Source of the DNA: Euzebyella saccharophila
GTDB taxonomy: Bacteria > Bacteroidota > Bacteroidia > Flavobacteriales > Flavobacteriaceae
Length of the DNA: 64,000 bases
Direction: 5' to 3'
Assembly (NCBI RefSeq): GCF_014855495.1
Contig: NZ_JACYFJ010000003.1
Location: 1-64,000 of the forward strand
Each line of letters starts with the position of its first letter. Within the stretch, counting starts at the first letter, position 1. Shown here in pieces: positions 1 to 64,000 of the stretch. The notes under the pieces were generated by a model that did no database searches, was not told the DNA's origin, and worked only from the letters and a program-made list of their open reading frames with translations. The position numbers were made by a program, and so were the translations under genes.

Positions 1-76
1 CGGTGACCTTCATTCCTGAATCGTACTGTTGGAGCATAGATACTATCTGTGCTTCGGTAAATCTGCTTTTCTTCAT
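1..76 (-). CDS. IS3-family transposase OrfA, N-terminal fragment cut by window edge
   Basis: The reverse strand from base 76 reads MKKSRFTEAQIVSMLQQYDS and continues GMKVT to the edge. This is the characteristic N-terminus of the helix-turn-helix OrfA protein of IS3-type elements, which binds the element ends and works with OrfB after a programmed frameshift. Only about 25 codons are visible, so OrfB, the frameshift site and the far inverted repeat lie outside. I could not identify a terminal repeat in the bases to the right. The call rests on recognition of this conserved start only. Confidence 0.8.
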   Translation of the reverse strand, partial: MKKSRFTEAQIVSMLQQYDSGMKVT

Positions 77-640
77 AATCTAAAAATAGTTGATTTTTAA
101 ACTGTTTGAAAAACAGGGAAGCCTTCATTTTTAGGGAAGCCTACACTCCCTTTTACTTTGGAGACACCAGTATTACAAAATCTCTACTACGCTTACAAAG
201 TGCGCAATAAAAACTTAAATGAGATCAACAGTTTTATTCTTAAATTGAATGCTAACGAACATATAACATGATTATGATGTTTCGGTTGCAACCTCGTAAC
301 TATCGCTTTATTTTTATAAGTTCAAACTACCTTTCATCAGTTTGAAGAACAAGTCTGTTTCACAAAATTTAGGTAGCAGAAAGTAAGACAAGCCATGAAG
401 CATTTAAATGACGTCTCTACCTGTTTTTTGTAATTAAATAACATTTTTACACTAGGTCTCCTATTTTGTTGGTTTCCGTATTTCGGAACAAATGGAACAA
501 GAAATGAAAATATGCGTTTTTTGTTCGATCGTTCATCTATAAGCCCGTGATGTTGAGTTTCCTAGTATATTATCTCTATTCCCTTTAAATTCTAGTTTTT
601 AGGTAGTTAAATATTAAAAGTGATTTGTTTCATGTTATTA
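77..640. other. Non-coding spacer between IS3 fragment and first esterase
   Basis: AT-rich sequence of about 560 bases with no credible reading frame on either strand. The left part presumably contains the end of the IS element, but I see no convincing terminal inverted repeat or target duplication. No RNA gene is recognisable. Confidence 0.6.
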
Positions 641-641
641 A

Positions 642-664
642 ATGTGATAATTACACTATATTTG
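642..664 (+). promoter_or_regulatory. Near-match operator abutting a TAnnTTTG promoter
   Basis: ATGT-GATAATT-ACAC at 642-656 differs by one base from the GTGT-N7-ACAC palindrome found exactly at five other intergenic places in the window. It is followed at once by TATATTTG (657-664), a perfect match to the Bacteroidota -7 element TAnnTTTG, 26 bases before the start codon of the esterase at 691. A repressor bound here would cover the space between the -33 and -7 elements. No clear -33 TTG is visible at the usual spacing. The promoter is inferred from consensus only. Confidence 0.45.
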
Positions 665-690
665 GTTTTTATCACTTAAACTCATAACAA

Positions 691-1635
691 ATGAACTCAA
701 CTCTAAACAATTTCACTAAAGTCATCTTATTAATTGCGTTATTATGCAATGCTCAAAATTCAGCATCTCAAGACGGTACGATTTACCCACTTGATGCTCC
801 CGATGAACCAAATGCTATTTTACTGGGTACTGGTGGTGTCGACGACCAACCAGCATCGGAATCTTGGTTTCGCCAATGGGGAGACCCCATGGCCAGAAAT
901 ATTACTACAGCAACACTCACGCCTTTTCTACCTGACCCTGAAAAAGCGAACGGCACTGCCGTCATTGTAGCACCGGGAGGTGGTTTTAGATGGCTGTCGT
1001 TGGGCAACGAAGGTTGGGAAGTAGCCGAGGCTTTGGCCAAACAGGGTATCGCTGCCTTTGTTCTAAAATATAGATTGCACCCAACCCCTCAATCACTAGA
1101 TGAATTTACTGCTTGGATGAATAGGCCTAGAACAGCACCTTCAGAATCGAGTAATTCAGAATCTGAGACTAATAGGCCAGCTCCCCCTCAAAGAGACCTA
1201 TCAAATCAACTTGAAGATGCCGAAGCTGCTTATAAAATGATTCTCAAGCGCGCCAAAGAATGGGGTGTCGACACTAACCGAATTGGAATGATCGGCTTTT
1301 CTGCCGGAGCAGGGCTTACCATGCATTCAACCTTAAACTCGAAAATTATGAAATTGGCTTTCATCGGACCTATATACGGTGGTATGGGAGCTGTCGAAGT
1401 ACCTAAAAACGCTCCTCCAATGTTCAATGTCATAGCTTCTGACGATTTTCTTTTCAGGGGACAATTTGGTGTAATCGATTCGTGGTTTAAGGCTGGTATT
1501 CCCGTTGAATTTCACCTATACCAAAATGGCGGACACGGTTTCGGACTCGGAAACCCAAATCGCACCAGTAACCGGTGGTTTGATGCTTTTGTTCATTGGT
1601 TAGATGTCAATGAATTTTTAAAAGATAAGAAATAA
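691..1635 (+). CDS. Secreted alpha/beta-hydrolase, BD-FAE-like carbohydrate esterase
   Basis: A 314-residue exported esterase, probably removing acetyl or aroyl groups from plant-type sugars. The N-terminus has a Sec signal (hydrophobic KVILLIALLCNAQ, cut near SAS-QDG). The alpha/beta-hydrolase core shows the oxyanion-hole stretch VIVAPGGGF near residue 93, the nucleophile elbow GFSAGAG near 205, an aspartate in ASDDF near 251, and the catalytic histidine in NGGHGFG near 282. It resembles the esterase at 35049-35939, sharing the AFVLKYRL segment after the oxyanion loop. It is followed closely by a second esterase in the same direction. Acyl specificity cannot be read from the sequence. An insertion of Ser/Glu/Pro-rich residues (about 145-165) is unusual. 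Confidence 0.8.
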   Translation: MNSTLNNFTKVILLIALLCNAQNSASQDGTIYPLDAPDEPNAILLGTGGVDDQPASESWFRQWGDPMARNITTATLTPFLPDPEKANGTAVIVAPGGGFRWLSLGNEGWEVAEALAKQGIAAFVLKYRLHPTPQSLDEFTAWMNRPRTAPSESSNSESETNRPAPPQRDLSNQLEDAEAAYKMILKRAKEWGVDTNRIGMIGFSAGAGLTMHSTLNSKIMKLAFIGPIYGGMGAVEVPKNAPPMFNVIASDDFLFRGQFGVIDSWFKAGIPVEFHLYQNGGHGFGLGNPNRTSNRWFDAFVHWLDVNEFLKDKK

Positions 1636-1719
1636 GTTCCTCCGTCAATACTATACCAAATGACTTCATTTAAGAATAGAGGGCAACATACACCCTGTAT
1701 AAAAAATATAGGCCTGCCA

Positions 1720-3291
1720 ATGAACCGTCATAAGTTAATCATCAAATTACGTTTATTATTACCCTGCCTGATTATACTGTCGATAGCAGTGGGATGTAAT
1801 ACAAAACAAAAAGCCGATAAAAGTTTAAATGTAACTACAACATTTGGCGAAATAATGGGCGCCAAAAAGGATAGTGTATTTGCATTTAAGGGAATTCCTT
1901 ATGCCAAGGCAGAAAGATTTATGCCTCCACAAGATCCTGATAGTTGGAATGACGTGCTGGAGTGTACGGACTTTGGCCCTGTAGCAAAACAAAAAGTTGC
2001 TTGGATCGATGATTCGGATACCGATGAAAAAAGGCTATTCAGTGTAAATGTTTGGACAAATGGCATTAATGACGGAAAAAAACGTTCGGTCATGTTCTGG
2101 CTACATGGTGGTGGTTTTCACGTAGGCGGTAGTAACGACCCCATGACCTATGGCAAAGCATTGGCAGAAAAAGGCGATGTCGTAGTAGTATCGGTCAATC
2201 ATCGATTAAATATTCTTGGCTTTCTTGATTTGTCCGCCTACGGTGAAAAATATGCCCAATCAGCGAATGTAGGTATGCTAGATGTGGTAAAGGCCCTTGA
2301 ATGGGTAAAGAACAATATTGAAAATTTTGGTGGCAACCCTTCCGATGTAACCATATTTGGAGAATCTGGAGGTGGTGGAAAGGTGGGTACTCTTATGTGC
2401 ATGCCCGCCGCGAAAGGGTTGTTTCACAAGGCAATTATTCAAAGTGGAACCCTGATAAATGTAATGACTCAAGAAAAATCAAAAGAATTAGGATCAAAAG
2501 TGGTTAAAAATTTGAAGTTAAGTTCTGATCAAATGCACAAAATAGATTCTATACCCTACGAAGATTTAGTTGAGGCTGGCAACGCGGCTATAGCAGAGAT
2601 TTCCGGTCCCAGAAAACCCGGTTCACCTACCATGTTCGGTTTTGCCCCTTCGGTAGATGGGGCTGTATTGTTGCAGCAACCCTTTAGCCCTGGTTTTTCG
2701 GATATTTCGAAAAATATTCCCCTGATGATAGGCACAACGTTAAACGAACTTATCAGAACTGCTTATTCTGAAAAAGATTTGACCGTGGCAAAGGCAAAAG
2801 AAAGGCTCAAAGAAATATATGACGAAAAAACCGATGATTTTGTTCGATTATATGCAGAAGCATATCCCCAATACACGGCTCAAGACCTTTTGTCTATTGA
2901 CACTGTTTTTAGACCAAACACCATCAAAACAGCCGATGAATGGTCAAGTGTGAGCAATGCACCTATTTATGCTTATTTATTGGCATGGAAAAGCCCCGTT
3001 GAAAATGCCTCTAAAGGTTCATTTCATGGTTTGGATATACCTTTGGCCTTTCACAATGTCGATTTAAGAAAAGACTGGACGGGAAATACTGAAGAAGCTT
3101 GGCATCTATCTGAAAAAATGAGTTCTGCCTGGCTGAACTTTGCTAAGACAGGCAATCCTAATGTAAAACAACAATTGCCAGAATGGGAAGCATACACCAA
3201 AGAAAATGGTGTTACCATGTACTTTGATAATGAAAGTAAAATCGTTACACATCACGACAGAAAGCTAATGCAATTAATTTCCAAACCATAG
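1720..3291 (+). CDS. Type-B carboxylesterase lipoprotein
   Basis: Member of the cholinesterase/para-nitrobenzyl esterase family (COesterase). I place the start at the ATG at 1720, not 1660, because it puts a charged n-region and hydrophobic core directly before the lipobox SIAVGC, making a surface or periplasmic lipoprotein. Visible motifs are FKGIPYA near the N-terminus, the oxyanion loop HGGGFHVGG, the nucleophile elbow GESGGGG (the usual form is GESAGA), and the catalytic histidine in FHGLDIPLAF. The length of about 523 residues is normal. It lies 24 bases or more after the preceding esterase and is probably cotranscribed with it. The natural substrate is unknown; members in polysaccharide loci are thought to deacylate glycans. 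Confidence 0.8.
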   Translation: MNRHKLIIKLRLLLPCLIILSIAVGCNTKQKADKSLNVTTTFGEIMGAKKDSVFAFKGIPYAKAERFMPPQDPDSWNDVLECTDFGPVAKQKVAWIDDSDTDEKRLFSVNVWTNGINDGKKRSVMFWLHGGGFHVGGSNDPMTYGKALAEKGDVVVVSVNHRLNILGFLDLSAYGEKYAQSANVGMLDVVKALEWVKNNIENFGGNPSDVTIFGESGGGGKVGTLMCMPAAKGLFHKAIIQSGTLINVMTQEKSKELGSKVVKNLKLSSDQMHKIDSIPYEDLVEAGNAAIAEISGPRKPGSPTMFGFAPSVDGAVLLQQPFSPGFSDISKNIPLMIGTTLNELIRTAYSEKDLTVAKAKERLKEIYDEKTDDFVRLYAEAYPQYTAQDLLSIDTVFRPNTIKTADEWSSVSNAPIYAYLLAWKSPVENASKGSFHGLDIPLAFHNVDLRKDWTGNTEEAWHLSEKMSSAWLNFAKTGNPNVKQQLPEWEAYTKENGVTMYFDNESKIVTHHDRKLMQLISKP

Positions 3292-3406
3292 TACAACATA
3301 CTATTAAGATGTTCCTTTTATTCAATTGTATGAATTGAGTTTTCTACGCTCATGACCCTGCTGGCTTATATTGTATAATGTTCGTCTAAGAGAGGATTTG
3401 AATTAA

Positions 3407-3924
3407 ATGTGACAAATTGAATCAGCAATTAAAACAAGCAATAATTCAAGGTAAAACCGCTTTGAGCATCGAATTTGGTTACCACCGACATCGAGGTTGT
3501 TTTAATCCATTGGAAACATACTTTTAAGAGTCAGACAATAATGATTGGGAAAATGAATTAGTAAATGATTATTGGTCATATACAGAAGAGGTTTACGAAT
3601 AGCTCCTGGAGGTTGGTTCAAGACGCCTTTGGTCGCACTAAAAAAATGCTCGGCAGCTTTTAATATTCAGGTTGCCATTATGCCAGCTTGTAACGACGGT
3701 GCTTCATAGCGTTCGGAACTTCTAGCTACCTACAATTCAATAAAACAAAAGGGCAGAGTTGAACGAGTTATCTTGAGAACAAAGTATTTTTAGACCTCCA
3801 GTCGCGTATGGTAAATCCCGAATTAAATGATGTACTGGGCTTTTCAGATTTTTTAAATTATCATAAAAAAGGGTTGAGCATTGTAAAAGCGACGGTTAGG
3901 TTTTTTAATCACGATTTTAAGTGA
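3407..3924 (+). pseudogene. araB: Wreck of an FGGY carbohydrate kinase (probable L-ribulokinase, araB)
   Basis: Three reading frames joined across stops and frameshifts match an FGGY kinase as I know it from Bacteroidota. The N-terminal piece reads LKQAIIQGKTALSIEFG, compare the family form GKTALGIELGSTRI. It continues in another frame as VTTDIEVVLIHWKH, then NDWENELVNDYWSYTEEVY, compare HEWENxxxxGxWTYSLxDVW. The middle, several hundred residues including most of the ATP site, is missing. The C-terminal piece starts GGWFKTPLVALKK, runs through NDGAS-stop-RSELLATY where a Trp codon appears to have become TAG, and ends with YLENKVF and NDVLGFSDFLNYHKKGLSI. It converges on the araA operon, so loss of its ribulokinase is the natural reading, though a xylulokinase origin is possible. 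An ATG at 3407 is out of phase with the first piece. Confidence 0.6.
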
Positions 3925-3991
3925 ATATAATTTCCAACACTTTGTTAAAATAAGCCAGATACCACATTTGAAATATATATGGAACAAGTAA

Positions 3992-5611
3992 TTATTTTCC
4001 ATTAAAGAAAACCATGACGCCAACCACTACCGCCAATACAATAATTGAAATGAAAATATCAATCCAACTATAACTATTCTTGGTCTTTTCTTTTTCTTCA
4101 TTACTAATGGTACCGAAAGTTAAGTTAGCCACTTTTTCTTCATCGGGTGCCGGTGCCAAAAAGCTAACCACAATGGCAAAAATGATACAAACCAAGAAAA
4201 ACCAAGCGCCAAAACTTAAAAAGTTCATGTCGCCCATATAAAACCAAAAACCGTTAGGGTCTAAATCATTTTTGGTTAATTCCAAAACGATTCTAATGGC
4301 TGCTACAACGATACCCATCACCAATGTTAAATAAGCTCCCAGACCATTGATTCTCTTATAGAAAATACCCAATAAAAACACCGCTGTTATCGGCGGAGCA
4401 ATATACGATTGCACACTTTGTAAATACTCATAGAGAACTCCCGAGATGTTGGCCATTATAGGAATCCATATGATACCGATGATTACGACAACCATTGTCG
4501 CCATTTGGCCCGTCTTTACCAATTTTTTCTCTGGAGTATCAGGTTTTAATTTCTTATAAATATCAACCGTAAAGAGTGTTGATACCGAATTGAAAACAGA
4601 TGCCAAAGAACTCATTAATGCCGCTAGTAGACCGGCAGCGACCAAACCGCGAAGACCAGAAGGCAGTACGTTGCTCATTAAAACTGGAAAGGCCTCATCG
4701 GGAGAATCCCATTGCAACTGGCCTCTCATTTTAAGCGCTAGGGCTATGACGCCCGGAATCAAGAAAAGAAAAACTGGCAACAACTTCATTACAGCTCCGA
4801 AAATAGTACCCCTTCTACCTTCTTTAACATTCTTTGCCGTAAGGGCACGTTGAACGATGTACTGATCGGTACACCAATACCATATACCCACAATAGTACT
4901 TGTAACCACCAATGAAGGCCATGGAAAATCTTGATCCGTAGATGGTCGCCACATATTAAGATATTCCGGCTTAACGGTTTCTATAAGACTGTCCCATCCG
5001 CCTACTTCCCCTAGGCCTAGATAGGTTAATACAGCGGCACCAAAAACAAGTAATATAGCCTGTAAAGTTTCGGTATAAACAACAGCCCTCATACCTCCTA
5101 AAACCGTATAAATACCCGTTAAGACGACTGTGGCAATGGCACCGGTCCAGAAATCGATACCCAATAATGCGGATACCACCACACCCCCCGCGTAAATGGT
5201 CACTGAAATTTTTGTTAGTACATAAGCTACAATTGAAAAAACCGATAATACCCAGCGAGAACGGGCATCAAAACGCTTTTCTAAGAATTCCGGCATGGTA
5301 AACACACCACTTCGGGCATAAAAGGGCAAGAATACCCACCCTAAAATCAGTACTATCCAAGCCTGTATCTCATAGATAAGCATAGGCAATTTATCACTGG
5401 CACCAGCTCCTGCCAAACCAACAACATGCTCAGAACCGATATTTGAGGCAAAAATAGAAGCCCCAACCACAAACCAACCTACATTACGCCCTGCCAGAAA
5501 GTAATCTTCAGTACTGTTCTTTTTCTTACTGATTACCCATACTGCTATACCCAGCAATACAAGAAAATATAAGGTTATTGTTACCCAATCAAAAGTATCT
5601 AATGTTTGCAT
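3992..5611 (-). CDS. Sodium:solute symporter (SSS family), probable pentose transporter
   Basis: A 539-residue polytopic inner-membrane protein of the Na+/glucose cotransporter type, which couples Na+ entry to sugar uptake. About 14 hydrophobic helices are visible. The family signature follows helix 1, with DYFLAGRNVGWF and GASIFASNIGSEH, and a Na+-site-like ALMSSLASVFNSVSTLFT lies mid-protein. It is the last gene of a leftward operon after araA and the aldose epimerase (26-base gap), which points to L-arabinose or another aldopentose as cargo. Similar transporters accompany araA in gut Bacteroides. Exact substrate is inferred from context. Confidence 0.85.
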   Translation of the reverse strand: MQTLDTFDWVTITLYFLVLLGIAVWVISKKKNSTEDYFLAGRNVGWFVVGASIFASNIGSEHVVGLAGAGASDKLPMLIYEIQAWIVLILGWVFLPFYARSGVFTMPEFLEKRFDARSRWVLSVFSIVAYVLTKISVTIYAGGVVVSALLGIDFWTGAIATVVLTGIYTVLGGMRAVVYTETLQAILLVFGAAVLTYLGLGEVGGWDSLIETVKPEYLNMWRPSTDQDFPWPSLVVTSTIVGIWYWCTDQYIVQRALTAKNVKEGRRGTIFGAVMKLLPVFLFLIPGVIALALKMRGQLQWDSPDEAFPVLMSNVLPSGLRGLVAAGLLAALMSSLASVFNSVSTLFTVDIYKKLKPDTPEKKLVKTGQMATMVVVIIGIIWIPIMANISGVLYEYLQSVQSYIAPPITAVFLLGIFYKRINGLGAYLTLVMGIVVAAIRIVLELTKNDLDPNGFWFYMGDMNFLSFGAWFFLVCIIFAIVVSFLAPAPDEEKVANLTFGTISNEEKEKTKNSYSWIDIFISIIVLAVVVGVMVFFNGK

Positions 5612-5637
5612 GCTATATTAGGTTAGCTTAAATCGAT

Positions 5638-6810
5638 TTATTTTGTCGAAAATTTGAAAACAGTTTTTGTGTTATAGATTTCACCCGGATTTAACCGTGT
5701 AGAGGGAAATTCGGGTTGGTTAGGACTATTAGGATAGTGTTGCGTTTCAAGACAAAAACCAGAACGATGCCCATAAGCACCCCCCTTAGGGTTTTGCAAG
5801 CTACCATCCAAAAAATTACCCGTATAAAACTGTATCGCAGGTTCGGTGGTGGAAACTTCCATCACCCTACCACTTGAAGGATCATACGCTGATGCTACTT
5901 TTCTAAGATGACCCTTTTTACCATTTAAGACCCAACAATGGTCATAGCCGCCACCAAGTTTTAATTGTTGATTATCCGCTTGAATATCTTTTCCAATTGG
6001 TTTTGGCCGGGTGAAATCGAATGGTGTTCCTGCAACACCTTTTATCTCACCGGTAGGAATTAACCCAGAATCAACAGGTAAAAAGGCATCGGCATGCAAG
6101 GTAACCTCATGATTCAAAATAGTATTCGAAAAATTGCCCGTCAAATTAAAATAAGCGTGCTGGGTAAGGTTTACTACAGTAGGTTTATCGGTTTTAGCTT
6201 TATATTCTACTTCTAGCTCATTGTCGTTATTCAGTGTATAAACTACCGTGACATCAAGGCTACCAGGGTACCCCTCTTCGTCATCTTTGCTTAAATAATG
6301 CAGTTCTAATTTTGATTCATTACTACTTTCAATGGCCCTTACCGACCAATTTACCTTATCGAAACCTACATTGCCACCATGTAAATGGTTTTCGCCATCA
6401 TTAGCAGCCAAGGTATGCTTGGTATTGTCAATACTAAATTGACCTTTTGCAATTCTATTGCCATACCGCCCAATCAATGCCCCAAAAAATGGATTTTCGT
6501 TTAAGTAATCTTCAATATTGTCGAAACCTAAGGTTACATTTTCTAAGTTGTTACTTTTATCGGGTACTTTTAAAGAGATAATTCTTCCTCCGTAACTGAT
6601 AACATCGACCTGCATGCCGTTTTTATTGGTCATTACATATCTATAGACGACCGTGTTATCATTAAGTTTACCGAATACCGACTTCTCAATAACCATATTT
6701 TTTTCCTCTTGAATTTTCTCGCGTCCGTTTTTCTCAGCTTTTTGTTTACAGGAAAAAAATGAAACTGAGATAACGAACAATAGCGCAAATCGATTGATTT
6801 TTAGTATCAT
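5638..6810 (-). CDS. Aldose 1-epimerase (mutarotase), lipoprotein
   Basis: Interconverts alpha and beta anomers of aldoses, feeding isomerase or transporter with the correct ring form. The 390-residue protein begins with a lipobox, SVSFFSC, so it is exported and lipid-anchored. Galactose-mutarotase-type motifs are clear: NPFFGALIGRYGNRIA, GENHLHGG, the active-site histidine in LTQHAYFNLTG, the region GGGYDHCWVL, and the C-terminal ETQHYPNSPNQPEFPSTRL with the catalytic glutamate. It sits 17 bases after araA and 26 before the symporter in one operon. Location outside the cytoplasm suits anomer conversion before uptake, or supply of the beta-anomer to the PQQ dehydrogenase encoded further right. 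Confidence 0.9.
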   Translation of the reverse strand: MILKINRFALLFVISVSFFSCKQKAEKNGREKIQEEKNMVIEKSVFGKLNDNTVVYRYVMTNKNGMQVDVISYGGRIISLKVPDKSNNLENVTLGFDNIEDYLNENPFFGALIGRYGNRIAKGQFSIDNTKHTLAANDGENHLHGGNVGFDKVNWSVRAIESSNESKLELHYLSKDDEEGYPGSLDVTVVYTLNNDNELEVEYKAKTDKPTVVNLTQHAYFNLTGNFSNTILNHEVTLHADAFLPVDSGLIPTGEIKGVAGTPFDFTRPKPIGKDIQADNQQLKLGGGYDHCWVLNGKKGHLRKVASAYDPSSGRVMEVSTTEPAIQFYTGNFLDGSLQNPKGGAYGHRSGFCLETQHYPNSPNQPEFPSTRLNPGEIYNTKTVFKFSTK

Positions 6811-6827
6811 TATTTATTGTTTAGGTT

Positions 6828-8336
6828 TTAGTAGCCTCTTTGAAACCCATGGTAATAGGCTTCATTGGAGTGTATCAAATCTTTAAAACTTCTAAGACGG
6901 GTGTCATCGTCGATTACCAATAGTTCAATACCAAAGATTTCAGCGAAATCTTCAAGAAATTCCGTAGTAAGAGCTTGAGTATAAACAGTATGGTGTGCAC
7001 CACCGGCTAATATCCAAGCGGTGGCAGCTACATCTAAATTGGGTTTCGCATCCCATATAACTCTAGCTACGGGAAGTTTCGGTAAATCGGCTAATGGCTT
7101 AACTGCTTCTACTTCGTTAACAATCAATCGAAACCTATCGCCTATATCTATTAGTGAGGCATTTAAGGCTTTACCGGCCGGAGAATTAAAAACCAATCGA
7201 ACAGGGTCATCCTTTGCTCCAATACGTAAGGGGTGAACTTCACATGATGGCTTCGCATCGGCAATCGTAGGACATATTTCTAACATGTGCGACCCCATTA
7301 CCAAATTCTTGGTAGGGCTAAAATGATATGTATAATCTTCCATAAAAGAAGTACCACCTTGCAACCCTATTGCCATTACCTTCATGACCCGAGTAAGTGC
7401 AGCTGTTTTCCAGTCACCCTCGCCTCCAAAACCGTAACCGTCTGCCATTAATCGCTGAACTGGCAAGCCCGGAAGTTGTTTTAAACTACCAAGATTTTCA
7501 AATGTGTCGGTAAAGGCCATATAACCACCCTCATGTAAAAATTCGCGCATGGCAAGTTCTATTTTCGCCGCGTCAAGTAGGGATTCCCTATTTTTTCCAT
7601 GTTTTAAGAGTTCGGGTGCCAAGTGATAAGATTCTTCATAAATAGTCACCAACCCGTTGATTTCTTCTTTACTCAGTTTTTCAATTCTTGAGGTAATATC
7701 CGATGAATCATAACCATTGACAGACATACCAAATTTAATTTGTGCCCCAACTTTATCACCTTCGGTAACCGCTACCTCGCGCATATTATCTCCAAATCTT
7801 GCTACCTTAAGATTTTTCATCTCATCGACTCCCAAGGCAACACGAGACCATACACCGATTTTGTGCTGAATCCTTTTTTCTTTCCAATGCCCCACCACTA
7901 CTTTGCGATTGATTCGCATACGTGACATAATATGACCGAACTCTCGATCACCATGGGCCGATTGGTTCAGGTTCATAAAGTTCATATCAATAGAACTCCA
8001 AGGAATTTCAGCATTGAACTGTGTGTGCAGATGACACAAAGGCTTATTGAGAATCTTAAGACCGTTAACCCACATTTTGGCCGGTGAAAAAGTGTGCATC
8101 CAACCAATTATTCCGATACATTTATCTGACGTATTTACAGAGACACAAAATTCTAAAATCTCAGAAGGTGTCTTTAAAATGGCCTTGTGAACTATGGTAA
8201 GCGAAATATGAGTCGATTCATTTAATGCTTCGGCTATTATTTTAGAATTTTCAGCGACCTGTTTTAAAGTTTCAGGCCCATATAAATGCTGGGTACCCGT
8301 TACAAACCAAATTTCTTTATTTGATATTTTGTTCAT
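6828..8336 (-). CDS. araA: L-arabinose isomerase
   Basis: Converts L-arabinose to L-ribulose in the cytoplasm. The 502 residues are the usual length, and the N-terminus [13 protein letters not shown] is diagnostic. The metal-site residues are present in their family contexts: [14 protein letters not shown] (glutamate), [10 protein letters not shown] (glutamate), GSHMLEICP (histidine) and GGAHHTVYT (histidine). It is the first gene of the araA - epimerase - symporter operon. The next enzyme of the classical route, ribulokinase, is only present here as a wreck (3407-3924) and no ribulose-5-phosphate epimerase is in the window. An intact kinase elsewhere, or a switch to the oxidative route encoded to the right, must therefore be considered. 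Confidence 0.96.
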
Positions 8337-8645
8337 CTTTACCGACCTTTTAAGTGGTCATTGTGTTTTTATTTTTCATTAAAATAAACCCCCTATCACC
8401 GACTAAATAAATGCTAGTCTTTAGATTGGTGTCGTAGTAGTTTTTAGAAACAAAGAGTTTAAAAACTGTCAAAAAATCTCAAAATTTCGAGAAATCGACA
8501 TACCATTGATGCTTAATTCTCCGGTAATCTCGAATGAACACAATATTTTCGCATATTCTCCCTCAAAGGAAAAAACCCTCTCTACATTTTTTAAAATTTC
8601 ATTTAACTACCTCATAATTGAAAGTCATATCTAGCTTATCGTGCG

Positions 8646-8666
8646 ATTGATTCTTAAAGAATCAAT
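8646..8666. promoter_or_regulatory. Perfect 21-base palindrome upstream of araA
   Basis: Arms ATTGATTCTT and AAGAATCAAT pair perfectly around a single A at 8656. It lies in the 435-base spacer (8337-8771) between the start of araA and the end of the GH51 gene, about 310 bases before araA. It does not follow the GTGT-N7-ACAC pattern seen elsewhere, so a different regulator is implied if it is an operator. There is no T-run beside it, so it is a poor terminator for the GH51 transcript. The rest of the spacer is AT-rich with no gene and no clear -7 box. Confidence 0.4.
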
Positions 8667-8771
8667 TGATGAATTAAGATTAATTCTGTCAAGAAAGATT
8701 GCACCGGCCACCCATGGTAGATGATTCTGCCAGACTACGAAAATTTCATATAAAATTGTGTTCGATTTTAA

Positions 8772-10358
8772 CTAATCACTACTTAACATTACCAATGAGT
8801 GCGCTGGCAGTTTTAAGTTTAGAATACCTTTTCTAACCTTGAATTCTTTAAAAGGTTTAGGTATTACCTTATCAGCATTTTCAAAAGTATTATGATCTTG
8901 AAGTTTAGGGGATGTTAAAATTTGTGCCTCGAAGTTCTTCGAATTCAAATTAGCAACATTGATTTCTATTGATATTTCTTTTTCAGGATCGATGTTTACA
9001 ATGGAAATATGCTTTTTTCCATCTGAATTCTCGGAAGCTGATACCGATACCACCGGCAACCCTCTATATTCAGCATTGTTTTCAATTTCTGTAGGTATAA
9101 GTAATGCGTCATGGTGAACTTTATACATATGCATTACATGATAGGTGGGTGTCTTAATCATTTTTTCTTCATCGGTTAAAATAACTGCCTGAAGAACGTT
9201 TACCACTTGGGCCAAATTGGCCATTTTTACTCTCCGCGCATGATTGTTAAACGTGTTTAGAACTGTTCCCGCAATCATTACGTCACGAATAGTGTTCTGT
9301 TGGTAAAGAACCCCATTCTTCACTTCTGGCTCTGCATCATACCATCCACCCCATTCATCAACAAAAAGGTCTACCTTACCGTCGGGATCGTACTTATCCA
9401 TTATTTCAATATGCTTCGTAACGTATTCCTCCATATTTAAGGCCTGCTCCATTGTTTTAAAATAGATTTCCTCATCAAAATTTACCGAGGGTCCTTTAAC
9501 ATCCCAATTAAAAACGGCATAATCATGAAGGGCGACCGCTTCCATCAATTCATGAGGTACATTTTTCATTAGGGTCTCTGTCCAATGATAATCATCTTCT
9601 GAAGCACCCGAAGCAATGCGGTATACCTCAGATTCACCTGACCAACCGGCCATAAAAGTGGCGTATTGTCTATAAATATTAGCGTAATATTCGGCAGTCA
9701 TATTACCGCCACAACCCCAAGCTTCATTACCTACACCCCAATATTTTACTTTCCATGGCTCTTCGCGACCGTTTTTACGTCGCCAATCGGCCATGGGACT
9801 TGTGCCGTCATGGTTAGTATATTGAACCCAATCTATCAACTCTTGTACGGTACCACTGCCAACGTTAGCGGATAAGTAAGGCTCTGCCTCTAAAACCTCA
9901 CAGAGATTCAGAAAGTTATGTGTGCCGAAACTATTGTCTTCAGTAGTACCGCCCCACCAGCGATTAACAATGGTAGGCCTTTCTGATTGGGGCCCAACCC
10001 CATCTTTCCAATGGTAGGTATCTGCAAAACAGCCACCGGGCCAGCGTAGGTTCGGAATATCAAGTTCTTTAAGGGCTTCTATGATATCATTTCGTACACC
10101 ATCTGTATTTGGTATAGTCTTGTTTTCTTCTCCCACGTATAACCCTTCATAGATACATCTACCTAAATGCTCTGCAAAATGACCATAAATATGTTTGCTT
10201 ATGGTGTCTTTTGATTTTTCGGCGCTAAAATCAATTTTTACGGTATTCTGAGCGAATACTGTAGAGACCAGCGCCAAGCACAGTAAGCCTGATAATTTTA
10301 CTTTTCTTCTAAATGAAAATCTCAATTTTTTAGCTAAGGGAAATAGATTGGTTGCCAT
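8772..10358 (-). CDS. GH51 alpha-L-arabinofuranosidase, secreted
   Basis: Releases L-arabinofuranosyl units from arabinoxylan or arabinan oligosaccharides by a retaining mechanism. The 528 residues include a Sec signal with a long basic n-region, ending TVFAQ-NT. The GH51 (clan GH-A) core begins ISKHIYGHFAEHLGRCIY, and LRWPGGCFADTYHWKDG is typical. The acid/base glutamate is E212 in GVGNEAWG and the nucleophile E335 in FVDEWGGWYD. A C-terminal beta-sandwich of about 130 residues follows. It stands alone between its own promoter region, which has an exact copy of the window's recurrent operator, and the araA spacer. It supplies arabinose to both pentose routes encoded nearby. Confidence 0.94.
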   Translation of the reverse strand: MATNLFPLAKKLRFSFRRKVKLSGLLCLALVSTVFAQNTVKIDFSAEKSKDTISKHIYGHFAEHLGRCIYEGLYVGEENKTIPNTDGVRNDIIEALKELDIPNLRWPGGCFADTYHWKDGVGPQSERPTIVNRWWGGTTEDNSFGTHNFLNLCEVLEAEPYLSANVGSGTVQELIDWVQYTNHDGTSPMADWRRKNGREEPWKVKYWGVGNEAWGCGGNMTAEYYANIYRQYATFMAGWSGESEVYRIASGASEDDYHWTETLMKNVPHELMEAVALHDYAVFNWDVKGPSVNFDEEIYFKTMEQALNMEEYVTKHIEIMDKYDPDGKVDLFVDEWGGWYDAEPEVKNGVLYQQNTIRDVMIAGTVLNTFNNHARRVKMANLAQVVNVLQAVILTDEEKMIKTPTYHVMHMYKVHHDALLIPTEIENNAEYRGLPVVSVSASENSDGKKHISIVNIDPEKEISIEINVANLNSKNFEAQILTSPKLQDHNTFENADKVIPKPFKEFKVRKGILNLKLPAHSLVMLSSD

Positions 10359-10370
10359 GTTATTTTAATT

Positions 10371-10389
10371 AAGTGTGTATAAGACACGT
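10371..10389 (-). promoter_or_regulatory. Exact GTGT-N7-ACAC operator before GH51
   Basis: The core is GTGT (10373-10376), GTATAAG, ACAC (10384-10387). Its flanks AAGTGT and ACACGTAAAAAT are identical to those of the copy at 45614-45638, more than 35 kb away and before the GH95 operon. It lies 12 bases upstream of the GH51 start codon and downstream of the presumed promoter, the position expected of a repressor roadblock. The cognate factor is inferred to be the AraR-like protein at 45913-46647. Confidence 0.6.
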
Positions 10390-10402
10390 AAAAATAGTCA
10401 AA

Positions 10403-10410
10403 CAAATCTA
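10403..10410 (-). promoter_or_regulatory. TAnnTTTG -7 box for GH51 gene
   Basis: On the reverse strand the bases read TAGATTTG, a full match to the Bacteroidota -7 consensus. Transcription would start near 10396, just before the operator at 10371-10389, leaving a leader of roughly 40 bases. No clear -33 TTG stands at the usual distance, so confidence is moderate. Confidence 0.4.
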
Positions 10411-10575
10411 TTATTAACAACTAATATGATAATTTCTCGATTTTTTTCTCAAAAAATTCATTTAATCACAAAACATACAGGTAATTAAATTTCTGATTAA
10501 TAATTATTTATGTACAACAGCGCTCTCAGCATCACCTCGAAAGTATTTTGATGCTTATGGAGCCCACTTATACAG

Positions 10576-10611
10576 AAAAAAAGAACCACTTATCTCAAAG
10601 TGGTTCTTTTT
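10576..10611 (-). terminator. Rho-independent terminator of the FAH-KGSADH operon
   Basis: Perfect 14-base arms, AAAAAGAACCACTT (10578-10591) and AAGTGGTTCTTTTT (10598-10611), flank a six-base loop. Read leftward, the hairpin is followed by a run of T, about 45 bases after the stop of the FAH-family gene. An A-run on the other side gives some bidirectional character, but no rightward gene ends here. Confidence 0.85.
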
Positions 10612-10655
10612 ATGGGGCATAAAAATTATAAAAGAGCTAATTTTCAAAAATTTAG

Positions 10656-11876
10656 CTAAGCGTTTTCCGCTCTTTGCGACAAGGTCATTCTTTTGTATGT
10701 ATAATCTACAAAAGCATTGATACCGAAATTCCATTTAGGGATTTTATCGGAATTATTCACCCAATTGATCAATTTGCCCAATTTAGGTGAAGCAATGGTT
10801 ACCTTGTCATTTATTTTGTGTGTAAATCCCATTCCTTCTTCGCCCCTGTCTAAAGTTGGCGCAAACATAGTTCCACAAAATAATACGAAACCATCAGGGT
10901 ATTGGTGATTACCATTGAGCACCTGAGCTACTAAATCTTCAGGTGAACGACTTATCGACCCCATATCGCTGGCGTCTTCCAATAGAAAACCATCCTCTCC
11001 TTCAATTGTAAGTGATACGTTACACGCTTTTACATCTTTTAAAGAAAAAGTGTCATCGAACAATCGAAACAAAGGCCCGATAGCGCACGAGCCATTCTGA
11101 TCCTTGGCTTCACCCAACAACAAAGCACTTCGGCCTTCATAATCGCGTAAATTCACATCATTGCCTAACGCAGCTCCTACAATTTTGCCGGTATTTGATA
11201 CCACTAAGACCACCTCTGGCTCCGGATTATTCCAAGAAGAATCGTGCAGTACCCCTACTTCAGCTCCGAAACCAATCGAAGAAAAAGGTTGACTCTTTGT
11301 AAAAACCTCGGCGTCTGGCCCTATACCCACCTCAAGATATTGAGACCAAATACCTCTTCTTTTCAATTCTTCCTTTAACTTAATAGCATGTTCCGAACCA
11401 GGTTTAATTTCATTCAACCCCTCACCTATGGTAGATGTTATTTCTCCCCTTATCTGTTTTGCAAGACTGGGGTCGCCTTTAGCCTTTTCTTCAATAACCC
11501 TTTCCAACAGACTTTTTATAAATGTTACACCACAGGCCTTTACCGCTTGCGTGTCATTTGGGGCCATAAAAAAGGGTTGATTGCCATTCTGATTATAGAA
11601 GAGGGTATTGTTCAAAATATCGCTTAGTGTACCTATTTTCCTAATATTAGCGTCTCCGGTAGTTAAAACACTCATATAGGAATCACTGCTTATTAGTTGA
11701 CTGGTAGACTTGTAGTAGTACGATAAATCGAAGACCTCACCGTTTTTAACCCATACTACATGCGGCCCCTCTACGTTGTTAAAAGCTAGTTCTTGTGGTA
11801 CATGACATCGGCCCACCCAAGTTCCTATCCGGGCATGATCCGGTATTATTTCTTTTATATCCATATCTTGATTCAT
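10656..11876 (-). CDS. FAH-family 2-keto-3-deoxy-pentonate dehydratase (probable)
   Basis: A 406-residue cytoplasmic protein of the fumarylacetoacetate hydrolase superfamily. Its C-terminal half has the metal-site region: PEPEVVLVV, then GNDVNLRDYEGRSALLLGEA and NGSCAIGPL. This resembles the 2-keto-3-deoxy-D-arabonate dehydratase of the Sulfolobus pentose pathway, which turns keto-deoxy-pentonate into alpha-ketoglutarate semialdehyde. The three-base gap to the upstream semialdehyde dehydrogenase strongly supports that role, since the product of one is the substrate of the other. No signal peptide is present. A fumarylpyruvate or diketo-deoxy-fuconate hydrolase role is the main alternative, but the partner gene argues against it. 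Confidence 0.75.
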   Translation of the reverse strand: MNQDMDIKEIIPDHARIGTWVGRCHVPQELAFNNVEGPHVVWVKNGEVFDLSYYYKSTSQLISSDSYMSVLTTGDANIRKIGTLSDILNNTLFYNQNGNQPFFMAPNDTQAVKACGVTFIKSLLERVIEEKAKGDPSLAKQIRGEITSTIGEGLNEIKPGSEHAIKLKEELKRRGIWSQYLEVGIGPDAEVFTKSQPFSSIGFGAEVGVLHDSSWNNPEPEVVLVVSNTGKIVGAALGNDVNLRDYEGRSALLLGEAKDQNGSCAIGPLFRLFDDTFSLKDVKACNVSLTIEGEDGFLLEDASDMGSISRSPEDLVAQVLNGNHQYPDGFVLFCGTMFAPTLDRGEEGMGFTHKINDKVTIASPKLGKLINWVNNSDKIPKWNFGINAFVDYTYKRMTLSQRAENA

Positions 11877-11879
11877 CTA

Positions 11880-13454
11880 CTATATATTATCGGTGGTATA
11901 AACCCCATTTACCAATCTAACAATTTTATTAATGTTTTCATCTTGAAGATCAATAGGTAATTTTTCTTGCGGAATGTTCTGGTAGCATTTTACGGTACAA
12001 AAACGTTCTATTGCGGCTGTACCCACCGAGGTAGTGGCCTCAAACGTTGAAGAAGGATATGGGCCACCATGATGCATTGACGGACAAACCTCTACACCCG
12101 TAGGAAACCCGTTAAATATCAATCTTCCCACTTTTTGCTCCAAGGCATCCAAGACATCGACCAACCCTGTATCTTCATCTGCATGAACGGTACCGGTTAA
12201 ATGCCCCCCTAGACTTTTAATAACATCCACTAATTCACCATTATCTTCGCACTGTACGACTATAGCTGCCGGACCAAAAATTTCATCTTCCAATTCTGGA
12301 GTGGCCAAGAATTTCTTTGCACTTACCTCGAAAAGATTTCCATTATTTTCTTTTTGAGAAATAATTTCCACAGAATCGGTGTCCTTTGTCTTTTGCACAT
12401 TCTCCCTAAAACTTTCTTTGATTCGCTCATTTAAAAAATACCCGATATTTATCGCTCCCAATGCCTCGACCAAATCAGCTATAAAAGTTGAGTATTGGTC
12501 ATTTTTCATAACCAATACTAGGCCTGGCTTAGTACAAAATTGTCCAGTTCCCAAGGTAATAGAACCTGCCAAGCCAGTGGCAATCTCTTTACCCCTGTTT
12601 TCAATGGCCTTGGGCATAATCACTAGAGGATTGGTACTGCCCATTTCTGCAAATACAGGTATAGGGTTTGGCCTAGAGGCCCCTATATTATAAAGTATTC
12701 TACCTACATGGGTGCTACCGGTAAACCCAACGGCCTTTAATTTCGGATGCTGTACCAATGCTTTACTTATTTCTGGCGAAAACCCTTGCACCATGGCAAA
12801 CATTGCAGCAGGAAAATTGTTCTTTTCAATTGCCTTCTGTATTGCCCTTGTACACAATTCAGTAGTCGCCGGATGACTTGGGTGCCCTTTCACCACAATA
12901 GTATTACCCGCAGCAATGGCCGAAGCTGTATCACCCCCTAATGTAGAGAATGCCAAAGGAAAATTTGATGCAGAAAAGACTGCCACCGTTCCAAGAGGTC
13001 GATATATTCGTCTAATATCTGGCTTTGGTAAAGGTTGCCGATCAGGTATCGCGGTATCTATTCGAGCTTGTTGCCAATCGCCTTTTCTTACCAAATTCGC
13101 GAAAGAACGTAATTGATTACAAGTTCTACCTCGCTCACCGGTCAGCCGTGCTTCACCTAATCCAGTTTCCGCATTACATACAACAATTAACTGCGAACCT
13201 AAGGCTTCGAGCTCATCGGCTATTGAATCTAACAAATCGGCCCTTTCGTTCATACTTTTTATGCGTACAGCCTCAAAAGCTATAGCTGCTGCTGTAACAG
13301 CCTCATCTACTTGACTTACGTCCGCCGCAATAAACGCTTCTCCTTTTTCTCCATTTACCGGGTTCTGGGCATTGAATTCGTCGCCCTTACCTACTTGCCA
13401 GGTGCCTCCGATATAATTTTTTCTTGAAATAATCTCCTCGGTCATAATTTTCAT
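11880..13454 (-). CDS. 2,5-dioxovalerate (alpha-ketoglutarate semialdehyde) dehydrogenase
   Basis: Oxidises alpha-ketoglutarate semialdehyde to 2-oxoglutarate with NAD(P)+, the last step of oxidative pentose or hexarate catabolism. The 524-residue ALDH fold has NYIGGTW at the start, SASNFPLAFS and the NAD-site GFTGSTHVG. The general-base E270 is in FAEMGSTNP, and the catalytic C307 in GTGQFCTKPGL. The HHGGPYPSSTF segment is typical of this ALDH subgroup. It leads a two-gene operon with the FAH-family dehydratase and diverges from the sugar-acid operon starting at 14101. The start at 13454 or three codons later cannot be separated. Confidence 0.85.
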   Translation of the reverse strand: MKIMTEEIISRKNYIGGTWQVGKGDEFNAQNPVNGEKGEAFIAADVSQVDEAVTAAAIAFEAVRIKSMNERADLLDSIADELEALGSQLIVVCNAETGLGEARLTGERGRTCNQLRSFANLVRKGDWQQARIDTAIPDRQPLPKPDIRRIYRPLGTVAVFSASNFPLAFSTLGGDTASAIAAGNTIVVKGHPSHPATTELCTRAIQKAIEKNNFPAAMFAMVQGFSPEISKALVQHPKLKAVGFTGSTHVGRILYNIGASRPNPIPVFAEMGSTNPLVIMPKAIENRGKEIATGLAGSITLGTGQFCTKPGLVLVMKNDQYSTFIADLVEALGAINIGYFLNERIKESFRENVQKTKDTDSVEIISQKENNGNLFEVSAKKFLATPELEDEIFGPAAIVVQCEDNGELVDVIKSLGGHLTGTVHADEDTGLVDVLDALEQKVGRLIFNGFPTGVEVCPSMHHGGPYPSSTFEATTSVGTAAIERFCTVKCYQNIPQEKLPIDLQDENINKIVRLVNGVYTTDNI

Positions 13455-13776
13455 GAATAGTTTAATTTATTAAATGATTAGAGCTTTAGTTTTAAATTTT
13501 TAGGGTTTTGATTTCATTTTATGGTGAAAAGAATATTCAAAGATCATTGCTCTCAAAATGAAGTTCTCTTCCCATTAAAGCGTATAAAAAATGTTTTCAT
13601 CTCTTAAGTTATTTCAGTCTTAACCCCCAAACGACACTTAGCTGAATTTTGAAAATTTGGGACTAAAATATGATTACACCTCTAGGGTCGATACAATAAA
13701 AGTGATATTATCAGCGAGTCTTTTGATAAATAGATATGTTAAAGTTTCTTAAAATTAAAATTACACATTTTTCTTT

Positions 13777-13794
13777 TAGTGTGAAAATCACACG
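13777..13794. promoter_or_regulatory. Exact operator between divergent arms of the oxidative pathway
   Basis: GTGT-GAAAATC-ACAC at 13779-13793 contains a perfect GTGTGA/TCACAC dyad, with TAGTGT and ACACGT flanks like the copies at 10371 and 45614. It sits in the 646-base spacer (13455-14100) between the semialdehyde dehydrogenase and the DUF4440-led operon, 325 and 307 bases from the two starts, so it could control both. The remaining spacer is very AT-rich and I see no gene or secure -7 box in it. Confidence 0.6.
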
Positions 13795-14100
13795 TTTAGA
13801 AAAAAACACACCTAACTATCACGATTTGAGCAAAATAATTATTTGTCAATTGCGAAAATTATTAAATATATTGTGATGGATTAATTAATAAAAGGTTATG
13901 ATTTTTTTCATTTTAAAAATTCTTTAAATGAAATTTTAAGAAAATGAAATAATCAAAAATCATGTTTATGAGAGGCAAATATATCATTTAACAATTGTTT
14001 TGCCTCAGTCAACTAAAATCAGTTTAGTTCATATGTGCTATAAATAATTTTTCTTAAAGCCTAAACTAGACATGTATTTACTATCAAGACCAACTAAATT

Positions 14101-14550
14101 ATGAAGCATACTTTTCTCAATAAATCGGGCGTACTTATTTGGCTATTATTATTTATGACCTTCTACGCGGTAGCACAAAGTTCTTTAAGAAAAGAAGATA
14201 TTATACAGACATTAAAAGAGTTTGATAATGCCATGGTACAGCGCAACTCTGAAGTTTTAGCTTCAATTGTATCAGATAACTTAACATACGGCCATTCAAG
14301 TGGCAACATTCAGAATAAAGACCAATTTTTAGATGACGCCTTAAATGGTCCATTTCAATTCATTTCGATAGCTAATGAAGAACAAAGCCTTGTCGTTTCT
14401 AAAGATACAGGTATTGTGAGGCATATTCTTGCTGCAGATGCCAAGAATAATGGCAGCCCCACGAAGATTCGAATAGGTGTACTTATGGTGTTTCAAAAAA
14501 ACGATCATGGTAAAATATTGCTTTTGGCCCGACAGGCTTACAAACTTTAA
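14101..14550 (+). CDS. Secreted DUF4440 (SnoaL/NTF2-like) protein
   Basis: A 149-residue exported protein: signal peptide with core VLIWLLLFMTFYAVAQ, then one NTF2-like domain of the DUF4440 type. It has a helical start (LKEFDNAMVQRN), the segment DNLTYGHSSG, and the strand pair VVSKDTGIVRH and IRIGVLMVFQK. DUF4440 domains form small cone-shaped cavities and some relatives act as isomerases or binding proteins, but no catalytic residues can be assigned. It is the first gene of the rightward sugar-acid operon, 40 bases before the RraA-like gene. Its recurrent-looking pairing with a secreted RraA-like protein suggests a joint function. Confidence 0.7.
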   Translation: MKHTFLNKSGVLIWLLLFMTFYAVAQSSLRKEDIIQTLKEFDNAMVQRNSEVLASIVSDNLTYGHSSGNIQNKDQFLDDALNGPFQFISIANEEQSLVVSKDTGIVRHILAADAKNNGSPTKIRIGVLMVFQKNDHGKILLLARQAYKL

Positions 14551-14590
14551 ACAATAAATAAGCTGATTAATAATCTAACTGAATATAATT

Positions 14591-15526
14591 ATGTTGAAAA
14601 CAAAATGCACATTGATAATTCTTCTTATTGGCCTTGTTGTGCACACGAACGCTCAACAGATTACCAAAGAAGAACTGATTCTTTTAACCAACGAATGGAA
14701 AGGTGAAAGATTTGAGGATGGCAGACCCAAAGTATCTGATGAGATTTTAGACCGAATGAAATCGGTAAGCTTGGAAGAGGCTTGGGCAGTGATGAAAAAT
14801 GAAGGATATCGATATCAGATAGCCGAAGACTGGAAATTGATCAATCCTGATAGTGTTCTAGTGGGCAGGGCCCTTACCGCTACTTTTATGCCCGGGCGTC
14901 CAGACGTATGGAAAGCAATTGATGATAGAGGTAAAGCTCAAGGTAAAAGGGGGCAAAACACTTGGCCGGTCGATTTGCTGGTCAAAAGAGACGTTTACGT
15001 GGCAGATCAGTTCGGGGCCGACCGAGATGGTCCGACGATTGGCGACAATGTGGGTAACGCTATTTATGCAAAATCAGGTAATGGTATTGTATATGACGGG
15101 GCCCTACGCGATGTTGAGGGGTTAATGGAGATTGGTGGTTTTACTTCTTTTTATACCAGCTATGATGCCTCGCACCACAATCCGCCGGGCGATATCAACA
15201 CCATGATCGTAGGTATCAACCAACCAACCCGTATAAGAACTGTAACTGTAATGCCCGGAGATGTAGTATTGGGAAAATTGGGCGTGGTTGCCTTTATACC
15301 TCCCCATTTGGCGGAGAGGGTTGTGACTACCTCTGAGATTGTTAGGTTGAGAGATATGTTCGGCCATGAAAGAATACGAGAAGGAGTATATACTGCCGGC
15401 CAGATAGATACGCGCTGGGCAGATGAAATAGAGAAAGATTTTAGCGAATGGCTCAATGAACACATTGATGAATTGCCCGTTCCTAAAAAGCAAATTCAAG
15501 AAATACTGAAGAAAAGAACCTGGTAA
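14591..15526 (+). CDS. Secreted RraA-like (HMG/CHA aldolase fold) protein
   Basis: A 311-residue protein with a Sec signal (CTLIILLIGLVVHTNAQQ) and an RraA-family domain. The signature GNGIVYDGALRDVEGL carries the Arg-Asp pair that, in 4-hydroxy-4-methyl-2-oxoglutarate aldolases, binds substrate and a divalent metal. Cytoplasmic RraA proteins inhibit RNase E, but export rules that out here. In this operon, next to an exported dehydratase, a lyase, aldolase or decarboxylase acting on 2-keto acids is plausible, for example splitting a keto-deoxy sugar acid. The N-terminal 70 residues (KEELILLTNEWKGERFEDGRPK) are an extension not needed for the fold. Function is uncertain. Confidence 0.65.
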   Translation: MLKTKCTLIILLIGLVVHTNAQQITKEELILLTNEWKGERFEDGRPKVSDEILDRMKSVSLEEAWAVMKNEGYRYQIAEDWKLINPDSVLVGRALTATFMPGRPDVWKAIDDRGKAQGKRGQNTWPVDLLVKRDVYVADQFGADRDGPTIGDNVGNAIYAKSGNGIVYDGALRDVEGLMEIGGFTSFYTSYDASHHNPPGDINTMIVGINQPTRIRTVTVMPGDVVLGKLGVVAFIPPHLAERVVTTSEIVRLRDMFGHERIREGVYTAGQIDTRWADEIEKDFSEWLNEHIDELPVPKKQIQEILKKRTW

Positions 15527-15546
15527 TTAAAAAAACAAAACTTTAA

Positions 15547-16830
15547 ATGAAAAATTCAAGAAGGTCGTTCATCTCAAAATCATTACTGGCCGGAGCTGGT
15601 GTCGGCCTAGCGGCAAATGCAACCTATGGGTCCGAATACTTAACAGCAGTTGACAAAAATCCAAAATTATCGGCCCCATCAGACTTAAAAATTACAGATG
15701 TAAAATGTGGTTTTATTCGACGTGGTAGCGGTCTATTCGTAAAAATTCATACTAATCAAGGAATTTATGGTTGTGGTGAGGGAGTAGATGCCGTACCGGG
15801 TACTTACCACTTAGTCAAAAGAATGGGCTGGTTTTTAAGAGACCAAAGTCCGTTCAATGTACATAAAATTTTTGAGGATATTCGGCGTGCCGGTCATTTC
15901 GGAGGAGGACAATCAGGTACGTACGTCGCTGTTCTTTCTGCCATAGAGACCGCTTTATGGGATTTGGCGGGCAAAGCGTTAGACCTACCTGTTTATAAGC
16001 TACTTGGTGGAAAATTTCGTGATAAAGTAAGGGTCTATTGCGACACCGCTTTGTACCGGGTAAAATTTCCTTCGCCAGATGACTTTGCCACTGCGGCCAA
16101 AGATGCTATCAAAAACTGGGGGTTCAACGCGCTAAAATTTGATTTGGATTATGCTAGTGACCCCGATAAGTATGATCGTTATAATTGGACAGCCAGTCCT
16201 GGCGAAATCGCGCGAATGTATAACCAGCTTGCCGCGGTAAGAGAAGCCGTCGGACCAAAAATTGACCTTTGTGTCGATATGCACGGCCGTTATGACCATG
16301 TAACCGCACAAACCATTGCCAAAAAAGTAGAAGATCTTAACTTAACTTGGCTCGAAGAACCGATTCCTGCCGAGAATTTTGATGCTTTTAAAGCCATTGC
16401 TGCAGAAACGAGCACTCCCATCTCTGCAGGCGAAAATGTTTATTTAGGCCACGGCTTTAAACAACTGTTAGACAATGGAGTGGACATTGTTATGCCCGAC
16501 CTACAAAAATGTGGTGGTCTTGGTGAAGGACAACGAATTGCCAACCTTGCCAATTTGTATTATGTACCTTTCTCACCACACATGGTCGCATCTTTCTTAG
16601 GGGCAATGGCATGTGCCCATGTATGTGCTTCAGTACCGAATTTCCATTTGATGGAGTGGCAATCATATTTTCATACCGATCCTATGTTCAAAGAAATAGT
16701 TACCTATGATGAAGGCGACTGGGTCAAAGACAGTTTCGTAAAAGTGTCTGAGAAACCGGGTATAGGTGTCGATATCAATGAAGAGGCCATGAAAAAATAT
16801 GCTCCCGAAGGAATTCCATTTTTCGAATAG
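15547..16830 (+). CDS. Tat-exported sugar-acid dehydratase, mandelate racemase/enolase superfamily
   Basis: Removes water from an aldonic acid to give a 2-keto-3-deoxy acid. The 427-residue protein starts with a twin-arginine signal (NSRRSFISKSLLAGAGVGLAA), so it would be folded and metal-loaded before export. All superfamily metal and base positions are visible: D244 in VDMHG, the glutamate of WLEEP (E270/E271), E296 in AGEN, D318 in MPDLQKCGG, H345 in SPHM and E370 in MEWQ. The pattern fits galactonate or arabinonate dehydratases. It lies 20 bases after the RraA-like gene and 13 before a BASS transporter. An epimerase or racemase activity cannot be excluded by sequence alone. Confidence 0.8.
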   Translation: MKNSRRSFISKSLLAGAGVGLAANATYGSEYLTAVDKNPKLSAPSDLKITDVKCGFIRRGSGLFVKIHTNQGIYGCGEGVDAVPGTYHLVKRMGWFLRDQSPFNVHKIFEDIRRAGHFGGGQSGTYVAVLSAIETALWDLAGKALDLPVYKLLGGKFRDKVRVYCDTALYRVKFPSPDDFATAAKDAIKNWGFNALKFDLDYASDPDKYDRYNWTASPGEIARMYNQLAAVREAVGPKIDLCVDMHGRYDHVTAQTIAKKVEDLNLTWLEEPIPAENFDAFKAIAAETSTPISAGENVYLGHGFKQLLDNGVDIVMPDLQKCGGLGEGQRIANLANLYYVPFSPHMVASFLGAMACAHVCASVPNFHLMEWQSYFHTDPMFKEIVTYDEGDWVKDSFVKVSEKPGIGVDINEEAMKKYAPEGIPFFE

Positions 16831-16843
16831 ATAATTTTTTTCA

Positions 16844-17962
16844 GTGAAATCTTTATATCAAATTTTTCTTTGGGTGGCATTTGTATTGGCCCTCGGTTCA
16901 GGCTATTTCTATTTTCAAGATAAATATGAAATTTTTGGTCCATTATTAATATTTTTCTTTTTGGCACTTTCTTTTGGTGTCAGAGGCTATAATAAAGTCA
17001 AAGGCTTTTCTTTTGCCTTATTGATATTTGCAGTAGTCTCTTTTGCCATGACCTATCCGAAATTGTTGACTACTTGGGGTGATTTTCAGGTAAAGTCTTT
17101 AATAGTACCGTTGCTACAAATCATCATGTTCGGTATGGGTACCTCAATGAGCATCAAAGATTTTGGTGAGGTCATTAAAAGTCCGAAAGCAGTTTTTATT
17201 GGGCTCGTCTGCCAATTTACGATTATGCCGATTGTAGGTGCCACCCTAGTTTTTATATTTAAATTTCCGCCAGAGATAGCGGCAGGTGTAATTTTGATAG
17301 GTTCCTCCCCTAGTGGTTTGGCTTCTAACGTAATGTGCTATATCGGCAAGGCGAATCTTGCGCTCTCTGTAACCCTTACGACCGTTGCAACTTTATTAGC
17401 TCCTTTTGTCACCCCACTTTTAATGAAATTTTTTGGTGGTGAACTTATACCAATCGATTTATGGGGAATGATGTGGAGTATAATCAAAATAACGATTTTA
17501 CCCATAGCTGCCGGACTCATTTTCAACAAACTTTTTCATGGAAAGACCGAATGGGTAGACAAGGCCATGCCCTTGGTATCTATGGGTGGTATTGCCCTTA
17601 TTTTAGGAGTTATCACCGCTGCGGGCAGAGATAATCTATTGACCATGGGAGCTGTATTGATCCTAGTAGGTCTCATTCACAACATATCTGGTTACTTCTT
17701 GGGCTATTGGGGTTGCAGAATTTTTAGGCTCGAAGAAAAATCAAGTAGAACCATTGCATTTGAAGTTGGTATGCAAAATGCAGGCCTAGCATCTGGCCTG
17801 GCCAACGAAATGGGTAAAGTTGCTACTGTAGGTCTGGCACCGGCTGTATTTGGCCCAATGATGAACATTACAGGTTCTATTCTGGCCTCGTATTGGCACA
17901 AAAATGCCCCGCTTAAAAATGATAATGTAGGGCCTATCAATGAGCCATCTACACAAAATTGA
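16844..17962 (+). CDS. BASS-family Na+-coupled organic-acid transporter
   Basis: A 372-residue inner-membrane protein with about ten helices, related to bile-acid:sodium symporters and bacterial keto-acid importers such as PanS. The start is a GTG at 16844, 13 bases after the dehydratase. The two crossing-helix regions that form the Na+ and substrate sites are recognisable as GSSPSGLASNVMC and FEVGMQNAGLASGLA. In this operon the likely cargo is the sugar acid or 2-keto-3-deoxy acid made outside the membrane, delivering it to the cytoplasmic FAH dehydratase. The cargo is inferred from context; the family is clear. Confidence 0.8.
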   Translation: MKSLYQIFLWVAFVLALGSGYFYFQDKYEIFGPLLIFFFLALSFGVRGYNKVKGFSFALLIFAVVSFAMTYPKLLTTWGDFQVKSLIVPLLQIIMFGMGTSMSIKDFGEVIKSPKAVFIGLVCQFTIMPIVGATLVFIFKFPPEIAAGVILIGSSPSGLASNVMCYIGKANLALSVTLTTVATLLAPFVTPLLMKFFGGELIPIDLWGMMWSIIKITILPIAAGLIFNKLFHGKTEWVDKAMPLVSMGGIALILGVITAAGRDNLLTMGAVLILVGLIHNISGYFLGYWGCRIFRLEEKSSRTIAFEVGMQNAGLASGLANEMGKVATVGLAPAVFGPMMNITGSILASYWHKNAPLKNDNVGPINEPSTQN

Positions 17963-20292
17963 TGAAACTATGCGATTTTATGATGCGTAAACCGACGAAA
18001 GACAGACACCTCGCAAAAGGTATTTTAAAACCATTTTCAAGGTTGGTAATCCAAAGATTATTTTTACATGTAGTAACTGCTATAGTATTAGTGGCCTTAC
18101 TTATTTCTATTGGTTGCGAAAGGGAATCTTCAAATAGGATAGCGCACACCTCTTGGAAACATTATGGTGGTAGCCCTGATCAATCAAAATACTTCGAAAC
18201 ACCAGGTATTACGAAAGAGAATGTTTCAGATTTGGAGGTTTTATGGGTGTACCCGACCGAAGACAACAGGTTTTACTTTTTCAATCCAATTATTGTTGAC
18301 ACAACTATGTATGTGCTTGGCAAGAATAATTCTCTAATTGCTATAAATGCCAAAACGGGCAAAGAATTGTGGATACATACCGATTTGTCGGGCATTACGA
18401 GAAGAGGTTTGAACTATTGGGAAAGTAATGACCATACAGATAAGCGATTGCTGTTTACGTTGAACAACTCATTACAGGCCATTGATGCCGTGACAGGTAA
18501 AACTATTTCAGATTTTGGAAAGAATGGATATACCGACCTCCGAGAGGGGTTGGATAGAAATCCTGCTTCCATTAAATCGATACAATCTATGATGCCGGGT
18601 GTTATTTATGATGACCTTATAATATTGGGGTCAGCACCGGGAGAAAGCTATTTTTCACCTCCAGGTCATGTTAGGGCTTACAACGTAATTACGGGAAAAC
18701 TAGAGTGGACCTTCCACACAATACCTCACCCTGGGGAATACGGCTATGAAACATGGCCAAAAGATGCCTATAAGTACGTAGGGGGCACCAATGTTTGGAG
18801 CGAAATATCTGTTGATGAAGAACGAGGAATTGCCTATCTACCGATCGGTTCGCCCACATATGATTACTATGGTGCAGATCGATTAGGCAGTAATCTTTTT
18901 GCCAATTCCCTTGTTGCCATAAATGCCAGGACAGGCGAAAGGATCTGGCACTACCAGACAGTGCATCATGATCTTTGGGACTACGACCTATCTCCTGCCC
19001 CGCAACTCTTGACCGTTGAAAAAAACGGAGAAAAAATCGATGCCGTTTCCATAGCTACTAAACACGGCTTTGTTTTCGTTTTCGATAGGGTTACAGGTGA
19101 TCCTTTGTTTCCTATTGAAGAAAAGGCCTTTCCTAAAAGTGAAATGCCCGGAGAAGAGTCTTGGCCGACACAACCAATCACATCACTACCAAGCTTTACA
19201 AGGCATGAGGTAACCCCTGAAAACTTAAATCCGTATTTTTCAGATAGCCTTAGACAAGATTGGTTACAGCGATTAGATTCTGCAAAAACGGGTCTTTATG
19301 TCCCTCCCTCGGATAAATATGAGACCATAATGATGCCCGGGGCATTAGGTGGTGCCAATTATGGTAACACGGCCGCCAACCCCCATACGGGAATGATGTA
19401 TATTATGACGCAAGAATACGCTTCAACCTATCGCTTGAACAAGGTTGAACCGCCTTCTGATGAACTCACACAAAACGACGTAGATAAAGTTACTGCATTG
19501 TATAATTCTTCGTGTATTGCTTGTCATGGACCAAAAATGGAAGGTGCCGCAGGGCCTTCGTTGATTAACCTTGGCCATCATATGGCGTATCAAGATTTTA
19601 AAAATACCGTCATTAATGGCAAAGGCTTAATGCCAGGACTAGTGCATGTTGATGAAGAAGCTTTAAAGGCGTTATTCAAGTTTCTTGGTGGCAATCCTAA
19701 CCAACGAAGCTATAGGTTTAACAACCAAGACCAAAACCCAATCGCCGGCCCTGTAGTAGGTTCGGGAGGTGCTAAAATAAAGACAGATTCCTTACGCGGC
19801 GCACCTATGGAAGAATATCCTGAAGATGTTCAACACCCTGAAGCAAGATATACTACTGATTACGGATTGGATTGGCCAGGTTTAATAGACCCGCCTTGGT
19901 CTTCTATTCTTGCTTATGACCTAAACAACGGAAGCATTAAATGGAGGCGCCCTATAGGCATCGACTCATTATATGCCAAGGGAGATGAGAAATTGGGTGC
20001 GCCCAATGGCACGCAAAGAAAAGGTATGGTAATAACCTCAACGGGTATCATATTCGTAACTGCGAAGGGTGGTAAACTCTATGCAATCGATGCCGACAAT
20101 GGTGAAACGCTTTGGGAAACTACTTTAAGCAACGAATCTAATGCCCAACCGAGTATGTTTTCCATTGATGGAAAGGAATACTTAGTAATAAATGCTTCTT
20201 CTTCTTTTAGAAGAGATAGCTACGACCATTCCAAGAAACCCGGCGCACTACCCAAAGGTTATGTTGTGTATGGCATTCCAGACAAAAAATAA
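17962..20292 (+). CDS. PQQ-dependent aldose dehydrogenase with inserted cytochrome c domain, lipoprotein
   Basis: A quinoprotein of about 776 residues oxidising an aldose to its lactone outside the inner membrane. The ATG at 17962 overlaps the previous stop (TGATG), implying coupled translation. After a long basic n-region comes a lipobox, LLISIGC. The eight-bladed PQQ beta-propeller runs from about residue 45 (HYGGSPDQSKYF) with blade motifs such as INAKTGKELW, and HHDLWDYDLSPAP is a PQQ-site signature. A c-type haem site C518-I-A-C-H522 with a distal methionine candidate (KGLMPG) is inserted before the last blades, which end AIDADNGETLW. This is the architecture of membrane-linked quinoprotein glucose/aldose dehydrogenases. 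No PQQ biosynthesis genes are in the window. Confidence 0.88.
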   Translation: MKLCDFMMRKPTKDRHLAKGILKPFSRLVIQRLFLHVVTAIVLVALLISIGCERESSNRIAHTSWKHYGGSPDQSKYFETPGITKENVSDLEVLWVYPTEDNRFYFFNPIIVDTTMYVLGKNNSLIAINAKTGKELWIHTDLSGITRRGLNYWESNDHTDKRLLFTLNNSLQAIDAVTGKTISDFGKNGYTDLREGLDRNPASIKSIQSMMPGVIYDDLIILGSAPGESYFSPPGHVRAYNVITGKLEWTFHTIPHPGEYGYETWPKDAYKYVGGTNVWSEISVDEERGIAYLPIGSPTYDYYGADRLGSNLFANSLVAINARTGERIWHYQTVHHDLWDYDLSPAPQLLTVEKNGEKIDAVSIATKHGFVFVFDRVTGDPLFPIEEKAFPKSEMPGEESWPTQPITSLPSFTRHEVTPENLNPYFSDSLRQDWLQRLDSAKTGLYVPPSDKYETIMMPGALGGANYGNTAANPHTGMMYIMTQEYASTYRLNKVEPPSDELTQNDVDKVTALYNSSCIACHGPKMEGAAGPSLINLGHHMAYQDFKNTVINGKGLMPGLVHVDEEALKALFKFLGGNPNQRSYRFNNQDQNPIAGPVVGSGGAKIKTDSLRGAPMEEYPEDVQHPEARYTTDYGLDWPGLIDPPWSSILAYDLNNGSIKWRRPIGIDSLYAKGDEKLGAPNGTQRKGMVITSTGIIFVTAKGGKLYAIDADNGETLWETTLSNESNAQPSMFSIDGKEYLVINASSSFRRDSYDHSKKPGALPKGYVVYGIPDKK

Positions 20293-20341
20293 TATTGAGA
20301 ACCTCTGCAAGAGGCATTGACCTATTAATAAAAAAGATATT

Positions 20342-21556
20342 ATGAAACCATTTTTGATTTTTCTATTAAGCGTTTTTGGCTCTTTTTGTTTCGCTCAAAA
20401 CCTGTCAAATAGAGTAAGCCATAACGACCCTGCTACTTACAGAGAACTATCAAACGTACATGCTGGTGCCGGTAAAATGGGTTTTACCCAACTTATAGGC
20501 CGTAATGAGCTAGGTACTAACTTTTTATATCTACACACAGGTGTAATTCAACCTAAATCCGGCATAGGCCATCATTTTCACCACAGCATTGAAGAGATGT
20601 ACGTAATTTTAGAAGGAGAGGCCGAGTATACCATAAATGGTAGAACTTCAAGAATAAAGGCGCCAGCTTTGGTACCTTGTAAGTTGGGAGACTCTCACGG
20701 TATTTACAATGCATCGAATAAACCTTTAAAATGGATCAATTTTGCCGTTAGTAATGTAAAGGCAAAAGGAGATGCATTTGATCTCGCCGATGACCTAAAA
20801 GACACGCAATTAGATGAGGTTCCTGTTTTTGTTTCAGCTAGGTTGGAAAACGAAAAACTACAATCTGCAAAATCACTTTATATTGGCCAGGGCATTACAT
20901 TTCGTCGAATTTTTCAAGCTGAAGTATTTAAAACCAACTGGAATCATGTCGATCATGTTTCTATTGCAAAAAGATCAATGTCAAAGCCTAGGCAACTTAG
21001 CGGTGTTGAAGAAGTATACTACGTGATAAAAGGCTCTGGAGAGGTTTCTGTGAACGGAAAAAGTACCGCCATTAAACAAGACGATTCATTTTATGGATTG
21101 ATGGGGGAAACTATTTCATGGAAGAGTACAGACAATGAAAGTCTTGAACTTTTGGTTATAGGCATAACTCCATCCAAAGAAAAGGATTTTGAAATTACTG
21201 GTACCCCATCCACTCCAAAGGCTATGGCTTTACAAATGGATTTTGTCGTTGAAAAAGAAAATGCCAGAAAATTTGAAGAAATGTACCATTCCATCTATGT
21301 ACCTGCAATGCTGGTTCAAGATGGTTATCTGAGTTCGAAACTTCTAAGACTTTTTCCGGAAGAAGTTGCACGTGGGATTGAAGCAGAACCAACCGCTTTC
21401 AACTACCAAATTCAGATATCGTTCGACACAGAAGAAAATCGTCGTAAATGGGTCGCCAGCGCCCAACATCAAATTGCATGGCCAGCCGCTTCTTCTCTTG
21501 CCAAAGAATTTAAATGGCGTGGCTATGATGTAATGGGAGATGACGACCAGAGATAA
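20342..21556 (+). CDS. Secreted double-cupin protein with C-terminal ABM-like domain
   Basis: A 404-residue exported protein (signal ending SFCFAQ). The first cupin, about 50-135, has the metal motif HHFHHSIEEMYVILEG and a second-motif histidine in LGDSHGIYN. The second cupin, about 190-275, keeps the fold (EEVYYVIKGSGEVSVNG) but its first histidine pair is WNHVDHV and its end lacks a clear metal His. The last 110 residues (about 290-400) look like a ferredoxin-like antibiotic-monooxygenase/EthD-type dimer domain. It closes the sugar-acid operon, 49 bases after the PQQ dehydrogenase, and converges with an SMP-30 protein that also carries two cupins. A role in sugar-acid or lactone handling is likely, but the reaction is unknown. 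Confidence 0.7.
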   Translation: MKPFLIFLLSVFGSFCFAQNLSNRVSHNDPATYRELSNVHAGAGKMGFTQLIGRNELGTNFLYLHTGVIQPKSGIGHHFHHSIEEMYVILEGEAEYTINGRTSRIKAPALVPCKLGDSHGIYNASNKPLKWINFAVSNVKAKGDAFDLADDLKDTQLDEVPVFVSARLENEKLQSAKSLYIGQGITFRRIFQAEVFKTNWNHVDHVSIAKRSMSKPRQLSGVEEVYYVIKGSGEVSVNGKSTAIKQDDSFYGLMGETISWKSTDNESLELLVIGITPSKEKDFEITGTPSTPKAMALQMDFVVEKENARKFEEMYHSIYVPAMLVQDGYLSSKLLRLFPEEVARGIEAEPTAFNYQIQISFDTEENRRKWVASAQHQIAWPAASSLAKEFKWRGYDVMGDDDQR

Positions 21557-21569
21557 TTTCTTCGGGATT

Positions 21570-23501
21570 TTATAGATAATTGATATATCCTTCCATATTG
21601 GTACGTATTTTGAAAACCTTGTCATAGCTTACTATATAAAGCGTTTTCATATCCTTATCACCAAAACACAGACTTACAGGAAAAGAAGGTAAGTTGATCA
21701 TACCCACAAAAGAGCCCTTGGCATCAAAAATTTGAACACCGTAATAGGTAGCGACATATATATTGCCGTTCTTGTCTATTGCCATACCATCGGCACTCGA
21801 AGATTTACCTTTTCTTTCTAGTACATTATCGGTCAACAAAAGTTCGGCAAATTTTCGACCGTTAGAAATGGTGCCGTCTTCATAGACATCGTAAGCCCAA
21901 ATAAAGTTCTCTTTGTCGCTGTCGACTGGGTACCAAGATTCATCATCATAACAATTATTGATGTATAAGGTTTTGCCATCGGGCGAAAGTAAAATACCGT
22001 TCGGCATCGCAAACTCGTTCGGTGAAGTAATTCTGCTAATTACACCCTTATTAGAGACATAATATACTGCCCTACCCGGTTGAAATTTCTCAGCTTCCAT
22101 CGTAAATTGCGGATCGGTGAAGTAGATTCCACCTTTTGAATCGGTAATAATATCATTAGGACCATCGATTGGTTTACCATTATAACTATCTACTATGACC
22201 CTTACTATTTCGCCAGTGGTAGTCATCTCGAGAACACGGTGACCGATCATATCGCATACCAATAAGTTACCGTTTTTATAGGGGTACAATCCGTTAGTTT
22301 GCATTTTGCCCTGTGAAATATTTCTCAAGGACCCATCGCCACTCATTTCTACAATCGAACTTTTTTTAGGGTCGGCATTCCAATTTTCATCAAAATACAT
22401 ATTAGAGAAATAAACTTTACCGTTCAGCCATTTCGGGCCTTCGCTAAAGGTTAAATGAGGTTCAGCTTCAGATCCGTCTATAAGTAGTTCTAGTTTGGCA
22501 TTTTTAGGAATAATCTGCAAAAACCTTTTCGATGCATCTTCTTGCTTTTTTACATAATCTTCCCTTATTGGAACAAAAACATCCATCATGTCGGCACCTA
22601 CTTCTCCAGCTTTTGATGAATGAACCATATTACCAGCGACGTAAATTGCATCGTTTGTCTTTAGAGCATGCTCTTCACCTACAACCATTTGTTCAAGACT
22701 TCCACGCTGCACAAAGGTCAATTGTTCTTCAGGATGAATATGTGCTCTGGCTGTGGTATTCGGTTGTAATGAGACAAAACTAAGTTGCATGTTACCGGCC
22801 GATACAATACGTGAAAAGGCACCCTCGCTTATTTTACTCAGCTGTATATCGTACAGATCATAGATCTTGTTAGGCACGATAGAGGGCTCTAAGTATGCGT
22901 CTTTAGTTTTAGTTGATTTTACGCTGCTAGAAATACCCAGTTTTTCGAGATAATCTAATCTTACTGGGTTGTACACCTCAACCAGTTGAGCCCCTAATTC
23001 ACCGGCCCTTATTTCACTTACACTATTTCTTTTTTGAAAAATAAAGTCGGTTCTTGGGGTACCACTATGTGTTCCGTCTGCTTCTTCTCGCTCAATGGCT
23101 ACCAATTTTTTGGTTTTATTTCCGTCCGATAATTCTATCGTACCTTCCACCATTATAAGAAATCTACTTTCTGGTAGTTCTTCTCTAGCAATAATCGAAT
23201 TAGGCTCTAAAGTCAAAATATTCACCAAAGCCCCATTACCCCAAAAAAAATTTGCATTTACACCCGGGTATAACTCTAAGGTTTTCATGCTATCAAAACT
23301 TATTTTTTTACCCGCTTCCGAACTAGCCTTAACCTTATTTTTCGTATCACGTAGCTCTTTTGGTTCAAGATTGTACTTTGCTATAAGTTTGTCATTTTCT
23401 TCCTTCCATTTTGGTACAGTTAAGGTATTGCAACCCATTAACAAAAAAATAGCGATTAGAAGCTGTAAACTCACAGAATGATTATTCATATGTCTAGACA
23501 T
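21570..23501 (-). CDS. Lipoprotein with two cupins and an SMP-30/gluconolactonase domain
   Basis: A 643-residue lipoprotein (lipobox FLLMGC). Two cupin domains occupy about 55-155 and 225-315, the second having HIHPEEQLTFVQRG and MVHSSKAG with metal-type histidines. From about 335 to the end is a six-bladed SMP-30/gluconolactonase propeller. It includes FSEGPKW with the metal glutamate, GPNDIITDSKGGIYFTDP with the metal asparagine, MPNGILLSPDGK, and SSADGMAIDKNGNIYVA with the metal aspartate. The lactonase part would open the aldonolactone produced by the PQQ dehydrogenase. It is transcribed toward that operon (stop codons 13 bases apart) and diverges from SusCD pair 1. Fusion of cupins to SMP-30 is unusual. 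Confidence 0.8.
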   Translation of the reverse strand: MSRHMNNHSVSLQLLIAIFLLMGCNTLTVPKWKEENDKLIAKYNLEPKELRDTKNKVKASSEAGKKISFDSMKTLELYPGVNANFFWGNGALVNILTLEPNSIIAREELPESRFLIMVEGTIELSDGNKTKKLVAIEREEADGTHSGTPRTDFIFQKRNSVSEIRAGELGAQLVEVYNPVRLDYLEKLGISSSVKSTKTKDAYLEPSIVPNKIYDLYDIQLSKISEGAFSRIVSAGNMQLSFVSLQPNTTARAHIHPEEQLTFVQRGSLEQMVVGEEHALKTNDAIYVAGNMVHSSKAGEVGADMMDVFVPIREDYVKKQEDASKRFLQIIPKNAKLELLIDGSEAEPHLTFSEGPKWLNGKVYFSNMYFDENWNADPKKSSIVEMSGDGSLRNISQGKMQTNGLYPYKNGNLLVCDMIGHRVLEMTTTGEIVRVIVDSYNGKPIDGPNDIITDSKGGIYFTDPQFTMEAEKFQPGRAVYYVSNKGVISRITSPNEFAMPNGILLSPDGKTLYINNCYDDESWYPVDSDKENFIWAYDVYEDGTISNGRKFAELLLTDNVLERKGKSSSADGMAIDKNGNIYVATYYGVQIFDAKGSFVGMINLPSFPVSLCFGDKDMKTLYIVSYDKVFKIRTNMEGYINYL

Positions 23502-23795
23502 GTATAATTCATATTAATTATCGAATAAATACTTTGAAAAGTCTTAAATAGGCAAACAGATATAATGTCTTAAGTAATTTTTAACTGAGACCTATTTGAA
23601 TGCGAAGTCAAGAATAATGAATAATATTTTTTTTAGCCCTAAAAATTATCATTTTCCTTGAAATTTAATAGCTTTTTTTTCAACATCTAGGAAAACGATA
23701 AGTATTGCAAAAAATATAATTGGTTTCTTTCTTAATTCTTCCACTACTTTGTTAGCAGTGAAAATATTCAAATCAGGACATCATTTTTCAAAATT

Positions 23796-23813
23796 AAGTG
23801 TAAAAAAAACACT
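23796..23813. promoter_or_regulatory. Exact GTGT-N7-ACAC operator before SusCD pair 1
   Basis: AAGTGT-AAAAAAA-ACACTA, core 23798-23812, with perfectly symmetric AGTGT/ACACT arms. It is in the 449-base spacer (23502-23950) between the divergent SMP-30 lipoprotein and SusC genes, 138 bases before SusC, so both could be controlled. Nothing else recognisable lies in the spacer; TACTTTG strings at about 23531 and 23752 are one base short of the -7 consensus. Confidence 0.55.
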
Positions 23814-23950
23814 AATTTATAGTGTCATATCGGTTTTGATGTTTTCGTAATAATTCTCAACTCTTTTGAATGACACCACAATCCAGTCTCTTTTGAGATT
23901 TGGCGTCTTTCGAAAAAACTAAAACTATTTAATAACTAAATTAAACTACT

Positions 23951-26900
23951 ATGAAGAACTATTGCTTATTGTGGTGTGTTGTATTCCTGACATACTCTGA
24001 CGCAATGGCCGGCAGCTTAGCCGAAATTGATTCAACTCCGCACAACAATCGCATCACAAACTATGAAAATGATTTTCAAACCTCTGTTTCCGGTCAGATT
24101 AAAGATGAATTTGGCGAGCCTTTTCTGGGGGTAACGATTATTGAAAAGGGCACCAACAACGGTACCACCACTGATTTCGATGGTAATTACACAATCAATG
24201 TATCTGGCCCGAACAGCGTACTCGTATTCTCATTTATCGGTTATAAAAAACATGAAGTAACCGTGGGCCAACAGTCAACTATCAATGTTAGCCTTGAGAC
24301 AGATGTAACTTCGTTGAACGAAGTTGTGGTGACCGGTCTAGGTATCAGAAAAGATTCAAAAAAATTAGGTTATGCCGTGACATCGGTTCAGACAGAAGAA
24401 CTTACAAAAACAAGAACCGTGAACCCGATGGAGTCATTAGAAGGTAAGGTTGCCGGTCTAAATATATCACCGCCTTCATCCGGTGCTGGAGGTAGTATGC
24501 AAATACGATTACGTGGGCAGGCCGCTTTTGCAGGTGCAAGTAATTCACCATTATTCGTAATTAACGGCCTTCCTATCGATCAAGGCGCAAGAGGAGCTGA
24601 TGGGCGTGGAAATTCAAGGGATTTAGGGGATAACCTACAGAACTTAAACCCAGATGATATCGAAAGTATGACCGTACTGAAAGGGGCCACCGCTGCAGCT
24701 ATTTATGGTGCAAGAGCTGCAAACGGGGCCGTTATCATCACTACGAAATCAGGTAAGTTCGACCAAGGTATAGGTCTCGAGTTTACTTCTAGCTATACCT
24801 CTTCACAAGCATTGGATTTTTTGGATGAAATACAACAAACAATGTACGGGCAAGGTACAGGAGGTGTTCGGCCACAAACTCAAGGTGAGGCGCAAAGTAC
24901 CGGTCAATTTGGTTTTGGGGAAAGACTGGATGGAGCACCTACCGTAAATTTTGATGGTGTAAACAGACCTTATTCGGCGTATCCTTCAAAGCTTCACGAT
25001 TTTCTAAGAACCGGAACAAATATTACTAATACAATCGGTTTTTCGGGGGGTAATGAAAATGGGAGCTTTAGAGCATCTTTTGCCAATACCGATGCGAAAG
25101 GCATTCAACCATCAAATGAATATAGAAAGAGAATCTTTAATGTTGGCATCAACTACAACGTTACCGAAAAGCTGAACATGCTTTTGAACGTGAATTATAC
25201 CAACGAAGAAAATATCAATCCGCCCGAAATCGGTACCCAAGGCCCGGGTGCAACCAACTTCTTTAATAGAATGACGGTATCTGTCCCGATTGAAGCCTTC
25301 CAACAAAGTGCAATCGATCCTATTACGGGAGCAGAATTACGTACGAATGGGTTTTTAGGCACGATTAATAATCCTTACTATCAATTACAAAAGAATCAAT
25401 TCTTTAACGATAATAGAAAAAGACTTTTAGGAACGGCAACGCTTAGATATGATATATTGGATTGGCTTTATTTGCAAGGGCGTTATAACTATGACTATGC
25501 CACCAATTTAATGGAATGGAACGAGTTGAACGGCGCAGGAGCCACTACTACTTTAGAAGGTGATACCGGTTTTTACAGAGGTCGTTATGATATTCAACAA
25601 AATCAATCAACAGACATTAATGCAGATTTCTTATTAGGTGCCAGTAAAGAGTTCGGCAAACTTTCTATTGATGCCAGTTTTGGTGGTAATACCTGGCGTT
25701 CTCAATTTCAAAGAAACGCTCAATACTCCAGATTGTTCGTAGTTCCCGACCTTTATTCAATCAAGAACGGAACTAACTTTGAAACAGATGAAGCAGGTTT
25801 TCAACCCTATGTTTTTAGCCGATTCAGAATCAATTCATTATACGGTCTGGCCGAATTCGGCTACAATGATCTTGTATATGTGAATTTTACCGGAAGACAA
25901 GATTGGTTTTCTGTATTGAACCCTGAAAACAACGGTGTTTTTTATCCTTCAGTTTCAGGTAGTTTGATATTTTCTGAATTCTTAAAAGATTCCAACTGGC
26001 TCAACTACGGAAAAGTAAGGGCGTCTTGGGCAGAAGTTGGTAGTGCCAATGGTGTAGGTACATTTGAAGGTATACTTAACTATACCATCAACCCTCCCTT
26101 TAATGGGCAGACAACTGCGGGCGTATCGGGCACATTCGCCCCTAACCCCTTCTTAAGGCCTTTTACCGTGACCGAAAAAGAGATAGGCTTAGAGATGAGA
26201 TTACTTGACAACCGTTTGCGTTTCGATATCGCAGCATTTGATAAGGTTACCACCGATCAAATATTAGACGTGACCCTTTCAAACGCTTCAGGGTACGATA
26301 ATTCTAAACAGAATCTGGCATCCTTGAAGAACAGTGGTCTAGAAACGCTCATCGAAGGTACTCCAATACAAACTAACGACTTTCGCTGGACGACCTCTTG
26401 GAACAACGCCTATCTATCGACCGAGGTGTTGGATGTAGGAAACGATAGCGGAACCATCTTATTGATTTATTTTAATGGTACGGGCAATGAATTCCTAGGA
26501 GAGCTACGATATACCGAAGGTATGGCCATGAACCAATTATACACCCGAACTTTTAGAAGAAACGAAAGCGGTCAAGTATTGGTAAGCGATGACGGTCGAA
26601 TTCTCGCCACCAATGGCGAAACCCCGGGAGCGGAGGATACCAATGGGTTTTTGCCTGTTGGTAGTTCAATACCAAAACATGTAGGTGGCTGGAACAACGA
26701 TTTTGAATACAAAAATTTTAGGTTCGGCTTCTTGGTCGATTATAAGTTCGGTGGAACCGTTCTATCCTCCACTCATTTGAATATGTTGCGTCAAGGTCAT
26801 TCGATTATGTCGTTGGAAGGTCGTAGAGATGGTGAAAACGGAATTATAGTACCCAACAGTGTGTACGAAAGTAACGGTCAGCCAAACACCACTGCGGTCA

Positions 26901-27220
26901 CCAACCTGCAATCATTCTATGCCGACTATCGCAACCTTCAAATTGGAGATCCTTTTACATACAAATCTGACTTTGTAAAATTAAGAAGCATATCGTTAGC
27001 CTATGATTTTACCGATTTTATCAGAAAATCATCAGACCTTCAATTTCTAAAAGGTCTAACCTTAGCGGCCTCATGTCGTAATGTGGCCATTCTATATAAA
27101 GACCTACCGGGTCTTGACCCAGAGGCAATCCAGTCTTCTGGCGATTTTAGGGCAGGATATGAAAATTCGGCATTACCGACGACCCGAAACTTTAATTTCA
27201 GCCTAAATGTTAAATTTTAG
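23951..27220 (+). CDS. SusC/RagA-family TonB-dependent outer-membrane transporter (pair 1)
   Basis: A 1089-residue outer-membrane barrel importing oligosaccharides with energy from TonB. A signal peptide is followed by a CarboxypepD-regulatory-like domain at about 45-125 (SGQIKDEFGEPFLGVTI, TDFDGNYTI, FSFIGYKK). Next come the TonB box and plug entrance (LNEVVVTGLGI) and the plug (about 125-270, ending IYGARAANGAVIITTKSG). The barrel ends in aromatic RNFNFSLNVKF. The SusD gene overlaps or abuts its end. Position beside the oxidative pentose genes and an exact operator copy suggest an arabinose- or xylose-containing ligand. Confidence 0.92.
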   Translation: MKNYCLLWCVVFLTYSDAMAGSLAEIDSTPHNNRITNYENDFQTSVSGQIKDEFGEPFLGVTIIEKGTNNGTTTDFDGNYTINVSGPNSVLVFSFIGYKKHEVTVGQQSTINVSLETDVTSLNEVVVTGLGIRKDSKKLGYAVTSVQTEELTKTRTVNPMESLEGKVAGLNISPPSSGAGGSMQIRLRGQAAFAGASNSPLFVINGLPIDQGARGADGRGNSRDLGDNLQNLNPDDIESMTVLKGATAAAIYGARAANGAVIITTKSGKFDQGIGLEFTSSYTSSQALDFLDEIQQTMYGQGTGGVRPQTQGEAQSTGQFGFGERLDGAPTVNFDGVNRPYSAYPSKLHDFLRTGTNITNTIGFSGGNENGSFRASFANTDAKGIQPSNEYRKRIFNVGINYNVTEKLNMLLNVNYTNEENINPPEIGTQGPGATNFFNRMTVSVPIEAFQQSAIDPITGAELRTNGFLGTINNPYYQLQKNQFFNDNRKRLLGTATLRYDILDWLYLQGRYNYDYATNLMEWNELNGAGATTTLEGDTGFYRGRYDIQQNQSTDINADFLLGASKEFGKLSIDASFGGNTWRSQFQRNAQYSRLFVVPDLYSIKNGTNFETDEAGFQPYVFSRFRINSLYGLAEFGYNDLVYVNFTGRQDWFSVLNPENNGVFYPSVSGSLIFSEFLKDSNWLNYGKVRASWAEVGSANGVGTFEGILNYTINPPFNGQTTAGVSGTFAPNPFLRPFTVTEKEIGLEMRLLDNRLRFDIAAFDKVTTDQILDVTLSNASGYDNSKQNLASLKNSGLETLIEGTPIQTNDFRWTTSWNNAYLSTEVLDVGNDSGTILLIYFNGTGNEFLGELRYTEGMAMNQLYTRTFRRNESGQVLVSDDGRILATNGETPGAEDTNGFLPVGSSIPKHVGGWNNDFEYKNFRFGFLVDYKFGGTVLSSTHLNMLRQGHSIMSLEGRRDGENGIIVPNSVYESNGQPNTTAVTNLQSFYADYRNLQIGDPFTYKSDFVKLRSISLAYDFTDFIRKSSDLQFLKGLTLAASCRNVAILYKDLPGLDPEAIQSSGDFRAGYENSALPTTRNFNFSLNVKF

Positions 27221-27230
27221 AACAATAAAA

Positions 27231-28790
27231 ATGACAAAATATATAATTCCATTAGCATTTATCTGTCTGCTTATAAGCGGATGTGATGAAGATTTCGTTG
27301 AAGTAAACACGAACCCTTATGCGGTAACAGAAGTTGACCCGGCACTATTGTTTGCAGGCGCTCAAAGAAGTCATATAGGTAACTGGACAGCCGAACATAC
27401 GATAGTGCAACAGTTCGTAAACCCCTATAACCAAGGTGCCACATTAGGCTTTAATTTTAATGAGGATATCGACGGAGTCAATAATCCAAAATGGAACGAA
27501 TCATACCCTTCAGTGATAAGAAACTTGGTTCAAGCCATGAACTTATTGGGTGAAGATACCGACCGAACCAATCTTCTAAGCATGATTCGCATTTGGAAAG
27601 CCCAAGTTTTTATGGGTTTGGTAGACACATACGGAGATGTACCTTATTTTGATGCCGGTAAAGCCGTAAGTGACATTACATATTTTCCAACCTATGATAG
27701 CGATCAGGCCATTTATGAAGATTTATATAAAGAACTATCAACTGCCATAGGCGCACTCAACCCGAATGGAGACTATGTAGCCGATGACCTTTTTTACGGA
27801 AGTAGTAGTGAGAACCCAACAAGTTCAGCTTCGGCTCAAGTTGCCAAATGGCAGAAATTAGGTAACTCATTACTATTGAGACTGGGTATGAGGTATACTA
27901 AAATAGACCCTGCCAAAGCAGAATCTATCGTTTCGGAAGCATTTTCTGGAGGGGTAATGACCTCAAATAGCGATAATGCCTATGTAAAGTATGATGGCAA
28001 TACCTATGTTTGGGAAGATAATAATGTGCTTAGAGATTTTTCTTTCTTTAACTATGCTGCAGAACCTTTTGTCGATTATCTTAAAGAGACAGAAGATCCC
28101 AGGGCAAAATATATGATAGCTACTTACACCGATCCAGGTGCCGTTGCAAATGAAAGCTCCCCTGACACTACTTTAGAAAACCAATTTGGCGTTCCGGTGG
28201 GTGTTTCCGATGCTGAATTGTCAGATACTTCGTTGGGCTATAGAGGTACAAAAGGAGCCGGTCTTGACTATGCGCAACTTAATGTTTTTGCAGTAGCTTC
28301 TCCTGCGGCTCCAGCATTTTATGTGACCTATGCCCAAACCTCGTTATTATTGGCAGAGGCCGCTTTTCGAGGCTGGGTTTCGGGCAGTCCGCAAAGTTAT
28401 TATGAAGAAGGAATCAGTGCTGATATGGAGATTTACGCCCTTTACCCGAATACCGAGCCAATACCCGCTGGAGAGGTTGACTCTTATCTAGAACAACCAG
28501 AGGTGGCCTATGACCCCGCCAACGCTCTAGAACTTATCAACACGCAGTATTGGGTCGTAAACTTTAGAAACGGAACCGAAGTTTTTGCCAATTTTAGAAG
28601 ATCAGGCTTTCCTGATTTGAGCAGAAACGATTTTAATGACAATCTATTAGCCAATGGGGGTGATGGTTTTGCCCACAGAATGTCTTATCCTGATCGTGAA
28701 GGATCTGCAAACTCAGAGAGTTACGCCGCCGCGGTAGCTGCTATCGGAGGAGATAATTTGATTAATCGCGTTTTTTGGGACGTAGAATAG
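27231..28790 (+). CDS. SusD-like surface glycan-binding lipoprotein (pair 1)
   Basis: Outer-membrane lipoprotein that lids the SusC barrel and binds oligosaccharide. I choose the ATG at 27231, ten bases after the SusC stop, over 27207 because it gives a compact signal with the lipobox LLISGC. About 519 residues with SusD-like TPR helices. The start DEDFVEVNTNPYAVTEVDP and the segment LVDTYGDVPYFDAG match the SusD-like type that pairs with long SusC proteins. The C-terminal INRVFWD is typical for this subgroup. The ligand is unknown; surrounding genes suggest pentose oligosaccharides. Confidence 0.9.
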   Translation: MTKYIIPLAFICLLISGCDEDFVEVNTNPYAVTEVDPALLFAGAQRSHIGNWTAEHTIVQQFVNPYNQGATLGFNFNEDIDGVNNPKWNESYPSVIRNLVQAMNLLGEDTDRTNLLSMIRIWKAQVFMGLVDTYGDVPYFDAGKAVSDITYFPTYDSDQAIYEDLYKELSTAIGALNPNGDYVADDLFYGSSSENPTSSASAQVAKWQKLGNSLLLRLGMRYTKIDPAKAESIVSEAFSGGVMTSNSDNAYVKYDGNTYVWEDNNVLRDFSFFNYAAEPFVDYLKETEDPRAKYMIATYTDPGAVANESSPDTTLENQFGVPVGVSDAELSDTSLGYRGTKGAGLDYAQLNVFAVASPAAPAFYVTYAQTSLLLAEAAFRGWVSGSPQSYYEEGISADMEIYALYPNTEPIPAGEVDSYLEQPEVAYDPANALELINTQYWVVNFRNGTEVFANFRRSGFPDLSRNDFNDNLLANGGDGFAHRMSYPDREGSANSESYAAAVAAIGGDNLINRVFWDVE

Positions 28791-28840
28791 TAAAAAGTAC
28801 TTGAAAATGTTAGTTTTTTTGTGTTAGCTATATTCATTTT

Positions 28841-28877
28841 ACGGCCATATATCAGATAATATATGGCCGTTTCTTTT
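28841..28877 (+). terminator. Rho-independent terminator after SusCD pair 1
   Basis: Perfect 12-base arms ACGGCCATATAT (28841-28852) and ATATATGGCCGT (28859-28870) around a CAGATA loop, followed by TTCTTTTGTT. It is 50 bases after the SusD stop. The leftward AraC-type gene ends 53 bases to the right and may share the hairpin, although its T-run side is weak. Confidence 0.88.
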
Positions 28878-28922
28878 GTTGTAAAAAATGATTGAAGTGA
28901 GAAATAGAATATACCTTTATTT

Positions 28923-29777
28923 TCAGCTGGCCAACTTAACCAAAAGATGCTTTTTACGATACTCTCTTGGAGTTAGTTTATTTTTCTTTTTAAAGGCTAC
29001 ATTAAACCTACATATAGAGTTAAAACCCGATTGATATGCCACAGAGGTAATACTATCGTTTGAGACAGTCAACTTTCTCTCGGCAAATGAGATTCTTTGG
29101 GTAATGATATAATCAGAAATAGTCTTTCTAAATGCCTTCTTAAAGATAGAATTGGCATAATCTGGGTGAAGGCCGACTTCTTTTGCTACATGACTTACCC
29201 GTATCGAATCTGTAAAATTGGCAGCTATGAACATTGCCATACGTTCTACCAAATTTATATCTGCTGGTTGTGTATTCTTGAGGTTTATCTCGGAAGAAAA
29301 AGACTGAAGGGCAAATCTTTTTATATAGGCCCCAATTTCTAAGCTACAAGCACTACTCAATTGTGATTCGTTTTGCTTTAATTCTTTTGACCACTTTTTG
29401 AACCGTTTTTTTTCGAACTTAATGTCTTTTGGGGCTGCAATACTAATAAACTCACCATCAAACATGGCATCAAGAAAATCTTTTGGTAATTTCCATTCGT
29501 CAAGTATGGAGAATGGAACTGTTACTACAAAATAAGGATCTTCTCCCAAGTAATTGACCACTTGATGCGGCATTAAACCCCAAAAAGCAACAATTGAACC
29601 TTTAGGTATTTGATATTCATTATTACCTATTAAATAGGTAAGAGAACAATCTGGCAGAAAATTTATTTCTAACTCATTATGGCGTTCTTGTTTAGCCATC
29701 ACTTGCGGCTGAAATAATTCACAGGTTAGGCCATATGGCTCTAAATCTTTTCTATGTTCATCAAATCTAATCGACAT
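28923..29777 (-). CDS. AraC-family transcriptional regulator
   Basis: A 284-residue activator-type regulator. The N-terminal half (about 15-110) is a cupin-like sensor domain (ERHNELEINFLPDCSLTYL, PKGSIVAFWGLMPHQV). The C-terminal 100 residues hold the two helix-turn-helices: HVAKEVGLHPDYANSIFKKAF and SVAYQSGFNSICRFNVAFKK, then LTPREYRKKH. This arrangement is that of RhaS/MelR-type sugar regulators. It lies convergent with SusCD pair 1 and has a near-match to the recurrent operator about 100 bases upstream of its start, so it may itself be under the AraR-like protein. The ligand is not deducible. Confidence 0.88.
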   Translation of the reverse strand: MSIRFDEHRKDLEPYGLTCELFQPQVMAKQERHNELEINFLPDCSLTYLIGNNEYQIPKGSIVAFWGLMPHQVVNYLGEDPYFVVTVPFSILDEWKLPKDFLDAMFDGEFISIAAPKDIKFEKKRFKKWSKELKQNESQLSSACSLEIGAYIKRFALQSFSSEINLKNTQPADINLVERMAMFIAANFTDSIRVSHVAKEVGLHPDYANSIFKKAFRKTISDYIITQRISFAERKLTVSNDSITSVAYQSGFNSICRFNVAFKKKNKLTPREYRKKHLLVKLAS

Positions 29778-29873
29778 TTTAGAAAATTATGGTGCTTACT
29801 TATAAAATAATTACCGTGGTCAGATCACTATAAAGACACTGTAAAGATTTTTAAAGTAACTCGAACAAGAATA

Positions 29874-29891
29874 AAGTGTAAATATTACATT
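29874..29891 (-). promoter_or_regulatory. Near-match operator before the AraC-type gene
   Basis: AAGTGT-AAATATT-ACATTT has GTGT-N7-ACAT, one base off the exact palindrome, and includes a perfect TGTAA-ATA-TTACA dyad (29877-29889). It lies about 100 bases upstream of the araC-type start, in a 284-base spacer with no gene. Confidence 0.35.
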
Positions 29892-30061
29892 TGTAATTTA
29901 AGATTTATTTAATAAATATGCAAATGGTAATCTATTAGAGTAGAATTAGGCCACTACTGTTGTCTGTAAAGTAAAAAATGAATTCTCTTCTAAACTATGC
30001 TTGACCATAGGTTCGCAAAACATCTCGCAAACTTTGTCTATCTATAGACTTATATATTAAT

Positions 30062-32782
<2,721 letters not shown>

Positions 32783-32792
32783 TTACTAATTT

Positions 32793-35029
<2,237 letters not shown>

Positions 35030-35048
35030 AGTTACTTATATAGTTAGT

Positions 35049-35939
35049 TTATTTCATCCAATCATTTCGCTTTAGCCATGCAAACAATGGGTCCATCCAT
35101 CCTTGATGTCTAAATATAAATCCATGCCCGCCTTTGGGGTAAATATGTATTTCAGCATCTACTTTATGGTGCCGTAAACTTTCAAAATAAGAAATGCTGT
35201 TATCTACATCTACCGTAGTGTCATCGGCAGTATGTGTTAAATAGGCAGGAGGCGTATTTTCTTTTACTTGTTGTTCGTTTGAAAATAACGTTACATCGTC
35301 TTCTGAGGGTGTTTTTCCAATAAGCGCATCACGTGAACCGCCATGGGTTAAATCAGGAGTCATACTGATTACGGGATATACTAAAATTTGGAAATCGGGC
35401 CTTAAACTGGTATTATTTGGATTATCAATATAAGATGTTTCAAAATGGGTTGCTGCAGAGGAGGCCAGATGTCCACCAGCAGAAAAGCCCATAATACCAA
35501 TTCTGGAAGCATCAATGCCCCATTTTTCAGCATTTTCACGCACCAATTTAATCGCTTGTTGGGCATCTTGAAGCGGACCAATTTTTCGGTCTTCCATAAT
35601 GTCATCATTGGGCAAGCGATATTTCAATACAAATGCGGCAATACCCTGTTCAGCCAAAGATTTGGCATTGCCCACACCTTCACCTTGATAAACAACAACG
35701 CTATAACCACCTCCCGGCACTAGGATGATAGCAGTTCCATTGGCTTTTTCTGGATTTGGTTTAAAATACTCTAATGTTGGATTCGTGACATCTCGATACA
35801 TACCTTCTCCAGATTCCTTTATTTCCGATGGTTTTGAATTTGGAATTTCTGAAGAATATAGATTTATTATTTCCTGAGCATTTATAGAGGAAAATGATAC
35901 TATGAATAAAACTATATGGTAAAAAATATTTTTTTTCAT
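35049..35939 (-). CDS. BD-FAE-like alpha/beta-hydrolase (acetyl xylan/feruloyl esterase candidate)
   Basis: A 296-residue secreted hydrolase (signal ending SINAQ). Core motifs are the oxyanion loop AIILVPGGGYSVV near residue 72, the nucleophile elbow GFSAGGHLA near 155, an Asp in HTADDTTVD near 238 and the His in GGHGFIFRH near 274. It resembles the promiscuous xylan feruloyl/acetyl esterases of Bacteroidota, and the esterase at 691-1635. It lies in the leftward xylan operon between a GH43 and the CE1-like pair. Often annotated as dienelactone hydrolase or endo-xylanase B, which would be misleading. Confidence 0.85.
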   Translation of the reverse strand: MKKNIFYHIVLFIVSFSSINAQEIINLYSSEIPNSKPSEIKESGEGMYRDVTNPTLEYFKPNPEKANGTAIILVPGGGYSVVVYQGEGVGNAKSLAEQGIAAFVLKYRLPNDDIMEDRKIGPLQDAQQAIKLVRENAEKWGIDASRIGIMGFSAGGHLASSAATHFETSYIDNPNNTSLRPDFQILVYPVISMTPDLTHGGSRDALIGKTPSEDDVTLFSNEQQVKENTPPAYLTHTADDTTVDVDNSISYFESLRHHKVDAEIHIYPKGGHGFIFRHQGWMDPLFAWLKRNDWMK

Positions 35940-36004
35940 TGATCGGATTTTAATTTTACGACTGCTTTTACAGGAGTTTTAATCACTAAAAGCCTTTTAT
36001 TTTT

Positions 36005-37756
36005 CTATTTAGGCGAGGCATCATTTGTCGTAGTAGCATAAAGCCCTAATAAACATCCTGTAAAACCACCTGCCACATCGGTTGACAAAATGTCGCCCGA
36101 TACAGTGCCACCCAAAGGCTCAAAATCTGCTCCGTTCAAAGCGAATTGAAACTCATATTTATCGCCATTGGCAACAATTTTTAAATCAATCGAATTGTTC
36201 CAGTCAATTTTTTGTGCTGCCAGAATTTCAGATTTTAATTCGGCCCGTCTGTTGGGCTTATAGTTCTTTTCAAGAATCACATAGTAGTCCTTATCTTTTT
36301 TGGTCACCCCAAAAACGTAGTTTGAATTTTCATTTTGATAAGCCGTAACTCCAGCCAGATCTTTTTCGGACTTTGGCTTGTAGTTCATGGTGGTGGTAAA
36401 AGAAAAACTGTTGTGCTGTTGGCGGTAAAAAAGTGTGGAAGTGGGCTTCAGTTCTTTTATTTGGGTTTCAAACGGGGTTATCTGCATACCATTTTTTACC
36501 TTTTTCATAAAAGCTTCCCTGGGCCCACGTAAACCAATCCATCTAAAATCTAGGTTATCACTTGTAAAATTTTCGGTGTAGGTAAAATTGCCGTTGGGAA
36601 CAAACCCATCTTTGCCGGTATTGTTGGTGATACCTTCGGGCATTTTCAATTTAGGCTCCATAGGAACCAACCCATTTTCAAAAACGGGAAATTCTCCGGA
36701 CCAATCCACAGGAAGAATAAAAGTCTCACGCCCCGTATTCACCCTATTTTCTTCGTTGGGCCTAACGGCAAGAAACACACCGTAATACTTTTCATCAGGA
36801 CCTTGAACCAAATCTGCATGACCGGCCCAATCTACTTTGTTTTCCCTGTCTTTTGGAAAATAACGTTGCGTTAGAATAGGGTTGCTGGGTGCCGGCACAT
36901 AAGGCCCCTTTGGGTTGTCGCTCTTAAAGATAACCTCGCTGTGCCAGCCACCGGTGCCGCCTTCGGCACACATTAAATAATAACTACCATCTTTTTTATA
37001 GATATGTGGCGCTTCGATCCAAATAGGCTTTTCGGTAATATCAACACCTCCATCCACTATAATTATATCCGTGCCCTCTATGACCTTGTCATTTTCTACA
37101 TCATATTCCCAAATCTTTATCACACGATGACCGTTGTACTGTTCTTTGCCCCTGTCCGGTGCATCGTTGTGGACAATATAACCTTTACCATCCTCATCAA
37201 AGAAAATGGAAGGGTCAATTCCGCCAAAACCAAGTTTAATGGGACTGCCCCATCCTTTCATCGGATCTTTTGTTTTCACAATGATATTTCCCAGTCCGCC
37301 AGAAAAGGCAGTAACAATCATATAAAAGGTATCATTATGGGGATTGTATGTTATCCCAGGGGCATAAACACCTTGACTAATACCAGTATCATGAGGGTTG
37401 AACTCGGTAATATCATCTAAAACACCCCCTAAATCTGTCCAATTAACTAAATCTTTTGAATGGAAAATGGGTACTCCGGGAAACATGGCAAACGAGGAGC
37501 AAACCATATAATAGTCATCTCCTTTTCTTGTGATGGCCGGGTCAGGATAACATCCTTGTAAAATAGGATTGTAAAACTCGTTTTCTTCTAGTGGATTGTC
37601 GTTGTACCAAGCATCGTTTCCTTGGTAAGTTACCTCGGAAAAAACAGGTTGGTTAGTAGCTTTTTGGGCATTTAAACGGGCAGAAAACCCCATTATACTG
37701 GCTACGACAATTCCAGTTATTATATATTGCTTAAGTCTTTTAGTATTATTGAGCAT
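36005..37756 (-). CDS. GH43 beta-xylosidase/alpha-L-arabinofuranosidase with C-terminal beta-sandwich
   Basis: A 583-residue exported inverting hydrolase (signal GFSARLNAQ). The five-bladed propeller shows the general-base Asp in QGCYPDPAIT, the pKa-modulating Asp in GGIDPSIFFDEDG and the catalytic-acid Glu in WIEAPHIYKK. MFPGVPIFHSKDLVNW is typical of the xylan-acting GH43 subfamilies. Residues about 380-583 form the C2-like beta-sandwich (TLFYRQQHNSFSFTTTM) that closes the active site. It probably removes arabinofuranosyl or xylosyl units from substituted xylo-oligosaccharides. It sits between the interrupted esterase and the BD-FAE-like gene. Confidence 0.9.
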   Translation of the reverse strand: MLNNTKRLKQYIITGIVVASIMGFSARLNAQKATNQPVFSEVTYQGNDAWYNDNPLEENEFYNPILQGCYPDPAITRKGDDYYMVCSSFAMFPGVPIFHSKDLVNWTDLGGVLDDITEFNPHDTGISQGVYAPGITYNPHNDTFYMIVTAFSGGLGNIIVKTKDPMKGWGSPIKLGFGGIDPSIFFDEDGKGYIVHNDAPDRGKEQYNGHRVIKIWEYDVENDKVIEGTDIIIVDGGVDITEKPIWIEAPHIYKKDGSYYLMCAEGGTGGWHSEVIFKSDNPKGPYVPAPSNPILTQRYFPKDRENKVDWAGHADLVQGPDEKYYGVFLAVRPNEENRVNTGRETFILPVDWSGEFPVFENGLVPMEPKLKMPEGITNNTGKDGFVPNGNFTYTENFTSDNLDFRWIGLRGPREAFMKKVKNGMQITPFETQIKELKPTSTLFYRQQHNSFSFTTTMNYKPKSEKDLAGVTAYQNENSNYVFGVTKKDKDYYVILEKNYKPNRRAELKSEILAAQKIDWNNSIDLKIVANGDKYEFQFALNGADFEPLGGTVSGDILSTDVAGGFTGCLLGLYATTTNDASPK

Positions 37757-37787
37757 GATAGAGATTATTTGAATTGAGAATTTGTTT

Positions 37788-38984
37788 TTAGTTGTTTTTC
37801 CAAAGGTTCGGCAAGAACCTGTAATATAAAAGATGTCGCCATGTAGACCAATCGTGTCCGCCTTTGCCGCCCTCGTAATATTCGTGTTCTATATTATGTT
37901 TTTTTAATGCCTCAACAAGGCCTTGAACCCTTGCGTTGAAAAAACCTTCTGCTTCCTTGGTTCCTTGACCAACAAAAAGATAATCGACCTTATCATTAAC
38001 CTTAGGGTCGTTCAAGAAATGTGATAGGGTTTCTTCCGGTTTTGTATCACCGGCACTCAGAATACCAAAATTGGCAAAGATGTCCAAAGACCTAAACCCA
38101 ATGAACATACTGTGCCGACCACCCATTGACAATCCGGAAATGGCTCTTCCTTTAGGGGATTTTATCGTACTGTAACTCTCATCAACTACTGGAATGATAT
38201 GGTTTCTTAGCTCCTTTTCGAAAATATCAAAGGTCAATTGCGCATGCTCAGGATGATTTCTATGGATGATCTGATTGTTGGGTATAGCAATGATCATTGG
38301 TTTGGCCTTACCCTCTGCCAAAAGATTGTCCATAATAAAGTTCGCACGACCATCGTACACCCAATTTGATGGCAATTCACCACTACCGCCTAATAGGTAC
38401 AATACAGGATATTCTTTAGCTGCATCGTAACCGGGTGGGGTATAAACATAAAGTTCTCGTTCACCATTGGTCACATCAGAGTGGTACACGTGACGGGTAA
38501 CGTTGCCGTGCGGTACGTTCTTTGCATCGTAATACGAAGGTCCATCACCATGAATAACCAAATTGCTGTACGGCGGCATGGCGGTAAAAGCCGCTTGGGT
38601 ATTGTTGGGGTCGGCTATTTGTGCACCGTCTATCCTAAAATGATACGAATACATGTCTACAGGAAGTGGGCCAATGGTCAAGGACCAGACCCCATCATCA
38701 CCTTTGGTGAAGGGTATTGCCTCTCAGCCTTTTCCCAAAGCAGTATTAATGGCACCGGGATTCAACTCCACATTTTTTGCATCGGGAGCCTTTACACGAA
38801 AAGTAACTGTTTGATCGTCGTGCACTTCGGGTGAGTTAACCGCTGCACTAAAAGGTGTGAGCCCTTCAGTATCTTTTTGAGGATTATATTCTAGGTTTAC
38901 ATTGGCCTGCTGACCAAAACAAAAAGCTGCCCCTAACAGCAAGGCAAAGGCAAATGGTATGGTATTTAATCGGATGGAATACAT
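37788..38984 (-). pseudogene. CE1-like esterase interrupted by one in-frame TGA
   Basis: Reading leftward from the ATG at 38984, the frame runs through a signal peptide (ending FCFGQ) and E-set domain (HDDQTVTFRVKAPDAKNVEL). It hits TGA at 38724-38726 after GKG, then continues in the same frame EAIPFTKGDDGVWSLTIGP to the end at 37788. Without that codon the protein is 398 residues and fully conserved: [21 protein letters not shown] for the nucleophile and KGGHDWSTWRH for the histidine. There are no other lesions, so this is a very recent nonsense mutation, a sequencing error or a read-through site. If translation restarts at 38681 only a signal-less catalytic domain would be made. Neighbours are intact and the operon continues through it. 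Confidence 0.85.
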
Positions 38985-39017
38985 ATCTTAATATTTTTGA
39001 CCCTTAATTGGGTTGGA

Positions 39018-40181
<1,164 letters not shown>

Positions 40182-40184
40182 CTA

Positions 40185-41300
<1,116 letters not shown>

Positions 41301-41307
41301 TTAGTTG

Positions 41308-42876
41308 TTATTGAGTTTTATTGTTGACTATTTTGAAAAAATCAAAATCTATGAAGCCTCCTGTTATTTTTGTAGCATAATTGAATAGTCCAAAACGATA
41401 CCCCATAAAGTGTGGTAGGGTATAACTCATATGAAGAGTGCCGCCAATTTTTGACCAGTCTTTTCCGTTTAGACTGTAGTAAAATAAAGCTTCGTCCTTT
41501 TTATCGGTAAAGTCACACTCGGCTTTTAGGTAAATTTTCTCTTGATTAAGGGGCAATGAAGCTACAACTGTTTCGCCTGTATCCTCTTGTCCCGTGACCA
41601 TAATAATTTTGTGTTGCCCATCATCTTTTGATACACCTACCCATCCGTAATTTTTTTGTAAAAGAACCAAACCTGCGCGGTCTCCTTCTTTCATTTCGGA
41701 AATATCCAAAGCTGTACTGCCCGAACATTTGGGCCCAATGGTACGTTGTGTCAAGGTGTTTTTAGTTTTGACCACAGTGCTATCAAGCCTGCCGTTAGTA
41801 AGTCGTAGGTATCCGTGCCGGTCTTTAAGTGACCAAAATTTCTTTTCTGGGTTATGGTTCCATTGCCATGCTAACGGTAGGGTTTCGTCTCCCTTTTTTC
41901 TATTGAAGTCGTCTGGGGTAACTATACCTAATAATCCTTTGCTTCCAGGTAAGTCCAAGGTGTCTGGCACTTTTACGTCTATACCGATAACTGGCCAACC
42001 GTCTTTCCAAGTTACCGGTGCCAGATATGGAATGCGCCCCACCGAACCATAATCTCTAAATAAATAGGCGTACCAATGGCCATCTGGCGTATCAATTACC
42101 CCCCCTTGAGCAATGCCCCTGTCTTGTAGGGCTACCTTGCCCTCGTAAGGTCCGGTAATCTTATCTGAGCGATAGACCAATACTGTTCTCATTCCGTCTG
42201 TGGGCCAAGTAATATTGAATAAGTAATACTTTCCGTCAACCTTGAAAAGTTGAGATCCCTCGGCCCCCAACATTATATTATTACCTGCTGGTGCGCTGGC
42301 ATTTTCTAACAAAACTTTTTCGCTTCCAGGTAGGACTCCAGAAAAGTCTGTTTCAAGTTCGGCTATCATCAATCTGCCATTGCCCCAAATCATATAGGTC
42401 TTTCCGTCATTATCAAAAAATACGCTCAAGTCATGATATGCGGGTTCAAAAGACTTTTCTTGCCAAGAACTATTTTCGATATCGTCAGTAATAAATACAT
42501 GTGTCTTTCCAGTAGTGGCAGAAAACGTAAAAAGATAATACTTACCATTATGATAGCGCAGACAACTTGCCCACGAGCCCCTACCATAAGCTGTTTCTTG
42601 GTTTTCTAAATTTATAGCGTCGCTTTCTCCCAATCGGTCATACGCATAGTTTACAAGGTGCCAATTGACCAAATCGGTCGATTTCATAATAGGCACCCCT
42701 GGGCTCATATGCATTGTAGTACTACTCATATAGTAGTTCTCACCCACCCTTATCATTGACATATCGGGAACATCTGCAAATATCAACGGATTGGTTGCAA
42801 CCAATTCTTGCGAATAAGACGTTTGCAAACTCGTCAAAAACAGTGCATAAAAAAGGTGGCGAAGCTCTATTTTCAT
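41308..42876 (-). CDS. GH43 glycosidase (xylosidase/arabinofuranosidase type)
   Basis: A 522-residue exported GH43 (signal SLQTSYSQ). The general base is in IFADVPDMSMIR, where the usual YxDP becomes FADVPD. The middle Asp is in YHDLSVFFDNDG and the acid Glu in MLGAEGSQLF. STTMHMSPGVPIMKSTDLVNW is a hallmark of one xylan-related subfamily (GH43_12-like, from memory). A C-terminal beta-sandwich (about 325-515) has GFIDFDFFKI at its end. Its ATG overlaps the GH95 stop (ATGA), giving translational coupling with GH95. Likely trims arabinose or xylose after GH95 and esterases act. Confidence 0.88.
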   Translation of the reverse strand: MKIELRHLFYALFLTSLQTSYSQELVATNPLIFADVPDMSMIRVGENYYMSSTTMHMSPGVPIMKSTDLVNWHLVNYAYDRLGESDAINLENQETAYGRGSWASCLRYHNGKYYLFTFSATTGKTHVFITDDIENSSWQEKSFEPAYHDLSVFFDNDGKTYMIWGNGRLMIAELETDFSGVLPGSEKVLLENASAPAGNNIMLGAEGSQLFKVDGKYYLFNITWPTDGMRTVLVYRSDKITGPYEGKVALQDRGIAQGGVIDTPDGHWYAYLFRDYGSVGRIPYLAPVTWKDGWPVIGIDVKVPDTLDLPGSKGLLGIVTPDDFNRKKGDETLPLAWQWNHNPEKKFWSLKDRHGYLRLTNGRLDSTVVKTKNTLTQRTIGPKCSGSTALDISEMKEGDRAGLVLLQKNYGWVGVSKDDGQHKIIMVTGQEDTGETVVASLPLNQEKIYLKAECDFTDKKDEALFYYSLNGKDWSKIGGTLHMSYTLPHFMGYRFGLFNYATKITGGFIDFDFFKIVNNKTQ

Positions 42877-45344
42877 TTACTCATTTTAAAGGTGTACGTT
42901 CTGCCTTTCGTGGTTTCTATATCGTAGAGAAAGGTCTCTGCCAATTGCAAGGGCTTTATTGTTGATTTACTTGAAATTAAGGCCTCAGCGGTCTTTGCGG
43001 TTTTAAAAAATGGATTCGGGTTCGCCCCTTCGCCTCTTTTCAAGGTATTATTTCCTATTACTTCTATAGTGTTGGGAACCCTTAAACGAAGATTGCCCCC
43101 AAGTTTGGACTTAATCGTGAAAACGACCAATTCTTTGTTTTTCCATTCCATGGCAACGAGCTCGAAACCACCCCTTGCCGTTAGTCCACCAACATACCCA
43201 GTATGTAGGGCATCAGGTACTGCAGGAAGCAAATGAACAGCCTCATCTGAACTTTGTAAAAGCATTTCTGAAATACCCGATGTACACCCAAAATTCCCAT
43301 CAATCTGGAACGGCGGGTGAGCGTCGAATAGGTTGTTATAGGTGCCGCCACCACCACGATTGACGCCCACCGGTGTCAACTGGTCGGTAATCAACTTGTA
43401 GGCATGGTTACCATCTTGCATCTTGGCCCACCAATTCACTTTCCAACCCATACTCCATCCTGTGGATACATCTCCCCGTTGCAAGAGCGTATTTTTTGCT
43501 GCAGCAAATAATTGAGGTGTTCTATAGGGTGAAATCTGGTTAGAGGGGAAAAGACCATAAAGGTGCGAAATATGTCTGTGATTGTCTTCGGGTGAATCAA
43601 CGTCGTCCAACCATTCCTGTAACTGATTGTGTTTGCCAATTTGCATTGGGGGTAATTGGTTTTTTAAAACCTTTAATGAATCAATGAAAGCATCATTATT
43701 GCCCAAAACTTCGGAGGCCTGAATGGCTGTGCTAAAAACGTCAAAAACCAACTGATTATCCATAGTCGAGCCAGCTGTAATCGAAGAACCTTCATGAGCT
43801 TCCGGTGCATTTTCGGGCGAGTTACCTGGCGCTACTACCAAATAGGGATAATAAGGGTGTTTTATCAAAAAATCAACATAAAATTCGGCCGCTCCCTTTA
43901 GAATATCGAAGTTGGATTTTAAGAAAGCCTTGTCACCAGTATAAAGATAATGCTCCCAAAGGTGCTGACTTACCCATGCGCCTCCACCATTCCAAATACC
44001 CCAAAAGGCCCCGTCAATCGGCCCCGTTATTCGCCATATATCGGTATTGTGATGTGCCATCCAGCCTCGTGCCCCATACATGGTTTTGGCCGTTTCCCTG
44101 CCTGTGCTCGAAAGGTCCTTTACCATGCTCAAAAATGGTTCGTGAAGCTCAGAAAGATTGGTGCGCTCGGCAGGCCAATAGTTCATTTCGGCATTAATAT
44201 TTATGGTGTATTTACTGTCCCATGCCGGTTTCATACTACCGTTCCAAATACCTTGGAGATTTGCAGGTTGTCCACCCGGTTGCGAGGAGGAGATTAAAAG
44301 ATACCTACCATAATGAAAATAAAGTGCCACAAAAGAAGGGTCTTCTGTGTTTCTAAAATTTGCCAATCTTTCATTGGTTGGTTTTTCCGCTGCTTTACTG
44401 GAACCTAAATCCAAGGCAACCCTGTGAAATAGTTTTTGGTATTCATTTATGTGCTCGGACTTAAGTTCTAAATACTCTTTATTTAATGCTTTATTCAAAA
44501 ATTCTTTGGCCCGTTTGCGCTCATCAGCATTTAAATTCAAGTAATCTTCAAAATTGGACGCAATAGAAACGAACAATATTGCTTCATCCACCTTCTCTAT
44601 TTTTATACCCTGTTCGGTTTGAACCGTGTTGCCATTGACCGTTTTCGTCGCTAAGAGTGCATTGAAGTCTACTTTTCCTTCCACACCTTCATGCGTACTT
44701 GTGGTCGCCCATAATGATAATTGGCCTTCCTTATTCACTTCTATTTTGTTATTGGCATGTTGTGAGGTGAAATTAGCTTCAAAGGATATACTGCCGGGTT
44801 TATCGGCACTTATTCTAATCACCAAAACCCTATTGGGCAAAGAGGTGAAGTATTCTCTTGTGTAAGTAACTCCATTAACTTTATACGATGTTTTACTTAG
44901 GGCACGGTCGATATCAAGTTCTCGATGATAATCTTGAAAATTCTCATGACCAGAAAAAGTAAGCTCTACATTACCAACAGGCTGAAACATTTGGCCATTT
45001 GATTTTTTGGTAATAATCTTTTCATTGGCCAGTTTTTCGGCAGCCTTGTATTTACCTTCAAAAATTAATTGACGTACTTGGGGTAATGCCGCTAATGCAT
45101 CAGGATTGTCATTTCTGTTAGGGCTACCGCTCCAGACGGTATGCTCATTGAGCCCAATAATTTCCTTTTCAACATTGCCAAAAACCATAGCACCAATTTT
45201 ACCGTTGCCTAAGGGCAAGGCATTTTCCCAGACATCACCAGATGGGGTGTTATACCATAGTTTTAGGTCTTGTTTTTCTTGTGAATAACATACGGTTAAT
45301 GAAAAAAAAAGAACATATAAAATATAGACGAATCTCCTTGGCAT
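42873..45344 (-). CDS. GH95 alpha-L-fucosidase/alpha-L-galactosidase
   Basis: An 823-residue exported inverting exo-glycosidase, first gene of the long leftward operon. The N-terminal beta-sandwich starts LWYNTPSGDVWENALPLGNGKIGAM and LNEHTVWSGSPNRND. The (alpha/alpha)6 barrel holds INAEMNYWPAERTNLSELHEP with the catalytic-water asparagines and QIDGNFGCTSGISEM with the conserved Asp. The family splits 1,2-alpha-L-fucosides or alpha-L-galactosides. In an operon of arabinoxylan side-chain enzymes, alpha-L-galactose as in complex cereal xylan is the more natural target, but that is inference. Signal peptide ends TVCYSQ. Confidence 0.92.
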   Translation of the reverse strand: MPRRFVYILYVLFFSLTVCYSQEKQDLKLWYNTPSGDVWENALPLGNGKIGAMVFGNVEKEIIGLNEHTVWSGSPNRNDNPDALAALPQVRQLIFEGKYKAAEKLANEKIITKKSNGQMFQPVGNVELTFSGHENFQDYHRELDIDRALSKTSYKVNGVTYTREYFTSLPNRVLVIRISADKPGSISFEANFTSQHANNKIEVNKEGQLSLWATTSTHEGVEGKVDFNALLATKTVNGNTVQTEQGIKIEKVDEAILFVSIASNFEDYLNLNADERKRAKEFLNKALNKEYLELKSEHINEYQKLFHRVALDLGSSKAAEKPTNERLANFRNTEDPSFVALYFHYGRYLLISSSQPGGQPANLQGIWNGSMKPAWDSKYTININAEMNYWPAERTNLSELHEPFLSMVKDLSSTGRETAKTMYGARGWMAHHNTDIWRITGPIDGAFWGIWNGGGAWVSQHLWEHYLYTGDKAFLKSNFDILKGAAEFYVDFLIKHPYYPYLVVAPGNSPENAPEAHEGSSITAGSTMDNQLVFDVFSTAIQASEVLGNNDAFIDSLKVLKNQLPPMQIGKHNQLQEWLDDVDSPEDNHRHISHLYGLFPSNQISPYRTPQLFAAAKNTLLQRGDVSTGWSMGWKVNWWAKMQDGNHAYKLITDQLTPVGVNRGGGGTYNNLFDAHPPFQIDGNFGCTSGISEMLLQSSDEAVHLLPAVPDALHTGYVGGLTARGGFELVAMEWKNKELVVFTIKSKLGGNLRLRVPNTIEVIGNNTLKRGEGANPNPFFKTAKTAEALISSKSTIKPLQLAETFLYDIETTKGRTYTFKMSK

Positions 45345-45613
45345 TAAAAAAAAATTTAGTCAGTTAGTATAATCTATCAGTACGTTTATGAAATCATTAC
45401 TCATTGTCTATGAGCAATTATTTCTTATTTTTTTCAAATAGCATTAGATATTTCGAAACAAAGAATTCAAAGTCTAGTTGTATTGATTTGATTTTGATAA
45501 AACCATAGATACCATAAACATCAATAATCACAAAATCAATAGTTAGCTATCACCTCGGGGAGGGAATACTTCTATCAAGCCCATATAAACCAGCAGACGC
45601 TAATATAAAAATT

Positions 45614-45638
45614 AAGTGTTATAAAAACACGTAAAAAT
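45614..45638 (-). promoter_or_regulatory. Exact GTGT-N7-ACAC operator before the GH95 operon
   Basis: Core GTGT-TATAAAA-ACAC at 45616-45630. The flanking AAGTGT and ACACGTAAAAAT are identical to the GH51 copy at 10371. It is 270 bases upstream of GH95 in the 568-base spacer (45345-45912) that separates it from the AraR-like gene. The rest of the spacer is AT-rich with no gene and no secure -7 box on the reverse strand. Confidence 0.6.
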
Positions 45639-45912
45639 TATAATTTTATTCCTAGAAAATTATGAAAATACAAATCGCCTATTTTTGTCTTACAAAAGAT
45701 TGATTTGCCAGCTTATTGGAATAAAGGGAGACCACATAAGTTGCAAGGTCATATTATTGAAAAATGAGACAAGAAAAATTTTACAACTTAGGAGAAAATC
45801 TTGTAACCGGTCGCAGTCTTATAGTTATGGGAATAACCTAGACTAGCACGCACCTTTTGAATAGTTGAGAGGTAAAGCGAGGAGAAAAACGAAGGATTTT
45901 AAAAAAAATAAG

Positions 45913-46647
45913 CTATATTTTAAAATTAAAACCTTCTATTACTTTTTTCTCATATTTCTTTCTGTCAAATTGAAACAAATAAGACCCCTTTTTAGATGAA
46001 GTCATATCTTTTTCGTTTAATTTGTTCAATACATCTAAAGAATTTATCTTATTAATAAAATTTCTTTTATCGATTTTTTTATCAAGAATTGATTCATACA
46101 AATTTTGCAATTGTTTCATGCTAAATTTTTCAGGTAGCAAATCAAACCCGATTGGTTTGGTAAGAGCTCTTCTTCTAAGTCGTAAAACAGCCTTTTTCAC
46201 CATTTCATCATGATCAAAAATAAGCTTTGGCGCTTTTTTCAAGTCAAACCACTTAGCACTTTCGACCTGAATACCTTCGTAATTATGTGATTCAACATCA
46301 ATTAAAGCATAATAAGAAACAGAAATTGTTCGTTGACCCGGATCTCTGTCGATATTACTGTGAACGTAAAGCTGCTCCATGTAAATATCATTTAATCCAG
46401 TTAAAGTTTTTAGCACACGAGCGGCTGCTTCATCCAAATTCTCATCCTTTGAAAGAAAACCACCTATTAAAGACCATTTACCTATTTCGGGCTCAAAGTT
46501 TCTTTTTATCAGTAAAATTTTTAAGTTTTGACCGTTAAAACCAAAAATTATACAATCCGTAGCAATTAGTACTTGATCCTCTTTTTGATAATAATTAAGT
46601 CCCAAATCAATTTCTTTGCCAATAGATTTGTTTTTAGTGATATTCAT
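45913..46647 (-). CDS. araR: NUDIX-domain transcriptional regulator, AraR-like
   Basis: A 244-residue protein with a NUDIX fold (about 25-150) followed by a winged-helix DNA-binding domain (about 160-240), the architecture of NrtR and of the L-arabinose regulator AraR of Bacteroides. The Nudix box is degenerate: after GGFLSKDENLDEAAAR, where REUXEEXGU is expected, the sequence is RVLKTLTGL, so the metal-binding glutamates are gone. It should therefore bind a ligand without hydrolysing it. WSLIGGFLS and WFDLKKAPKLIFDHDEM are family landmarks. It lies directly upstream of the operator before GH95 and is the best candidate for reading the GTGT-N7-ACAC sites. L-arabinose as effector is inferred from the characterised homologue. 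Confidence 0.82.
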   Translation of the reverse strand: MNITKNKSIGKEIDLGLNYYQKEDQVLIATDCIIFGFNGQNLKILLIKRNFEPEIGKWSLIGGFLSKDENLDEAAARVLKTLTGLNDIYMEQLYVHSNIDRDPGQRTISVSYYALIDVESHNYEGIQVESAKWFDLKKAPKLIFDHDEMVKKAVLRLRRRALTKPIGFDLLPEKFSMKQLQNLYESILDKKIDKRNFINKINSLDVLNKLNEKDMTSSKKGSYLFQFDRKKYEKKVIEGFNFKI

Positions 46648-47391
46648 TCGGTAATAATTTTAAATAGTTTGCTTCTACCCCAGTAACAAAATCCCCACTT
46701 GCATATTACGTGATAAACATTGTAAAGTGTTCCCCTATTAAAGTAAATTTAAAATAATCTATCAGTTTCAATTGTTCGTCAAGGCGCAAAAATAAGAAGC
46801 AAACGCCCTATAACAAAGTAAATTTTCGAGTTTAATCGTATAGAACTTGAAAGGAACAATTAGAGCAATTTCGATGAGACTTAAAAAATATTACAAATTC
46901 CTATATACTTATTAAGTAGTCGAATAAATGGCATCAAGCTAATGGGCATCACTAGAAATTATGAATAAACGAATTTTCATTTTAAGGTTTTTTTTGGGTA
47001 TAGTCCTACGTTCCAACTCAGTCTAAAAACAATTTTCTAACATAAAATCATTCTGCTCAAGCCTTCACCTTTCCAATAAAGCCATACCTACGTATTAATC
47101 TTGCCGTTTACTTTTATTCTTTCACTCAATTTTACTTATTCGTATAGAAATCGTTACAAGCATTAATTTAAATGAGCTTTTGAAAATAATGACCTACATG
47201 TCGCAATGACAACACCTTAAAGTAAATAAACTTATAGTGTTTCGGCAAAAATCGGAATACTAAAGAAGATTTATACAGCGATTTACTGTATAACTTTCCA
47301 TTTTGAATGCACATTTATATGACTCCATGATGTTACGATGTTACTATGAATATGGTAAACAAGTTCCGTTCGTGAGGTTACTTAATGATTG
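46648..47391. other. Long non-coding spacer, first part
   Basis: Part of a 1277-base spacer between the AraR-like gene and SusC pair 2, which point away from each other. AT-rich, with no credible protein or RNA gene. A partly symmetric AACA...TGTT stretch near 46717-46732, about 75 bases before the AraR-like start, could be an autoregulatory site but does not fit the main palindrome. Confidence 0.5.
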
Positions 47392-47410
47392 ACAGATTGA
47401 CACAATCTGT
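47392..47410. repeat. Perfect inverted repeat, ACAGATTG/CAATCTGT
   Basis: Two 8-base arms with a three-base centre (ACA) in the spacer before SusC pair 2, about 515 bases from its start. Could be an operator for another regulator or a small hairpin. No T-run follows, so not a terminator. Confidence 0.35.
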
Positions 47411-47501
47411 TCGTCTTTTTCGAACCATACCATACGATTCTCTCCAAATAATTTAAACAATTTAAAATTTTAACATTTTTAACATTTTGAGTATGAATAT
47501 T

Positions 47502-47520
47502 TTGTGTAGATTTAACACTT
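47502..47520 (+). promoter_or_regulatory. Exact GTGT-N7-ACAC operator upstream of SusCD pair 2
   Basis: Core GTGT-AGATTTA-ACAC at 47504-47518, and on the reverse strand AAGTGT-TAAATCT-ACACAA, the same orientation-specific AAGTGT flank as the other copies. It is about 407 bases before the SusC start, farther than usual, so the promoter it controls is uncertain. The bases from 47521 to 47924 hold no recognisable gene. Confidence 0.5.
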
Positions 47521-47924
47521 ATAAAAATATTACTCATTCCCCTGTAAGTGCATTTGTAGGAAGTCCAATAGGGTTCCAACAGAAATAAGCAAAAAATCGT
47601 TATTGAATATTTTTAAGAATAAAGTAGCATTCGTTTGATGCACCACTTTCTTAATTCAATTATTATAAATATTTGCGTCTTTATTTTTCGATTAATCTAA
47701 TAATTATAGCACATACTAACCAATTCTTTATTTCTGAGCTTAATATTAACTTGAAAACCATTTATTAAATCTTAAAATTTATGTAGAAGATATCTGTACA
47801 CCTCAATTGTTTTTTACCTGAAATGATAAATGGGTAATTACATATTTTTCTTTAGAGTAAGAATAATCTGAATTTATAAAACACATCTAAAATGTTAAAC
47901 ATAACCTAAAAACTTAATTAGAAT

Positions 47925-50900
47925 ATGGAATTCAATCAACCAAAACCACCTTTTTCTGATGTAAGAAAACACTTTTTAGTGATTTTCTTGATATTAGCAT
48001 CCACCTTCGGGTACTCACAAAATGATAGAACTATTTCTGGCACTGTGAGAGATGATATTGACCAGCCTTTACCTGGGGCAAATGTTCTGGTAAAAGGAAC
48101 TACAATTGGGACACAGACTGACTTCGATGGAAACTTTCAAATAAATCTGCCCAGTGGATCCAATACTCTAGTGGTTTCTTATATAGGATATAAGAAAATC
48201 GAAGTAGATGTGACCGGTAAGTCCGGTGTTCAGGTAAAAATGGAATCGGATGCTGCAGCCCTGGATGAAATCGTTATTCTTGGCTATAGTAGTCAAAAAA
48301 AGACAACGGTTACCGGGGCCATTAGCACTATGAAGGGGCAGGAAATCGCAGAAATTCCAGTAGCGAATGTTTCACAATCCCTTGCAGGAAGGGTCTCGGG
48401 GGTGAGTATGCGACCAAACGGCGGTGGCCCAGGCGGAGACAATCCGGATATACATATTAGGGGGATTGTCAGTACAGGTAACAACAGTCCTCTCATAGTG
48501 GTAGATGGCATACGTAGAGACAATATCAGTCAAATTGATCCAAACAGCATAGAGACTATTACCGTACTGAAGGATGCCGCAGCGGTCGCACCCTTTGGTA
48601 TTGGTGGTGCCAATGGGGTTATTTTGATTACAACCAAAAAAGGAAGTGCAGGAAAACCAATCGTTAGCTTTAGCACTTCTTATGGCTTTCAAAGCCCAAC
48701 ATATTTGCCGGAAATGCTCAATTCACAAGACTACATGAGCCTACAAAACGAGGGGTACTTCAATTTGAACCCAAATGGCACTACTCCACCGAACGACCCT
48801 GATCTAGTAGCTAATTATCCTCGTTTGAACCTGCAAGACCCTTACAGGTATCCAGATTCCAATTTTGTGGATGTTTTCAAGAAAAATGCAGAAGTTAGAA
48901 ATAACAATATTCAATTGAGCGGTGGGTCAGACGCTATAAAATACCACGCGAGTGTAGGGCACTTTAGTCAAAAAGGAATATTCAAACCTATAGGTTATGA
49001 GAGGTATAATTACAGCCTTAGCTTAGACGTTCAAGTAGCACGCAAAACCAAAGCGGGTATGTCGTTATACGGTTCTATCGAAGATACCGACGGGATAGAT
49101 GCCGATGAGTCATTAACTCATCTTATGAGGAGTTTCTATAAGTTCGTGCCAACCCAAACCTTATTATATCCTGAAGGTGATAAATGGGGCGAATCATCGG
49201 CAAGCTCACCTCTGGGAGTACTTAATTCCAATGGGTATAGAAAAGATGAAGACAATACCTTATTAAGTTCTGCATACATAGAGCAAGAATTACCTATACC
49301 AGGATTAAAGGTAAAAGGTGTTTTTAGCTATGACCCTACCACCAATAATGATAAATTATGGCACGTTCCTTTTATTTATCACAATATTGATTTATCTCAA
49401 GAGCCTTATACCTACACGGAGGCTATTTCTCTTCAGGAAGGAAATGGACAACCATACACTTGGTTACAAGTAGAAAATAGAAGGTCAAAAAATTTCACCT
49501 ACCAGGGGTACATCAATTACGATCAAATATTTGGCGACCATAGTATATCCGCTCTTTTTGTAGCAGAGGCCAGAGAAACCAAAACTGATTTCTTCAATAC
49601 ACGAAGAAATAATTTTGCAGTGGAAATTGATGAGATTAGTCTGGGTAGCTCAAATAAACTTGATTATGACAACGCAGGCTCTTCCGGTACGGCAAGTGAA
49701 CTTGGGTATGTCTATAGGCTGGGTTATACCTATAAAAGTAAATATATTTTAGAGGCTTCGGGTAGATACGACGGTCACTATTCATTTGGCCCTGATAATA
49801 GATGGGGGTATTTTCCGGCCTTTTCGGCAGCCTGGCGAGTTTCCGAAGAAGATTTCATGCAAGAATCCATAGTAAATAATTTAAAATTAAGGGGGTCATG
49901 GGGAAAATCGGGCAACTTACCCTATATAAATGGAGAGTTAGCCGCTTTTCAATATTTGGCCGGATATGATCTTAGAGGAAATGCGTATGCCTTTGGCAAT
50001 GGAGCATTGGTACAGGGATCTAGAGTTCAGAACGAGGCCAATCCAAATATTACTTGGGAGATATCGACCAAACTTGATGTTGGCTTTGATTTGAGTCTGT
50101 GGAATAGTCTTATCAATATTGAATTTGACTATTTTCATGAGGACAGAACAGGTATGTTACTACAGCCTCAGGTTACATTACCGGCAGAATATGGCCTATT
50201 GCTTTCTCAAGAAAATAAGGGTATAATGGATAACAACGGCTTTGAATTCAGTATTGGCACCCAGAAAGATTGGGACAACGGACTGCGCTTAGCCATTACC
50301 GCAAATATGAGCCATGCAGAGAATAATATGATTGAGGTATTTCAATCAGATGCACAAGCTGCAAACCCCAATAGAACAAGAGTGGGGAGACCGTTTGGAA
50401 CACCTTATGGCTTTAAATCTTTAGGCTTGTTCACCACAGCTGAAGATATCAATGGAGATGGTGTCATAAATACAACTGATGGCTATAATGTAGAACAGTT
50501 CGGTGAGTTACATCCTGGAGATATAAAATATGCAGATTTAAGCGGTCCAGAAGGTGTTCCCGACGGAAAAATAGATGCCAACGATAATACAGTGATCGGA
50601 AACCCGGTGTATCCTTCTACAACCTATGGTCTGAATACAAATATTGGATATAAAGGTTTTGACCTATCACTATTCTTTCAAGGATCCGCCAATTCTGATA
50701 TTAACATAAGAACTTTCTTAACATCCCCTTTTGAAAATAATGGTAGCAACACATCTTATGAATATTTTAATAATCGATGGACATTGGAAAATCAACAGGC
50801 TAAATACCCCAGAGCCACACCGTCCCCTGCTTCAAATAATACGCAAGCGTCTGATTTTTGGATGGTAGATACGGGATATCTTCGTCTCAAAACAGCTGTA

Positions 50901-51092
50901 CTTGCTTATGAAATTCCGAGAAGTGTGACAGAAAAATTGAAAATCTCTTCCTTGAGATTTCATTTGACAGGACAAAATATTTTAACATTCAGTAAACTTG
51001 ACTTTATTGATCCAGAATTGGGTTACGATGATCGCGAAACGGCTTATCCTGTATCGAAATCATTAGCCTTTGGTATAGATGTTTCCTTTTAA
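47925..51092 (+). CDS. SusC/RagA-family TonB-dependent transporter (pair 2)
   Basis: A 1055-residue outer-membrane importer. The signal peptide (VIFLILASTFGYSQ) lies after a long polar n-region. It is followed by a CarboxypepD-regulatory-like domain (SGTVRDDIDQPLPGANVLVKG, TDFDGNFQI), the TonB box region LDEIVILGY and the plug with RVSGVSMRPNGGG and GANGVILITTKKG. The barrel ends SLAFGIDVSF with a C-terminal Phe. The SusD partner begins 18 bases later. Lying back to back with the AraR-like gene and GH95 operon, it is the likely importer for the esterified, arabinose-rich oligosaccharides released at the surface. Confidence 0.92.
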   Translation: MEFNQPKPPFSDVRKHFLVIFLILASTFGYSQNDRTISGTVRDDIDQPLPGANVLVKGTTIGTQTDFDGNFQINLPSGSNTLVVSYIGYKKIEVDVTGKSGVQVKMESDAAALDEIVILGYSSQKKTTVTGAISTMKGQEIAEIPVANVSQSLAGRVSGVSMRPNGGGPGGDNPDIHIRGIVSTGNNSPLIVVDGIRRDNISQIDPNSIETITVLKDAAAVAPFGIGGANGVILITTKKGSAGKPIVSFSTSYGFQSPTYLPEMLNSQDYMSLQNEGYFNLNPNGTTPPNDPDLVANYPRLNLQDPYRYPDSNFVDVFKKNAEVRNNNIQLSGGSDAIKYHASVGHFSQKGIFKPIGYERYNYSLSLDVQVARKTKAGMSLYGSIEDTDGIDADESLTHLMRSFYKFVPTQTLLYPEGDKWGESSASSPLGVLNSNGYRKDEDNTLLSSAYIEQELPIPGLKVKGVFSYDPTTNNDKLWHVPFIYHNIDLSQEPYTYTEAISLQEGNGQPYTWLQVENRRSKNFTYQGYINYDQIFGDHSISALFVAEARETKTDFFNTRRNNFAVEIDEISLGSSNKLDYDNAGSSGTASELGYVYRLGYTYKSKYILEASGRYDGHYSFGPDNRWGYFPAFSAAWRVSEEDFMQESIVNNLKLRGSWGKSGNLPYINGELAAFQYLAGYDLRGNAYAFGNGALVQGSRVQNEANPNITWEISTKLDVGFDLSLWNSLINIEFDYFHEDRTGMLLQPQVTLPAEYGLLLSQENKGIMDNNGFEFSIGTQKDWDNGLRLAITANMSHAENNMIEVFQSDAQAANPNRTRVGRPFGTPYGFKSLGLFTTAEDINGDGVINTTDGYNVEQFGELHPGDIKYADLSGPEGVPDGKIDANDNTVIGNPVYPSTTYGLNTNIGYKGFDLSLFFQGSANSDINIRTFLTSPFENNGSNTSYEYFNNRWTLENQQAKYPRATPSPASNNTQASDFWMVDTGYLRLKTAVLAYEIPRSVTEKLKISSLRFHLTGQNILTFSKLDFIDPELGYDDRETAYPVSKSLAFGIDVSF

Positions 51093-51110
51093 CCATAAAC
51101 TTCAAAAAAT

Positions 51111-52922
51111 ATGAAACCTTTGATATATAAAATTAAGACGATAGGCATGTCTGTAATGATGACTGTAGTGGCCCTTTCGTGCGATAGTGAAGAATTTTTA
51201 GAAAATGAGAATAAATCAATACTGACCGATCAAACACAGTGGCAGTCAGAGGCTAATGCCGATATTTTTATAAATGACGTATATAGTGAAATACCTAGGG
51301 TCTCAACTCTGGCCGAGCAATTAGATTATTATTCCGATGATTATAATATAAGCCATTATTATACTTCATCTAATTGGCGACAAGGTATTGCCCAAGCCCC
51401 AGGATCCAGTACTGATAACCCTTGGGGAGGCACTCATGGCCCCACCAACGGATACACTTGGGAATCTTTCTTTATAAAGCTGCGAAAATGTAATACCGGT
51501 CTTCAGAAACTTGAAGAGAACAAGGAGAATTTCTCAGATGAATATTACAATAAACGAGTAGATGAACTTCGATTTTTAAGGGCCTATTTCTATAGTGAGT
51601 ATTTTATGCATGTGGGTGGACTGCCTATTTTAACGGTTCCCTTAGACCGTAACACCATGACAGAGGATGAATTGCTTACACCAAGGTCAACTTTTGAAGA
51701 AACATTCAATTTCATTACAGAGGAATTAGAGAGTATAATGATCAACAATTCATTAAGTATAAAATATGAAAATGGAAATGCTGATGCAGGGCGTGCAACT
51801 TTAGGTGCTGCATTGGCTTTAAAAGGATGGATAGAGCTCTTCGCAGCTAGTCCATTATTCAATAGCGGTGAGACTTACCTTCCTGATCCCGAAAATTTTG
51901 TGCATTTCGCCTCTGCTGATTCAGAACGTTGGGCAAAAGCAGCTGCCACCAATAAGAAGTTTATAGATGAGTTTGGCGGCATTTACGATTTATTCAGTGA
52001 TCTTCCCAACCTTTGGAGAGCCTCAAATGAGTATAATTCTGAAATAATTTGGGATAGACAAATAGTGGCCAATGTTGGAGGAATGGGAACGGACTATGAA
52101 AGACGAGGAGGGGTTACTTATGTTTTAGGGCAGTACATGACCTGGGGCAACTACAACCCTACGCAAGAATTAGTAGATGAGTTTTCAATGGATAATGGAA
52201 AGGATATCACCGACCCAACATCTGGTTACGACCCGCAGAATCCTTATGTAAATAGAGAAAAGAGGTTTTATGATTTTATAGTCTTTGATGGTGCAACCTA
52301 TAAGTTGGATTGGATGCCAGAGGAAGATATTATCTATACACGTATAGACAAAACGTATGCGAACCCCGATAATACGAATCAAATTGATCTTGCAGGATCT
52401 ACCGATGCAGGTGATTCTGGTTACTATCAAAAAAAGCGATTGAATCCGGATGCCGCCCCTGGAAGCGATGCCAGCGGTCAGAACGACGTTTTTTATAGGT
52501 ATGCAGAGGTATTATTGAATTATGCAGAGGCTCAGAATGAAGCGGTAGGTCCGGATCAATCAGTCTATGATGCTATCAATCGTATTAGAAATAGGTCTAG
52601 TTTACCGAACTTGGAAACTGGTTTAAGCAAAGAGGAAATGCGCGATGCAATACATAAGGAGCGAAGAGTTGAACTTTGCTTTGAGAATAAGAGGTATTTG
52701 GACAATAAGCGTTGGCAACAACAAGAAGAAACTATGGGTGTACCACGGCATAACATGGTCATTAGAAATTCAGTTCCTTCTGACAATTCTGGTATTTTAG
52801 TCTATAGCGTAGAAGAAGAAGTAAAGTACACTGCCAAATTTGAGGCTAAGCAGTACATGAGTCCAATTCCACAAAATGTAATTGACCAAAACCCTAACGT
52901 AAAGCAAAACCCAGGTTATTAA
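51111..52922 (+). CDS. SusD/RagB-family glycan-binding lipoprotein (pair 2)
   Basis: A 603-residue lipoprotein (lipobox VVALSC) that caps the SusC pair 2 barrel. RagB-type features are KSILTDQTQWQSEANADIFIND at the N-terminus (split here across TPR helices), VDELRFLRAYFYSEYFMHVGGLPI, and near the C-terminus VFYRYAEVLLNYAEAQNE, INRIRNRSSLP and IHKERRVELCFENKRYLD, ending NPNVKQNPGY. It is followed by a strong terminator, so the pair forms a two-gene transcript. Confidence 0.93.
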   Translation: MKPLIYKIKTIGMSVMMTVVALSCDSEEFLENENKSILTDQTQWQSEANADIFINDVYSEIPRVSTLAEQLDYYSDDYNISHYYTSSNWRQGIAQAPGSSTDNPWGGTHGPTNGYTWESFFIKLRKCNTGLQKLEENKENFSDEYYNKRVDELRFLRAYFYSEYFMHVGGLPILTVPLDRNTMTEDELLTPRSTFEETFNFITEELESIMINNSLSIKYENGNADAGRATLGAALALKGWIELFAASPLFNSGETYLPDPENFVHFASADSERWAKAAATNKKFIDEFGGIYDLFSDLPNLWRASNEYNSEIIWDRQIVANVGGMGTDYERRGGVTYVLGQYMTWGNYNPTQELVDEFSMDNGKDITDPTSGYDPQNPYVNREKRFYDFIVFDGATYKLDWMPEEDIIYTRIDKTYANPDNTNQIDLAGSTDAGDSGYYQKKRLNPDAAPGSDASGQNDVFYRYAEVLLNYAEAQNEAVGPDQSVYDAINRIRNRSSLPNLETGLSKEEMRDAIHKERRVELCFENKRYLDNKRWQQQEETMGVPRHNMVIRNSVPSDNSGILVYSVEEEVKYTAKFEAKQYMSPIPQNVIDQNPNVKQNPGY

Positions 52923-52955
52923 ATTAAGATATCTATAATTTTGTTAGTTTGATTT

Positions 52956-52995
52956 TTCCCTGGTGAAATTATATGTTTTATCAGGGAATTTTTAT
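52956..52995 (+). terminator. Rho-independent terminator after SusCD pair 2
   Basis: Thirteen-base arms TTCCCTGGTGAAA (52956-52968) and TTTTATCAGGGAA (52976-52988), with two G-T pairs and a seven-base loop, followed by TTTTTATT. It is 33 bases after the SusD stop. Confidence 0.88.
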
Positions 52996-53051
52996 TCTTA
53001 TATCTTCATTTCATTCTGTCGAGTTTATTAACTATTATTCCATTAAGGTGT

Positions 53052-53079
53052 TTTGATCAATCTTACTAGATTGATCAAA
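53052..53079. repeat. Perfect 12-base inverted repeat between convergent genes
   Basis: TTTGATCAATCT and AGATTGATCAAA flank a TACT loop, in the 276-base spacer between SusD pair 2 and the GH78 gene, which converge. A weak T-stretch (ATTTTAT) follows on the plus strand and none on the other, so it may be a backup terminator or simply a hairpin that blocks read-through. Confidence 0.5.
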
Positions 53080-53198
53080 GATTTTATGCTTCCACAGAGA
53101 AAAGACTAAAGCTAAAAATAATGTTCTGTTTGAATTGTAAACTTTATAATTTCCTTTAAAGAGAATTGAGAGGTTTAAAGAACACTTTCCTTCCGGTA

Positions 53199-55949
53199 TC
53201 ATTCTGTTTTAGAACTAAACTTATATTCCCCACTCTTTACGCTGTAGACTGCATAACTATCTGTTTTGCGTAAAAAAACAACTCCATTTTTTATATCGGG
53301 AAGTTCATCATTTTCCAACACCGTAGACTTTTTCTCTAATGGCACATAAACGGTTGCTTTGCAACCAATAGGTACGGTGATATTCATTTCAAATTCACTT
53401 GGTTTATTCTCCCAATTTATTCCAGCCCTTCCATACGGTGTATTGTTGGTATAGCTCACATATTCTAAATCATCTATGATTTGAGGCTTGAAAACGATAT
53501 GCCTGTAGGCTGGTGTGTTGGGGTCTGTTTTCATTCCTGCTAAATTACGATACATCCAAACCAGTCCGCCACCAAACATCGGATGATTGTGTGACCCACT
53601 ATTGTCCCAAGCCTCTCTAGTTGTTGTGGCCCCTAACGATAACCAGTAACCATAACTAGGCTCGTCTATTTTATTTATAGCGTCATAAGCTAAATCATTA
53701 AGGCCATTTTCCGCTAATACCTCAAAGAAATAACGAGTGCCATAAATTCCGGTATCCAAATGACCTTCATTATTCTTTATACTATTTATTAAAGAATTTT
53801 TAACGGTAACGTACTGTTCTTCAGGAACCCCCATTTTAAGTGCAAATATATTTCCCCCTCCATCGCCATAGGTACCTGTTTCAGGATCATAAAATTCTTT
53901 GTAGAAAGCATTTCGTGTTTCTTGCGCTAATCCCCTATACTTGAGGTAATCATCTTTTTTCCCTAAGACTTCTGCGGTTTTCATTGCAATTTCCAAGCAC
54001 CTCCACAAATAAAACGTATGGACCAAATCATCTCTCAACAATTTACCCGGAGCTTCCCATTCTCCTAAATTAAACCACTTTAGTACTTCTCCGTTTGATC
54101 CCTTTCGTTGTGAATACATGACTCCATCTTCGTTAACCCATGTTTTCATATATTTTATATACTCTGTCATCGGTCCATAACTCATTTCAAGCAAATCCCT
54201 ATCCCCATAGTGCAGATAGAACTCCCATGGCATTATAGAAACAGCTGCTCCCCATGCCACCCCACCGCCACAGCCTGGTTGCCAGGGCGCAGCATTGGGT
54301 ACATACCCCGTATGCACATTTTGGGCCTCTATAATATCTTGAATCCACTTATTATAAAAATTTTTCGCATCGTACGTTTGCATGACCATTGAACAGGCTA
54401 CTTGCCCATCTCCTGTATATGCTGAGCGTTCACGATGCGGGCAATCACTAACTATTCCCCCATGCATATTGTCTATCTGGCTTCTTCTCCAAATTTTATG
54501 GATATCATTTAGCAGCCGATTTGAAGTTTCAAAGGTTGCCGATTCTTCAATGAGCGTGTTTACCGCTTCAGCGGTTATATTTTCAGCTTTCAACTCTCCT
54601 GGCCAATTGGTTATTTCTACGCCACTGAATACAAACCAATTAAAACGTGGAGTATACGTTTCTCTACCTTGCCCACTAAGTATGTAGCTATTTTCACCAG
54701 AGTAAAGGTTTCCATTGAACGCAATATCGATTTTATGACCTGCCGGGCCTCTTACATTTTTTAATTTTACCCATCCTGAAATCTCTACGCCAAAATCCAC
54801 TTTATATTTACCTTCGGAAACTTTTTCAATGGACACTGGTTGAATACGCTCTGTTACTTTATCGGTACTTGCAGAATGCGCGACCAATTCTCCTTCCGGA
54901 GCCTTTCTGAGCACCACATTTTTCCAGACCGAATCCTTTAATTTTGGACTAGCCCAATCTTTAATTTTCTTTCTAGCATCATAAATTTCCCCATAATATA
55001 CCATGTTCATAAGAATAGGGCCCTGGGCTATTTTCCATGATTCATCGCTAACTATCACTTCCTCGGTCCCATCTTTGTAAGTAATGTGTACCTGTCCCAA
55101 AAATCTTGGACTGCCATAACCTTGGGTCCAAAATTTAGCCGGATTATAAAAACCATTTCCTAAAATACTTCCTATTATATTTTCACCTATTTGCAGGTTA
55201 TCGGTAATATCATAGGCTAAATACATGACTTTGTATTTACGGAAATCATCTTCTACATTAATTAATGACTTCGACAAATTCGGTCTTTTGCCATAGTTGG
55301 TCTGGTTGGGCACCAATACATCGTTCCCAATTTTTTCACCATTGGCATAAAACTCAAAATATCCCAAGCCTGTAACGTAGGCAACTGCTTTGGATATTGG
55401 CTTGTTTATGTGAAAGCCCTTTCTTAGAAAGGGTGCCGGTGGACCAAAATCTTTGGGTATGCCATTAGGGCCACCGGCAGGTTTTGGCAATGCTTCCTCG
55501 GTTTGCCAAGGGGCTCCTATCCATTTGGCTTGCCAATCATTTTCATTTAGTAAACCCATTCGCCATGTACCTATTTCACTCCAACTTGAAGCTTTTTCAT
55601 CTACATCCCATACTCTTACTTGCCACCAGCATTCTTGCCGAGAAAGTAGCTTTGTTCCACCGTACTTTACCCCAATAGATTCTTGGGAGATTACTTTTCC
55701 GCTATCCCATAAATCAGGTGAAATTAATTTTTCTTCTGAACTTGCCACACGTATTTGATAGGCAAACTGAGCTTGACCTCTTCTATATTTTGGGTCTACC
55801 GATATCCAAGCCAAACGCGGATTTTCCGCATCCAACACGGTGGGGTTTCTCATATACTCACAAGTTAGTTGAGTAGGTACTACTTCTGAGAACATCGGTT
55901 GGTTGGGATAAAGAGCTGAAAAAAATAAAACGAGTAAAACGCGTAGCAT
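53199..55949 (-). CDS. GH78 alpha-L-rhamnosidase, secreted
   Basis: A 916-residue inverting exo-rhamnosidase. The N-terminal beta-sandwich domains show CEYMRNPTVLDAENPRLAW, typical of the family, and GYFEFYANGEKIGNDVL. The (alpha/alpha)6 barrel carries SDCPHRERSAYTGDGQV with the catalytic-acid region, then WGAAVSIMPWEFYLHYGD and LGATTTREAWDNSGSHNHPMFG with the base region. A C-terminal beta-sandwich ends the protein. It is the last gene of the leftward rhamnose locus, 87 bases after the clan GH-A-like gene. It should release terminal L-rhamnose from plant or algal glycans, or from ulvan- or pectin-like side chains. Confidence 0.93.
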   Translation of the reverse strand: MLRVLLVLFFSALYPNQPMFSEVVPTQLTCEYMRNPTVLDAENPRLAWISVDPKYRRGQAQFAYQIRVASSEEKLISPDLWDSGKVISQESIGVKYGGTKLLSRQECWWQVRVWDVDEKASSWSEIGTWRMGLLNENDWQAKWIGAPWQTEEALPKPAGGPNGIPKDFGPPAPFLRKGFHINKPISKAVAYVTGLGYFEFYANGEKIGNDVLVPNQTNYGKRPNLSKSLINVEDDFRKYKVMYLAYDITDNLQIGENIIGSILGNGFYNPAKFWTQGYGSPRFLGQVHITYKDGTEEVIVSDESWKIAQGPILMNMVYYGEIYDARKKIKDWASPKLKDSVWKNVVLRKAPEGELVAHSASTDKVTERIQPVSIEKVSEGKYKVDFGVEISGWVKLKNVRGPAGHKIDIAFNGNLYSGENSYILSGQGRETYTPRFNWFVFSGVEITNWPGELKAENITAEAVNTLIEESATFETSNRLLNDIHKIWRRSQIDNMHGGIVSDCPHRERSAYTGDGQVACSMVMQTYDAKNFYNKWIQDIIEAQNVHTGYVPNAAPWQPGCGGGVAWGAAVSIMPWEFYLHYGDRDLLEMSYGPMTEYIKYMKTWVNEDGVMYSQRKGSNGEVLKWFNLGEWEAPGKLLRDDLVHTFYLWRCLEIAMKTAEVLGKKDDYLKYRGLAQETRNAFYKEFYDPETGTYGDGGGNIFALKMGVPEEQYVTVKNSLINSIKNNEGHLDTGIYGTRYFFEVLAENGLNDLAYDAINKIDEPSYGYWLSLGATTTREAWDNSGSHNHPMFGGGLVWMYRNLAGMKTDPNTPAYRHIVFKPQIIDDLEYVSYTNNTPYGRAGINWENKPSEFEMNITVPIGCKATVYVPLEKKSTVLENDELPDIKNGVVFLRKTDSYAVYSVKSGEYKFSSKTE

Positions 55950-56036
55950 AGTCTATGGTTTGCCGATTAAAATCTGTTTATTATAAATAGTGGTTATCTG
56001 TTTTAATGTTAAATGAAAAATATGTTGACGTATGAT

Positions 56037-58238
56037 TTAGTATTCCAATAAGTAGTACATAGTTTTATGGTATTCACCATCAATTTTCAGTCGCCCATTT
56101 TCTACGGGAATCTCCTTTTCAGTCAACCTACCCATATGATCTAGAGGTTTAAGTGTTGCTGCGCTATATCTTCCTGAAAAAAGTTCGAACTTCAAAGGTT
56201 CCATTTCAATAGGCGCCGTTCCCTTTTTCTTGAGATAGGTCCCATCCTCATTATATTCCATACCTGTGTTTCTGGCACGGCCTACAGCCGTAATTAAAAT
56301 TTGGCGGCATGTATCGATTCCTTTTGATTGGTCTAAACTTGTAAGGTATATCACCGCAAATTCATTTTCCGTCCTTAACTTCCATCCACCCAAATGAAAT
56401 GTTTTGTTATTGGTAAATCCGATAATGCCCTTTGTACCTTGCGTATTTATACTAATATATCCCTTTTCAGAATAATCCCATTTAAGTTCATTCGTACTCG
56501 AAGTAATACTTTTCTTTTGCCCCATCTCTAATTGCTTTATGGGAAAAGGTTCGGTACTCTTAAATTCATCGGTAAAAACAATAGGTATTTTACCAAATGC
56601 AAGTAACTCTGAAGGTATAGAACTTGAAAAGAATTTGTTGTCATAACCTTGCTCGACTTGCTCAATGAACCCTAATTTTCCTTCGGTCAAGGAAGGCATA
56701 TGCACATTTCGTTCGGCTATAACCGGGGCTTCCGAAATATCACCTCTATAGATCATGGGGGACAGTGCCGGATAAAGCCCCATCTGCAACGGACTGGTAA
56801 CGTTGTAGACCCCATGTTTAGATTGTATCGTAGGGGTATATTCAGAACCATCCATCGCAAAAGAATACGAGGCGTCCCACCCTTGTAAACCCATACCATA
56901 GGTTGCAATAATGGGGGAGGCCTCGGCAGTATATTGATTTGGAATTAGGCTCATCCATTCGGAAAAGGCAAAAGGTCTATCCGCCACTTGCTGCATTCCA
57001 GCACTCAATAGGCCCGATCCCGGGTTAGAGACTATAGCCTTATTTTTCACCTTGCCCGTGTCCAGAACATGTTCGCCCGCTCCACCCCCGAAGTAATTGT
57101 GCCGATCTATCATTCCTACAGCATAATCTGTATGCAAATTATACAGATGGGAAATACCCGATCCGGCCTGCCAGTTGCTGCCCACAATTACCCCTTTATA
57201 CCCGGTATTTCTGATAGCTTTCTCAAAACGCTTGTAAAATTTTAATTGTGTTTCATATAAAAAACGCATCTTATCTAACGCGTCTTGAGGTACATCGTTA
57301 TTTGGGTTTATAGAGGTTTTGTATTCTGAACTAAACTGCCCATGATTGGGAGTTGGGTATATGTTCATTTTAGAAATTGACTCATCTTGCGGCAACTTTT
57401 TGCCCCAAGCTATCTTTAATCTTTCATCAGTACCATATTTTTCTTTTAACCAAAGACTAAATTGTTTACTGAGCATTTTTTTATAGGTAGGGGCTTGTTC
57501 TAGGGACCTTTCTATTGCCGCCCAAAAAATATCATCTTCATTTTGAAATTCAACAAAACTCAATGCTGGGTCGTCGGCATACCGTAGGCCTGTATATGGG
57601 TTCACCCTATTTAACATATTTACGGTCAATTCAATATTTAGGTCTTGTAGGTCTGTTGCGAAATTGACCAATGAAGAAGTACTACCGTTCAGATGGTGCC
57701 AAGGATAACTTAGATCCGCTATTTCTTCATATGCTATTAATCTAGAACTATCTTTAGGTTTAACCCTATGCCCATAAATATGTGACCATCCATAGTAAAT
57801 TCCTCTTTTCTTTAGCTTGTATTGAAAATAATCCATTTTCAAAAATTTCAAGCTATCGGGAATTGTGGAATGCCCCGGATGCGTAGCCTGCCAGGTAAAT
57901 TTGTGAAAACGGACGCCATTTACACCCATAAACGCCAACATATCAACAAATTTATCGGCCTTGTCGTTATCAACGAACGGTTTATTGCTACAAATATTGA
58001 CGCCCCAGAACTTAACCGGAACACCATTTTCAAAAGCCAGGTTCTCGCCATTCATTTGAACAAAACCATATTTGCCGGCGGGGGCATCCAACCATTTTTC
58101 CATATTGATCAAAGAGGGCTTGGAAAAATCGTTATCAGGAGAAAATACAAACCAATCTAGCGACTTTTTACCTCCGGAACAAGAAGAAATAAAACCTACG
58201 GCCAGAATAAAAAATAGATGAACTAGATTGTTTTTCAT
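56037..58238 (-). CDS. Clan GH-A-like glycoside hydrolase lipoprotein, family not assigned
   Basis: A 733-residue lipoprotein (lipobox GFISSC). The N-terminal 120 residues contain GKYGFVQMNGENLAFENGVPVKFWGVNIC, split here across a strand pair, and GVNGVRFHKFTWQ, a pattern of (beta/alpha)8 hydrolases acting on beta-linked glycans. The likely acid/base is the Glu of SFVEFQNEDDIFW near residue 230 and the likely nucleophile the Glu of PFAFSEWMSLIPN near 433. The last 200 residues look like two beta-sandwich domains. I recognise the type from Bacteroidota polysaccharide loci but cannot name the CAZy family. Its place between a GH78 and an esterase suggests a rhamnose-containing, acylated polymer. 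Confidence 0.7.
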   Translation of the reverse strand: MKNNLVHLFFILAVGFISSCSGGKKSLDWFVFSPDNDFSKPSLINMEKWLDAPAGKYGFVQMNGENLAFENGVPVKFWGVNICSNKPFVDNDKADKFVDMLAFMGVNGVRFHKFTWQATHPGHSTIPDSLKFLKMDYFQYKLKKRGIYYGWSHIYGHRVKPKDSSRLIAYEEIADLSYPWHHLNGSTSSLVNFATDLQDLNIELTVNMLNRVNPYTGLRYADDPALSFVEFQNEDDIFWAAIERSLEQAPTYKKMLSKQFSLWLKEKYGTDERLKIAWGKKLPQDESISKMNIYPTPNHGQFSSEYKTSINPNNDVPQDALDKMRFLYETQLKFYKRFEKAIRNTGYKGVIVGSNWQAGSGISHLYNLHTDYAVGMIDRHNYFGGGAGEHVLDTGKVKNKAIVSNPGSGLLSAGMQQVADRPFAFSEWMSLIPNQYTAEASPIIATYGMGLQGWDASYSFAMDGSEYTPTIQSKHGVYNVTSPLQMGLYPALSPMIYRGDISEAPVIAERNVHMPSLTEGKLGFIEQVEQGYDNKFFSSSIPSELLAFGKIPIVFTDEFKSTEPFPIKQLEMGQKKSITSSTNELKWDYSEKGYISINTQGTKGIIGFTNNKTFHLGGWKLRTENEFAVIYLTSLDQSKGIDTCRQILITAVGRARNTGMEYNEDGTYLKKKGTAPIEMEPLKFELFSGRYSAATLKPLDHMGRLTEKEIPVENGRLKIDGEYHKTMYYLLEY

Positions 58239-58266
58239 AGCTTTTTAAGCTCCGTTATATATAGAA

Positions 58267-59169
58267 CTAGTTTTGGTCTTCTCCATTGAACTTTTTATAG
58301 AGATTGAACCGTTCTCCATTCAATACCCTTTTGATAAAATTGGAAACCGGTTTTTGATTTTGATAGAAATAGACCCCTGCGTAGGAGTGTTTTCCGCCCT
58401 CAAACGTTATTAGCTCGGTGGTTTCGTTTAAACTTTCAAGATGTTTCGCTATCGTATGGGATCCAAATAGCATTAGCCACCCTTTCGTGTTGGGAGCACA
58501 GTAATGATGGGAGGCGGTTTTGTAAGGGACTAGCGGATCCGCATCTCCATGAAATCCCATGAAGGGAATTGCACTGGATTTCGTTATCAGATTAAGGTCC
58601 ATTAGGGCACCAGCTCCAGAAATCACTCCGGCATATTTAAATTCGGTTGGTAATCTGTTTTCATACAATTGCATCTGATTTCTGTTCCAATACGCAGCAT
58701 GCATGACCGTTTCCGCACCGGCACTGCTACCTGCTATAAAAATTTTTGTTGAATCTAAATTAAGTTCGCTACTTTTCTCTCTTAAAAAAGCGGTAGCTTG
58801 CCATAACTGACTGGATGCTATTTGTATCGCCTTGACTTTTTCAGACAAATTTTCGTTACAACCAAAACCTCTTCCCTTCATATAAAGCGAATAACTTATA
58901 GTTGCACATGCTATATTATTTTCAACGAGATGTTTAGCCAAATTATGTCCATTTTCACGCTTGCCTGTTACGAAACCTCCGCCATGAACATAAATTACCA
59001 AAGGTACTTTTATTGAATCACTGGTTTTGGGCACAAATAAATCCAGCTTCAAGCTAATGGTGTCATTTTTAAAATAGGTCAGTGTTTCAAAATCTTGAGA
59101 TGCACCGGATACCACAATTGTTAAGCCAGCTATTATGGATAAAATATACTTTTTACTCATGTAGTTCAA
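58267..59169 (-). CDS. Secreted alpha/beta-hydrolase of the HSL/BD-FAE type
   Basis: A 300-residue exported esterase. The signal ends VVSGASQ; the start may be the fourth codon, MSKKYIL, instead of MNYM. Motifs are the oxyanion loop VIYVHGGGFVTGKREN near 60, the nucleophile elbow AGSSAGAETVM near 148, an Asp in FHGDADPLVPY near 210 and the His in EGGKHSYAG near 263. Cys residues in GFGCNENL and HHYCAPN might form a disulfide. It lies between SusD pair 3 (with a hairpin between) and the GH-A-like gene, so it likely deacylates the same rhamnose-containing glycan. Confidence 0.82.
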   Translation of the reverse strand: MNYMSKKYILSIIAGLTIVVSGASQDFETLTYFKNDTISLKLDLFVPKTSDSIKVPLVIYVHGGGFVTGKRENGHNLAKHLVENNIACATISYSLYMKGRGFGCNENLSEKVKAIQIASSQLWQATAFLREKSSELNLDSTKIFIAGSSAGAETVMHAAYWNRNQMQLYENRLPTEFKYAGVISGAGALMDLNLITKSSAIPFMGFHGDADPLVPYKTASHHYCAPNTKGWLMLFGSHTIAKHLESLNETTELITFEGGKHSYAGVYFYQNQKPVSNFIKRVLNGERFNLYKKFNGEDQN

Positions 59170-59203
59170 TTTCTAGTTCAGTCTAGTTCTTTCATGTTTA
59201 AAT

Positions 59204-59241
59204 AAAAGGGGCGGCAGAATTACTTTTGCGGCCCCCTTTTT
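59204..59241 (-). terminator. Hairpin after SusCD pair 3, partial terminator
   Basis: Read leftward, AAAAGGGGGC (59240-59231) pairs with GCCCCTTTT (59212-59204) with one bulged G. The loop is larger and partly self-complementary and is followed by ATTT. It lies 22 bases after the SusD pair 3 stop and before the esterase. Such hairpins after SusD often lower expression of downstream enzymes relative to the abundant SusCD proteins. Confidence 0.65.
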
Positions 59242-59262
59242 GAAAACTAACTCAAAAAAATA

Positions 59263-60825
59263 TTAATATCCGGGATTATTTTCTAGAATACCTTCATTAC
59301 GATCAATTTCGGTTTGTGGTAATGGAAACAATAAATGCTTGTTTACATCAAATTGTGAACTAGAAGCTAAATTGGTACTGAAATGTTCATCACTGCCCGT
59401 CCAACCCGTTAAATCGAGGTCTCCAGCTTCATGCCATCTTTTCAAATCCCACCATCTTTGACCTTCACCGGCCAATTCAATATATCTTTCGTCCATAATC
59501 CATTGCATAATTGTTGCGTTGTTAGTCTCTCCGGTATTATAGTTTGCAGGCGATATGCCGTCTCCGGCGCCAGAAGTAAGTCCCCAATCTCTAGCTCTGG
59601 TTCTTATTTGATTAACATGTGCTATAGCGGCAGACGGATTTCCGGATTTTAATTCTGCTTCTGCAATCATGAGAACCAGGTCGCCATATCTAAGAACCCG
59701 TTCATTGTTTATAGAACTTTGAAACGGAGGCAGACGCTCATCCAGTTCGTCCGCCGTATATTTTTGAAATATCCGCCCTTCTTCATTGTCATCCGGCCTA
59801 AGGAAATAACTAATTCTTGGATCACTGCCAAAGGCGTTCAATAACTTATTGGTAATCAAAAATCTGGTGTTAGCAAGATTACTGACCTGCCCTTTACCGG
59901 TTGGGGTCATCATTCCCCTGAACACACTCATATCCTCAACTCCTCTCCAAGCTCCATCGTTATATAAGAATATATTGTTTATAGCTGTGGGAGCAGCCGC
60001 TTGTACTTCAAATAGCGACTCTTGATTGTTCTCAAACTGTGCATCAAAATTATCTAAATATCTTGTGTTCAATGTGGCTGTAATGGTATTGAATACAGAA
60101 ATGGCCTGTGTATAGTCAGCCGTATTGTCGGTATAATTACCCCGAAAAACCAATGCCTTCGCCAACAGGCCCCGTGCCGAATTCTTAGTGGCCCTACCCC
60201 TATTACCAGAGTCCCAACTTTCGGGCAATATGCCTATCGCAGTTTGGGCGTCCATTATTACCTGATCCAAAACCTCCAACTTATCACTTTTGGGAGTGTT
60301 TGTATTGTTAGCTCCCAGACGTTCGGTAACCAGGGGAACATTCCCGAAAATATTAAACAAATTGTAGTAGCTATATGCCCTTAAAAAAAATGCTTCTCCC
60401 TCCATGAAAGCTATTTCATCGGACCCTTCATAATTGGAAAAATCAACGGTATTGACCTTATCCAAAATCACACTGGTCTTTTGAATCATTTCATAGATAT
60501 TATCGAACATCCATTCCAATCTTGTATTGGAAGAGTTCATTGAGCCATCAAACAATTCTTCAGCTGTGCGGGTCGCATTGGTTTCGGTGATATCGTCACC
60601 CGGTAAAAGCCATAGACTATTGGGCCAATTTGTTCCTGGAACATTATAAAAGTAATAGTCATAAAGCTTGGCATAAGCACCTATCATTACATTTCTAAAT
60701 TCTATTACATTAGAAAAATAGGATGCTTCCGTCGCCCCCAAAGGTGGGGAATCAACTCTATCGGTATCACAACTGAAACCTACCAACAAGAGAAGACAAA
60801 CAAATATTTTATATCGATTTTTCAT
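59263..60825 (-). CDS. SusD/RagB-family glycan-binding lipoprotein (pair 3)
   Basis: A 520-residue lipoprotein (lipobox LVGFSC). RagB-type TPR landmarks are ATEASYFSNVIEFRNVMIGAY at the start (here shortened), EAFFLRAYSYYNLFNIFGNVPLV, NERVLRYGDLVLMIAEAELKSG, VNQIRTRARDWG and WIMDERYIELAGEGQRWWDLKRW, then LFPLPQTEIDRN and the terminal NNPGY. It is 16 bases after its SusC partner. The ligand is unknown; downstream GH78 suggests a rhamnose-containing glycan. Confidence 0.93.
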   Translation of the reverse strand: MKNRYKIFVCLLLLVGFSCDTDRVDSPPLGATEASYFSNVIEFRNVMIGAYAKLYDYYFYNVPGTNWPNSLWLLPGDDITETNATRTAEELFDGSMNSSNTRLEWMFDNIYEMIQKTSVILDKVNTVDFSNYEGSDEIAFMEGEAFFLRAYSYYNLFNIFGNVPLVTERLGANNTNTPKSDKLEVLDQVIMDAQTAIGILPESWDSGNRGRATKNSARGLLAKALVFRGNYTDNTADYTQAISVFNTITATLNTRYLDNFDAQFENNQESLFEVQAAAPTAINNIFLYNDGAWRGVEDMSVFRGMMTPTGKGQVSNLANTRFLITNKLLNAFGSDPRISYFLRPDDNEEGRIFQKYTADELDERLPPFQSSINNERVLRYGDLVLMIAEAELKSGNPSAAIAHVNQIRTRARDWGLTSGAGDGISPANYNTGETNNATIMQWIMDERYIELAGEGQRWWDLKRWHEAGDLDLTGWTGSDEHFSTNLASSSQFDVNKHLLFPLPQTEIDRNEGILENNPGY

Positions 60826-60841
60826 TATATATTTTTTTAAA

Positions 60842-63800
60842 TTAAAAAGTTGCCTTTAAACCGATTACATAGGTTTTTGGGAGTGGAAATTCATCATTGG
60901 TCGGATCCAATCCTTTCCAACTATTAATATATATGTTATTCTGGCCTCCTATATATAAGCGAAATGAACCTACAGGATTATTGATTTTATCAAGAAAGGC
61001 ACTTGGTACAGAATATCCGAATTGCCAGTTGTTCAAACGAAAAAAGGCCGCACTTTCTACAAAACGATCGGAAAACCTATTATTTCCGGCTGGGTCACCA
61101 ACAACTGCTCTCGGTATGTCGGTATCTCGATTAGAAGGAGTCCACCGATCACTCACAGAAGCGCCAAAATTAACACCCGCACCACTCATATTTTCCAGTG
61201 ACGCCCGTGCGTAATTATACTTATCTACATCTCCTTCACCATAAAAGTTCGCTGATATGTCGAACCCTTTATATCCTAAATTTAGGTTTATGCCATATGT
61301 ATACCCGGGAACTGTATTGCCTATCTCGGTCTGATCATTAGTATTTATCTGTCCATCAGGCGTTTCTGTATAAAACCGATCTTCTTCAGTTGGATCACCG
61401 TGAACATCTTGAAAATAAATATCGCCAGGTGCTACAAAACTTACATCTTGTACATTGGCATCGGGTGTGGCGGCGTAGAAAGCATCAATCTCATCTTGCG
61501 ATTGAAAAATGCCCCCTACCTTATATCCCCAGATATGACCCAAAGACCTTCCTTCTTCTACCCTATAGGTTCTTTGAAATTGATTGGTGGCTGAAAGTGG
61601 TTGATCATTATACAACTCGGTCACTTCATTTTCCAGAAAACTAATATTAGTAGATATTCCATAGCTGAAATCACCTTTACGATCATTAAACCCTACCTGC
61701 AGATCTACGCCTCTATTCTCCAATTTTCCAACATTGAACAAAGGGTCGGAGGTTCCCACGCTTAAGGGGAGATTGACGGTTTGTTGAATACCGTCCTGTT
61801 CCCTTTTATAAACCTCCAATGTCATATTCAACTTATAATCGAAAAGTGTGGCATCCAATCCCACATACGACGTTTTTGCCACTTCCCAAACCAAAGATTC
61901 ATTGGGCAATGAACTTAAGCTCGCAGCTATATAGTAATCGCCAAGCGCATTGCCATCACCAGAGCCCAATCTATAGGACCCAGAACCACCGGCCCTTGAC
62001 AAATAGGCAAATTGGCCTACTGCCGCCTCATCGTTCCCGGCCTCTCCATAACCACCTCTTAATTTAAGGTCGTTGATAAAACCTAAATTTTCCATGAATT
62101 TCTCGCTGCCGATTCTCCAGGCACCCGATACCGAGTAAAAATTTCCCCATCGATAGTCTTCAGCAAAACCCGAGCTAGCATCCCTTCTATAAGAGCCGTC
62201 TAGATAATACTTATCGGAATAACTATAACTTAATCTACCTACATAGCCCAGCCAAAAACGTTCGTTCCAACCTAAAAAAGAGTTATTGTTCGCTAAATCA
62301 TTAGAATACCCTATCCTTTTTAGGTTGTCAATATTAATTAAATTACCACCGTTCAAATTTTTAACTTGAGTGCGTTGAAATTGGTCTTGAACAGCTCCCG
62401 TTAGAACAAATTTGTGATCTTCAAAAATCTTTTCATAGGTTGCACTAAAATCAAACTGATAATTATAGATATAATTATTTCTAGTTTCATGATCTCCCAA
62501 ACTATTGGGTGCAGCAGGGGAGTCGGTAGCAGGATCTTGACCGTCAGGCCTGAAAATGTTGGATCTGTATGTTGTCGTTCTTATTCTGTCTTGTGACGTA
62601 TAGTCCAAATTTACGCTGCTTCTAAGCGTCAATCCTTTGAAAGGTCGCAATTCAACGTAAGCTTGCCCAAGATGTCTAGTATTTTCAAACAGACTTCTGT
62701 TCAGGTCTATACGGGCCAAGTAATTAGACCTAGTTCCTTGTCCGTATATTTTTGCTTGTTGCCAGTCGGCCAACGAAGTGGCCAATACTTCGGCATATCC
62801 AAATTGATTCGAAGAATCATAAAGGGGCTGCCAAGGAGGTGCCTGTGCAATATTGGTCAACGATGCTAAGTCTTCGGTATCTTGGGTTTGATAGGCAAAT
62901 TTGTAATTTACCCCTATTTTCAACCAATTGTTAATTCGAGAATTAATATTAATAGCACTTCGGTAAGTTTCCAATTCGTTACCTACCAAGTTGCTCTCTA
63001 TATCGTCATAACCGGCAGATACATAATAATCTGTATTTTCCGTCCCTCCCGAAACCTTGAAATCATAGGACAGGGTGATAGCATTTTTTTTGACTAATTC
63101 GTCTTGCCAATCGTACGTTCTTGGAGAGCTGATATAAAAAGGGCTTTCGGGATCGAACTGTGGGGAAAACGAAATTCTTCTGGTAACATCATCAGCTGCA
63201 TCCCTACCGTAAAGTTGATTTTCAATAGTTATGTCGGGGTTTAAATTGTTTGCGTACATCTCTTGTGCCAATGCCCTAAATTCGTTGGTATTCAGCACGT
63301 CAAAAGTATCTATGTTCTGAAACCCGGTTCTGCTAGTAAACTCGACCGTAGGTGCTCCTTTTTTTCCTTTTTTAGTGGTGATCAATACTACTCCATTAGC
63401 TCCCCTGCTTCCATATATGGCTGCGGAAGAGGCGTCTTTTAGTACCGTTATTGACTCAATATCGTCTGGATTGATCATGGTAAACAGATTAGGTGGCGGG
63501 GTATTGCCATTTCTACTTATCAAGTCTAAATTACCGCTGGCCGATGGTGGGGTTATTATTTGTCCATCTATAACGTATAAAGGCTGAGCATTACCCTGCC
63601 AGCTTCCAATTCCCCTAACATAAATTTCTGGAGGTGCGTTCGGATCGCCGCTGGAATTGATAACCCTAACTCCTGTCGTATTTCCCTGTAATGCGAATTG
63701 GGGCGAAGCAAACGAAGATTTTTCAATATCTGCAGTACCGACCACACTTACCGAGCCTGTCAAATCCTTTTTGCGTTTCTCTCCAAAACCGATAACGACT

Positions 63801-64000
63801 ACTTCGTCTAGATTTGAAGCATTTTCCTTAAGAACAACGGTAATTTCAGATCTTCCGTCTAGGGCAACTTCTTGGCTTTCAAAACCAATGTAACTTATAA
63901 TTACTTCCGAAGATGGGTCTTCTAATAAAAGTACGAACCTGCCGTCAAAATCGGTTTGTGTTCCATTAGTAGTTCCCTTTTCAAGGATATTGGCACCAGG
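60842..64000 (-). CDS. SusC/RagA-family TonB-dependent transporter (pair 3), 5' end beyond window
   Basis: At least 1053 codons in one open frame up to the right edge. The internal TTG at 63763 is not the start, because the frame continues upstream through the CarboxypepD-like domain (PGANILEKGTTNGTQTDFDG at the very edge, then VIISYIGFESQEV) and the TonB box LDEVVVIGFGEKRKKDLTG. The plug includes NTTGVRVINSSGDPNAPPEIYV in two strands and SAAIYGSRGANGVVLITTKKGK. The barrel closes with YVIGLKATF. Signal peptide and start codon are outside the window. It leads the leftward rhamnose locus. Confidence 0.94.
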   Translation of the reverse strand, partial: PGANILEKGTTNGTQTDFDGRFVLLLEDPSSEVIISYIGFESQEVALDGRSEITVVLKENASNLDEVVVIGFGEKRKKDLTGSVSVVGTADIEKSSFASPQFALQGNTTGVRVINSSGDPNAPPEIYVRGIGSWQGNAQPLYVIDGQIITPPSASGNLDLISRNGNTPPPNLFTMINPDDIESITVLKDASSAAIYGSRGANGVVLITTKKGKKGAPTVEFTSRTGFQNIDTFDVLNTNEFRALAQEMYANNLNPDITIENQLYGRDAADDVTRRISFSPQFDPESPFYISSPRTYDWQDELVKKNAITLSYDFKVSGGTENTDYYVSAGYDDIESNLVGNELETYRSAININSRINNWLKIGVNYKFAYQTQDTEDLASLTNIAQAPPWQPLYDSSNQFGYAEVLATSLADWQQAKIYGQGTRSNYLARIDLNRSLFENTRHLGQAYVELRPFKGLTLRSSVNLDYTSQDRIRTTTYRSNIFRPDGQDPATDSPAAPNSLGDHETRNNYIYNYQFDFSATYEKIFEDHKFVLTGAVQDQFQRTQVKNLNGGNLINIDNLKRIGYSNDLANNNSFLGWNERFWLGYVGRLSYSYSDKYYLDGSYRRDASSGFAEDYRWGNFYSVSGAWRIGSEKFMENLGFINDLKLRGGYGEAGNDEAAVGQFAYLSRAGGSGSYRLGSGDGNALGDYYIAASLSSLPNESLVWEVAKTSYVGLDATLFDYKLNMTLEVYKREQDGIQQTVNLPLSVGTSDPLFNVGKLENRGVDLQVGFNDRKGDFSYGISTNISFLENEVTELYNDQPLSATNQFQRTYRVEEGRSLGHIWGYKVGGIFQSQDEIDAFYAATPDANVQDVSFVAPGDIYFQDVHGDPTEEDRFYTETPDGQINTNDQTEIGNTVPGYTYGINLNLGYKGFDISANFYGEGDVDKYNYARASLENMSGAGVNFGASVSDRWTPSNRDTDIPRAVVGDPAGNNRFSDRFVESAAFFRLNNWQFGYSVPSAFLDKINNPVGSFRLYIGGQNNIYINSWKGLDPTNDEFPLPKTYVIGLKATF

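Follow-up and report, generated by a model that had tools for sequence, protein, structure and literature searches.

The gene run at 10656-23501 in Euzebyella saccharophila raises the question of whether a pentose could be oxidised to 2-oxoglutarate along a route that begins outside the inner membrane and ends in the cytoplasm. The preliminary description of the window (the whole stretch of 64,000 nucleotides analysed) had named six gene types in this run, and all six are recovered by profile models and matches to PDB chains. These are: a PQQ dehydrogenase with an internal haem c domain, probably a lipoprotein and an aldose 1-dehydrogenase (17959-20292, plus strand); a protein with cupin and SMP-30 domains, probably a lipoprotein and an aldonolactonase (21570-23501, minus strand); a Tat-exported sugar acid dehydratase of the enolase superfamily, here called MRdh, recognised by its MR_MLE domains and RR motif (15547-16830, plus strand); a BASS/PanS-like transporter (16844-17962, plus strand); a FAH-superfamily protein, probably a cytoplasmic 2-keto-3-deoxypentonate dehydratase (10656-11876, minus strand); and, adjoining it, an aldehyde dehydrogenase (ALDH) that profile models suggest is a 2-oxoglutarate semialdehyde dehydrogenase (11880-13454, minus strand). 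The gene set of the Route II pentose pathway (dehydrogenase, lactonase, acid dehydratase, KDP dehydratase and KGSA dehydrogenase) is complete at the family level. The claim of genes for every step from aldose to 2-oxoglutarate holds to that level and no further, and the activities on pentose intermediates are predictions.

Three exported partners were missed earlier, all in the same operon and on the same strand: a DUF4440 protein encoded by the first gene (14101-14550, plus strand; domain match), a protein of the RraA/HMG-aldolase family (14591-15526, plus strand; family profile and alignment) and a double-cupin partner of the PQQ enzyme (20342-21556, plus strand; domain match). Since these were overlooked, the number of exported steps, first given as three, may be higher. 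Within the operon (14101-21556), neighbouring genes are 13 to 49 bases apart, except for one pair that overlaps. Also in the region are a terminator-like hairpin of 14 pairs after the FAH gene (10578-10611, minus strand; a consensus match only) and a SusC/SusD pair (23951-28790, plus strand), relatives of which lie near the dehydratase in the genomes G186 (67%), G391 (55-58%) and G608 (46-54%).

The export signals themselves are present as first described: a Tat-type RR motif, a cysteine after a hydrophobic run, and a CxxCH at residue 519. In MRdh, the signal residues R5, R6 and F8 are invariant among 21 aligned sequences, as are D244, H246, E270, E296 and H345 of the enzyme. An RRx[FL] motif occurs in 37 of 39 MRdh matches, the two exceptions being an open reading frame truncated where its contig ends and a homologue (33%) that has no signal; TatC is encoded in the genome. 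A hydrophobic run ending in cysteine is found in all six PQQ proteins compared, the window's included. For the SMP-30 plus cupin proteins the strict form of this pattern is seen in one of five (the window's), and three others show such a cysteine by eye. The true start of the PQQ dehydrogenase is probably downstream of the listed TTG. This enzyme scores 340 bits against TIGR03074, the model of glucose/quinate/shikimate-type quinoproteins (cut-off 832.65). A role as aldose dehydrogenase is supported by G690, where a 66% relative follows gluconokinase, 6-phosphogluconate dehydrogenase and GntP. The check for PQQ synthesis covered PqqE, with no positive control: the best score in the genome is 57 bits against a cut-off of 381, and the 14 control genomes all stayed below the cut-off as well. 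With no PqqE at the cut-off, the cell may depend on an external supply of PQQ.

The cytoplasmic branch bears on a second claim, that the enzymes are of the Sulfolobus type and not the proteobacterial one. The enolase-superfamily dehydratase fits this description, as MRdh carries the MR_MLE domains; the archaeal arabinonate dehydratase model gives it 127 bits, under the cut-off of 650. The FAH protein does not. Its identity rests on the PDB chains 9kkt and 2q18, no Pfam or NCBIfam model matching at 1e-3, and it scores 362 bits against the bacterial FAH protein 9kkt versus 77 bits against the Sulfolobus enzyme 2q18. Its 80 best genome relatives (49-72% identical) are nearly all Proteobacteria by record title, and a Sulfolobus origin was therefore rejected; a literature search on chain 9kkt found nothing relevant. 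In FAH-type KDP dehydratases (COG3970 or COG0179), a specific glutamate has been proposed to abstract the C3 proton, according to the accessible part of the report (PMC6336799). Glu190 of the FAH protein aligns with a glutamate of the Sulfolobus chain and is a candidate for this role.

The ALDH is best matched by the 2,5-dioxovalerate dehydrogenase model (138 bits, cut-off 750). ALDH-FAH pairs also occur in the loci L022, L023 and L136, and ALDH relatives of 41-49% in all 13 other genomes queried. Several counts weigh against joining this branch to the exported module in one pathway. Of the 38 MRdh places (sequence stretches around an MRdh match), two hold FAH and ALDH resembling those of the window. 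Four of eight FAH-bearing genomes queried have no close MRdh, and in two of the other four it is on another contig. In favour of a link, among 397 genomes of the family FAH is found in six, MRdh in 21 and both in three (Fisher 0.0023 with the window's genome and 0.022 without it, kinship being ignored).

Taken together, these observations suggest, with a probability of about 0.6, an oxidative pathway that is induced by L-arabinose and whose steps are divided between the two sides of the inner membrane. On the outer side, oxidation of L-arabinose to the lactone would fall to the PQQ/haem c lipoprotein, which would hand electrons to the respiratory chain; the SMP-30 lipoprotein would open the lactone, and the Tat-exported dehydratase would form 2-keto-3-deoxy-L-arabinonate, on or around which the exported RraA and DUF4440 proteins would act. 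BASS would import the keto-deoxy acid; inside, FAH would dehydrate it to 2-oxoglutarate semialdehyde and ALDH would convert this to 2-oxoglutarate. We infer each reaction, substrate, transport step and electron path in this scheme from gene families, export signals, gene order, operator words and conservation. The division of labour first proposed is thus supported by context, namely the conserved export signals, an araBDA gene run in a relative, AraR-like operators and a parallel locus with BASS, kinase and aldolase. RraA is not explained by the scheme.

The parallel locus (L226) lies in the same genome and carries dehydratase, RraA, DUF4440 and BASS, followed by a KDG-type kinase and a KDPG aldolase; UxuA is also present. 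The same kinase and aldolase follow BASS in G473 (L193). Since they stand beside BASS in this second locus, they support the view that BASS imports a keto-deoxy acid. BASS is near MRdh at 19 of the 38 places.

The RraA protein gives rise to another reading, in which it acts as a class II aldolase and cleaves the keto-deoxy pentonate on the outside, giving pyruvate and glycolaldehyde; BASS would then import pyruvate, and FAH and ALDH would be a second branch for acid taken up uncleaved. The RraA/HMG aldolase family acts on 4-hydroxy-2-oxo acids, to which keto-deoxy acids belong, and RraA matches adjoin MRdh at 35 of the 38 places. The metal-binding aspartate and catalytic arginine of the family are retained: R173 and D174 are invariant in 24 of 24 aligned sequences (D152 in 21) and align with the Arg-Asp pair of the HMG/CHA aldolase 3noj (PMC5065237, as far as its accessible text goes). 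Unlike 3noj, the window's protein has a signal peptide, is 311 residues long and shows weak similarity, with 39.6 bits to the family profile. Also in favour of this reading are G671, where no FAH is found at 1e-100 and the 50 kb analysed contain no BASS, and G396, which has BASS-RraA and no MRdh at 1e-40. But at the two loci described above the kinase and aldolase follow MRdh2-RraA2-BASS and would be a waste had the acid been split by RraA beforehand; moreover, both aligned RraA2 proteins are without D152, and in the matches from G049 and G755 (C10) the RraA gene is broken across two frames. Aldolase activity is putative; of the roles open to this protein, cleavage on the outside is the most daring, and we regard it as unlikely. 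A fold prediction for RraA from two sequences was discarded (pLDDT 34.6).

That the split pathway would be induced by L-arabinose is suggested by a Nudix/winged-helix regulator similar to AraR, the L-arabinose repressor, with an AraR_C domain over the cut-off (45913-46647, minus strand). The operator core GTGT-N7-ACAC occurs eight times in the window against 0.41 expected, a number reached in none of 100 shuffles. The same half-sites with spacers of 3-6 and 8-12 give zero or one copy each, and when all 256 half-sites are compared as N7 inverted repeats, only TTTT and AAAA have more intergenic copies than GTGT. With one mismatch allowed the excess nearly vanishes (23 versus 14.7 expected; reached in three of 100 shuffles). 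Five of the eight copies are intergenic, at the promoters of the ara genes, FAH/ALDH, the exported operon, SMP-30 and SusCD. Predicted operators lie in the promoter region from which ALDH-FAH and the exported operon diverge (13779-13793), between SMP-30 and SusC (23798-23812), upstream of GH51-araA-mutarotase-SSS (10373-10387), upstream of the GH95 gene at 42873-45344 (45616-45630) and upstream of a second SusC (47504-47518). Outside the window, copies precede the genome's own araBAD, the SusC that heads the G671 run, the SusCD-BASS-RraA-MRdh genes of G608 and the FAH gene of G182; of the other places scanned, five of six FAH loci and 11 of 13 MRdh places lack the word. A scan of promoters for 21-bp palindromes was uninformative.

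Gene neighbourhoods point to the same sugar. The window itself encodes an SSS transporter, an aldose epimerase, AraA (model over cut-off) and a GH51 arabinofuranosidase (3992-10358, minus strand). Among relatives that have the PQQ part, G671 is the closest; it shows a run on one strand from SusC through GH51-araBDA-SSS-MRdh-RraA-PQQ to cupin, with SMP-30 convergent as in the window. Considering the AraR-like regulator, the operator words at promoters and this run, the substrate is likely L-arabinose. Neither araB nor araD has a match within the window, but araA (a second copy), araD and araB stand together with SSS on another contig. Loss of the phosphorylating route was thus rejected, and the suggestion that sugar phosphorylation is bypassed does not hold; the oxidative route would run alongside a complete araBAD route.

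It is also conceivable, if improbable, that the substrate of the exported module is a hexonate, for instance D-galactonate, and that FAH and ALDH belong to a different route, for pentonate or hydroxyproline. L-arabinonate and D-galactonate share the same C2-C4 configuration, and the NCBIfam model on which MRdh scores highest is that of galactonate dehydratase (241 bits, under the cut-off of 311). The paralogous locus with KDG-type enzymes and UxuA would fit a hexonate, as would the presence of araA in only three of the 38 MRdh stretches. Against this stand the AraR-like operators, the araBDA genes in the G671 run, the position of MRdh-RraA in G049 beside mutarotase, araA, araD, araB and GH51, and the linkage to FAH/ALDH both in the window and in a Leeuwenhoekiella MAG, where ALDH-FAH, SusCD, MRdh2-RraA2-DUF4440-BASS-MRdh and RraA lie within about 17 kb. 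That the genes are a loose cluster, with PQQ and SMP-30 oxidising sugars for energy only, the acid leaving and the rest being unrelated neighbours in a glycan locus, is highly improbable. In its favour, the PQQ enzyme is near MRdh at four of 38 places, SMP-30 is on the other strand, and G690 and G503 have another PQQ-cupin pair, which in G690 stands with gluconate genes. Against it are the gene spacing of the operon, the one AraR-like site that serves it, and G671, which repeats the same set with convergent SMP-30.

The split pathway resembles several known systems, as described in the accessible portions of the respective reports. In Pseudomonas taiwanensis VLB120, a periplasmic PQQ dehydrogenase and lactone hydrolysis outside are followed by uptake and conversion to 2-oxoglutarate, with the aldonate D-xylonate being imported in its Weimberg pathway; here, the dehydratase has a Tat signal and the proposed importer is BASS (PMC11252243). 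Route II of Herbaspirillum huttiense shares dehydratases of the FAH type, with D- and L-keto-deoxy pentonate as substrates, but has SDR dehydrogenases and an IlvD-type L-arabinonate dehydratase, and export is not mentioned in that portion (PMC6336799). The Sulfolobus D-arabinose pathway likewise combines enolase-superfamily and FAH-type dehydratases, whereas the window's FAH is far closer to a bacterial FAH, its dehydratase is exported and a PQQ enzyme stands in place of a medium-chain dehydrogenase (PMC9795676, PMC6336799). The AraR regulon of Bacteroides shares the Nudix regulator, GTGT-N7-ACAC operators, ara genes and SusCD, though an oxidative branch is not named in the part available (PMC4666351).

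No description of an exported aldonate dehydratase was found among the open-access papers listed, judged by titles and the beginnings of abstracts. A more speculative and rather doubtful extension is that in some Bacteroidota the entire sugar-acid pathway lies beyond the inner membrane, from oxidation by the quinoprotein through opening of the lactone and dehydration to aldol cleavage by RraA, with L-arabinose converted to 2-oxo acids that BASS imports and a module with another dehydratase feeding 2-keto-3-deoxy acids to the KDG-type kinase and KDPG aldolase. If so, BASS would be an importer family for keto acids made outside.

The known split pathway of P. taiwanensis, as far as the accessible text describes it, ends at the aldonate outside, with dehydration following in the cell (PMC11252243); here we propose that dehydration also takes place there. 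If this is true, electrons from sugar would go straight to the respiratory chain, and carbon would be committed as a keto-deoxy acid that is perhaps usable by fewer neighbours. The BASS carriers and exported RraA proteins would gain a testable job, and an oxidative branch would be added to the arabinose regulon of the phylum.

The pathway genes of Euzebyella saccharophila (4.46 Mb genome, 99.97% complete) form two opposed groups. FAH (10656-11876), a probable cytoplasmic 2-keto-3-deoxypentonate dehydratase with a terminator-like hairpin 3' of it, and ALDH (11880-13454), a probable 2-oxoglutarate semialdehyde dehydrogenase, are read leftward. Rightward, from 14101 to 21556, run DUF4440, RraA (an exported RraA/HMG-aldolase-family protein), MRdh (the Tat-exported enolase-superfamily sugar acid dehydratase), BASS (the proposed keto-deoxy acid importer), PQQ (a probable aldose dehydrogenase lipoprotein) and cupin, in that order, with gaps of 40, 20 and 13 bases, then a 4-base overlap, then 49 bases. 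A cupin+SMP-30 (probable lactonase) gene (21570-23501) converges with this run, and the SusC/SusD pair after it is divergent from it. GH51, araA (model over cut-off), aldose epimerase and SSS transporter genes lie left of FAH. The esterase, GH43 and GH95 genes strung along 30062-45344 (four scanned) resemble an arabinoxylan-type locus by eye, and genes of similar appearance occur in genome G671 (locus L203).

MRdh, one of a set of exported proteins, is found in 13 of 395 genomes of the phylum (threshold 1e-100) and in 21 of 397 of the family (1e-120), own genome counted in both. We compared 38 MRdh places (14 from the phylum search, 23 more from the family search and a Leeuwenhoekiella MAG) over unequal stretches, about 10 kb each side for most and 40 kb for the window. 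RraA matches occur at 35 of these, two of the matches being divided between two reading frames. No match is seen at the remaining three: two 57% paralogues and a contig whose start falls within MRdh. BASS is present at 19 places, any kind of SMP-30 relative at 11, SusD at 8, PQQ and cupin at 4 each, araA and GH51 at 3 each, and ALDH at 2; FAH occurs at 3, one being a 30% relative, so that the window's type is present at 2. The RRx[FL] signal motif is conserved in 37 of 39 MRdh hits (the exceptions are one truncated sequence and one 33% homologue) and in all four sequences of the paralogous type MRdh2. D244, H246, E270, E296 and H345 of MRdh, which we take to be catalytic, are invariant in 21 aligned sequences. 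In RraA, D152, R173 and D174 presumably make up a D-X20-R-D motif; R173 and D174 are invariant in 24 aligned sequences and D152 in 21 of them. R173 and D174 align with the Arg-Asp of 3noj, an aldolase in which R123K is reported to reduce activity and Asp124 to bind metal (PMC5065237). The split RraA matches, from two genomes (L105 10618-11555; L200 8850-9400), may be real or assembly errors. At L124 (8596-11856), BASS-RraA is followed by a Gfo/Idh-like protein with an RR signal, and no dehydratase is present there.

FAH matches no Pfam or NCBIfam model at 1e-3 despite at least 592 relatives in a collection of named genomes; we infer that it belongs to COG3970. Among the best 80 of these (49-72% identical), one is from the Leeuwenhoekiella MAG (72%), one from a Cytophagales MAG (63%), and nearly all others are labelled Proteobacteria; their loci contain an ALDH relative (28/80), an IlvD-type match (20/80) or an MRdh relative (11/80). 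Two FAH-type enzymes of Herbaspirillum dehydrate keto-deoxy pentonate, one with a 34-fold D-form preference and the other moderately favouring the L-form (PMC6336799), and the window protein appears compatible with this chemistry. The preliminary description of FAH as 'Sulfolobus-type' is not supported by its lineage, which is not archaeal. The protein is rare in Bacteroidota (2/395 phylum genomes at 1e-60; 6/397 family genomes at 1e-100, own genome counted in both). FAH (6 genomes) and MRdh (21 genomes) occur together in 3 of the 397 family genomes (p 0.0023 with the own genome and 0.022 without, kinship not corrected). A close MRdh is present in four of eight FAH-bearing genomes (own, G519, G572 and Leeuwenhoekiella) and missing from the other four; in G519 and G572 it lies on another contig than FAH.

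In Pseudomonas taiwanensis, oxidation and lactone hydrolysis take place outside, followed by D-xylonate import (PMC11252243). An exported dehydratase step was not described in the titles or abstract openings searched, which is weak evidence of absence. BASS and KdgT carriers belong to one superfamily. A second locus of the own genome (L226, G000:C11:349000-368900) contains SusD, MRdh2, RraA2 (the paralogous RraA type), DUF4440, BASS, a PfkB kinase nearest to KDG kinase models but under their cut-offs, and a KDPG aldolase over its cut-off, with UxuA and a second FAH type adjoining. G473 has the same gene order without a DUF4440 match, and the Leeuwenhoekiella MAG combines ALDH-FAH, SusCD, MRdh2, RraA2, DUF4440, BASS, MRdh and, in opposite orientation, RraA. 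Cytoplasmic enzymes fitting a keto-deoxy hexonate or pentonate thus accompany the exported block and its BASS gene.

For the first oxidation step, G690 carries gluconokinase, 6-phosphogluconate dehydrogenase and GntP, then a PQQ relative (66%) and the accompanying cupin, and G503 carries the PQQ-cupin pair (67%) without those three genes in the stretch read. This context points to aldose oxidation as the probable role of PQQ; the full set at L202 (4865-12537) is likely a periplasmic gluconate route. The exported double cupin (20342-21556) is kept beside PQQ in G671, G690 and G503. PqqE falls below cut-off in the own genome, as it does in all control genomes.

Among solved proteins, BtAraR is the best match (233 bits) of the Nudix gene at 45913-46647, whose product carries an AraR_C domain above the cut-off; its best NCBIfam model, the NAD repressor, is far under cut-off. 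G671, G049 and G186, like the own genome, carry relatives (55-65%) at their ara loci. L-arabinose releases BtAraR from DNA and the operator oligos contain GTGT-N7-ACAC (PMC4666351); singling this word out as the core is our own reading. The window contains 8 exact copies against 0.41 expected, a number reached in none of 100 shuffles, and with a spacer of 3-6 or 8-12 instead each word occurs at most once; with one mismatch allowed, the excess is nearly gone. Five copies are intergenic (10373, 13779, 23798, 45616, 47504) and three lie inside genes (6024, 8023, 39691). Elsewhere, 17 copies occur in 146 loci of at least 9 kb each (partly overlapping, 2.7 Mb, many GC-rich). A scan of 30 other loci gave four intergenic copies: before the own araBAD, before the SusC heading the G671 run, before SusCD-BASS-RraA-MRdh of G608, and 81 bases before FAH of G182. 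The 19.9 kb examined at L226, cut short within SusD, contain none. Of the further pathway loci in the scan, 2 of 13 with MRdh and 1 of 6 with FAH have such a copy, so the link between operator and pathway genes is strong within the window and patchy elsewhere. At L203 3473 (G671), the word coincides with the extended 5' end of ORF 3473-5986, a GH95 look-alike by eye, a placement paralleling that at 45616.

Arabinose genes adjoin exported genes of the block in G671 and G049. G671 has, consecutively on one strand, GH51, araB, araD (both with models over cut-off), araA, SSS, MRdh (90%), RraA (86%), PQQ (80%) and cupin (67%), with SMP-30 (62%) convergent; FAH, ALDH and BASS are absent from the 50 kb read. 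In G049, MRdh-RraA adjoins mutarotase, araA, araD, araB and GH51, and their divergent neighbours are a Nudix gene, ALDH, an IlvD-type gene that scores 853 bits with the L-arabinonate dehydratase model (cut-off 882), a FAH gene of a second type, and GntP. The same set lies about 46 kb from MRdh in G186. At L221 (2479-10026) and L222 (8857-16457) the set stands beside araBAD and includes a Gfo/Idh-like protein with an RR signal; it is a candidate second layout of arabinose oxidation. Elsewhere in the own genome araB, araD, SSS and a second araA are grouped together. The earlier proposal that sugar phosphorylation is bypassed is therefore not supported, and the oxidative route would run parallel to the phosphorylating one.
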